From the NCBI RefSeq assembly GCF_035083965.1, contig NC_089724.1:20602974-20666973 (forward strand): a stretch of 64,000 nucleotides of DNA. Direction: 5' to 3'. Positions 1 through 64,000 of the stretch are shown piece by piece; positions within the stretch are counted from its first letter, which is position 1; each line of letters begins with the position of its first letter. Origin of the DNA: Branchiostoma lanceolatum. Taxonomy: Eukaryota; Chordata; Leptocardii; Amphioxiformes; Branchiostomatidae. The notes below the pieces were generated by a model. The model worked only from the letters and a program-made list of their open reading frames with translations, did no database searches and was not told the DNA's origin. The position numbers and the translations under genes are program-made.

Positions 1-994
<994 letters not shown>

Positions 995-3900
995 ATGCCC
1001 AAGAGGAAGCGACTGGAGGAGAACAAGGGGTATTGAAGAACTTAATTGATCCATGTAATGTGACGTCTGTGTAGGACAAGACCACGATAAGAACAACAGT
1101 TGGTGTGTTGTGGTGTACCGTGTAGCTCACCCCTCCCCCTTGGCCTTTGCATACATTTTGCATCGGCAGCCACTTGACACGTAGACATTGTTGGTATTGT
1201 GTATAATGTTATTCCCATTTTGCTGTCTTTATTGTTTCACTTGTTTTCCGCGTCTGTTTACTCCAGTACAACTCGAATGTTAACTTGTGGCCTCCGAAAT
1301 GTCTCTCTTCCTGCAGTTCCTGTAGATTATGTAACGTTACACGTGTTATACTCTCTTACTAGTATTTATCAAGTTCCTTGTTCTGATCTAAGATGATTTT
1401 TCATCTGTGGGTCATTATGATTTGGCCATGTACTCATAAATGGAAAATACAATGCTGTCCTTTCTATATGTTCCAGTGACCAGATAATCACAAAGTTCTT
1501 TCAGAGGAGCACAAGAACAGGTACACTATATGCAGCCCAAGTGGGACCACAGCATGCCTTTTCCATTGAATATAACTCATAGTTATGTTTATGCATACTC
1601 CAATGTATTATTGTGTCTCACCTTTATTGTGTATGATTCGTGTAGATTGCACAATGGGTAATATACATGTATTTGTTGCGTATGTGACAAAAAAGTCAGA
1701 TGTAAATTGCACAATATACAAATGAATATGCATGAACCAGGAATGAGTATCATTGCATGCTGGAATAATACACTTGACATTCATGCTGACCAATCAACTA
1801 ATGTTTGACTGTTTAATCCAAATTGTAGTGATAACGTTATATGATACTATTGATAGAACTTAAAAACTGCTTTGGATGACTTGATACAATTTGAATCAGA
1901 AGGAGGTACTTAGAAGTTCTATCAACCCTTACCTCAAATACGATGGGAAATGTCGGTATAAGATGCCAATCAAATTGAAAGTTTTATATGCATTTCTATC
2001 TTTAGGCAGAAATGCAGCCAGTAACCCTGTGACAACAGAGAGTAAGAAAAGATCAGCTACACAGAGAGTACCAAGTAGCCAACGAGCCATGTCGTCATCG
2101 CGGGCCACCAGCAGCAAGGAGACTAGCTCCTCTGCCAACACATCTGCCTCAGCCTCTTCCTCAAGGCACTCATCTGCAGCATCCAAGCCATCTCCTTCGA
2201 GAAGTAAAGAACCCCAGATAGACACGTCTCCGATACTAGAGGCCTTCAAGCGACAAGAGCTGAAGCAGAGACAAAAAGCAGCCACAGGCAGCAACACAAA
2301 AGGGGATGGCAAAGAAGAATGTGACCCCAGGCCTCACTCAAAAGAATATTCATCAAAGAAAGGTCTTACCTCGGCAGGCACAGCTGGAGAGACAGCTAAG
2401 ACGGGAATGCAGGGTTCTAAGGAGAAGGCTTTGCCTAAGAGGAGGCTAGAATATGAAGGCATGTGACATTTCCTTTATCTTTGTACACCCTGGCTCACTT
2501 TCAAGAGGATACAATATTTGAAGAAGATTGTATTCAGCAAAATGTGTTACCTTGTAATGTATACACTTTGATAATATTGATGTGTGGGGGGTCTACATGC
2601 AGATTGAGTGTTATATGTACAGAATTGAAAGCTCATGTTGATTCAAACATCAATACCCGAGTCTGTTGATTCAAAGATATGATAGACAGTCAGAACTTTT
2701 TAGCTTTGATTTATGTCACTTTGGATCAATGACTTGATTTGCAATTTAGGATGTATATATGAGTGACCACCCTAACACCTTCCTACGATCCTGATTGCAG
2801 TCTCTGTTTAGATTAGGATCTCTACATAGAATCAGCAATTCTGCTAGATGGCAATGACTAGCCTGACATATATATATAAATTATAATATACCGATGTGCA
2901 TGATTTCCAGGTGGTGACAAAACAGAAGCTGGATCAAAGAAGAAGCAGAAACAGGATGTCTCATTCAAGATAAGTGAATCCAAATGGGAGGAGTTCAAGG
3001 TTAACTTAGCTTCCTCTCCAACATTTAAGATCAAACCAGGAATGCTATCAAAGAAAGCCAAGGAAGCTTCCTTGACAGAGAATGTAAACACTGAAAGTGC
3101 AGAGGAACCTCAAACAGAAACTGGCCAAAGTCAGTCAGGTGAAGGAAGTATCAGCCAACCAGACGTGCCCAAAATTGTTGTAGACCAATCAAATGATTCA
3201 GTTAGTGGACCAATAATAAACAGTCCTCTAAAAGTGCAAAAGTTCCCAGCAGGCAGCTTGAAAATATCTGAGGCTTTGAAAAAGGTTATTCAAGACAAGA
3301 TGAAGGCGTCACCTTTAAAAGTAGCTCCAATTGTCCCTAAGGATGCTGCAGAAGGGAGTACGTCTGAAATCAATCGAGAACACCCAGAGCCAGTAGATGA
3401 CATGGAAGGTGACAAAATAACTCACATCACTCCACTTAAAATCAGGGCTTTCTACCCCTTCGAGAAAGGACACATTTCTCCATTGGATAGAAGTCTGCCG
3501 ATCGGGGCTGGTAAAAGTCAAGTCACGAAAACACCCCAAAGCAAAGGAGAAGAAATTGTACCTGGAAGCAGACATGGCAAGGTCACAGAGGAAGCCATTA
3601 AACCGCCAGGGGAAAGTGTATCAGGTGCAGAGAAGCCCAGAGGGGTGATGAGTCTGTTCCAGGAGTTGAAGTTATCAGTTAAAGACCTGCAGGATCAAGA
3701 GGAGGAAACTTCTGAAGAATCCCAGTCCTCCTCTGCCACACCCGCAAGGAGTACTAGTCAGCCCGCTGGAGAAAAGGCTGCCTCCTCCATCAAGATGAAC
3801 ATTGCTAAACTAAAACAGATCATCAAGGCACCAAGTCTGTCTCCTCAGACTTCTGCTGCAAATTCTCCTGCCCCCTCAGACAAGGGGGGAGAGAGTCCAA

Positions 3901-6900
3901 GGGGCACGGAGACCAAACCCTCCCCTGGGAGTGAGAGTTTGAGAAAGGGAGAGGATGTAGGAGCTGATGATGAGAAGCAACATGCTGATTACATTAGAAA
4001 TCTCCCCTCCGCACTAACAGCTTTGGAGAAACAAGTAGGTGACTCAGGCGTCAAACATTCTGATTTCACTAAAGATCGCCTCGAAGACAGTGAACCAGAA
4101 GAAGTAGATCTAGAGGAAAGCAAAGCTTTTGACTCCGATGAGGAATATGGACTTGAGAGTGATGACAGTGATGATGACCTGCTCCTTATGCCTGTTGCAA
4201 ACCTGAAAGATATCCAGTCAGCAAGGTAAGGTTGTATATGGATATTTGCAAACTTTAGTAATACGACATGTATATACTAGTACTAGTACTGGCTCATGTT
4301 ATAGGTATGGTATTTATCAAACAACTACTAAGTACATTACAAGACCAGTATTTAAGCCTTTACATATGAAATAAATCCAGTCAAATATCTGTGCTTTAGG
4401 ATGATGATTATTGATATTATACAAGAACATCTGTGTACAAGTGTCTGCACATCAATTGACAGTTTAGATAGTGATCCATATTTTTTTTATGATTTTTGTG
4501 TGAAATAGTTCACCCTATTACATGTTGCCCTACTAGCTGTTAATATTATAGGTCAGATGGATAAGGACTGGTTTACTGATATACATTACTTCCTATTTTC
4601 AGCCTGAGACCTCCGCCGTGTACTCCCCAGAAGCTGTCTGAGAGTCAGGAGATGCAGTGCAGCCCCATGAGCCCAGCCACTCAGGTCCCCGCACCCAGGG
4701 ATGTCAACTTCAAGTTCTCTCTGGATGATCTTCTCGCTGAACAGAATAAAACTGTAAGTATCAAGGAGTTTAAGAAGACAATTTGGTTTGAGATTTGCCT
4801 TCAAGTATATATGCACAGACAATTGTAATTACAAATGGTCCAAGTTACAAAATAGTTTGATGAGGGTAAGATGAATGAGTTACTAATGTGTACTTTTGAT
4901 GGAAGAGACTTAGAAACTGGCCCTGAAACTGAGTAAATGTCCTATCAAGCCTTGGGTATGAAACAGACAGTCCGTACCTCCTCCTTAAGTAACAACTTTT
5001 GTCGAACGATGACAGGTTGGTCGTGAGCCACGCCGTCTGCGTGATGTCACGGACGAGCTGATGGCAGATGTGCGGCAGGGCGGGTTCCGCCGCATGGTGG
5101 CCGACCTTGAACGGGAGGAACACGAGTGCAGTGATTCTGACAGGGGTGAGGAAGGATGTTCTTCACATTACCTAGTCATGACTTTGGGAAGGTTTGGGGA
5201 TTACGAAGATAGTGAATGCACAAAAGATAGTATTTGATGATAATACCTTTGCATTTAAATTTGACACAGCATGTGGTTAAGACAACTTTGAAGAAATACA
5301 TAACAAAATTGTACCCAGCAATATATATGGGTACATTTTACATTGTTACATCATTTTTTACTTGAACAAAAGTTGATTATTTTGACCAGTCATTAGAGGG
5401 AATAAATGAATAGTGAGCAGTGAATGCAAGCGTTGTTGAATGGATGTGGTTTTCCAGAAGGGAAGCTTGAGAACCCAAAGCACAAAAAGTTTGTGCGAGA
5501 CAGGAACCTGAAGAAAATGGAGATCCCTGACATGCATCCTGGGGAGACTGTGTTCAACTCCAAGGACATGGGCAGGGTAGGCTGTGTATTATATTCTTTG
5601 TTGTAGTTAACATGTGCATGTACATGTCAATGGTCTCCTAATTGCCTTGATGCTAAGTACTAGTAGACTTACATGTAATGTGTACGATTCTGTTTTTTTC
5701 TTAATGTTTGTATGCAGTCACATGTGTTGAGAGCAAAGTTGTAAACCTTTATCTAAGAAGGCTTGAGGTAAAACATTTGGCCTTAACCTTCTCCCTGTTA
5801 GTTCTATAGCCAACAGGGCACCCTGGTTTTCAGAGCCTAAAATTATGTCTTTTTCGACCCTAGTTATTTGACTTCCCTGGCTCGCTGACCCCTGTGTCAT
5901 GTGGACTGGTGCCCCCCCTGGACCAGGATGACCCCCTCCACCTTCTCCTGACCAGTCCAGACTATCTAGAGGACATGCTGACCAGTGGGACGTTAGAAGA
6001 CATGTATGCTTATGACGTTTGCCCAGAACCACTCCAGAGGTGGCTGTTCTTTCTCAGTAAGTGTCTTTCCAGGTTTTCTTGATTGTCAAGCTACATGTAA
6101 ATGCATGTGCATAGCCATATGTTGGCTAAAATAGCCATTTAAGTGTTGGCTAATAGAACTGGATTACTTTTCTCTTGAAAAAGAATTAATTGTCAAGGTT
6201 ACTAACTGTTCACAATAATTATTGTATAATGCATTCACAATTTTTCTATTGACTAGTATTTCCATATGACTTCCTCTGCAAATTCAGTAATTCAGAATCA
6301 GTAAGTTGAACATATTGTGGCACATACATATTCCATACTTATCTATGAATAACATATGTGTGATTTACTGTTAGCTACTAGTACATCTTTAATATCTATA
6401 TGTAAGCTTGTCATACCATGTCATTACAATATCATGCTATTTTATGTTTTCAATGTTGCATTCAGAGAAGTTTGATAGGAATAAGATTAAAATGGCTATT
6501 CTGCATGTACAGATGCATTCTAGATCTCTACATGATCCAGTGTAGTGCTTATGCTCAAGTTTGAATAATTACAGTTAGTGATTCTCCTCCTAAAGTGTCC
6601 ATCAGTAGGGACCAACACGTGGTCAACTCTGCCTACAAGACTCTCACGTCCGTCTTCATGTCTAACTGGAGCCTGGAGGAAGATGACAACCCCGTCTGGC
6701 TGCCATCTCTGGCTGATGTCACCAGAGCACTGCTTAACTATGGAGCACAGCTCCATGATTTATACCCTCTTACTTCTGCTAGGCCGTCCTTTAATGAGGA
6801 GGATGTCAGGTAAGACACACTATCAGTTAACACTACAGGTGTTATGCTGCACCAAGTTGTTTTCTAGTTAACACTACAGGTGTTCTGCTGCACCAAGTTG

Positions 6901-9900
6901 TTTTTTCCAACAATAAAGCAGTCATAATCAATGTACTTTGATGTTGGAATCTGTATGTTGGGTCCATTGTTGATTTTCCTTCTGATGTGTTGTGCTTTTG
7001 CCTTTTATTTAGCTGTATACCATCTGAGATAGTCTGCTTATCTGATGTACCAGTGATGTACATGTGAGATACATGAGGCTGAAACTCCATCCCACCTTAT
7101 GGAGAGAATATTTTCCCTGCTTTCCTGTACTTTTCTCACCCAGAGAAAATATCGGGAAAGGACTGATAACTGTTTGACCTGTCTCACTAGCTTGCCTCTA
7201 CATGATTCGGAGAAGGAGAATCAGAATGGGAATGTACCATCTGATACGAGGGGGAGTCAGGAGGGACAGAGAGGACTGCCTGCTGTAAACCTGGTCTATA
7301 TTCTACAGACCCTGAGCAAACTGAATGCCCCTCCCAGAGAGTAAGTTATGTGTTCTCATATATTTCTGAGACTCCACATACATGTATCTGTGGCGGGTAT
7401 AATCAAAGAGAAAGGAAGCGAGAAGAAGGGGGAAGAGAGGGACCTGTTATATCCATTGTAACTCATTATTTGTGGTAATCAGAAAGAGACATAGGAAAAA
7501 CAAATCTTTATGATGCATGAATATCTTACGAAGATGTGTAAACATCTGTTATCTGCTATCATGAAACATACCCTTCCTTTGCAGTGGCACATTCCGTATA
7601 TATTCGGAGCAGGACCTGGTGCACTTGGTGTGTCTGCTGTGTCGGACACTTCTGGATGTACAGCTGAGAGGGTGAGTGTGAATAGACTGAATTGTACATA
7701 GATTATTCACGCATCTCAATTAATGTGAAGTCCAGGATGTTGTATAAGGCAAAAAGAAGTATAACTCCTTTTCATGTAGGATAGTAACATGTTTACATCC
7801 CAGTGTAGTAATATTAATGACAGTCATTACTCTGTTTGGCTGTTACCCATCCAGGTTAGCCGTGCAGTTTGAGTTCCAGAGCTGTATATCAGAGATCTTG
7901 GACTGGTTTGAAGAAGAGAGGTGGCCACGGATAGTACGTCGATGTGACTTATGGCTTTTCTTTTCTGACAGCAAGATTGCTTTTGAGTTTTGAAGCATCA
8001 TTCCTTCCTTCCTTCCTTTCTTCAGTCATACACTCATGCAGATGAGCAGTTGTCCATTTCTATGTATCCTCAGCTAACCATTACACATTTTCCTACAGGT
8101 TGCAGAACTGTGCAGCTCCCTCCCCCAGCTGTCCTCCCACCACCACAACCTGGTGACACTGGCACGGCACATGCCATGTACAGAACGGGGCAGGTAAGTT
8201 TGGGCACGCGTCATGCATGTTAAATGAATATCCTAATTAGGGTCTCACCAGCCATGGGAAAGAAACTAGTCCACATGACCCCGTGGCAGGGTCTTGGTTA
8301 GGAAATAATGATTCCTGGCCAGAGTCATGGCAAGAAGTGCCTCAAGTTATATTGTATTCTCTAATCTGATTGGGCATCCAATGTCAACTAGTCAAATCAT
8401 CCTAATATGTTCTCATTTCTTGTATATTCAGGAAATGATTTTGGATTGGATTCATATCCAGTCCAACTGATATGATTAGTTGAGACCCCATATACTAGGT
8501 CAGACACAATACAAAGTATGATCTTGTCGGACCAAAATAACAGTAACTTTTACTTTTACTTTTACTTGCTGAGTACAATGTTTTAAAGTGCAGACATCTG
8601 TGTATGTCAGGACAAGGTCTGCAAGCCGATACCAGCCCCAGTAATAAGAACACTCATCTTCGGCAACAAAGGACTACCAAGAGACAATTTTTGTCCCTAG
8701 ATCTTTTACTTATGAGTCTTTCTTTCCCAAGGTACTTACAGAGAAGACTAAGCCTATGTATCATGAGGAAGCTCCTCTGGAAAGGCAGGGGTAGGGATGG
8801 TTCCACAGAGGTTGCTGAGAGCAAAGGGATTGGAGCAGAGAACATGGATGTTGATGTCCAGGTGTGTAGGAAAATTTCAATTACTTTACTTTTTGTTTTC
8901 AGAAAGCATATAGACAATGATTATCATTAGGTCTTACAGTGGAGTCAACATATTGATGTTATTGTGTATGTTGAAGAAATGCCATAACTTGACCCTTGAA
9001 CCATGCTGAGTGGATTAAGAACATGTGCTTTATCACTATAGTATCAGTTTTGATGATAAACAAGTTGATTCAAACTCACAATAGCTGGTAGCATTATTGA
9101 ATAGCTGGGCAATTATGTTGAAGTGATGTGATCTCCAACTTTGAATGATAAATCCAACTTCAGTTCAAGCTGTACTGAGATCCATGATACTGTTAATGAA
9201 TATTGACATGTACGTTGTGACACGTTGTTTATTTCTGTACAGTTGACAGAGTTAACACCGCTGCTGCCAGACTGCCAGATGAAGAATATCCTGGAACTGG
9301 TGTCGTCGGAACGAGAGTCTCAGAACAGCAGCCAGGAGAGCGACGACGGCGGCCGGAGCTTTGAGAACGACAGGGAGGCGTACTACCTACTCAGCACACT
9401 GGTACACCTGATAGACATGGGGGTGGGAAACGAGCCTCTGCCCACCAGTCAAAGGGTAGGTTGTGGTGTGTACAGTGCAGGCAGAGTGGGGATACTTAGA
9501 TAAACCCTGTTAACTTGTGTACATGGATTTGCAACTTAATTAGATATTTTGTATAGATTTTTAAAAGTGTTTAAACATAAAACCACTGTGTGATTATTAT
9601 CACCATTGTGCATAATCCCAATGGTACATGTATGTAAATGCAGCCTTTCCTCCCCCAGGATGCCCTTGCGCAGGTGATCCATCATCTGAACAGCATCTCT
9701 GGGAACATCAGGGACAACATCAAGCTGTTCCATAGGTCAAAGGTCAGATAGCATCTCCCTTCTGTTTAAAACACCATTCAAATGTGTGTTACTACTTACC
9801 AATAACAACTTCACCTCTGAATTTTTGTTTGTTAATGATATCTATCTGGTATGCTTCTTGTACTAATCCAGAGTTTTGTCAGGACTACATCTTCTGTATT

Positions 9901-10469
9901 ATTATATTGACCTCAAGGAAAGCAACTGAAATGCTGTGGCTGAAGACAATATTTGCCTACATATAATTCTTTATTGTTTGGTCACCCCAGGTGAAGAACT
10001 TGGTGATGCGCACAGTTAGCAAGCTGAACCTTTTGAAGGATGGCATGAAGAAGACTCAGGTATGCTAGGTGACATTTTTTTACATCTAAGTTTTATTGAT
10101 AGGATGCATCCTTTCTCTGCAAGCATCATCTAGAAAATGTCCACGAAACGTTTATTTTGTTCTTTTAATTTTCCCTCACAGCAAAGCCTGTTTAGCTATA
10201 TAAAAGAGCAGAAAAGTGAAACTCCAGAACAGCGAGGACATAGACTGGAGGAGAGCGGCTCATCTCCAATATGGAAGTCAGGGCAACTTTCAGAAACCAA
10301 CTGTGAGGACAGCGAGTCAGGCACTCATCGCAGTGGGCGACTATCAGCCATGAGTGTGGAGAGCAATATGACAGGCACAGCTTCAACAAGACTGGCCAGC
10401 CCTGAAGATGAGGACCAACATTCACCCATAGAACAGACTATAGAACCAGAAGGACAGCATGTTACCTAA
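995..10469 (+). CDS. SLF2: SMC5-SMC6 complex localization factor 2-like protein (FAM178 family), 17 exons
   Basis: SLF2 with SLF1 brings the SMC5/6 genome-stability complex to damaged chromatin in the nucleus (known for vertebrates). Coding exons: 995-1029, 2010-2458, 2911-4225, 4603-4753, 5016-5145, 5458-5576, 5864-6056, 6575-6809, 7146-7340, 7585-7671, 7855-7933, 8099-8193, 8732-8861, 9243-9455, 9659-9742, 9991-10059, 10182-10469. The sum is 3867 nt (1288 aa plus TAA), with all phases consistent. The start gives MPKRKR, a nuclear-localisation-like basic run. Residues to about 600 are Ser/Lys-rich and low-complexity, ending in an acidic DSDEEYGLESDDSDDD tract. From about residue 650 comes the conserved FAM178 region (FRRMVADLEREE, IPDMHPGETVFN, NPVWLPSLADVTRALLNYG), then a helical C-terminus. 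Exon 2 needs a GC donor at 2459, and exon 9 the second AG of CAGAG. FAM178B is the other vertebrate relative; an ancestral form of both fits. Confidence 0.87.
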
Positions 10470-10828
10470 TGTTGTCTGTCTGTCTATAGTGCATAAGACA
10501 ATGAGCCCTTGTCAAGAGAAATCCAATAACATATTGTACAAATAGACTTTTCAAGAAGATACATTACTAGTACATCCATGTATAGATTGTATCACTGTAT
10601 AGTTTTACATACGTCACACACTTAAGTGAATGGATATGTGAACATAGAAAACTACACTTTGTTTGATGAAGCACATATTACACAATTATCAGCAGTTGAA
10701 CTCAAACCAGAATTTTTCATATTTACTGTAGGTCAGTTTGGAAAAAACAGCCTTTCTTGAGTTACTCACTGTAATCCTGGTATGTTGTGTATTTAGAGCT
10801 GTCTGCGGAACCATGAAAACCATGTACT

Positions 10829-10834
10829 ATTTAT
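10829..10834 (-). terminator. Possible poly(A) signal of the guanylate cyclase gene
   Basis: TTTATT on the plus strand reads AATAAA on the minus strand, about 310 bases after the cyclase stop codon. It lies inside the 3' UTR of the convergent SLF2-like gene, so the two transcripts would overlap. Weak evidence: a six-base match in AT-rich sequence. Confidence 0.3.
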
Positions 10835-10993
10835 TATGTTACACATTTCCAAAGAACACTTGGTTGCTGTTGTTCTAAGTTGGAAGCACCCATATAGTGA
10901 TTTCAGTGTGTATGTACTTACTAAGTTTTTGTCGTTGAACATTCATCACTTGATCAGCAATGTCGTCCATAGTTGTATTAAAATCTTAAAAAC

Positions 10994-10999
10994 AATAAA
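10994..10999 (+). terminator. Poly(A) signal AATAAA of the SLF2-like gene
   Basis: This AATAAA lies about 525 bases after the TAA stop at 10467-10469, in AT-rich 3' UTR. The stretch 10470-11142 between the two stop codons holds only this 3' UTR and that of the convergent cyclase gene. Confidence 0.55.
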
Positions 11000-11142
11000 C
11001 TAGACTGAATAAGAAGAATGGATTACTGTATACAGCACAATTCTTCAGTAAAAGGTTAAAACTAACTGAAGTAACCTCATTACAGTCATGATATTTGCAC
11101 AATAACCAGACATGAGAGATTGCCATTGGTGAGTATGATGAG

Positions 11143-14100
11143 TTACAGTAGGTTACAGATATTGCTGGACGGTTGATAGTCTGCTCCAATATAGTCGGTG
11201 GTGGTTGAACTGCATGCCCCCCAGCGGAGGTCTTCTAGAGGTGTTGGGTTCGACAGCTTGCCCGTGTCCACTATCTCCTGGAAGGTGCTTTGAGCATCTT
11301 CTGCCTTCCAGTTCTGAATCTCCATGTTGGCAGCGCCAATCTCTTTCACCTTCACCTCCGCCTGCAGTGGAAATAACACCTTTTGATAACCCCGGGTTAT
11401 CTTTTATACCTCTTATAGTATTTCCAGGTTGGGAATTCATCTAATTCTTGGATAAAAGACAATGAGATATCTAGAATGGGATTTAAATGACAGTTCTCTG
11501 TTGGATAGAACGTACCTCATCCTCTGCTTCCTCCAGAGATGAGTTTTTGGGTTTCACTGCAGCTGGACAAGTCTTATTGTCTTGTAAGGAAGAAGCCCGG
11601 GAGGTGGTGTAGTTTGTGTCCGTTGGCGAGACGCTATTCAGAGTTCCCTCGTTGTTCGATCGACCCAGTAGCCAGTAGGTCTTCATCTTGCCTTTTCCCT
11701 GAAATGATTCACAGTAACCCGTTACAAGCTGGCTGTCTTTTCCTGTGTAACTCTGGGATTTAGCAACACCCTACATATAGTCTTGGATGAATGCCACAAG
11801 ACACCTGCGCAAAAAGCCTGGGAATTCAGTATTATTTGCTCCAGCAAATACAAGGCACTTACATGTAAAGAAACACCTTGTGAAAATCTACTTAGCATGC
11901 GGAAGGCGGACCTGAAGCACAAAGGACGACGTCCTCCTACAACAGAAAAGAAACCCCGAGAGCTAAGGAAACTCGCAATTGCAAAACGCAGTGGAAAAGG
12001 ATGAAGAAAGACAAAAGGATCAACTTCGGGGCGTTTTAAAGACTACAGAATCTGCAGAAACTAGTAGTGGATAATGATGATGAGGCCCATACCACGAACT
12101 GCCCTCACAACATTGATAAGGTGTAATTATGTCTTATGATCTTTCCTTGAAAGTCTTACGACCATCATTACGATTGTGGTGTGAAAAAGTCAGATACACA
12201 GTTACTGTGACAGTACCTTTTGTAACAAGTTATCGTTATGTGGTATACATCTTCTTTGCTACCGTGTAACGACCTGGAGGTCAAGGGACAAGGTAGGTAG
12301 GTAGGTAGGTATACATCTCGGATATGTTATAGTCAAGCCATGAAAACCTCTGACAGAGTCTCAGTGAAAGTTACCTTAATGGTCACCACACCCCTTTCGA
12401 CAACGACATAAGGAAGGTGCCTGATCTCTTCCCGGGTGGTCTGACTCAGGTGGATGTAGTTACCCTGCGGAAGAACAGGGAAAAACTTAGAACACCTTCA
12501 CTGGACCTGTTGCAGGCGCCGCGAAGTAACCTTCCAGTGAAACATTGCTCTCAAATTCCCTTCTTTTAAATAACATTTTTTACTGATTTTAATATGCTCC
12601 TCAACAGGAACAAAGTAGTACTTAAGTTTAGCGTTACCTTTCCTGTAGTTTCCATTCTGGACGCCACGTTGACAGTATCTCCAAACAGGCAGTAGCGTGG
12701 GACCTTGATCCCCACCACTCCAGCCACAACAGTACCGGTGTGCATCCCTGGAAGGCGTATGGAAACAATGCAAAATGAATTGATTCTGATATACTTATCG
12801 CACTGATAGAGACAATATACAATACAACAGGAAGACCTTTTTTAAATTTCAGAAAATTCTGGATATATCTTACACTCACAGAGGCATGATAGATATTGTG
12901 ATCATATCCAACTGTGACTTTTTGATAAAGTAAGATTCGTTAACTAGTTTATCAAACTTTCACCCACCGATCCGAATGGCAATCTGTTCATCAGTAACAG
13001 GATCGATGATTTTCTTGGCTGCTACCAGCATGTCCATAGACATCTCACACATCCGCTCGGCGTGGTCTTTGATGCGTACTGGCGCTCCGGAAACAAGCAT
13101 GTAGTCATCCCCAACTGTTTCTACCTGAAATGGAAAGAATCATATCGATGACGGCATTTCAACATAGTGTCTGACTAGATGAGTTTTATCACGGTACGTT
13201 AGCTAGGTCATTTGGACACGTTTGGGCGACAAATTTTTCAACATTATCTTCTACTAAAAGCTGTCCAATTCAGACTGTCCATACACGCCAGATAAATATA
13301 CGCCAGATTTGCTTTATATCCTGCACCCTATGTAAATCAAAGTTGTTATCTTATGATGTAGGCCTCAGAATAGTCTTTTAATGACATAGATAACAATCAC
13401 TTCATCTCAAACTTAAGCCGATATTACATATGTATCATCAGTATCTAAGATTGGTCCTATCATGGTCTTGCTCATTAACATGGGAAACCTTACATGGTGT
13501 CAGCACATCAACATACCTTGTAGGTATCATACTTATCCACAAGCATATCGAACACAGTGTACAGGTCGTTTAACAGCTTGACGACTTGCATGGGTGTCAG
13601 GTGGGTACAGATAGTGGAGAACCCGAACACATCGCAGAAGAGAACGGTGACGCTCTCGAATGTCTGAAAAATAGCAAGACATCTAAAGTATTTTCATCTA
13701 CCAAGACATAATGCTAGATTCGTGATCAAATCATCAATACCCACTACTAGCACCAAACTAGGCACAGCCTCATTACTCGAAAGGGTACCTACTGGCTGAA
13801 CTTCAAGGTGAATATTCAAGGTGAATAATACTATCGTACCTGTGTGTATAATCCCAATACTCAAAGGAATATACTAGTACATGTAGGTGTGAACAAAAAC
13901 ACGATATATCATCGTGAAACTTCATTGTCTACATAATGTGGCATTGATTACGACCCAACAGACAATGGTTTACCTCACAGGTGTTCAGTGCCGGCTCGCC
14001 CTGTTTCAGACGTTCCGCCACTTGCCTGGGGATCATCCCATACAGAAGCTGGTCCGTTTTCTGTTTGGCCTTCTCGAGCTTCATCAGATTTTCCCCAAGC

Positions 14101-17100
14101 TGGTCGGTCGTCTTCACCTCCTTCAATACAACATAAAGACGTTTTGTCAAAGGACACGTCATTGATGTTTATGATGTTCTTAACTGTCTCTTCTTTAGTC
14201 TGCATTATATATACAGATTATGAATTTGCTTGATTTGCATATAGCGAACGCCATCAAGCTTGTTTTTCTTCACATTGCTCATAAGAAACTTTCATTAGAA
14301 ATATGTGTCATCTGGGAAACTATAAATACCACGGCAATTTTCACCACTGATGTTAAAGTGTCTGATTTGCATCCTACTCACCTTGGTCAACGCCAGTTTT
14401 TCCTCCACAGTTTTGTTCATTCCATTGACGACCATATCCCTACTGAGGTCATGCATGCTGTAGTCGTTCAAGAAGAGCCCATTGCCCCTCATGTCCTCCA
14501 TGTCTGTCATTCTAAGGACACACAAAAGGGCAACATTGTGAGAATTAAGATTTTTATGCAAATAATGATTACGATGATGTCAGTGCTAAGAATTGTTACA
14601 TTCATGAATGTAAAACTTTTCATTGACGACTCTACATGATTTGTCTGCTGATAAGGATGCTAAGACGAAGCACTTGTGCAAATGTACTCATATAAATGCC
14701 ACCACAGAACAATACTCACACAGGTGTACAGAGGAAGACGACGGAGTTCCAATCAGGGATGTGTTTCATCTGCCCGCGGAGGCTGAGGAACCTGTGAGAG
14801 GTCGTCACCGGATCCTCCGCTGCTTCCCCTTCCTCTATGGCCTGCATGATCGCCTGCGCATCTGGTGTGAGAAAATCAAAGTTTTAAGTCTTCATGAGGA
14901 CCAAACGCAAAGATGTCGAACCGTAAGCTATGGTGTCAGCAACATTTGCTTTGTAAACCTAGCTAGAATTACTACAATGAGGCCCATACCACGAACTGCC
15001 CTCACAACATTGATAAGGTGTAATTATGTCTTATGATCTTTCCTTGAAAGTCTTACGACCATCATTACGATTGTGGTGTGAAAAAGTCAGATACACAGTT
15101 ACTACATCAACTTTACATTTGATGTAGATTTCAAACATTAGATACGCCTTGTGTAGAAGCGCCACTGACCCAACGGTTGCTGGTCTGCAGCTGCAATCTG
15201 ACTCATCTGCAGCCCCAGCACACCCTCCTTCGCGTCAACTGGAGTCGGCTTGACGTCAGATGCCGCGATTTGCTTCATTTCCTTTTTGTCTGTAGAGGAA
15301 ATGTCTTAGTTTTTATACTTCTCTTAAGGTGTAATGGATATGTAGGTTAAAAACCCTTTCTTACCAAATAATGTACAAGTTCTCCGACATGTCAACCATT
15401 TATAACCCCGTTGAAAAATGTGTAGTTGATGCTGACAGAAAAGTGCATCGCATTAGTTCAGACAAGAAAACTATGAAATATTTTGGACAGCAGGCATACT
15501 CAAATCTTTGGGGTCGTCCTTGACAAGCTGGTAGGCCATCAGCTGAGGGTCGTTAGGCACTTCTTCTGCATCCAGGTTCAGCTCCTTCATAGCCTCCTTT
15601 ACAACTGCACTGGGATCTTCAGGGATTGTTGTCTCCATAGCTCCGTCCTCTGGGGGCGGGATGTTTACCTTCGATCTGACTTCTTACACTGCAGTATACC
15701 CTACTCCACATTCTTTCTAACATGTACAAATATTTCATTTATAATGATTTGTTGGAGAAATGTAAGCAACTGAGCTCCGGTGGTTATCAATCTGACTCGA
15801 GTGTATCTTGTTAGAGCTGGGTGGGTCATACACATCACTCAGTTAAGGACTAAATTAAAATGACTGTCTAGTATCCTCAATGAAATTACAAGGTGCCCGA
15901 CACACATGTTACCTTGCACTTTGCTTCCCGAAACGTTTGTCGATCCAGGCAACCTTCCCTTGTCGCCATCTTTGATTTCATAGGAGTTCTTCCTTGCGAT
16001 GTCGCGAGAGCCCGTCTCCGTATCGGAATGATCGGCTACGTCCTGTCTGACCGGATGATCAGACACTAGCTCAAAGATGCACGATGGATGCCGAATTATC
16101 TTTTTAATAGAAAAATATCAATCAGAGTCAACAATATTTAGGATCAGAGGAATGTGAAAGTAGTAGCCCATTGTCATATAACGCCAAGAAGCACATTATC
16201 TAAGATGAAATATATCTATCGTCCAGCAGGGTCTTACGTTTTTCCAGGTGAACTCCATCTGAGGCCTGACCATGCTGAATGTGTCATTAACCATCTCGGA
16301 CAGGATGTCAGGCAACATGCGGTCTGTGGATGAAGAAAATTGATACTGGAATGAATAATGAATTCAACAAGTGTAGCAGATTAGTAGATCTAAGCCATTT
16401 ATTTACTTGATTGATTGATTGATCGATCGATCGATCGATTGATTGATTGATTACAAAAATTGATACAAAACCTAGAGCAAGTCAAACCATTCGTGAGCGC
16501 CACATTTACAAACAAGAGTCCGAAGACCCCAAATCTCCATGAAATTTGTTTTTGTATATATATATATATATATGTATATTATGCTGTTTTTTATTTGCCC
16601 AAGCTATTTGTTGTTGCTGCTGCTTGTTGTGTTTTATGTGCCATAGGTTGCTTGTGCCTCTCAAATGTGCCCTTTTACGAAAGCTCTTGAAATAATCATG
16701 TTAACGTTACCTACCTATTCCTTCACCAACCATGTATATCTCCATGTCCGATCGGAAAAGAATGAAGAATGGGAAGAGACTGAGAAAGCTGCGTGCCGGA
16801 ATGGGGGCGAACTCCGGCGCTGCGAGACTGCTGTGTTTCTGGACGAGCGAGGTATGGCTGTGATTGTCGAACAGCATGCGGAAATAGGTGGCGCTGTTCT
16901 CAGTGGACGTGAGCGTCTGCAGGTGATGGGCAGAACAAAAGGCAAAACGTTCCTTTTCGTGGCTCACAAGATTTAATTTACAAGTAACAAGATGGATCTG
17001 TCTTTGACGAACAGCCCGATACATCTGAGAAGCATCACGTTCCTTACTTACCTTCAATTTTCTTTGTTCGTAATAAAGTTTGTCAGTAATAAAAATGAAT

Positions 17101-19389
17101 CGAAATGCACCCTTTGAAGTGTAAAAAGGTCGCGCGACGTTTGCAGCAGACCGTGTATTACCTGAAACTCGACCTCGACTTCGCAGTAGGACTTGATAAT
17201 GGACTGGAGAATGCCCTGCACCAAGGGAAGGAGTCCACGCCGCCGGCTGTAGTACCGGATGGTAAGCCCCTCGCTGCTTTCCTCCTGAAAATACGTAATT
17301 ACTCATTCTTTTTCATTACATTCATTACTCATACTTTTCTGTACATCACATACACGTACTCACTCACACTCACTCTCTCCCAGAGCTTAGCCAGTCGTAC
17401 TGCAACCCGAAAAAAAACGAAACGACCTAAACGAGCAGAAAAGAACCGAAATCAAGAATATTTTCAGCGAAAACGGGTGTTTTCGGTTGTTTTCGGTAAT
17501 CGATGAGTATTCATTAAATACTGTACCAGAAACAACCAACAAGAATGATAGATTAAAACATTGCCATGGCGACGGTGGCCTTTGAGTGGAAGTGCATGGC
17601 GTTGCTTAACGAAGGTTTGTGTCCTACGGACTCTTGGTTTCCCGTTTGTTCTTTTGAAAATTGTTTTAGGTTGTTTTCGGCTTACTTTTGTTGTTGTTTG
17701 TGATTCGTTTCTTGTTCTTTTCGTTTGTTTTGCGGTGGTTTTCGGTAATTAGAGAGACCGGGGATGTAAACGGACACTCTTTCAAGATATCCCGCTTATA
17801 ATAGGCCCCCATTCCACTTGACGGTGATCGCGCTGCGCTCTCACTACGACCTAAATCGGAGTTGTATAACCCTTGAATTCATAATTGGAATATCATGCAA
17901 AATGTAAAAGTATGATTGAAAAGACAACAGCACACATAGCGTAAAACGATTCTTGAAATTCGTTGAGCGCTGTGTTGAATTTTAGGTCGCAGAAAGCGCG
18001 CGGCGAGAGTGCCGTCCTAGTGACATGGGGGTATAAACAACATTAACGGTAAGAAAGGCCGGGTGTGCCATTTTTATATAGACGCGACAGTACCTTACAA
18101 ACGAAGCTTGGGGGTTTGATCTTCGGGAAAGTATACCGAGCCTGTTCGTGAAGGTTGTCCAGTTCGTCGATGAAACCTCTCACGTGACGAGCCAAGGTTC
18201 TCAGGGTCTTATCGTTCCCATTGTCTACATACACCGACTGCATGTTGGCTCCAAATTCACACAGCAAAGCTTCCTAAAGCGAACAGTTTACCGATTTAAC
18301 TTCAATCCCGGATGTGAAATGTACCTTACGATGATTCATGCACATCTACACATCTGACAATATATCCGGCAGACTGATCTAAGAAACAATTATATTTCTA
18401 TCAAGTTGCAGCACATACTGCGTAATGGAATATGCATGTTTTCAACATAATCTTATAGAGTCTCTATGCAGCTCTTATATTCTGCCGTATTGATGGATAG
18501 GGATGATGGATAGGGAGATGAACACAGCGACTACCCCTAGAAATATTGGTACATGTGTTGGTACCTGTGGTTTGCCGATGAGTTCGCTGGCGGCTCGTGC
18601 TATCCGTAAGATGTACTGGTCCGAGTAGGTCTGATTGGGGTGAAAGGTCCATACCTTGATACCAGCACGGTGCCGAACAAGCTGCGGATGACATCCATAC
18701 ATCTGATATATCTTTCTTCAATTATCATATAGCAAATGAAGGAAAGGTGCCAAGGCCTAAGAAAAAAAAAATTGTGTTTCCAGCTACCCGATCGACCATA
18801 GCCTTTTTTTTTTTGTCAACCGCCGGCAATAGACATAAAATTTTAGATCTGACGTCTGAGTGATGAAACGTCGTAGAAACGTTTTCCAACATGTACCCTT
18901 CATTTCTGTTGCAGAAAATATCATATAAACAGACCAACCAAGTACTTGTCTTGGTACAAGTACCTATATAATCAAAATATGATGATGTAAATACCACCGT
19001 CCTGATGCAATTCAATTTTAGCATTCAAAGTGTTTAACTGTATCTGTTGGATCACTTCGTCTAGAATCTAAAAAAAGGCCAAAAAAAAGAGAAAATCCCG
19101 TCAAACAGACCCTAACTTTTAAGGACCGTACTCGGAAACACAGCATTAATTTTTCTAGGCCTAAACAGCCTAAATGTATTAATGGATTATGGCTATGTAC
19201 CGGAAGAAAACAAAAGAACGACACACGGTATCGCATACCCAAATTCAAATACAGGAGATTAGTCAAAGGTGCCGAGTCGAGTAAAACCTTTTTCTCTCTT
19301 TATCACAAGTCCAAAATTACCTTCCAGACGTCGTCTCCATACGTTCCCCTGAGATACCCGTGGATGGCGTCCAGGTACAGACCGTACAT
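11143..19389 (-). CDS. GUCY1B2: Atypical soluble guanylate cyclase, beta-2-like (H-NOX + HNOBA + cyclase, C-terminal CaaX-like box), 18 exons
   Basis: Heme-containing cyclase making cGMP from GTP, expected to respond to NO or O2. Exons in transcript order: 19389-19321, 18681-18565, 18273-18094, 17284-17162, 16916-16715, 16323-16238, 16099-15913, 15649-15500, 15289-15170, 14861-14720, 14511-14382, 14120-13974, 13663-13517, 13124-12968, 12747-12638, 12464-12375, 11698-11516, 11361-11143. Total 2559 nt, 852 aa. The start [12 protein letters not shown] follows an in-frame stop. Visible residues: proximal heme His104 (LDNLHEQ), Y133-x-S135-x-R137, a [20 protein letters not shown] coiled coil, metal-binding Asp562 and Asp606, guanine-selecting Glu602 and Cys672, and transition-state Asn679 and Arg683. 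All active-site residues sit in one chain, unlike vertebrate alpha1/beta1, so homodimer activity is inferred. The tail of about 160 aa ends ICNLL; mammalian beta-2 also ends in a prenylation box. Exon 12 may start at 14117 instead of 14120. Confidence 0.94.
12080..12206. repeat. 127-bp repeat, copy 1 (intron of the guanylate cyclase gene)
   Basis: The same 127 bases recur without mismatch at 14977-15103 in the same orientation. This copy sits in the intron between the exons at 12464-12375 and 11698-11516. It begins ATGAGGCCCATACC and ends CACAGTTACT. No terminal inverted repeat or coding potential was seen; it may be a fragment of a dispersed element or a local duplication. Confidence 0.9.
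12295..12310 (+). repeat. Short (GTAG)n tandem run
   Basis: Four to five copies of a GTAG unit in an intron of the guanylate cyclase gene. Confidence 0.7.
14977..15103. repeat. 127-bp repeat, copy 2 (intron of the guanylate cyclase gene)
   Basis: Identical, base for base, to 12080-12206. It lies between the cyclase exons 15289-15170 and 14861-14720. Perfect identity over a spacing of about 2.9 kb means recent duplication, recent insertion or gene conversion. Confidence 0.9.
16407..16453 (+). repeat. (GATT)n/(GATC)n microsatellite
   Basis: A run of GATT units with an inner block of GATC units, in the cyclase intron upstream (on the minus strand) of the exon 16323-16238. A short TA dinucleotide run follows at about 16555-16573. 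Confidence 0.9.
17804..18033. mobile_element. Candidate MITE with imperfect terminal inverted repeats (cyclase intron)
   Basis: The left end (GGCCCCCATTCCACTTGACG, from 17804) and the reverse complement of the right end (TACCCCCATGTCACTAGGAC, from 18033) align for about 50 bases, both running into a GACCTAAA motif. Length is about 230 bp and no gene is inside. It sits in the intron between the exons 18273-18094 and 17284-17162. The target duplication is not clear. Confidence 0.4.
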
Positions 19390-20763
19390 GTCGTCAGGGT
19401 TGTCTCCGTGCACTCCCGGCTCTTAACCTGCGCCTTGTACTGTGCTTGTTGGCAGCACCCCCCAGATCGTACCAAATGGGTGAAAAGTCACAGATCTTCA
19501 TAACTTCAAAAATGACAAATCTTTGCAAATACATACATCAGCAGAGCTCGCGAGTAAACACAACAGTAAATCTTACTAAGAAAGTGGCTTAGGAAACTCA
19601 CTTGCAGCACACGACCTGAAGACTCGCTCCGGACACTACACCTCGCGATGTGCAGTCTCCCTGCCCCACTGCGCGCGCGCTTGTCTGTCTGTGACATGTG
19701 GCAGGCCGAGTCATCTGCTGTTGTCAGGTCCACAGCCCGCCATGAATGGGACCATGCCGCGCGAAGCCTGGCTTTGACAGTTCAATCAGCACCAGGCAGA
19801 CTTGACTGGGTTTATCATAAAAAGTCAAAACCCTCTATGGGCTCTAAATCTACCAAGACGATCTTGATGAACTGTACACATATACTGAGATAATGCTTAC
19901 TCTTTAAGAAGCACCTTGCGAAGGACATAAATCTGTTCTTTAAGAGGTACGAAGTGATACAAAACAGGTGTTTTTACGTTTATTTCTTTTTCTTTTTCTT
20001 GATTAAACATGTCAATCAGTTACCTTTGTCATATAGTAGAAAGAATACGGCAAAGAAAACGGCCGCTACAGCTTGTTTTGGCAGGTCAATTCAGTTGTCT
20101 TTTAATGTGTACGCTTTGAGTTTAACGAATTCGAACGAGTGTCAGAGCAGGACCTTGAAAACAAGAACAACCACCATCCCATTGGCAGATGGCCGGCTAG
20201 AACATCATCATCATTGAAACTCCATAATGAGGCTTTGAATGTAGGATGTCGATATACAGGCTATAGCTATTGTCGGTTTTTATTAAGGAACGGTACCCCC
20301 CCCCCCCCCCCCCCTCTCCCCCTATACACAGACACACGCGCGCACACACACACACACTACGCCTGGGGATATGCAAATCGTCTGCCGCAAGGTATGCAAA
20401 TGTTAGTGTGCTCTGTTGGTTTTCTGACGTCGGGTCCTTGCGTTGATTTGATTTTGAAAGGCGCTAACAGGGGTTGCGAGAGCACCATATCATACTGTCA
20501 ACAGGTCTTAGCTATTTTCAAGCTTAACAATATTAACAAACAACCTTTAAAAAAACGGAAGCTGTCTTAAAAAGGTATTAAAATCTGAGTCACACTTTAT
20601 ACAACTTCATAAAACAATTAAGTCCATATTTATGCTGCGCACCCCCGGTTAACGAAAATGGATAATGCCAAAGTGTTGTCCGGGCATTTCTGAAATCATT
20701 CACGCTTTGCTGACCAGCCGACCACAGGTTAATTACAGTAGGGAGGGACGGCGCGTATTCAAC
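19390..20763. other. Intergenic stretch, cyclase promoter side to sulfotransferase A
   Basis: This holds the upstream region of the guanylate cyclase (minus strand) and of sulfotransferase copy A (plus strand), again a divergent pair, here about 1.37 kb apart. A poly-C run of about 19 bases (20297-20315) and a short CA repeat (around 20340-20358) are present. No exon was recognised. Confidence 0.5.
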
Positions 20764-23700
20764 ATGAGGGCAACAATCCTCACGTCCTTTCTCTGTATTA
20801 TTGGATTTAGTTGTGCTTCAATGTTGGTCTTCATTTTGTACCTAACCACACATGGAAAACATATGGAGGCTGGCTCGATCGAGTGGAACACAGGCGTTGT
20901 AGACAACTCCATAAATACCAGGCGACACGGCGAGATTGTCAGAAGAAATGGGGTCGGTAGTCTGTCGGACACCGTGGCCGTTTCAGACAGGTATGTGTAC
21001 ACCACCCACGGCATAGTGGTGAGAGGGTCATAGTCACAACTCTGACTGTATTATATATCCTTATCAAACAGAAATTCTATTGGAAAAGGGATGCAGACAT
21101 TTATACTGTATCCGAATGGCGCACTATATGTAACCGAACTCCAAGCATATGTATACTGCAATAGCTCAGCTACGGACCCATTCAGCGTTCAAATTGCCAT
21201 TCAGAGCGTTGTGCATGGTTACAGTAACTGCCTCTGACAATCGGACAAATGAAGGTCTTAATTTTCAGTAACATAGGAACCTCCTAGTTTGAGGAGTAAT
21301 ATGATACTCGATGTAGTCTGAGGAGTAATATGATACTCGACTCCACTGTCATGGTTACAGTTTAGCATTTTCACATGAATTTGTTGTCCAGGCGAGGGAT
21401 TTGTGAATGTTTGAAAGGAGCTGTGAAGGAAGGGAGTATTTGGGCAGAGTAACTAGACTCGTGACCATGCGCGGTAGGTCGCTAGCTTTGTTGTCTTGGC
21501 AGATTGGTGGAGCCTGATCTTCATGTTTTGTGTCCATGGGGAGATAAGCTATCAAACGGACTCTAGTAGGTCTGCGCTATGATCTCCACGTGCACGGGTA
21601 CCATGGGGAATCACAAAGCCCATGGAAGCTAACGGGAGCTTACGGTAACCGATGGGATAAGCGTCCACGGCGTTAGAGCTTCGAGTAAGACAGATTGGTG
21701 AGAACAATGGTGTGCACGTGCCTATCATCATTACGTCGTTCACATTTGTAAGCCGCACGACTGATCATGTCTATTGTCAACTTATTGTGACCCTGTTGAC
21801 TTGCTACAGTTTACTACCGTTCTGTATCCTTTCAGAAAATACATCGCCGATAAATTGGGAGATCCACAGAGGAATCGACCTCACATCGTGTCTGCTGGGG
21901 ACACGGCAAATAAACAGCCTTCTGTGAGACGTGTCATCGCTGGGAGGGAAAACAGCCATTCTTTCCGTCCAAGCGAAACCATCAAGGTGGAAAACAATGT
22001 TTCCCCACAGTCTCAAGACAGACACAAAGATTTGGTTAGTATATATAGTGGTGAGCATGGACAGAGAAAGAACGAACCTTGGGTAGAACATAAGCTGAAC
22101 CAAGGAAATCACCAGCCACTACCTGTTGTGAAGGAGAATCTTCGCACAAGGTCAACAAGTATGATTAGAAAGGAATTTAGACCTGTCGGCCAAGGACAAG
22201 TCAGCCATTTAGTCCTTCACAACAGTTCCGATAGCAAAAAAGAACATGATACGCCAAAAGTAGAATCTCGCAAAGAGTTGCCTCTTGTTGTTGATGGGGC
22301 AAAGCGGACTGGACTGCTTACTCCTGGACAAAAGGAAACACTAAGCAGTAAAGATAAACTAACTTACCAGCCACATCACTTAGGACGAAACTCTACTTCA
22401 AAATATGAACACAGTGAACACGAGAAAAAGCCGTTGGGATCGAATGTAGAAACAGAAAAGACTTTGGATAATCACGCCGTTAAGATCAATAAACAATTCT
22501 CTGCATTGAATGTTACTGCCTACGCAGGGAGTAATGAATCTGTCAATGCCTTACCGATGCCTGCTAAAAGTAAACGTTCACCACTGCCAGTGATTGAAGA
22601 TGGAATAGAGATAGTCCACGCTGAAAGCTACCAACAGACTCATGGAGATGTGTGCGCTCCTAAGAAACATTTCGTGTGGATCAAGGTCCATAAGGCCGGG
22701 TCGCAAACCACAAACCCAATCTTCGAACGATTCGCCTACAAGCACCATCTGAAGGTCAGGGTTATGTTATCAACTATTCAAAACGGAACTTGCAATGAGT
22801 TCTGTTATTTTATTATCTCGATTTGTCAGGTCATGTTAGATAAGCGTTTGGCCTGTCTCTTCATCATTAAGTTGTATATGCCGTTTGTGCCAGTATGTAT
22901 GTGAACTTGAGTAGATTGACTACGTATACCACAGACATCAGAGATAACCTTCACTTCTTGCGCCTCCCTCCCATCGTTTTATTATCCAGCTATTGTTTGG
23001 TATCTCCAACGGACCGACTGTGTATTGGCCGCATTCTCCGAGAGGGGGCTTGTATGTCCAGACCCGGAAGGGAGGGCTGTTCGACGCCTTGTATGTTCAC
23101 AGGTAAGTTGCCGCTGTAGTGATATCGATCTCATTTCTAATTTCATACTTGTGAAAACATCACGGAACAATTTTTCATTATCATATAGTGACAAAACTGC
23201 ATGCAGAAATATCTGAAATAGTCGCGTATGTCTGCTCTGGTGTACCAGCTGCGTACTACAATATATAACAGAAATAGCTTGATCTATATCTGCTGTAACA
23301 GTTGTTCTTGTTAACGTTGTTGTAACCTTTTGCGTAACCTCCATAGCTACAATCATCTCTGAAAGGTTAACGTTGTAAGGTCAGGTCAGTTAAAATGTCA
23401 ACAGAAGTAGACAAGCAATACATCAGTTTACGAGGTTCGATCTTACAATGTGGTGGTTATTTTTATTCATTACCTATTATCAACTTTTGCCTCAAATTGT
23501 AATTAACAGATAAGCAAACAATGACGTTCTTGTCTTTACAGTCGTTACAATAAAACATGGATGCGAGCCCACTTTCCCAACGACACGGTGTATTTGGCCA
23601 TTGTGAAGGATCCGTTCTCCCACTTCAAGTCCAGTTTTCACTACTACCGTCTACAGCAGCACCTCAACTTACAAGACTCCTGGAACCCGATCAAGATGTT

Positions 23701-24415
23701 TCTCAAGAACCCCTGGAAATACAAAACAGAGGCATTGTATCAGGGAATACGGTTCGACAAAACCAGAAACGCACAACTCTTTGACCTGGGATTTCCCGTT
23801 GAGAAGTCACACGACATGATATGGGCCGAAGAATACATCAAACAGTTAGACATGGACTTCTTACTAGTGATAATTCTAGAACATTATGCAGAATCCTTGG
23901 TATTAATGAAGAGATTAATGTGTTGGGAACTGCTCGATATTCTATTAGTAGAAGATAGATTAAACTCTCGAAATTACCGGTACAAGCACTATCGTCCCAC
24001 ACAAGAAGAGTTGGTGAGGTACAAGCAGTACGCAGAGGCAGAATACGCGATGTACGAACGATTCAACAAGTCCCTGTGGAACAAAATCTCACAGCAGAGT
24101 CAGGACTTCTTCCAAGAGGTGGAACACTACAAGCAGGTGACGAAGCGAGTTCGAGATTTTTGCAATGCCAACTCAACGAAAGAACTTGTTATTTCAGCTT
24201 CTCCGTGGAATCCTCAATATAAAATGAGACAGTCTACATGTACCTACCTCAAAATACATGACTATGAATGGAGAAAATATTCGTGGGCACAGCTTCGCTA
24301 TCCACCACGTATCAAACGCCCCTTGCGACTTGAATACTACAACAACATTAGCAAGTATCACGACAAGCTGCTAGCTGCGGCCAGAAATGACTCTGCAGAA
24401 ATGGGGAGATCATAG
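20764..24415 (+). CDS. Gal3ST-family Golgi sulfotransferase, copy A (long stem), 4 exons
   Basis: Predicted type II Golgi enzyme moving sulfate from PAPS to a galactose-type acceptor; the substrate is unknown. Exons: 20764-20990, 21836-22754, 22990-23102, 23542-24415, giving 710 aa. The chosen ATG gives MRATIL with one membrane segment (about residues 5-27), as in copies B and C; an in-frame ATG at 20665 would add 33 residues. Exon 2 encodes an unusual polar, charged stem of about 280 residues. Then comes the 5'-phosphosulfate loop KVHKAGSQT (359-367) and the 3'-phosphate motif in AIVKDPFSHFKSSFHYY (Lys442, Ser450). The C-terminal domain carries LFDLGF, FLLVIILEHYAESLVLMKRL, MCWELLDILL and YAMYERFNKSLW, all matching Gal3ST enzymes as remembered. 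Vertebrate members are about 400-490 aa, so the extra length is the stem. First of four tandem copies. Confidence 0.88.
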
Positions 24416-24431
24416 CGTAAGGGCTATACGA

Positions 24432-24437
24432 AATAAA
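24432..24437 (+). terminator. Poly(A) signal AATAAA of sulfotransferase A
   Basis: Seventeen bases after the stop codon, which would make a very short 3' UTR. The following stretch 24440-25378 up to copy B shows no exon. Confidence 0.5.
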
Positions 24438-25378
24438 AGTGTTTGTCCATTGACTACTTCATTGTAGTACTGACTTCCAGTTCCAACTTGGCATTTTTTT
24501 TTATTACCTGAGGTGTGAAGTGAACATTAAATATACACCAGGTTACCATCCTGAAATCATATTGTATTGTTTTTAATTGGCATTCACGTGATCATCATAA
24601 GATGCTCCGGCTACATTTATGAGTGTAGACGGACGAGTTTTGTTCAATGGTTACATCTTCTCCTCACCATGTCCTTTACAGAACAAAGATAATGAGCTGC
24701 CATCTAAGTATGTGGGGCATTCTATTCATGCCATGCTTTGAGGAACTTTGAGGACTTAGGTAATTGATAGAAAAGTTGAGTAAGTGAATAAGCATGCTTT
24801 CGTCGGCAACGACGGTTACTTTATTGAATTCAACCTAAAATCCTTTAAACTATGTAGGTAAGACGAAAGTCGCTTTTAGTTGCCAACGAACAAACAAACA
24901 ATCTGAAAATTCACCCAACAGTTGCTTTTGTTATGACCTGTAAGCAGCCATGCATGGAATACAATGCCCTTTGACCTTTGGTGGTCGCCCTGCTTACTAT
25001 TGTGACACAGGTGTTTGTGGACCAACCGGTTCTTCTAGAGGACAATATGGCGAATTTAGAGATAATCTAGTGTATCAGATGTGAAATAAAAGAGTAGCAT
25101 CAAATCTCTTCTCTTTGTATCAAAATTTTATCAACTGAAGGAAAAGTGAGTAATTGTCAACATCAGGCAACAATTCCCATGCTACATACTGTGCATTTGC
25201 TACTCCAAAAACGGTTGACAAATCTACAAGACAACGCACACCCCCTTTTCAGAATAGCTCGATCCCAGGGTCAGGGAGCTTTTGAGGTTTCGCTGTAGTC
25301 TAACATTGTTAAGCGTTTCTCAGAAGTCATATCCAAATTGTTGTATAAAATATCTATTAGCAGCCAAATCCTACAAAC

Positions 25379-28300
25379 ATGAGACGAGGCCCAGTCGTCG
25401 CCTTTATGGGCCTTTTTGTCTTCGGTTGTGCCGCCCTTCTTGCCTCATTTTGGGACATAGAATCTTTTAAAAGTGGTTCTCAGCCGCTGTCGTGGGCTAT
25501 GAGGCCAGCTGTGTCACCGGGCCATATGCAAAATAAACGTGACACCGGAGCAAACCCGATGGGTTCAAAGGAAAGGTTAGTTTGGCTACTGATACCTATA
25601 TTTTCATTGTAAATACAGAATATCTTGCCGTGCTGTTGTGTGAGTAGGCTTAGTTGCAGACAACTTTCTGTTCAAACGGAAAGACCCACAACAAGAAAAC
25701 AAATGTTGTGTCTGTAATCACCACTTGTTGGCCTCGTAGTAATCAACCCAATGATAAATTTGGTGGCATGTAGTAAATACGTAATGTGCATCCAACAACC
25801 GAAAGAAACTGTTGCAAAAGCTTGGGATAATCAATGCTTAGTGTGGGGAGTCTATAATTTCGATGTGTCTGTTTGTGTGTGTCCGTAGTTATTTGAATAC
25901 ACTGTCAGTAGATTGGCATGATGTGAGTGGGCTGATGATGTGATATATGCTCCATATGCTAGTCATGTTCACAATGGACAATCGTCATGTTAATCACAAC
26001 ATATAATCAGTGAACTACAATAAAACAAGACAAACTAGAAACTCTTTTACGGAGTCGTGAGATATTCGAATTCTTGCTTCCAGAGAACAATTGACAGGCG
26101 CGAAAGATTCTTCAGAGGCTAACGAGACTACTGATGCACACAACAGTCAGCCGCAGCAGCAACAACAACAACAACAGAAGCAGCAACAACAACAACAACA
26201 ACAACAGAAGCAGCAACAAAAACAAGACAAAAAATGTGTTCCCAAAAAGCATTTCGTCTGGATCAAAGTTCACAAGGCCGGCTCCCAAACCACTACGCCA
26301 TTTTTCGAGAGGTTTGCCTTCAACAACCATCTCAAGGTCAGTGAGGGTCATTGTTGTCTCCGTTTGAAAAAGTGACCTGGAGAAACTAGATATCATGATA
26401 GGCATAATGAGGTTTAGTTCTTTGATGATCAGAACCGTCCAATTGTGGTCATCGTAGCACAATAAAGGAATACCATTCTTTCATACCACCGAAAGAAACC
26501 ATTGTGGCTAACAACGTACTTATTACCATGATCATTGCTTAAGCCAGAATTAGCCGCTATGATTTTTTCACTTCTCTCTTCTCTTTATTTTTCCTTGACG
26601 TGCCTGTTTCTACCCCAGGTATTACTCGGTGCCCACCGGGGCCCGACCATCAGCTGGCCGCTGTCGCCCAGAGAGGGAGACTATTTCCAGACGAAAGATG
26701 GCGGGCTGTTCGACGCACTTTATTCGCACAGGTACTTCATACAAAGTGATATACTTATTGATGATTAGAAATTACCTTAGCTTCAAAAGAGTCCCTGGAA
26801 GTAGTATCACACATCACCACACATCATAACTGTGTCGGTGTGTCAACCGTTAAAGAATGTGTAGTTTTTTGAGCGAGGCTTCTTTGAACATCAGTACCTT
26901 CAAGAAACACTCACCTTGACACACTTGGACTACTGCACAGCGGTTTGGACTTCTACGTCACAAAAAAACATCAATGCTCTACAAGTAATGCAGAATAAGG
27001 CGGCAAAACTTATTCTGGTATCTTACCGCATATCAGTCAGGGAAATGAACTGTGCGTTATCGTGGCAGACTGTTACAGAGAGACTTTACATCAGCAACAT
27101 GTGCACTTTCCATAAAATACTCTTCTTCAAACAACCATCCACTCTCCGCAGTAAACTACACCTCGTATCCGACCAACATACTTACAGCACAAGATCTTCA
27201 AAAATGAACGATTTCAAACTGCCAAAACCAAAAACATCATCTGCAACCAAGTCTTTTCTCTACCGGTGCTCAAAATCATACAACACGCTTCCATATCATA
27301 TCAGAACATCTGTACCATCCACATTCAAAATACACATCAAAGACAGACTAAAAATGGACAAAAACATTATGAACTGGTAGCAATTTGAAACTGATGTAAA
27401 TATGTATATATTATGTAATGTTATGTGTATGTGTTCCAATGTAATCTGTCTGTTCAACATGATGTGACTCCAGGAAGAGTAGTGCAGTACACTACGGTGT
27501 ACTCACTAATGGAGTCGTTTTACCAATAAACCAATAAACACTTCACAGTCTATGTAATTTCCGAAATCTGTATCAGAATTCCGACTTTCTTTTACTCAGA
27601 TGTATGCTTTCCTTTCGGACGAAACGTCTTTCTCTGTATAAAGTGTTTTCTATGGATCATGTGCAAAGAATATGATAAAGATATACATTCTGTATTCGCA
27701 GTCGTTACAACAAGACATGGTTGGAGGCCCATTTCCCCGACGACACGGCGTATCTGGCTATCGTTAAAGAACCATTTACACACTTTAAGAGCTGCCTCCA
27801 CTACTACAGCGTTCCACGAAAAATAAAATTGAAATCAAAAACTGAAAAGAACCCTGTTAAGATATTTCTGGAGGATCCTTGGAAATACAAAACGGAAGCA
27901 ATGTCTCAAGGGATCCGATGGGACAAAACCAGAAATGCACAACTCTTTGACTTGGGCTTCCCCATGGAAAAGTCTGATGACATGGAATGGACGGAGAAAT
28001 ACATCGCTCAGTTAGACCGGGACTTCTTACTTGTCATCATATTAGAATATCATGACGAGTCCCTCATATTGTTGAAAAGGCTAATGTGTTGGGAATTGTA
28101 TGATATCCTCCTGGGAGCTGAAAACCGAAACAGTCGACCGTACAGCTACAAGCACTACAAACCCACACCGGAGGAGGAGGCGACCTACAGAAAATACGCG
28201 GCGGCAGAATACGCCATGTACAAACGGTTCAACCAATCACTGTGGGAGAAAATCTCACAACAGAGCCCGGACTTCTTTCAGGAGGTGGACCATTATAGAA

Positions 28301-28566
28301 AAGTCACCACACACGTTCGTGGGTTTTGCAAGGGCGGGAAAAAGAAGGAACTTCTCATTCCAGCTTCAGCATGGAACCCCACGTACAAGCTGCCTCGTAG
28401 TCTCTGTAAAGCTCTGAAGACGGATGATCCGGTATGGAGGAGAAAGTCTTGGCAGCAGCTGAAGTACCCTCCAACACACCATGTCGACATACCGTTTAAC
28501 GCCAGAACCAACCTGGCTAAGTTTCTCGCCGCGGCCAGACGCGACTCTGAAGAGAATAAAGGATGA
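25379..28566 (+). CDS. Gal3ST-family Golgi sulfotransferase, copy B (poly-Gln/Lys stem), 4 exons
   Basis: Predicted PAPS-dependent sulfotransferase of the Golgi lumen. Exons: 25379-25575, 26084-26336, 26619-26731, 27702-28566, giving 475 aa with consistent phases (2, 0, 2). Residues 6-24 form the signal-anchor membrane segment after MRRGP. Exon 2 encodes a stem with about 30 mostly Gln residues broken by Lys, directly before CVPKKHFVWIKVHKAGSQTT. The 5'-phosphosulfate loop is at 127-135. The 3'-phosphate motif reads AIVKEPFTHFKSCLHYY. The C-terminal block (LFDLGFPMEKSDDMEWTEKY, FLLVIILEYHDESLILLKRL) is nearly identical to copy C over long patches. Intron 3 contains a LINE tail. The CAG/CAA tract could vary in length between individuals. 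Confidence 0.88.
26151..26229 (+). repeat. CAA/CAG-rich trinucleotide tract coding for poly-Gln/Lys
   Basis: Runs of CAA with interspersed CAG, AAG and AAA codons inside exon 2 of sulfotransferase B. On the opposite strand it produces a spurious poly-Leu frame. Confidence 0.9.
26880..27540 (+). mobile_element. 5'-truncated non-LTR retrotransposon (LINE) fragment, RT C-terminal tail
   Basis: The open frame to 27380 reads LTHLDYCTAVWTSTSQKNIN, LQVMQNKAAKLIL and then SFLYRCSKSYNTLPYHIRTS with a FKIHIKDRLK end. This is the usual tail after the reverse transcriptase domain of CR1/L2-like LINEs. The 3' end is a short tandem CCAATAAA motif (27523-27540), typical of such elements. It lies in the same orientation as the host gene, inside intron 3 of sulfotransferase B. 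No RT catalytic motif remains. Confidence 0.8.
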
Positions 28567-28613
28567 TGACTGTTCAATCACAGATGATGAAAGGACACTG
28601 AGGATAATACAGG

Positions 28614-28619
28614 AATAAA
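28614..28619 (+). terminator. Poly(A) signal AATAAA of sulfotransferase B
   Basis: Forty-eight bases after the stop codon. Confidence 0.5.
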
Positions 28620-28980
28620 GACAATGGAGTTGCTCTAGTTTTGGGACGTGTATATGGCTGGGAAAGACGTTTGTAGTACAACGGAAAACTTGTTCATTTT
28701 CTTTTTCACGGGAGACGCCTTAGATGTAATTGGAAAAAGCGTAACAAGTTCAAACTACCTCTCATCAAAGATACCCATTTTCGCATTGCTAGATGTACAT
28801 GAGCATCAGGACTGCTACCTTTGCTTTCATAGGGAAAACGCTAACAGGAACTGAATTGATTTCCATTAGTGGATGACGATTACGTTTTTGTGAATGGTAG
28901 GAATGGCATGGTTTAGGCCGATAGGGAAAGACGTAGTTGGATTTTGGGAAAGATTCATTTTCAGATTATCTCAAACGATT

Positions 28981-29637
28981 CTTAATTGTTTGGACCTATA
29001 ATAGTAGGAAGGTCTTTGTCGGACACAGGCAAGTTTTTTTGTTCGAAGCGAGCGTATTCAGGCTAGGCCAAGACATCTGTTTATCCAAGTGACCGTCCAA
29101 GATGATGACTCGTGAGAACCAGAAGCCATGCGATGTGTTGATGGCTACTCGAGATATCTAATGAAATATCTGTCTTTATCTTGATGTATAGAGATGTTGG
29201 TCTGTGCTTTGAGTGCGTTTACAAGCTGAAATGTACATCGACTCCTCCTGCCGTTTCTTTTCCGTCTACCCTGTTATTTCTTCTCACTGTTTCCACCGAG
29301 TGTTTTACTTCCCGAAGACGCAGAAAAAGAGAAAGAGGGATAGGTCAGCCTAGCTAGAGATCGACGTACACCATAGCAACTACAAGTCAGTGTGTTTGAA
29401 GCGACCTCTGGCGGTTATTACTGGTTAGTTTACAGTAGGTCTAGTTAGATAAAATTTAGATGAAAGACAAGATATTCAATTCAAAGTACATTTAGTGTAG
29501 TCTAGTCCATAATGATCGAATTTCGCCGAGATAGTGTTGTTAAGCTAAATAATCTACTATGTGATAAGACTCATTCTTTAATAAAACGAGTAATCAATTA
29601 TTGTTGTTCTTAATTTTGTTCGCTGAACTTTGCTCTG
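28981..29637. repeat. Diverged spacer duplication, unit 1
   Basis: Aligns in the same orientation with 29741-30372: CTTAATTGTTTGGACCTATA against CTTAATTGTTTGAACCTATA, shared GGCCAAGACAT and CCAAGTGACC blocks, AAAGTACATTTAGTGTAGTC, and GAGATAGTGTTGT near the end. No coding frame. It lies between sulfotransferases B and C; the rest of 28567-30737 shows no gene. Confidence 0.75.
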
Positions 29638-29740
29638 TTGAAGTGAACATTAAAAATCAAACCACCTCTGTAATACAGATCTCCGACCGTTCACAGTGAG
29701 CCTAATTCAGACATTCATGTCTAGAATATTTTAGAAGTTT

Positions 29741-30372
29741 CTTAATTGTTTGAACCTATAATAGTAAGGAAGATATTTGCCCAGATACATACACGTTTAT
29801 AGGTACGAAGTAAGCGTACTCAGGTTAGGCCAAGACATATCTGTTTCTCCAAGTGACCACCCAAGTCTGATGACGCGTCGATGAATGTCTGAGCTGTTTA
29901 CATAATATATCTGTCGTTATTTTAACCTGGGAATATAGGGAGCAAGCTCTGTGAGTACGTTTGTAAATTGAAATGTATGTCGAACAATCTTGTCTTTTCT
30001 TTCTCGTCTACCGTGTTACTTCTACTAACTGTTTCTATCGGATCTTATTTATAGTACATAAAGAGGGAGAGAGAAAGATAGTTCAGATTAGACAGACATC
30101 AAGAATTGCATGTATTATCTATCATCATGGCAAAGACAATTGCTTGTGATTGAAACGACTGGTGATCGGCTTGTTTACAGTAGATCTACTTAAATAAATG
30201 GAAAAAGTCAATTTACAGGAAAGTACATTTAGTGTAGTCTCTTCCGGACTGTTTATTGAGATAGTGTTGTGAAGCTACGTAATCCACTAAATGTAATGTC
30301 TCGTTCGTAAATAAACAAAATATTTCGATGCATTGAAGTATCGTCTGTTGTTCTTTACTCTTGCTCTTTGAC
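29741..30372. repeat. Diverged spacer duplication, unit 2
   Basis: Second copy of the block at 28981-29637, with small insertions and deletions, at an offset of about 735-760 bases. It directly precedes the promoter region of sulfotransferase C. Confidence 0.75.
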
Positions 30373-30737
30373 CTTTGTCCTGATGTCGTACGGTGGGTGC
30401 ACAGTTTGTGTACATCATCTAAGTGGATCAACTGGTTTTCGGACGGCACCATAACGACACTTTAACTGTCAGAAATCAAAGCTGCAAATTAATTCCATTG
30501 AGACATGTAAGCTAAAACATTCCACGTGAAATGAAAATGATGACTACAATTGGGTTACGCCTGCTTAAGGATGTGTAAAAATATACTTGGATACTAAATG
30601 CCATTCAATGTGTCAAAAAATAATTAACCCGTGGACGCTAACACCCCCACTTCATACGTAGCTTCTGCCCGGACGGATCAAGGTTTTGGCAACACGTATT
30701 TACACATTCTGTGACAATATAATTCGAGTGTAGAAAC

Positions 30738-33700
30738 ATGAGAAAAGACCCATTCGTTGCCTTTCTGGGCCTTCTCGCCTTTGGTGGCGTCGCTCTATTG
30801 GCCTCTTTCTCGGACGTAGCGTTCACTAATAGTACTTTACAAACTCTAACGTGGGGGAGGAGATTAGATGTGTCAATACAGGTAAACCCTCTGGGACGTG
30901 AAAATCAAGATGGAGACAGCCACAATGCGTCGGTCGAGGGTAACCAGCAGTCCTCCAAGGACTGTATCCCCAAGAAGCATTTCGTCTGGATTAAAGTTCA
31001 CAAGGCTGGCTCTCAAACCACTACGCCATTGTTCGAGAGATTTGCCTTCAACAACCATCTCAAGGTCAGTGAGGGTCATACAACTTAACCCTCAAACCAC
31101 CGTATGGGGTCAAAACTGACCCCAAGCTCATATCAACATGTGCCATTTTGACATTTCGAGTCGAAAACAAAATTCCTTCTATGAGTTTGTTTGTATATAT
31201 GTCTTATAACTTCTCACAAGTTTTTACCGAGATTGGCTCATTGTTGATTAAGTTATCCTAGAAAGTTTACGCATGGTCCAGTGGGGTCAAAATTGACCCC
31301 AGCAAAATCTGCACTCATATTCCCTATTGTTTGATACTTGTCATCTAGTAACATTTATGATAAGGGTTATTATGATCATAGTTACAAAATATAATTTCGT
31401 AGAAACTTGAAAAAAAATTTTTTTCTAAATGAACGTAAAAATTGATGACGTTGCGACGTATAATAACGTCATTTATGTGATTTTATTGACGAAAACCTAC
31501 AAATTGGGTATTTCCGTATAATTCAAAGGTACACGATAAAACTTAGATAGAAATTATGTATGATAAATCATAATATATCCAAAGACGTTATTTGTAGATG
31601 GCAACATGAACGACGTCAAAATGACCTCATAAGAATTATATTCATATCAAGTTACACTAGGGAAATCCGCCATCTTGGTTCCGCCATCTTGAATTATTTT
31701 GAATGCATTTTTTCATCATAAAACCTAATAACACAATAAAAATGGACAAAAACGTTTATATTAAGATTGTTTCTGTTTGGATAAACATGGTAGTGATGAA
31801 ATTTGAGGTTGAAATAGCCGGTTATAGCTAATCTAATTATATCGTCCGCCATCTTAGATTTTGACCGATGACGTAATCAAATATGCATAAATTATGAATA
31901 TTAAGTCATAAAAATAATAGTGAATTAAATTGGTTGGTATTGATGTAAGAAATAAGTGCAGTTTAAAAAGACAGCCCTAGAATTACATTGTAAAATCCAA
32001 AAGTAGCGACTTTTTCCAAATATGGCTCTAAGAAACCGGTTGCCATAGCAACATGAAAACATTGATAAGATATTTCATTAGATGAAAATTGTTGCCAACG
32101 AAATTTTAGCAAAGGTGACCAAGTTTGGTTGTTCTAGCGTAATCCATTCAGATGCTATATGACATCAAGTGTTGGCGCAGGCCTCAAAAGAGCCCGCCTG
32201 TCTGAATAGCGTTAGTTGCAAAAGACGATGTTCCCTATTTTTGCATAAATTATGATAATGAGCGAAAATTATTCACACCTAATCATGTCAAACTGTCCCT
32301 TATAGATTACTTAAACTATACATATATACAAACCACAAAAATAGTCACCAATAAAGCTATATTTGTAGAAAACATTGTGGGGTCAGTTTTGACCCCATAC
32401 GGTAAGATTAGTCGTAAAAAAGCTACGGTGGTTTGAGGGTTAAGTGGATAGTACTGTATGAATAAAACTTGAAAAGAATGTCATTGTACAATTATCATGA
32501 TACTACATGTTGTTTTTTCAGGTGTGATAGAGGTGAAGTACTGGCAGGTAAAGTACTAGAAAGTACCAGAGTACACAATTGTACTTGTAATGTACCAGAG
32601 TACCCAATTGTACTTGTAATGTGCCAGAGTACCCAATTGTACTTGTAATGTACCAGAGTACCCAATTGTACTTGTAATGTACCATAGTACCCAATTGTAC
32701 TTGTAATGTACCAGAGTACCCAATTGTACTTGTAATGTACCAGAGTACCCAATTATACTTGTAATGTACCAGAGTACCCAATTGTACTTGTAATGTACCA
32801 GAGTACCCAATTGTACTTGTAATGTACCAGAGTACCCAATTATACTTGTAATGTACCAGAGTACCCAATTGTACTTGTAATGTACCAGAGTACCCAATTG
32901 TACTTGTAATGTACCGGAGTACCCAATTGTACTAGTAATGTACCAGAGTACCCAATTGTACTTGTAATGTACCGGAGTACCCAATTGTACTTGTAATGTA
33001 CCAGAGTACCCAATTGTACTTGTAATGTACCAGAGTACCCAATTGTACTTGTAATGTACCAGAGTACCCAATTGTACTTGTAATGTACCAGAGTACCCGA
33101 TTGCACTTGTCCACTTTCAGTGCATGCTATAATTCAGCGCTAAATGTTCTCTCCGAATCATCATCTTCTATGACTATGTCCCAGGTGCTACTTGGTGTTC
33201 ACAATGGCCCGTCCATCAGCTGGCCACTACCGCCCAAGGAAGGCAAGTATGTCCAGACGAATAAGGGAGAGCCGTTCGACGCCCTGTACTCACACAGGTA
33301 CGTCACGTCAAGTTCTGTCAGCTGAGATTTCTACTACAGCATTTAAAACTAACCATTTTGTCGAAGATGTAGCTAGTATTTGAAAAGATTACGATAGTGT
33401 CGTAGTATTTTCAATCACAGTTTTATTAACATTTGAAGACAATATAATCCTCAAGACAAGTAGCTTGTTAGATTGTTTGTGTCTATACGACAACATTGGT
33501 GATTTTTGTTGTTGTTGTTGTTGTTTTTATTGATAATACTTTTTTCCAATCTACATAGTCGTTACAATAAGACATGGATGGAGGCCCATTTTCCCGACGA
33601 CACGGCGTACCTGGCTATTGTTAAACAACCCTTCACACACTTTAAGAGCTGTTTCCACTACTACGGTGTATCAAGAAAAGTTGGCATCAAGTCTAAGGAC

Positions 33701-34423
33701 AAGAGTCCCTTAAGAAAGTTTCTGGAGGATCCTTGGAAATACAAAACGGAAGCAATGTCTCAAGGGATCCGATGGGACAAAACCAGGAATGCACAACTCT
33801 TTGACTTGGGCTTCCCCATGGAAAAGTCCGATGACATGGAATGGACGGAGAAATACATCGCCCAGTTAGACCGGGACTTCTTACTTGTCATTATATTAGA
33901 ATATCATGACGAGTCCCTCATATTGTTGAAAAGGTTAATGTGTTGGACATTGTACGATATTCTTTTAGGATCAGCAAATAGGAACAGTCGTAGTTACGGC
34001 TACAAGTACTACAAACCCACACCGGAGGAGGAGGCGACCTACAGAAAATACGCGGCGGCAGAATACGCCATGTACAAACGGTTCAACCAATCGCTGTGGG
34101 AGAAAATCTCACAACAGAGCCCGGACTTCTTTCAAGAGGTAGACCATTACAAAAATGTCACCATCAAAGTTCGTGAATTTTGCAAAGGAGGAAAGGGTAA
34201 AGGATTGGTCATTGCAGGCACACCGTGGAACAGCGAGTACAGACTGCCCCGTGGTTTCTGTACAGATCTGAAGACAACCGACCCAAGATGGAGGAGTAAG
34301 TCATGGCGCCAGCTGGGATACCCGCCTCGCAGGCCACCGGGGGAACTCTTCAACGCCAGAGTCTATCTCAGCAAGTTTCTACACGCAGCGAGAAATGACT
34401 CTACAGAGAATGAGCCCCGGTGA
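30738..34423 (+). CDS. Gal3ST-family Golgi sulfotransferase, copy C (intron 1 missing), 3 exons
   Basis: Predicted Golgi-lumen PAPS-dependent sulfotransferase. Exons: 30738-31064, 33185-33297, 33559-34423, giving 434 aa. MRKDP is followed by one membrane segment (about 6-24). The membrane segment, a stem of about 50 residues with two NxS/T sites, and the 5'-phosphosulfate loop KVHKAGSQT (86-94) lie in a single exon; in copies A, B and D an intron splits them. The 3'-phosphate motif reads AIVKQPFTHFKSCFHYY. The remaining exon junctions match those of A and B exactly (113-nt middle exon, last exon beginning T-CGT-TAC-AA). The last exon is close to that of copy B. Intron 1 of this gene (equal to intron 2 elsewhere) carries a transposon-like element and a minisatellite. 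Confidence 0.88.
31089..32439. mobile_element. Non-autonomous piggyBac-like element (TTAA target, inverted ends)
   Basis: Flanked by TTAA at 31085-31088 and 32440-32443. The ends are inverted copies: CCCTCAAACCACCGTA at the left, and the reverse complement of TACGGTGGTTTGAGGG at the right. After about 41 extra bases on the right side, both ends resume the shared CCGTATGGGGTCAAAACTGA and CCCC. TTAA flanks plus ends starting CCC fit piggyBac elements. Length 1351 bp; no transposase frame is visible, so it would need help in trans. The GGGGTCAAAAYTGACCCC palindrome also occurs inside, near 31279-31300. Confidence 0.75.
32563..33110 (+). repeat. 29-bp minisatellite, about 19 copies
   Basis: The unit is GTACCAGAGTACCCAATTGT followed by ACTTGTAAT. 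Copies are nearly identical, with scattered single-base changes (GTGCC, GTACCGG, ATTATAC). It ends about 75 bases before the 113-nt exon of sulfotransferase C. Since 29 is not a multiple of 3, the repeat stays open in several minus-strand frames, which creates long but meaningless ORFs. Confidence 0.95.
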
Positions 34424-34719
34424 CTTGTTATAGAGTACACAATCCTGTCACTAAAAACATTTAATAGATAAGCATTTGGAAAATTAAGTCAATCGACATG
34501 CCATTGCTGTGCCCTTTGAAGATGATTATCATTTTATGCTGCTTCGTCGTTTGTGTAACTCTACATGTGTCTGTGACGCAATCCTTGTATTATTCCAACC
34601 ATGTAAAATGTCATTCTACTCTAACGTTAGTTTGTGACGAATACATTATTAAAGCGATAAATATAAACGGGATTTGTTTTAGACATTTTTCGTATTTCGT
34701 TACCATATCTGTAGGTGAC

Positions 34720-34725
34720 AATAAA
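34720..34725 (+). terminator. Possible poly(A) signal of sulfotransferase C
   Basis: First AATAAA after the stop codon of copy C, about 300 bases downstream. The stretch 34726-35704 to copy D shows no exon. Confidence 0.4.
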
Positions 34726-35704
34726 TGATGCCATGATCTGTAGATGCTCTAGTCTAATCTTTATCATATCATGGGTCATAAATTGGAAGATAGCTTCGCT
34801 GACATTTTCCATCTGTGATAGATGATTGACAAATATCGTACATTCTGTTCACATCTCATTTTGATATGAGCAAATCGTTTCGAATAAATGTGAGAGGCGT
34901 GCAAATATCCTTTCTTTTTTGCGTTATTACTGTATTGCATTATATATGTACATTTGATATATGTATGGTATACATGAAACATATGTAAAGCACAAAATAA
35001 TGTTGGTTTACTTCAGTTGACCTTGCCCAATTATCTGACGAAGTGAGTCATGTTTGAGGCAGCTGCATGCCTCCCGGGGAAACGGCCCTTTTCCAATGTT
35101 AACGTCTATTTAGTAAGTACAGAATTTTACAAATTCACATAACAATATGAAACCTTTCCATTCAAGCATGGTGGATAAATCTTAACTCATCTAGACGCTC
35201 GCGATGAGCAAATTAAAGAATGATTAGATAGGCTGGGCCCAGCCGTTCCCAACGTGCCCCTTAAGTTGTTATTGCCTGCCTCAAACTTGTCGGACAAGTT
35301 GGCTCGGCAGGAAAGTTTGGTATGTTGTTGATGTCTATTTTGGCATGCTAATTAGGAATGACCTAAAGGCCCTCGAGGGGCGGCCTTTGGGATAATAGAG
35401 AATTAGAAAACAACATCCATCTAATTTTATAACAACAAAAAACGAAAGCCATCCCCTTAGAAAAGAAAATACACAACCTCTTGCCACTACGTACGGGAGA
35501 AAGAGATAGAGTCATTCACCTTATCTTCACCTCGTGAGGTTACACCCCTTCTAGATTTCTGGTCCGCCCTTAAGAGATTCGAAGATTAGACACTACCATA
35601 TGTGCGTCAAATAGATAATGACAGGGGGAGGGTGTACGTCACTAACCATTATTTGTTCCTGCCCACAAATACCTGACGAGAAGGATTGTGTCGAAAGTGT
35701 CACA

Positions 35705-38343
<2,639 letters not shown>

Positions 38344-38501
38344 CAGAATGAGTCACTGTTGGATAATGCTATGTTGTAATTATATAAGTGCACTATTATT
38401 TTTTATACTGGTCTACAAGCACAGACGTACTGAAACTCATTCCATTGATGTATTAGTTTGGAAAGTCCCTGACTCTATATTCATTGCAAGAACATTTTGT
38501 A

Positions 38502-38507
38502 AATAAA
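38502..38507 (+). terminator. Poly(A) signal AATAAA of sulfotransferase D
   Basis: About 160 bases after the stop codon. It marks the end of the gene array. Confidence 0.5.
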
Positions 38508-38509
38508 AG

Positions 38510-40680
38510 CTCAGTACCTACAGGTGCATTGCTTGTTTTCTACTTTCCAACAAAGAGCATGTTGTTGCCTTTACTATAACGTTACATGCATTGTGTATGC
38601 TTATCTGCAGTTGTGATGTACAAACAGCCGTATTTAGCTTTTCTATAACATTAGTGATATCGAATAGTAGTGCTTTGATTTCATGTGAAGCCTGAGATAT
38701 CCTTTCAATTTTCTTTTGATAAAGTCTTAAATGAGTTTTAGAATCTATTCTAAGTTAAAGTCAATTTCCGGCATTTTCTTCCAACCATGTTGCCTTGATC
38801 TCTCTTTCTAGCTTCGTCTAAAAAAGTGATTTTATGATCAAACGAAGTCATAATATTTCCTAGTTGGTAATCAAGACCTAATCCAATGCCCCGTTGATTT
38901 CTGATTAGGACGTGTAGGTGTTCTGACAGTTGTGTCAGGAGCCTGGCGATTGGCTGTTGCTAAGATAAACGATAATCCTTTTAAGTGTGACGTAAATGGT
39001 ATTAGTGATGATTACATTTTAGGAAATGAGTGGAAGACAGCATGAACCTGTGGCGCCTGTGTCCTGATGATGACTGTTTGTCTCCAATCTGTCGGAGATA
39101 ATGGGAACTGATTTGATATTGGCGCCGGCGTCCGCACCTCAAACTATTGCTGCAGGATCCGTGGATCCGCAACTTCTGAAAATAGAGCTATCGCCGACGC
39201 AGTGTGAAAATTGGGTCGATTGAATCATGGTCCTGAAAGAAAAGAACACGTTGGCGAAGGAAAGATGTTGTTTTTCTGTATCTATCTCCAGCAATTATTC
39301 CAGAAAAATTGAATTATCTATAAAAAGCTCTTCCAATCAGGTAGGTCGTGATCCTAGCACTTGCGGGATGAAATATGGCAGATAATATTACATCACATAG
39401 CTCATTAGCCTTACAGCTCAGACAATGGATACTTGATGTGACGACGGGTCTGTCTCACGGACTGACCTTGACATTACCGTCTAAATCCCGATGGTGCTTG
39501 TGAAACAACTATCCCACGCCCTCATTAGAGAAAGATGATTTATGTGCGGGTATAGGGGAGAAAAATGTCATGCATTTGATTTTTATAGCGAGTATCTACA
39601 GAAACAAGTCCAAAAGTAATCTTCCATGGTCTTATCTGCGCACCACTCGTAGGATCACCCTGGGATCATCCCACAATAAATGACCAGAAGGCATCCCTGC
39701 AGCAGGCACTTCTCATCACCCGGTACTATCTTGGGAAGACGCCACACTTTCAGCGGTTTGTTCCCGTGTTCCACTCCGTCAATGACTAAATAATGAAACG
39801 TCGCTGAGTTTTCCGTAGAGCAATACTTAAAGAAGCCCTATTGGTAATAGCATGTTCAATAAAAGATGCTGTGCTTCCAACGAATCTTCTTGAAGTGAAG
39901 AGAGTTGAGATCATAACGTTGCTAATTGTTAGCTGAAAAGAGTTATGTAAGAATGGCAGCTGGTCGCGTTTCAAGAACATCAGCTTTCCTCCTTTATCGC
40001 TTGCCTATTCTCTTGCTGATGCTCTGTGATATCTCATGCTGATGCTGGGAACTTTTACCCCCCCCCCCCCATCCTGGATGTTGTTGAGTTTTAGATCAGA
40101 TCGGTGTGATAGTGGCGTGCATTGGTAAAATAAGAATCACCAAAGTCGTTGAAACTTGACTGATATACACAGTACCCCGGCATTGGCCCATGTTGCCACG
40201 GGAATTATCAATCCGCAGGAAGCTTCGGATAAGTTAGAGAGCAGAGCAGACCGCGGTTCGCCTGGGTTTGGAGACTCGTGGGGTCAAAGTACTACAAACG
40301 CCCACTTAGTTCAGACTTGTGCACTGTTACATCTTCGACCTTGCAATTACAGGGTCTAACGAAGAAATGGAGCGTCGTAAAGAGCTCGTTGATCCAATAT
40401 GTGTCTCGGCGTATCCCTGTAGAACAAAATTGGCTTTTCGCGGAATTTCTTTAGCTTCTGAAGCCATCAATGTTTTACCCTTGAGCTCTTCTTTTGATGG
40501 GATCAATTAACCCAGACCGAGAGAAAATTTACCGGCGTTCGCGCCGGTTCACCCTGTCTGTTCCTTATCTTCAGACTGACATGTTATTTTGATCGCATGT
40601 GGGCTTTCTTCACCCAAATTAGCCCTCAGTGCGAATCCTGTACGCTAAGCCTCGGTAGACGACTTACATTTTCAGTAATC
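38510..40680. other. Gene-free stretch after the sulfotransferase array
   Basis: No exon with splice sites and conserved protein was recognised on either strand. A short poly-C run lies near 40060. The longest open frames are under 70 codons and carry no recognised motif. Confidence 0.4.
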
Positions 40681-40689
40681 CCGGTTATG

Positions 40690-41035
40690 TAAAAAGTTTC
40701 CTGTGCCTAAATTTTCTGATACAGCTGAACAATTCTGGATTTGAATCCCTTGGCATGCCACCGATGTTGTGCCCTTGCCATGCATGGGAAATTTAAGCAC
40801 TTAACACTTCTTTCCTCACTCAACCCAGGTGTAAAATGGGTACCAGACTTCGGTTGGGGAAAGGCGGTGGAAGGAGAGGAATGGGGTCCCCCTTTATTCA
40901 CCGTGCGCTTTACCCACTACCCCTATGCGGTACTGTGGTACTGATATGTTATCAACTGGCAGTGCCGGCCACATTGTCGTCGTCTCTGTGCCAAAGTTAA
41001 ATGAAAGTCTGGTATGGTATGGTATGGTATGGTAG
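40690..41035 (+). mobile_element. tRNA-related SINE-like element
   Basis: A B-box-like GGATTTGAATCCC (about 40737-40749) is followed by the block CTTTCCTCACTCAACCCAGG-TGTAAAATGGGTACC (40808-40842). That block is characteristic of tRNA-derived SINEs of marine invertebrates, as remembered. The element ends in a short GTATG tandem run (about 41011-41033). The A box is not clear, so this is a degraded copy. Confidence 0.5.
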
Positions 41036-43271
41036 GACTCCACCTGACAGTCAGGCCGGGAAAGGATGATTTGTTCAGCTATGGAAAAGATAAACCTTAT
41101 TGGAAAGCATCAGTCATTGTTCCCGGAAACTGTGGTGAGGATTTATATGAAACTGGCGGCGTTATATATGTTTTAAAAAGTAGAGTGCCACTCATTCCTC
41201 ACCTAACCGACATCGTTCGCAGCCATATGCATCCCTCAGTAAGATATCTTACATGGCCCCGGTACATACATTTGATATACATATTACTACTTGAAACCGT
41301 ACATTATGGTAGATGTTGGGCAGTCAGCAACGCAACAATGTTGACTTGTGTATAGTGAAACATAACAACTGTTTAAATCTTACATTCACAGGCAATATAT
41401 CGAAAGCTACCACAGTGTAACTTTGTCACCATCCTTGGGAATGACATTGACTGCCCGATGAAATTTAAGATTTGTATTCACTGCATTGTGAAGTGTTTAC
41501 GTAAGTAGATTTTAGTTTCACTCAATACTTAATGGCATGCCGTTAAAAGTGAGGTTTCGTGCGTCTGACCATGACCTACGGTCAGAGTCTACTGTTATCA
41601 TGGGATTCGTAATTCATCAAATAAGAATTTCTGCAAATGGGATTTCCTGCGACCAATAAAGACAAGGCAACGTGGATGAAGGCAAAGTTGCCGCCCGTCG
41701 GTGTAGTGTACCGCACCGATGGGTTCTGCAGCGGAATGTTGTCGTCCTGGATCTTATGGTAATACTGGGGAAGATTTCAGTTTCTCGTTAAATGGCCTAA
41801 GGTGGGAGGGGGGCCTCCCGGGCGGACCAGGAAGGCGTTGACAGACTTCTTTACCTAAGGCAAGCATGTCTTACACATTGCCGTGCACTTCCCTAGGGGA
41901 TAGAATATCTTTATGGTTGATAAGCAAATGGAGGTTGTTCTTTGATAAAGAAAGAAAATTCTACGATGGTAGATGTTTCATCCATTACTGTTAATGTTGG
42001 TGTAATCCGACCTTCGCAGAACATGAGCAAGATACTTTCTCACATGCTTCTTCTTCGTGGAGGCAATGAACAGAGGTTAGTTTTAATGGTATCCTTTCGA
42101 GCCTGAGTGTCATCCTACTTAGTTTACTTTGGCTCCCATACTCTTGGTTCGGGGTAAACCAACTAATCCCTGCAGCTATTTTGTACAAATGGGAGGGGAA
42201 AGACCTAACGTTATAGAAATCAAAAGGTTTTTTTTTTTAAAGCGAGATATCGATCGACGTCATCCTCTGGACTCGACATTTGTTCGCATGGATTAACCTG
42301 GGATAGTTGGATGCTGCACGACTAGAATAGGAACCATAGTCACATGGGAGGAGCTTACATTAACCCGACACATGTACCCCTCTCACACGCACCACTGATT
42401 TCCCACTGTACCTCACATGAGAGTACAACAATCGCCGGTGGCTTTCTTCCCGAAAACTAAGAGCAGGTTCCCTTTTGTCAGCTTGTGAAAATTTGCCTCT
42501 TTGACTATTTGCCTGAAGACCCATTGTTCCACTCATAACAATTGTCAAAACAAAAATCGTAGCGACGACTTGAATTTGAAGGGGGAAAACAGTTGTGAGA
42601 GATTCACATCCGAGATGACACCGATGATAGATGACAAAGATGTTTTTCTTCCGTCGTGACGTTTGAATAATGATGTGATAATGCTAGTTTTCCTTGATGG
42701 CGATATCAAGCTTGGCTATCACGATTGCAGGCTGTATGGATACGCCTGTGCACCCTTATCTCATACTGACCTCCTCGACATCATTGTTGGACAGGGAATA
42801 GCACGAGTTTAATCTTAGGAATGCATCCAATGGAACACATGGAGAATATCACAAGCATCGTTTGCTCCATGTAGTAAACTTATATTTCAGTGCATATCAT
42901 AAGGAGAGGTCATTTTTTTCCAACTCGGATCAGAAACGAGGGTCAGATAAGGTCTGTCTCACTGAGTAAGGTTTATGAAACTTAGAATTGTCTGATGGCA
43001 ATGCGTCCTTTGAGTAGTCCGTTGCTGCCTTACGGGGTGGGGGTATGGAAAATGTAGTTTCGCTGTAATGATTAAAGCTTACAATAGCAAGGCTTCATTG
43101 AGTAAGGAAATATTAACTTGTGCGAATATTGCAGGTGACTCTTAACTGTAGAAAATGTAACTATATCTGTCATCTGTAACTATAACTACCCCAGAACAAC
43201 CACTATTTCGTCTAATGCGGGAAAATGAGTACTCCAATATGACAGGCTTGCCAGATTAGGTCAAATTATGC
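41036..43271. other. Gene-free stretch
   Basis: No exon was recognised. Open frames are short, without homology or good splice sites. It lies downstream of the peptide gene at 43582-46488. Confidence 0.4.
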
Positions 43272-43277
43272 TTTATT
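43272..43277 (-). terminator. Poly(A) signal AATAAA of the peptide precursor gene
   Basis: TTTATT on the plus strand reads AATAAA on the minus strand, about 305 bases after the stop codon at 43584-43582. Confidence 0.45.
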
Positions 43278-43581
43278 CCAGAGATCTATCATCCATCCAC
43301 TAAGAATAGTTTCGGATGGGACAGGTACATTTGAATGATGTTCTCACATAAACCCAAACTTTTCATAAAATATGTACTTCTGTTCTGTTCTGTTCTACTC
43401 TATACAATCTTCCAACTGTCTCATGAATACGTGTGATTGCCTTATTCAATTATGACGATGGACGTCAAAACTCAATGGTCATAATGTGTTAACTTAGAAC
43501 AAGGGCGTCGGTTCGCATTAAATCTAGGGCATTCGCAAATAATTATTGCCCGAGCCGTGTTCGCATGGCTCTTCTTCTGGC

Positions 43582-46488
43582 TTACTTCCTTCTGTCTGAA
43601 AGCCAGCTCCGCAAGACAGGGTTGTAGTCTCGCGTGGCTCCACGAGATTCTCCCCACATTGGGTCGGAGTACCACGTGTCCTGGCCCTTGGGTTCCGCTC
43701 CGTTCACAAAGAAGGGATACGTCGATGGGCCCCGTGGTGTCTGTGGAAAGTACGGTAAAGTGATTAAAACTTTGACGCTATCCAGAAGGGAAATACATAC
43801 GAATAACGATGGATTAAACTTAATGAAGACGACAACAGCGCCGTCGGCTGCTAACCGTAACGATGGGATTTTTATTTTTGTGTCGACAGCAGGGGGCATA
43901 TATTTAATGAATACATATGAACAAACACTTCTCAATTCCAGGAATCTCTATCAAACTTCTCTGGTGTGAAGTATTCAGTTTTGGATAAATGTAACTTTGA
44001 GTTTCTTTATCAAGAAGAGCAGCTGTTTTTCCCAAGACGACGTTTATCTTAACGCCGAGGCCCAGTGCTGTTGTAAACGTAGGTGCTACAAGTCGGTCAT
44101 CATTAAGTAATATTTGGTAAAACTCAACATAGTTCAACATGTGTAAAATTCTCAATAGGAGTGAAGCTAGCGTTAAGGTAACGATTGAATGCCAGGATTC
44201 CAGTCTACCGTTCAGTAAATCACTCATTGTGTGAGAACATGGCACGATTACCGTACTCAGGACCGGAACATGGTCATGACTCACGCTGGATCTTCATTAC
44301 ATCGTTCACCCAATTACTCACATCAAAGATGACATTTCCAGTAAAGAACTTAATACGTTCTTCAACAAGCCGTGTTCGAGGGAAATCAGTCACTGAATAA
44401 CGCTAATGACCGGTAATGACGGAAGCCAGACAGTTGCACCAAATTCAACTGCTGAATGCTATGATTTTGATGCGTATTCATGCAGAGTTTGGACGCCTTC
44501 AAAATCAGGGGAAGCATTCTCTCCCGAGTGATCACCATCATTGCTCATGCCAACTCTATAATAGCGTTGATTGATATGAATTGACTTAGTGATTCCAACG
44601 GCAGACCCACGCTTATTACTGTGCAACATTGCCAGGTAAATGTGTCTGTCAAACATGATTGGTCATGGTATTTGCTGCACCGAGCTGTGCTTGAGACAAA
44701 TGTTATTAGTGGAATTACGTTCAGCTGAACGGGAAGGGAATGACCCTCCTGACTGCGATCGCGACCAAATTTCTAAATTAACGATGAATTAATCGCATGC
44801 ACTTTTTGTCATCTTCATCTTCAAAACTGCCAATTCTGTTTTCTTCCCCTTTCGAATTCCTTTAAGTTTCACAAATTCCAAAAAAAATCTAAGCAAAGTG
44901 AAATACCCGATGGACGGGACAATATCTATAAGACGTGTAATACAATTTTCATTTCTGTTTTGAGCCGTAAAACTAAATGATGGGGAGTTCGTGCAGAAAA
45001 AAACAACTCCAAACATTACACCGTGTGTGTTCTACAATATTATAACCATTTGAATTTCAAAGCAAATATCAAGCCAATGGTTTGTATTTTTGAGCAACTT
45101 GACGGTAGTTATATGAAATAGACAAACCCTTCGATTGCCATGATGCATTACATATCAATACAATGCTGGTCTTACCTCATCATCCATGGCTTGTGTGGTC
45201 GTTCCCTCCGGACTGTACTGGTTTCTGTGTTTCTGTGAACGAGAAAGCATTTTCTAGGAAGGGACGGGCGACTGTCAGTTTTCATCTTTCCTAGTTACAA
45301 CAACTGCCTCCCCTGCTATTACTGCCAATAAGACGGTATGTCTGATTTTACTCTGTTTTCAACACAGTGCAGTAGTACCCATGGGTGGCCAGTAAAAGGC
45401 TGCGGTGATTCTCCACAGGTTTAGCTTTATGGGGCTCTTTTGTCTTTACCATTCTAGACAATAACCATCCATAAATGCGGAAACAATACTTCAGCTACAT
45501 ATTCAAAATATTGTATCTTGATTAACAATGCACGACCCGATAACCATCATGTAAAAACGTTTGATTTCTATCTCTTGTTATTCATTTTTTGGTTTAAATA
45601 GCCCAAAAATAGTCCAAAGGACGGTACAGGTATTTGCAGTGCACATTCAAAGTGAAACGTACAGCTGATAAGTTTGAATATGTGATTTACTGATTTCAGC
45701 GACTAAAAAATCACATCGCCGCTGAGTTTCTTATCTGGCTAATCTAATATGCAACTCGATAAGCGGTTAGGTTACGCTTTACATAAAGAGGGTGAATTCT
45801 CTGGGGAAAAAGAGCGTGTGCTTTTGGTAGATCGATCAAAATGTCCTTTACGGCAATTTAGTTAATGTTCAAATTGGTACCGTCTGGAGGTTAACTTGCT
45901 GAACAGGAAGGTAAAAGCTCCCCGATAAAGCTAATTACTCGTACGGAAAAGTTGATAATGCGGGCTCATCGATCAACATATTTCCTTGCCCCCTTTCTAC
46001 CGTAGATTTCAACTAAGGCAGGGATGTCAGGAACAGACTAGGCTAATGCATTCGGCGGCTCACATTCAACGTTTTCGTGAAGTTTTGTCATTCCGTTCAC
46101 AAATACATCTGCGTAGCAAAATCACACGTATAATGATACAGAACTCAACTTTCCCGCCACTGCAAGACAAAACATATTTCGTAATCAGTTTAAAATACTT
46201 TTTCAACTCTTAAACTGATGTTTATAGAGACAAGGCCGTGTTATATCATATATATCTATATCAATAGAGTTATTCGTAAAGAAGGCAGAAAAGTTAGCCT
46301 TGAAATCAAGCGGGATGCTTGAGAGAAAAACGAAAGATAATTACATGTAGCAGACTTCGGATCTTCTCTCCGAGCAAGGCAGCTCTTTTCTTCCCCGGCG
46401 CGAACCCGTAGGAGTACGAGTAGGCTTCAGACGTGTGGAGCAGGACCAGCACAATGGACAGTGATATCAACAGCGTTTTCATCTCTCT
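43582..46488 (-). CDS. Secreted GnRH-like neuropeptide precursor (candidate), 3 coding exons
   Basis: Coding exons in transcript order: ATG at 46482 to 46345, 45232-45176, 43740-43582 (TAA), all phase 0, total 354 nt, 117 aa. A strong acceptor (TGTGTTTCCTTTCCAG, AG at 46488-46487) lies just before the ATG, so a non-coding 5' exon is expected upstream. Residues 1-20 (MKTLLISLSIVLVLLHTSEA) are a clear signal peptide with a -3 Ser, -1 Ala cleavage site. Directly after it comes YSYSYGFAPG (21-30), then KKR. The decapeptide shares Ser4, Tyr5, Gly6, Pro9 and Gly10 with vertebrate GnRH and has Tyr for Trp3; there is no N-terminal Gln. If Gly30 is the amide donor, the product is a nonapeptide amide. 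The rest is an unmatched spacer without Cys, including SLLH, SPEGTTTQAMDDE and YPFFVNGAEPKGQDTWYSD. The exon plan resembles GnRH genes. Not recognised as a known named peptide. Confidence 0.68.
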
Positions 46489-46655
46489 GGAAAGGAAACA
46501 CACCACAGTTCAGTTGACCGAAAATAAGGCAAAAGAACGTGTACCGATTCGAGGTATCTGTTAACAACCGGGTTGACTTGCGGTATCTGAGACTGCGAGC
46601 TGCCGGCTTCAACTGAAGCTGAATCACTAGGCATCCGATCTTTATCTCCTGTACG

Positions 46656-46663
46656 TGACGTCA
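46656..46663. promoter_or_regulatory. Perfect CRE palindrome TGACGTCA
   Basis: It lies about 175 bases upstream of the peptide gene's start codon, in the likely promoter or 5' UTR region. A second perfect copy is at 46984-46991. CREB-type sites are common in neuropeptide promoters; whether this one is used is inference. Confidence 0.4.
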
Positions 46664-46983
46664 CAATCACGCCACAGCATGTAATTAAGAAGCTGGGAGT
46701 AGCACATTAGCCAGTATGGATTAATGAGATGTCGTCATTATGACTTTCATTCTCACGTGGCGTGTCGGGTGAAAACTTTTTCTCCAGGATATCTTAATTA
46801 CTTTTGCATGGAGACCTTCGAGTGACGTGGACAGACGTCATACTGCATCTACCCTCTTTCATAACAAGATTTCTGACGTAAAGCATCAGTATAAAAAAAA
46901 ACTCTTCACTGATCTTATCAATATTGCACATCCTGCTTCCGGTAGGATTTTATCTGTGCGTTGATTATAGATGGTTAACATTC

Positions 46984-46991
46984 TGACGTCA
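46984..46991. promoter_or_regulatory. Second perfect CRE palindrome TGACGTCA
   Basis: About 500 bases upstream of the peptide gene's ATG, just outside the TTAA-flanked element at 47001-47342. Confidence 0.3.
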
Positions 46992-47000
46992 CAGGCTTAA

Positions 47001-47342
47001 GTGGGTATCTTACAAGACTGCGCCTAATTGCGGCCAACTTTGCGAATTTTCGCCAAGTTTCTATTGCGATCACAATGCCTTGGAGCGCACTGGTAAATAC
47101 GTGACCTCTACAAACAAAATGACCGCACCCGAAATGACATATTCTCAGTTTCGACTTCAAATCAGATACAATATGACTTTATTGGAAATCGCAGTGTTGC
47201 CGCTTAAAATTATTAGAATTCGTTAAGAAAAGATTTGCTTTTCGCCATTTTGCGGTTCGCCATTTCAGGCGACAAATTGGTGCCTTTGGCGAATGTCTAT
47301 CGCAATTTGGCGCAATCAGGCGCAGCCCAGTGAAATACGCGC
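47001..47342. mobile_element. 342-bp MITE with TTAA flanks and imperfect inverted ends
   Basis: TTAA at 46997-47000 and 47343-47346. The left end GTGGGTATCTTACAAGACTG and the reverse complement of the right end GCGCGTATTTCACTGGGCTG align and continue through CGCCTRATTGCG. The interior is rich in CGCAATT/TTCGCC motifs. No coding frame. It is a different family from the CCCT-ended element at 31089. Confidence 0.6.
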
Positions 47343-47346
47343 TTAA

Positions 47347-50300
47347 GGAAGTAGACGTCTACTGGAGATTGTGTACCACATTGCCCTCAGAAACGAATCT
47401 TAAACTGTGGCACTCCCCTGTTGTATTGTCTAGTTAGTTTCCATACCTTGGTGGTTTTTAAGGCCGAGAATGATGAAGTTAACGTTTCGATTTGACATTG
47501 CATTTGTATCAGCATTGCGTTAATTTTGATTTGAGGCTATGCTGTATTCACGATTTTACGACATACAAACGGTAATCCAATACAAAAGATCAATTCATTA
47601 GTAGATATAAACTCCCTCACAAACCGCCAGAATGGAACAATCTTCCAATTTTTCCTTATTTAAAGGTGAAAGGAAGTACAACCAATCTTGATCGGATATC
47701 AATGGTATTTGTTGTTCGAATGACAGGAACACACTGCTGGATGGTTTTAGTGCCAAGTTAATAACGCAGCTGAATATTTGCAGACTTTAGGGCTTAGGCG
47801 TACATTTGTCGTTGATTCAAGTCAAACAAGGCCAATACCACATGGAGCAAGTTCCAATTTGCATCTTGTGTACCTAACACTTCAACAGTGCTTTAACAGA
47901 TAATTAGAGCTTAACAGCCCATTTCGGTTGTTGCCCTTGACTAATCTGTTCAGCTGTAACCTCTTCATGTGAAGAAATGAGCTTAGGAGTGTTCACTGTG
48001 CCAATTAGAGGGATTACGGGATACTTGAGATAGCTAATGTGTGCGCACGACGATAGACGGTATCGTGGTTGGAATTAATTATTAAGTTAAGACCGCTAGT
48101 TTTCCTTGAAATAGGTGCTTCTGAAATGGGTACTTTCCATGTGCTTGAAGGACATAGTATCGCCAAAATCGCTTCATGTTCTTCAATCTGGAAGCTGCAA
48201 CCAACTATACAGCAATTTTATTAAACGCGGACCATAGCTTGCTAGGGTTTTCATATGTTGTAGATCAGTGTGGAGTTTCTGTAGATAAACTGAATATCAC
48301 ACGGGAATGAATAAACTTGCGTTGCTTCCACCTGCCATAAGCTGTACGATCTTACAATTAACTTTGAACATTAGCCTAGTTAGTTGTTACGCGTACCGTC
48401 TTGTCAAGTATCAAGTGTATTCTTACAGCTAGTATCAGATAGTAAGTTGGACGGATGAATTGAACGTCTCATTGAGTAGCTTTTATGCATTTTCGTCTGA
48501 CGTACGCTGATCCCATACTGTAGCCAAGGCGAGAGATGAAAGTACAGTACATAGCAGTTTCGTGTAGCCAAAGCTAACTTCAGACGGAGAGCCAGGAAGC
48601 TGCTGCCATTGAAGAACTGTCAGAAGTTTCCAAGTAACGTATGCTGACGTCAGACCAGGTGGGCGCCCTGGAGGAGCGAAGTTGTCGAAAGCTCGCGTGA
48701 CGTAAGCTACCTCTAACTTCGTTTGGCCCTGTCACCGGACCTAAGTTAGTTAGCCCCATATAAAAGTACACGAAGCAGTTAAAGAGACCATACCATGGAT
48801 AATCGAACAGGTAAACATTCAAACGGCATTGCTGTGTCTGACCAGGATTAACATTACTAACAACATCATTTTAAGCTCACAAGCCTGCAGTCATTGCAAT
48901 ATGAGGCGGTTGTAGTTTTATTTAAACATCAAAACATGAATACAACAACAGTTGCTGGCACCACATTTAAACAACGGTTTCAACATCTTCCTGCTGTCAA
49001 CCACGTTGAGATAAACGCCTCCAACACATGGGAGGTTTGTTGCCAGATGTTACTGTGGGGTATCCAAATTGCGCCCATGATTGTTCATTAGATCCTAGCT
49101 GTATCCCTGCGTTTCCCCTGTAATTCGACTTGCATACGTTTAGCACAACTGGTAAGCTTTGATGTGTGAATTGGGTCGAGTAGATTAAAGGTGAAATAAG
49201 ATTAGTGGCCAAATCTTCACACGAAATATAAGCCACTGCATTACCCAGATGAAAGGATACCATAATCATAGACGCTATGCCTTAATTTATATACATTTAA
49301 GGGGAAAACATTACGTTTCTTTGGTATATGATGTGATGCGAAATGAATATGTGTTAAAGAATCAGTTATTGGTACCGTAGTTTTGTGATTGTGAAATGTA
49401 AAAGTCAAACACTTTCGTGTAAAGCTGGTCAGAATACGGTGATTGTAAATCACGCCAACTTTGTCAAGTAATTTGTGCGGGATCAAAAAAGTGCTGAGCA
49501 ATGCAATTCGTGCTACTTTACTTGTTGATTTGTATACTAGTACATAGGGACGAACTATGAAACTCCCATTTTAAGTGAATCTTGGTTACAGTTGTGTGAA
49601 CTAGTAGATCAGGGTTGACCATGAGACCGCTGATGTGATGAAGAGGAGCAGGTGCGGTACGGACGAGTCAAGCACCAGGGTCTCGATACGCGGCATTGAG
49701 TGTCTACCATTAGATAAAGTGCTGTTACGATACCTACAATGGGCTTCTCAAACCCATCACATTGTGCATGTACGGTACGAGTGGGTACATGTAAGAACCA
49801 TTGTCTAAAAGCTTAAAGGGCTATGACGTTGTCCGTAGATAATCGCTGTGGATATGACTTCGATCGTTGACTTAATGGACTTCGTACCTTTGACTTTGAA
49901 CCTGAGAAAGACTAAGAGTGTATGTCCCTGTAAACCAGAAACGCGGGATATAACAGTCGTCTGACCTCACAGTAACGAGTGAAAAAACTGTTGGAGTAGA
50001 AATTTTCCTGGACGTTGAACAACTCTAGGCAATGTAGTGAGGTAGTTACAGACAACGATGTGTGAGGAAAGCATGCGGGAATTGGTCATTGTGACTGTAA
50101 TCATGCATTCAACCAGTCAGCCATTTCTGCTGCGTTCGGGGGAAAATTGACGGTGTCATTTTCACTCAGAAGAACGAAGCAGCAAGGTCTTGGCTTTTCT
50201 CAATGGTAAGATTCATCAGCCACTTTGTAAAAATTCTGCGAGCTTATTCACAGATCAATATCCTTGTGGAAAGTATCCTGTGCTGTTAAAAATCGTGGTG

Positions 50301-51280
50301 TCAATCTCATTCATATAGCCACTCAACTACATTCACTTTCTCTTCACCCAAGGCTTTCGGCACTTTAACTGTGCAACATTCGCGTCACAAATGTTGCGAA
50401 GCATCCTTCAATTAATGGCCATAACCCGTCCGCTAGATGATCTGTTTCGCACACTCACTCAGGAACTGTTCATGAGCGCTACCCTATATGGCAAGAAGAC
50501 GAGGTGCGAACCTGTGTGGATCAAAATGCCCTCTTTGCCCGTATGTCTTACATGATTTTAGCCGTGCATGGCACAGATACAAATCACCACAAAATGATTT
50601 TTTTCTGATATTCTCGAAATGTAGAACCGATGTTGTCATTTCACCATCGTACAACTGCACTAGACTAGCTGTAAATGGCAACCTCGATCTTCACATACGT
50701 CGGGGGGAAAGGAAGGTATAACGAAGAACAGTAATCGACCACGTGAAGAAAGGGAGAGATGTGAAGGACAAAATACGAAATTGTCGTCACTTTTATGATA
50801 TAAACTACAAGAACAATGCATGGCTATATTCTAAGTACCATAGATAAGTATCATCTGGCGTAGTGTTCATCGTCGAGCTAGTCCGAACTGATGACACGGC
50901 TGTCCACATACCTGTATTGTGGGGACACCTCAGACCAGCGCTTGCAACACACGGATGTCTCCCGTTCTCTCTGCACACTGCGCTTTTCCTGCTTTTTATG
51001 TAGGCGGCTGAGTAAGGCTCTCAATCGTCCACGCCGGCGCAGTTAGGTTAGCAATTAGGATCACAGAACGTTCCAAACGAACCGTAATTGGAGGAGGACA
51101 AATTAATGGGAGTTACGACATCTGAGGATTAGCGTTCTTGCTCCACGGACAGGAAATTGTGGCAACTTCCCGACGAGACTGTGAATGGGAAGAAGTTTTA
51201 GTTACGCACAGCTAGCACGGCAGGAAATGTCAGTCTGCTCATTATCTGCAGACGGTCCGGAGGCGATCCCATATCGTTAT
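47347..51280. other. Gene-free stretch
   Basis: No exon recognised on either strand. A poly-G run of about 19 bases follows at 51283-51301. Confidence 0.4.
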
Positions 51281-51282
51281 GG

Positions 51283-51301
51283 GGGGGGGGGGGGGGGGGG
51301 G
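51283..51301 (+). repeat. Poly-G tract
   Basis: About 19 consecutive G. Such tracts are prone to length errors in assemblies. Confidence 0.9.
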
Positions 51302-53614
51302 TCCGTGACGACCAACTGGTCCACGTGTGAATACTAAATTTCACTTGTATCAACTTCTTCTAAACAGAATGTCGCTCACAGCACGGTCATGCCGTCCTCT
51401 ATACCTTTGGTTTCGCCTAGTAACGTTACAGATATGTTGAAGTAAACTTCAAGTGTATTCTGTGTAACAGTGTAACTAATGTGCAATCAGTGATTAGAAA
51501 CATGGCGTGTCGGCCCCCTAATGACAGGTGATGAATGCCCCTCTAATTTGTATGTCTGTTTAAGGAGGTTTAATCTATTTAAACCTTCTTGGTCTGTTGC
51601 AAACTTTTTCTTCCTATGTGTACAAATCAAGTACGACCTTTTAGCTAGTTGTCATGTGTGGTGATTTTTGGCTTGCAAGGACCGCCCTTGATCATGGATA
51701 TGGTACTACCTTATGGTAGAAAGAAGTAATTTTGAGGAAGTGGATCATCTTGTGCAGTTTTCAATAAGATACCTCTATATTGATTATATCAGTTTGGATG
51801 TTTCTATTTTGATGAAATAAGTAATCTTTTGACGTCATCAAAACGATCAAGTGAATTTAAAGTTTCTGATCATGACTGAAAATGTCTAGTTCGTTTCCCT
51901 GCCCCCACCCACTAGTGATTATACTGTAGGAGTACGTCACTGGTGCCAACAGTTAGTGCCTCCAACGCTTATATGCGCCCACATGTGAAAGGGGGAAGGG
52001 GCGTAAAAGTGCTTTCTAAATGCAGCAAAAGTTACAGGTCTCCGGAAGGTGGCGACGCCCAGTTTTGTGCGTGAAACATGCGTAATGTGGTTCTTTGCTG
52101 TCTTGTACACTACAGTACCATCGATTGTTGTTCACTTGCAATTAGTCTACGGGCACGCAATAAACTTTGTAATTCATTGCCACAGCCTGTCATGGTACTT
52201 ACTATATGAATCAACCCGTGACTCATTTAGACATGCCATATGGTTTGTAGCTTGCCTAACGTAGATTGACCATGAATATATCATAACTGTTAGATACGGT
52301 TATAGGTCGATCAAAATTGTTTCCAGCACTCCATGGCTAAACTAAGGTTGTCATCTAATTTACTCAATAATGCCGAGATGCCATGGTCCTTACATAAAAT
52401 ATACTGAAGACGTGTTTCTCATCGATATCTGTCTGAGGTAATCATACACGTGCAACAGTTTTCCAGGAACGCTTTATTCATTTAGGTCACTTTGACTTGA
52501 TTATATAGATGACATCCGCGCGCGCAACAATTTTCGTCCGTTTCAAAAAACATGCAACCATACTGTAAATCGTTCAAAGAGGCTGCACATGTACATATTC
52601 GCCGTAAATTGAAGTATCGGCAAAAAGATAAAATGTCGTAGAATACCAAGGTCAATTCCAAAGACAAAGAAGAATATGCAAAAGAAAAAAAAATTATCGT
52701 TTGGTATACCATGTTCTCTGTGCTCAGTCATTTGTTCAACCTTCCTGGCCACTTCTATTTCATACGGAAGGCAAATTTTTTGCCTAACCAACGCTCGCAT
52801 CAATCTGAAATGCCCAGAGGATATGATCCATACAATCAAATCAGTATGGTAATATTTGCCACGCGTGGGTAAAACGTTAACCCAGGCATTGAACAAATCA
52901 AGATTACACCTATCCATGATGTCCAAATACAGACATGAAAAGGGCATGCATGACGATCGCATGTTGCAGTTGTCCATCTATAGCTATGCCTCTAGCTGGC
53001 TAGCACGATAAATGCTATATATATAGCACTCAAGGGTCCCGCATTACCTGCTAACCCTACCCTAATCCTGATATGAATGAGAGACTTAGATTTACGTACC
53101 AGTACGGACAAAGCACAAGGCCCTGTCTGTTCCAAACCTATGGGATCGCCCACCTGAAAAAAAAAACATTAAACGCATTCTGATATTCTTTTGTGTACCT
53201 TTTAACAACTTATCTATGAAATGCACTAGACAGAAGCCTTGTATAGTAAGACTGCTGACTTCCCTATCGGAATAGATTATTCCTTTACTATTCCATAAAG
53301 CCAATGATAAATGCTGCTTCGTCAAATTCGTGACACGGCTACTTCACTAAGGGATACATTAGCCCTTATTAGCCTCCGGTCTCTGAGCATCTCACAGTCT
53401 ACCATTCGCTGTCAAGTATCTTTTCAGTCTCGCTTTAACTCTTGAATCAAAATCTCTCTTTTTTCCATTCCGACATAAGGCCACAGCAAGTAATTTTTAT
53501 GGATGACATCAGCGCGCTCATTGATTTTCGCCTGATTTCGAAATAAAAAACAAGAAATTTCATTGTCCTCCAACGGTGGTCAACATGCCAAAAATTGGCA
53601 AATATGTCGTAAAC
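51302..53614. other. Gene-free stretch
   Basis: No supported exon. The longest minus-strand frame (52977-52543) overlaps a second frame, has a poly-Phe run from an A-rich tract and no homology, and is not called as a gene. Confidence 0.35.
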
Positions 53615-54015
53615 GTTGACAGTCTAAGGTGTTTCATCGCATATGAATACCCAGTGTAGTTCCTGCCCATGATGGTATGACAAGCTGTTTTCTGCGTTTG
53701 TTCTAGTTGATTGAGCTGTATACACATCTTCAAGAACAGTTTAATGTTGACAGTCCAAGGTGTTTCATTGCATATGAATACCCAGTGCAGTTCCTGCCCA
53801 TGATGGTATAATAACAAGCTGTTTTCTGCATTTGTTCTAGCAAGGACATTATATAAATAATGGGGGGGGGGCTAGTTAATTAAGCTGTATACACAAGGTG
53901 TTTCATCGCATATGAATTCCCAGTGTAGTTGCTTCAGATGATGGTACAACAAGCTCTTTTCTGCATTTGTTGTAACTAGTCTATTGAGATGTATACACAT
54001 CTACAAGGACATGTT
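53615..54015. repeat. Diverged tandem repeat, three units of about 128-145 bp
   Basis: Units start near 53617, 53745 and 53896. Shared blocks are AAGGTGTTTCATYGCATATG, CCCAGTGYAGTT, GATGATGGTA or ATGATGGTAT, ACAAGCTGTTTTCTGC, and TGTATACACATCT. The second unit has gained a poly-G run and an AT-rich insert. No coding function is apparent. Confidence 0.85.
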
Positions 54016-56520
54016 TACATTAAATCAAGGAGGTTTTATATTACATGTACATATGAAACCTCATTGGTTGAATACAGGACTAAAAGACCTGTTGGTCATG
54101 ATATCATATTTCCTCGCCTCAATTCTTGTTTAACAAGACTTATGATCTCAAAATTTGAAAATATAGGAATCTTGTTTTTTTTGCCCACCTTGTTTTTTTT
54201 TCGCCCTATCTCCTTAATTTTGGAGTCTGTGGAGGATGTCATCCATAAAATTTACTTGCTGTGGCCTAAACGAAATAGATAAGAATACGCCCGGTCCAAC
54301 AAAGCCACGTTTCTTGGCATAATTGGTGCCTTCTTTGTTCACAATACGGTTAAAAACAAAATTTTTAATACCACCAAATCATTCATACCACCAAATCATT
54401 CATACATCTTGTTAAATTGTTGTCTTTCTTAAGATACCGATTCTGATTTTAATTGCTTTTGAACGCACTTGCAGAACTACATGTAAGACTTTGAATTTAT
54501 ACAAGAAAGTGTATGTCGGACATGCCATTTTTTATGAAATAATTACATCTGAATGATGGATCACAAATATCATTGTATAATCATGTTTCTAACTTGCTCC
54601 AGTAGTTTCAAGAAGAACAAAACCACTTTTCACATAAGAAAATCAATGAAAAGTTATAATGGTCATGAATAATTTTGTTAACTGTAGCTGTCGTGATTCT
54701 TGCGTGCTCTTGGCAAAGGCAGTTGACTTGCGGTGTGCCGTGTTCAAAATGTCACTCATGGGGATAATAACTCCCTATGTGGGCGTAACTTCCGTTATAT
54801 CTACCAAGCGAAGCTGAAGCTCTAGGCGACAACATCAAAGTTATCCCTCACATGACTCCGGAATTCCCATAGACAGTCTATTTGCCGCGAGACGTAGCAA
54901 GTTGATATGCTCAGATGCACTGTTTTACACCAACGGACTTATGGTGAATACTCACCGTTCGTACCGAGACCGCTGGGTGACCATGGAGAAAGCTTAATGT
55001 AGCAGTTCTTATTAGATAAATTGTGTTCTTCATGTAATGCCCTCAGCCTTGCAAAACAGTAACTTTTATCAAAAGCCTGAGAACGTTCCTGGTCTGTGGT
55101 GCAGACTGTACGTGTGTGCTCACACGTTTTTAAAATGATATTGAACACAGTCCCTTCTATAAGTAATGATGGTTTTGGTTATTTCCGCTACCTCCATGAA
55201 AAATGAAGAGATTGTATGTTTGTCTATATCTGTGTGTTTGTCTATTTGTCACAGTGTTTGTGTTTCCAGATATGTTTAGTCAGCATAGCTTAAGGACCTC
55301 TGGATGGATTGTGATAATATTTGGTATGTACGTAGGCTATTTTTGATACTGCAGTAGAACTTCCGGCTTTTGTATCTTTTGCCTGGCCCATGCTATGGTC
55401 GTGGTTTTGGGTGGTTGGAATTTCATACTTGTGGCATGTGTCAGTTGTTTTATCAAAGGTGGACATTACCATACATAGCTTATGAGAATATGGAAGTCAT
55501 TTGCATAATTCAGTATGAAATGTAAACATGGAATTCTGCCCATTGCAAAGACTTCACAAAAATAATATATGATATATGTAATTTTGGTAGAGAGGACCAT
55601 CATTCGGACTAACATTACAGTTGTATTGCATCGATGAGCCATGATAAAAGATCTTTAAAAAAAAAACACTAAATATTTCATGGAGGTATGGGGTCTCCAT
55701 AATGACGTCAAAGAAGCCCCGTTGTATTTCTATTTTTCATAGATGTAAGAAAGACTTGTATTCATAATATATTGCACTTCATTTGAAAATAAGAAACTTC
55801 CCTGGTACTGCAACCTAATATATAAACTATACTGAATCTTAAAGCACTCTAGACCTCTGGCCTAATCGAGACTGTCCTATCAGATGATACATTTTTATTG
55901 TTATGTCCGGGGAACATCCAAGTAACACATTTTCCGTTTCGGCAAGTTCTTGCAGAATCATGCTATCTTTTGACATACATGATCAGTTGCTAGCCTTGCA
56001 TCCATCGTTGTCGGTTATCACATCAGGGGGCCTTACTTACGTCGACCTAACGCCGTTTGAGCCAGGTACAAAGCACGGTTGATAAGCTTATAATACCAAA
56101 GTGGCAAACCGATGGCTTAGGGATGATGACAGGAAAGCAATGTAATGAATCAGGCGTGTTGAGATCTTTATTATCACACAATGAACGCTGGTGCAATGAA
56201 CCAGAGGAGCCCCAGGCTGTATAAAGTCATTATCAAACCCTTCAAATCAGCAGATCCAAAGGGATCTCATCAAAACGTCACAGGTTGTTTCAGAAATTCA
56301 CCCGAAGTTTACAAACGACAGCAGTTTACCTCCGTTTTCAGTGTTCGCGCCCCAGATATTTCTTTTTAACAATCATTTGCTATCATCAGTTAGATCTAGC
56401 TGTAGATTCGGAGATTCCTTCATGTACATTTCATAGTCAATTATGGTACCAATGTTTCATTTCCGTCCGCTCTGAGGAACATCTTATATTGGCAATTTTA
56501 CACACAAAAGGTCTTTTGAC
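54016..56520. other. Gene-free stretch
   Basis: No exon recognised. AT-rich with short homopolymers (poly-T around 54174-54200). Confidence 0.4.
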
Positions 56521-56527
56521 CACTCAC

Positions 56528-56832
56528 GTATACACAATGATAACAAGGTGGGCATGTTTGAGAACGATCTCTTTGGGAGCCCTCTCCAGCTTCCGGCACA
56601 CTCGTCTACGGCTGCTCATCACACAACGCATCTCCAATCCACGCATGTAATGACCCGTGAATGCAGTATAATCCCATAGCCATGATATTGCCTGCCACGA
56701 TATTACGAACATAAACCAGTACATGTTTAGAAACACTTCTCTCGACATGGACTGTGCTGCTGAACTGGTTGACGATGAGCAGCCCGCCCTCTGCCGCCCA
56801 TCAGGTGCTCTAGGATTGATCAGGATGATCAT
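56528..56832 (-). CDS. Tentative internal exon of an unknown membrane protein
   Basis: The minus-strand frame is open through this block and ends exactly at a consensus donor (TATAC|GTGAGT, donor at 56527-56526). A possible acceptor is AAACAG before 56832. The frame encodes a Ser-rich stretch (GCSSSTSSAAQS), a strongly aromatic hydrophobic segment (VFLNMYWFMFVISWQAISWL), and a basic stretch (SSRRRVCRKLERAPKEIVLK). It looks like one membrane helix with a basic cytoplasmic flank. I do not recognise the family, and no partner exons were found nearby, so it may be chance or part of a gene spread over this gene-poor region. Confidence 0.3.
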
Positions 56833-58273
56833 CTGTTTAAGAAGTCGATGATGAAGCAGAATAACTGTTTCGTGAGGGATGTGCACATAATCAAGCTGAA
56901 AACTGAAGATAATATTCCTTGAAAATTCTACATACATGCCGGGCTCTTCTACGTACACATGTCAGTATATGTACACTGATTGTGCAGTATGTGAGGATTG
57001 TGAGCTCAGATCAAGCAGCCACCTGCCTCCCTGTACTCACGGGAAAAACTCCCGTCGCACACTGACTGCGTTATAAAATGTAGCCCTTTAGAAAACGCCT
57101 AATAGGTCCTGATTGTCAAAGAACACCTCCCATTGTCGGCGGTGATGCTCTCCAGAGTCTGCGTTAAGCGTGAATGATGTGTACATCCATTTAGTCTCAG
57201 ACATGTACTGAGCTTTTGGTGTTTGTGGTTTGCATAAGCTTCACATAGCAGACCCTTGACAGTATGCTATTCATCAGATTAAAACAAGAGAATACCGTAT
57301 CCACAATTTTGTTCTATATGACTAAGAGCCTGAGACTACTAGAAGTCGCTGAAACAGCTGAACATACAGAAATAGAATGGTTGTCTCCCGTGAAACAGGA
57401 CTAAGAAAACAAGACCGGTGGTCTTCTATGAGTTTAACTTTGCGTCTGCATTTTCGGATTCCCCCAGAAGAGTTCCTCTTATATATGCACAAGAACGTAA
57501 GTACAAAGAGACACAAAATCAACCAAGGTAATGAATTTATAGCAAACTTCCCGTGTTATTCAGTAGGCTCAACCAACTCGAGTAGATTCAATTGCCTTAC
57601 AAATATTTCCACGGTGGTAATAGCCTGGTGCAGTGTGACCGACTGTGACTTTATGTACGCCTTGAGTTGGCCCGCTGCTGCAACACGGAAACTTTGATTG
57701 CTGGAACGCCTAAATAACGGGCTTTCTCCACCGGAGCTCCTATGGTGTAACTGGGTACTGCTGACCTGAAACTAGCAGGACAAAGTAACAGCTACTTATC
57801 GCTGTATTGGCATGGAAATGTACAATTTGTCAAGCACCTCTTCGGTAACCACGAGGGGTTTCACTACTGTGGAGTGCTACATGAATGGTCTGGGTGCACC
57901 GGTGACGAGACTGACGTTAACAAATGGCGGAATGCGGTTCAGCTACGAAAGTGCGGGGATGAACGATGATTAGGATTAGAATGATAATGGAATGATTATC
58001 GGATTCCTGGGAATGCATTTGAGAGTCGTTTATTGTGTGTATTGAAAACATCAAATTAAAAACATGTTTTTCGCAAGTTTTATGCATACAGTCATGAATA
58101 AATGCACACCTAAAACCACATATTACTATAGATATTTGTCACAAACACATCGGCTTAATGGTCCCACTGCTTTCACTGTCCACTGATAGTCTCGAGAGAG
58201 GACGTTTTGTATTCAACCAATCATCACTGACTTTAAATCACCGACGTCACTGACTAAGGGGTTTGGTGCGCGG

Positions 58274-58344
58274 GTGGATGGATGGATGGATGGATGGATG
58301 GATGGATGGATGGATGGATGGATGGATGGATGGATGGATGGATG
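58274..58344 (+). repeat. (ATGG)n microsatellite
   Basis: About 17 perfect copies of the tetranucleotide, in otherwise gene-free sequence (56960-61380). Confidence 0.95.
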
Positions 58345-59043
58345 ACACTATCCACTCACGGTCTATAGAACATTTCATTCAGTCAAACATATTACCAGAA
58401 GATTCCTGGTATCAAATCAAATGAAGAAAAACAGCATCTAATACAAAAACAGTTAACTTTATACAAGACCATTGCTATGGTAAAAGCCATACTGCCTCCA
58501 CAAATCAATCGTAAAAAAAACTTCTCACGTACATGTATGTTCCGGGAAAATGTCTATGTCTATCTTATGCTTTAGAGCAATGGATCGTGGGCGTCTGTTC
58601 CTGATCAAACGTGAAAATATAAAGCAGGTGCATAAATCATAATCTGTCGGTATGGGCTGGGGAAATAAAACCTTTGTAAAACAGTCTACCCATGAGGTCA
58701 GTTTGTATTTCATTTCTTAAAGGCATCCAGAGCATTTTATGAGGTTTGAAACTTGACTAAAAAAACAATTTCTAGTAATTTCCACACCGAGTAAGTTTTA
58801 ATAACAGTATACCATTACATATCGAGCAAAGATACGATGTCGTTGTGTGGTGAGAACTGATAGAAAATCCAAGCCCTGATAGACTGATCGTGACTGTCCA
58901 TCACAATTAGCGGTTCGACCAATGAAAGAGTGACTGCATGTCCGTCAAATATTTGCATTTTTATGTTTTAATTTTGCATTTCTACGTTTTGACGGAGGTG
59001 GGCGTGGCTATGGTATCGGTCTATTTACACTAGGCGCGTGAAA

Positions 59044-59130
59044 CTAAAAGATCACCATGTAGCTTATTCTTGTGCCGATTAAGAGCACTAAAAGATCACC
59101 ATGTAGCTTATTTTTGTGCCGATTAAGAGT
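59044..59130 (+). repeat. 44-bp tandem duplication
   Basis: Two adjacent copies beginning CTAAAAGATCACCATGTAGC, with one difference (ATTCTTG against ATTTTTG). Confidence 0.9.
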
Positions 59131-59644
59131 TTGATAAGAAATCCGTACGCAAATGTGGTAAACAGTGGCATTAAATGTCAATTTCATAAAGATTACAGCA
59201 ACTCGAATATTTCCAGTTTTCAAGCCTCATAAAATGCTCTGGGTGCCTTTAAGCTTTGAAATATTATTATTCAGCCCTCAAAAAGTTCTATTGCCAGCAT
59301 TGTCGTTGATATTGTTGTCAATGTACATTGTATCATCTACAGTCAGTGTGGAATGAATTTTTTAGACTTCACTTATATACTGTGTATGCGATTTTACAAA
59401 TTGGACGCGTGTCAGTTCACAACACAGTATACTGCAATAGAGTGATATAACTGGTAACTTTGAATTACACAGTATGCTACTTTATCTGCCGGACAGGAGC
59501 CTAGACATTATGCAGTGCGTGCATGCGATAACCTAATCAGGAAGTCATCCAACCAGGTAGTCAGGGAGCCACTGTTGAACCTGTGATTCACCTCCCGCCG
59601 TAAACACTGGGGGATTGATGGCAAGTTTTGATAAATCCGATGTA

Positions 59645-60731
59645 ACGTTGGGTAACCTAAATTCGGGATTTTTCCGATAATGGTTGACTGAAATCAATCT
59701 AGCAGAACAATAAACCATCCTTTTTTTCTATTTTTCTGTCAGTATCATGTACTATCTTTGCACTAATCATATATATGGTAGATTTTGTCTCTAGTCGTGC
59801 TGACACCATAATATTTCAACTTGAAACTACCGTCCGCCGCACGCACAATTACGGTGCTGTCGGACAGGGGGGCACATTAATTCGGGAGAGAAGATTCGTC
59901 TTGAATATCTTACCGCTAATCACATTTTATACAGCAGCTATTCGTTCCATCCTTGGCTTGAGGAGAGTGCTATGGATATAGACGTGTCCAAGTAAAAAAA
60001 TACATGAAAAAACGGCCGTACCGCACACATCAGGCCTACGGGAACAACCCGTGTATTGAGTCGGTAGCTATAGAACGTCAAAGTCGACATCCACCGTCAT
60101 GGCAACGTGTACATTATTCATGGAAAGTTAGCCGGATACCGTAGCATTGATAATACTACTATGTCCATGTATTTCTTGTTGTGTTAGGAGCAAACTTTGA
60201 GGAAAATATCGTCCTCAGTCCACAATCACACGCAACATTTAGACAAAAAAGTGTTCCTCACAAACCTTTGTCGTCTGCTTGACAACAGAACTCCAAGATT
60301 CTGGGTAATGATATGGCGGCGGGAAAATACACGTGCCATAGGTTGTAGCAACAAAGAGGGATTTTGATGATTGATCACACTTAGAGTCCAATTGCAGGTC
60401 AGCAATTTTAAGAAAATAAGTTGTCTTGTAAATGATTGTGTTTAGCAGCAAGCGGATGTGACATTTGTCTTATAAACCAGCCGACAACGATGTAGTGTGC
60501 TTCTCCCACGAAGCCCTCAGACTGTTCCAATAAGGGACGGAGAGTTTTTGTCCTCGTCGCCTTCTAATGCATGCTTATCGAAGCTTTTCAGACAGTGTTC
60601 TGAATACGTTAGTCTGTCAAGTTTGCATTTCTAGCGGTATTACTGATGTTGCATCTAGCACATATCCCTAAATACCCCGTTTTCGAAAAATCCCGAATTT
60701 AAGTACCCCACGAATTTATGTTACCCAACGT
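59645..60731. mobile_element. 1.09-kb inverted-repeat element with TA flanks (candidate MITE)
   Basis: The left end ACGTTGGGTAACCTAAATTC and the reverse complement of the right end ACGTTGGGTAACATAAATTC match at 19 of 20 positions, and the shared AAATTCGGGATTTTTC continues after a small insertion on the right. TA dinucleotides flank both ends (59643-59644 and 60732-60733), as for Tc1/mariner-type insertions. No transposase frame remains. Confidence 0.65.
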
Positions 60732-61388
60732 TAAATGTAGATTCAAGAAACGATATCATATGCAGCGAGTGTCATTTCCACACCAGATGGCGATATATTT
60801 CATACAATATGAATCGTTCTGACGGGTGAAATATGTCAAGTATTCAGAGATTGCCTGTGCTATGATTATTGCATTATGTGATGCTATGTTATGTATTGAT
60901 TATGTGTCTTTCGTCTGGTATATGAACACTTCTCACAGACATACTCCATGTAGTATTCACTTAATAACTACGACATGCCATTGTCCGTTACATATCATCG
61001 GTGTGTATTCAAAGGAGACGGAAACTGCAGCTAGAGCGCCGATAACTATTCAGATAAGATTTACATATAAAAAATACAAGTATACTTAATGACAGCCTGA
61101 GGCCCCAGCACCAAATGTACTTCCAAATTATGTGAAGGACAAGGCATTAATTCTGTTTGCCCCATGTTAGCCTTTGCTGTAATTCGCACCTTTGATCTGG
61201 CTATCTTAAATAGGTCAATTTGGATGTCGTGCTGCCGTTATTGATCAGTTTAGAGGAATGTGTGTGTGTGACAATCACTCGTGATCTTTTATTCATTTCA
61301 GATACAGATACATATACATATACATATACAGTACAGATACAAATACAGATATATTCGAGTAAGACGACCGTGCCAGTTCCTACACCTG

Positions 61389-63133
61389 AAGGCCCCCTCT
61401 CATTGGGCTGCGGTACTGTGGCGGCACTGCCACGGCAGATTTTTACGGCACCGTCGCGTTTCTTCCACCAATTTTCATTTGCACTCTCACTGACGTGCGG
61501 CGCATTTGCGTTTGAAGCCCAGATGAGCAAGTTATAGAATGAACTTTATTGTTCGACAATGGTATATGGTACAATATATGGCACTAAATCAACAATACTG
61601 CAAGGCTAACCTATCCTACAATTATAAGTACAAAACATTATCGATAACAGTGTATGAATTACAATAAAGCCATGTATGGATGATTTTTTCCCTCGCTTTT
61701 AGGATGAAGTATAATGAAATTTACCTTTGTAGGTGGTATAGGAGTACATGGGACATGTCGTTCTGTGTACCAGATAGGGGGAAGTTTGTCTTAGTAGTAA
61801 TACTTTGTAACAGCGCATCTGTCTCTTTGCCATAAGTGGAACAGGCCATGGCCATTACAAATTGAAATTTATCTTCAATATTTTCATTACATGTGGGACA
61901 CAATCTGTTAGTGCCTGGTGTGTTGTGGTGTCGATCATTTTCAACTTCTAGACAATGTGCGCTGATTCTCAGTGTAGTTATGCTTATTGGTTTATTATGA
62001 TTTGATGTGATATAGTCTTCCCTACCAAAGTGATTTTTGATTTTATAAAATGTTTGGAGTTTACTAAAGTTTCTAAGTGGTTCCCTCCAGCCAGGGAGAA
62101 ACGTGAGTTTCACACTTTCTTTAAATGTATATCCAAAACGGTTGGTATCAACGTTAACTGCGGGGCTAAGCCAAACATGTCTACATAATATGTCCTGAGC
62201 GTGAGTAGCCCAGTCATTTTCTTCTTCGAATGATGAAGTGTCGTATGTTTTTTTAAATAATCCTGTTAGGAGGTAAATTGCTTAATCTTAGCGAAAGTAT
62301 CTAATCAACTATGTTTGACTATCAACGATCAATTATTCTTCTAATTCACCCCTTACGGCGAAACATTGGGTAAAATTTGCGATACAGTGCCTGACTGGTA
62401 TATCAAGTTCAGTTTATCACTGTATTTCTTGAATGGCACAAGAGCAGGGCGAGTGCATGTAGACGAGTGGTCTGATTCCTTTCCTGAGCGACTAGTCTAT
62501 CAACTTCCGTACTGGAATAAATGTACAATGCAGAGATCTAATTGTCAGTGGGATTAAGTAATATCCGAATGAAAATATCAGAGGATCTACAGCTACAATC
62601 CTCCACCTCACTACAATGCAGTAAATTTGGTTTAACCCAACTCTTAAACAGATCAATAGCTAGGGAAATGGACCGATTGCAGTTTGATGGTAGTGCTTTC
62701 AATTAATCAGAAACCGCAGTGCTGTCAATGGATCAAAATACAATGCAAAATTATTTAAGAAAATGCATCAAAAATTGATTTCAAGTGATAAAAGGATTTT
62801 CACTTATGACACTTGGTGCAAGAAAGGTAACATGTTATAGAATATACGTATAACCTTGAAACTGACATATCACTTTTACACAATAGCGCGCGCGGTGAGC
62901 TCCCGGTAAGCTCCTGGCGAGCGCGCGGCACTTTGCCACTTGCGTTTTTTTTCAAATTTTGAAAAAAATCGCCATTTCAACCGGCACGACGGCGGTGTGG
63001 ACCGGCACTGGTACGGCACTGAGACGTCACTAGGACGGTACGCTGAGGTCTGTGCACGGCACTGCGGCGGTAGCCATTTCCAAGCTACCGCACGTTACCG
63101 CCACAGTACCGCAGCCCAATGAGAGGGGGCCTT
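61389..63133. mobile_element. DNA-transposon-like element with perfect 36-bp inverted ends, carrying a LINE fragment
   Basis: The first 36 bases (61389-61424, starting AAGGCCCCCTCTCATTGGGC) are the exact reverse complement of 63098-63133. Sub-terminal regions on both sides are rich in CGGCAC/GGCACTG motifs. No transposase is seen; the interior contains a minus-strand LINE remnant. A clear target duplication was not found. The ends resemble those of the small element at 17804 only in the GGCCCCC start. Confidence 0.7.
61540..62280 (-). mobile_element. 5'-truncated non-LTR retrotransposon fragment inside the inverted-repeat element
   Basis: The minus-strand open frame contains DWATHAQDILCRHVW, LRISAHCLEVENDRHHNTPG and NRLCPTCNENIEDKFQFVMA. 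This is the Cys/His-containing tail found after the reverse transcriptase of LINE ORF2 proteins (SHxLxIExGRxxNxPRxxRxC pattern). The frame ends at 61721, and an AATAAA near 61550 on the minus strand marks the 3' end. The RT domain is missing. Confidence 0.75.
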
Positions 63134-63455
63134 AAGTGAGGAGGGTTGACACGGTTGCATTCGCGTGGATTTGTTTAGGGTGGATGACAGGTTGCGAATC
63201 TGAAACCCACACACTTTGGGCATCCGCCTTCTCCAGCGGCACCATTTCAAGGGAGACGTGCTTAAAGGAATAATAAGAAAATAAAGCAGGAGGATTAAGA
63301 AGACAAGGACAGTGTGTGGTACTATTACTGAAACTAAACCAGCTACAACCGAGTGATCAGTTGGACACTTTCCAAAAGTTGTGTCGTCTTGCTCTGTCAG
63401 TGTTCTACAACGATTTATTATGTATACATGGTATTCCAACGTCTTTCCCTTGCCT
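63095..63455 (-). CDS. Tentative 3' exon of a single-pass membrane protein, running into a transposon end
   Basis: On the minus strand an acceptor (CAATGTAG) at about 63456 opens a frame that contains NRCRTLTEQDDTTFGKCPTD, then a membrane helix (GLVSVIVPHTVLVFLILLLY), then a basic tail (KWCRWRRRMPKVCG). This looks like a receptor-type juxtamembrane, helix and tail. The last 12 codons and the stop are supplied by the inverted end of the element at 61389-63133. Upstream exons would lie beyond 63.5 kb, partly outside the window. Family not recognised; it may be a chance frame. Confidence 0.33.
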
Positions 63456-64000
63456 CTACATTGATATGTAAGTTGAAGTAAATTGAAGCCTAAAAGTGGA
63501 GAGATGTTTTCATCAGATCTCAAAAATATACTGTGCACTTTTGATAACTGAAGCACCAAAGTCAAAAATTTTCCAATATTCAAAAGAACAACCGCCGAAC
63601 ATTGAAATCGATGCATGTAATGTGCTGAAAATAGATTCTGACGAAGATGGACACGAATAAGTAATCCTGTCTACGTGTAGAAGTCTGTGTCTAAGTCACG
63701 ACAATCCAATCAGGCTGAGAGCGGCAATCTTGTACGGAAGTGGTCTAGGTTTTACCCATACAGCGTACATGTATGTCTGGGCAGATTTAGAACGAGCTCT
63801 ACAGTCAAAGCTCAATGAATGATGAATATGTACAAATCACTATTTAAGATTAATGTATTCATTTTCTGTCTTTATCTCTAAAGCGATTTTTGGTCTTATT
63901 ACAAAGTTTTATAGAACTCAATGTTTATATCCCGATATCTCTCTGTGCCATAGACTATTCCTGGGAGTCCAGGTCCAAAATATAGTTCGAATGAAAACGC
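63456..64000. other. Window end without recognised gene
   Basis: AT-rich; the frame of the tentative exon stays open a little further upstream to 63616, but nothing is recognised. Confidence 0.3.

Follow-up and report, generated by a model that had tools for sequence, protein, structure and literature searches.

A Branchiostoma lanceolatum locus very probably encodes the already published amphioxus GnRH precursor

The authentic GnRH of the amphioxus Branchiostoma floridae was described as YSYSYGFAP-NH2 by Yanez-Guerra and Zandawala (Genome Biol Evol 2023; PMC10321317). The authors recovered the precursor by searching transcriptomes of B. floridae and B. belcheri with an HMM, and it is pointed out that divergent peptides of this sort evade typical BLAST searches (PMC10321317). 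SignalP 6 was applied to the B. floridae precursor, whose gene bears two coding introns, the first of them in phase 0. The missing N-terminal Gln is noted by these authors, who still class the peptide as a GnRH by its gene structure and its receptors: synthetic YSYSYGFAP-NH2 activates B. floridae GnRHR1 and GnRHR2 in HEK293 cells with low nanomolar EC50, whereas corazonin does not activate these two receptors (PMC10321317). The same peptide also activates three corazonin receptors, which respond best to corazonin—in amphioxus FTYTHTW-NH2, derived from a separate precursor—and deuterostome corazonin genes are described as bearing one coding intron (PMC10321317). Conserved synteny is claimed for the GnRH locus, and mass spectrometry is, according to the authors, still needed for the mature peptide (PMC10321317). 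In a further article, an amphioxus GnRH is named with reference to Roch et al. (PMC9049855). A full-text search of an open-licence article library for YSYSYGFAP returned PMC10321317 alone, and the same search with YSYSYGFAPG returned nothing.

Here, we analyzed a stretch of 64,000 nucleotides of the B. lanceolatum genome—hereafter the window—which bears on its minus strand a gene with three coding exons (Table 1). Translation of the joined exons from the ATG at 46482-46480, which lies 6 bases inside the upper edge (46488) of the feature as first delimited, yields a precursor of 117 residues with zero Cys. Its order is MKTLLISLSIVLVLLHTSEA, then YSYSYGFAPG, KKR, and an associated peptide, with the signal peptide (20 residues) and the point of its cleavage assigned by eye. 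Hence, one hormone copy directly follows the putative signal peptide and is itself followed by Gly and a dibasic site, as is characteristic of GnRH-type precursors. The length of each coding exon is divisible by three, and the two coding introns, both in phase 0, agree in number and in the phase of the first with what is given for deuterostome GnRH genes (PMC10321317). The donors of these introns read CAT/GTAATT and GAG/GTAAGA and the acceptors TTCACAG/AA and TTCCACAG/AC. With a G+C content of 0.53, 0.51, and 0.58, the coding exons lie above the introns (0.39 and 0.395) and the window as a whole (0.41). All elements listed in the preliminary description—signal peptide, decapeptide, KKR, Cys-free remainder, three phase-0 exons and their junctions—are thus present in the minus-strand translation and at the splice sites, with the signal judged by eye.

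Table 1. Features assigned to the gene and its upstream region, in window coordinates. P0001 and P0002 are the two Branchiostoma database proteins introduced in the text.
Feature	Position	Strand	Description
Coding exon 1	46345..46482	minus	46 codons; from translation and splice sites; residues 21-45 same in P0001 and P0002
Content of coding exon 1			putative signal peptide 1-20, YSYSYGFAPG 21-30, KKR 31-33, associated peptide 34-46 (its first 13 residues)
Coding exon 2	45176..45232	minus	19 codons, associated peptide
Coding exon 3	43582..43740	minus	52 codons and stop TAA
Intron 1	45233..46344	minus	phase 0, 1112 bases, GT-AG; P0001 and P0002 proteins run on across the junction
Intron 2	43741..45175	minus	phase 0, 1435 bases, GT-AG; P0001 and P0002 proteins run on across the junction
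Codons of mature peptide YSYSYGFAP and Gly amide donor	46393..46422	minus	from sequence; published form YSYSYGFAP-NH2
KKR, presumed prohormone-convertase site	46384..46392	minus	invariant in three sequences; cleavage presumed
Possible polyadenylation signal AATAAA	43272..43277	minus	consensus match only
Probable 5'-UTR intron	46487..46581	minus	95 bases, GC-AG (GCAAGT ... TTTCCTTTCCAG), putatively ending 4 bases before ATG
Candidate palindromic CRE-like site TGACGTCA	46656..46663	.	sequence match, ~175 bases upstream of ATG
Second candidate palindromic CRE-like site TGACGTCA	46984..46991	.	sequence match, ~500 bases upstream of ATG

Compared with the B. floridae GnRH precursor, the window precursor bears the same mature peptide, in a single copy after the signal peptide, with the same intron count, the same phase of the first intron, and the same lack of Gln1; no difference to the published description is seen, whereby this identity covers peptide and architecture and not each residue of the precursor (PMC10321317). 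We are therefore about 97% confident that the window holds the GnRH precursor gene already described in print for Branchiostoma, whose product would be processed to YSYSYGFAP-NH2. The gene is real and already known, and it is not new. The preliminary description had proposed a candidate new GnRH-like gene and knew of no such peptide among those published from amphioxus. Its assignment to the GnRH superfamily stands, but its claim of novelty fails because the same peptide, precursor, gene structure, and receptors have been in print since 2023 (PMC10321317). The two points that it had found odd—no N-terminal Gln and a single Gly as amide donor—agree with the published YSYSYGFAP-NH2 (PMC10321317).

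The sequence, read in the light of how prohormones are generally processed, allows the following maturation to be proposed. The signal peptide would direct the precursor into the secretory pathway, where a prohormone convertase would cut at KKR and a carboxypeptidase would remove the basic residues; peptidylglycine alpha-amidating monooxygenase would then convert the exposed Gly into a C-terminal amide, yielding YSYSYGFAP-NH2. This peptide would act on the two amphioxus GnRH-type receptors and also on those of the corazonin type—their activation has been shown by others. The region after KKR would be left as an associated peptide that is mostly freer to vary.

In the arrangement of its first coding exon, which holds signal peptide, hormone, cleavage site, and the start of the associated peptide, the gene resembles the vertebrate and tunicate GnRH precursors. 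The hormone itself has S4, Y5, G6, P9, and G10 in common with mammalian GnRH-I, and the five matches among ten positions counted previously are hence confirmed (permutation p 0.0004). Toward seven known GnRHs, 3 to 5 positions of YSYSYGFAPG are in common (p 0.0003 to 0.017). Unlike the vertebrate and tunicate hormones, YSYSYGFAP-NH2 lacks pGlu1, His2, and Trp3—residue 1 is Tyr, so that an N-terminal Gln as the source of pyroglutamate is absent, at variance with GnRH-type peptides—and the single Gly before the basic site leaves a nonapeptide with a Pro-amide end in place of the Gly10-amide. Moreover, a Pfam scan of the precursor returned no family at E up to 10, a range in which HMMER filters drop most matches above ~0.1. 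Pfam presumably includes a GnRH model. As no Pfam family matches, the assignment to GnRH depends on how the gene is built and on the receptor assays performed by others.

The 5 of 10 positions in common with mammalian GnRH-I and 3 to 5 with the seven GnRHs, the lack of pGlu1, His2, and Trp3, and a silent Pfam scan are also what an unrelated secreted peptide would show if its GnRH-like ends had arisen by convergence. Against this, the precursor HMM of the published study picked up the peptide, the number of coding introns fits deuterostome GnRH genes, and the peptide activates both GnRH-type receptors, which corazonin does not (PMC10321317). These receptor assays already speak largely for the refutation of convergence, which we regard as very improbable. 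Activation of three corazonin receptors in the same assays might instead point to a precursor of the corazonin type, the GnRH paralogue. Yet the window gene bears two coding introns and not the one of deuterostome corazonin genes, and amphioxus corazonin comes from another precursor and is preferred by its own receptors (PMC10321317), which makes a corazonin identity exceedingly improbable.

A protein search with the 117-residue precursor (5.8 billion proteins, E up to 10) gave two hits among 10 candidates, both from Branchiostoma. P0001 (LOC144868629, B. floridae x B. japonicum, 167 aa) is 94% identical over all 117 residues and carries the same hormone region, its model beginning 50 residues upstream. 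P0002 (LOC109462930, B. belcheri, 118 aa) is 88% identical across the entire precursor, with the hormone, KKR, and the next 12 residues unchanged; it differs by L15I in the signal peptide and, further along the associated peptide, by an added residue and by changes at scattered positions. Both are named 'uncharacterized protein', and the N-terminal extension of P0001 is doubtful, which might raise the suspicion of a pseudogene or an annotation artefact. This is countered by the open frame, the GT-AG splice sites of the coding introns, and the conserved precursor, and the precursor was recovered from Branchiostoma transcriptomes (PMC10321317); a pseudogene or artefact is accordingly exceedingly improbable, and the GnRH precursor gene is the reading we retain.

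Residues 21-45, which begin with the hormone and end at the last but one codon of coding exon 1, are invariant across the three sequences. Among the 117 columns, 15 are variable, of which none falls into residues 21-45 (hypergeometric P = 0.021) and one into residues 1-45 (P = 0.005), while for the hormone and KKR alone—13 residues—the lack of variable columns is not significant (P = 0.15); this count excludes the single inserted residue of P0002 and the 50 residues by which P0001 is extended, and three close sequences make for a weak test. Judged by these sequences, conservation lies toward the end that holds the hormone, in the first coding exon, and the remaining associated peptide appears to drift. 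The preliminary description had named three contrary outcomes: no transcript joining the exons, no conservation in other Branchiostoma species, and conservation of the spacer without the decapeptide. The precursor is reported from Branchiostoma transcriptomes (PMC10321317), other Branchiostoma entries carry it, and in the three sequences the hormone region is unchanged and the spacer varies.

Across its six frames, the window holds a single match to the pattern of Met, 12-30 residues, a small residue, xxxS xxxx PG, and a pair of basic residues, as compared with 0 matches in 100 first-order Markov copies of the window. The looser core SxxxxPG-[KR][KR] occurs twice in the window as compared with a mean of 0.22 in Markov copies; its other match, at 22681 on the plus strand, stands without a signal-peptide-like context. 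Both patterns were devised after the sequence was seen, so that the Markov counts serve as a guide only. As sequence evidence for a gene, conservation in two Branchiostoma entries is stronger than the rarity of the pattern.

No repeats of at least 20 bases were found in 43000-47500 (seed 12), and minisatellite-like repetitive ORFs with units such as YNWVLWYITSTIGYSGTLQVQLGTLVHYK lie at 32495-33133 in three minus-strand frames. A Pfam scan of 19 window ORFs matched 8 at E up to 0.001. On the plus strand, 21765-38340 holds a tandem array of galactose-3-O-sulfotransferase (GAL3ST) genes: four ORFs between 23525 and 38340 exceed the PF06990 cut-off, and a fifth, 21765-22901, is below it. When the sulfotransferase ORF 33557-34420 was searched, the best 7 of the 13 proteins listed were from Branchiostoma, with a top identity of 87%, as fits DNA of a lancelet. 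Soluble guanylate cyclase-like gene fragments (guanylate cyclase catalytic and HNOBA domains) occupy 12569-14579 on the minus strand, and a CANIN domain exon (PF14816, E 1.8e-10) lies at 6565-6810 on the plus strand, which we take to be probably part of an SLF2/FAM178-type gene.

The 50 extra N-terminal residues of P0001 also bear on the region upstream of the gene. When aligned to the window by tblastn, they fall into three different frames, one of them with a stop: MTTSHYYILPNVPL aligns to MTTSH*SILANVLL with the stop inside, LNYMLWRDCDVTHR is identical at 13/14 residues in a second frame, and DKDR...SVEA...TPE at 13/23 in a third. This DNA is thus conserved, but the window does not read through it in a single frame, so that the extension probably arose when gene prediction ran into conserved DNA of the promoter and 5'-UTR. 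The P0001 model reads ...SVEAVSSQSHTPE-M, and the final part of its extension, SVEAVSSQSHTP, matches the contiguous window DNA SVEAGSSQSQIP. Removal of the 95 bases 46581-46487 joins SVEAGSSQSQIP to E-M in one frame, as in P0001; hence, the P0001 protein and the window DNA read together suggest a non-coding first exon, whose intron would end 4 bases before the ATG. If this proposed splice occurs, a further ATG comes to lie in frame in the window, 19 codons ahead of the start assigned here, from which a longer N-terminus might conceivably be translated.

Two candidate CRE-like sites lie in this region (Table 1), and the DNA around the one nearer to the ATG translates to 13/14 residues of the upstream stretch of P0001. 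The palindromic TGACGTCA occurs six times in the window (0.94 expected), with two occurrences within ~500 bases upstream of the gene and four elsewhere—three of these further upstream, up to 55710. As four of the six lie elsewhere, CRE-like sites are not peculiar to the GnRH promoter. The looser TGACGTMA gives 16 rows as compared with 3.93 expected, with palindromes counted twice. In vertebrate GnRH genes, the first exon is non-coding and is followed by an intron that ends immediately ahead of the start codon. It is conceivable, at somewhat less than even odds in our estimation, that the amphioxus GnRH gene is built in this manner too, and that its promoter is conserved and bears CREs.

The gene was recognized from raw DNA letters alone. 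Its identification is of practical use, as both matching database entries are still named 'uncharacterized protein' though the peptide is published as GnRH. If the proposed upstream structure holds true, the ancestral chordate GnRH gene would have comprised four exons and would have been cAMP-responsive.
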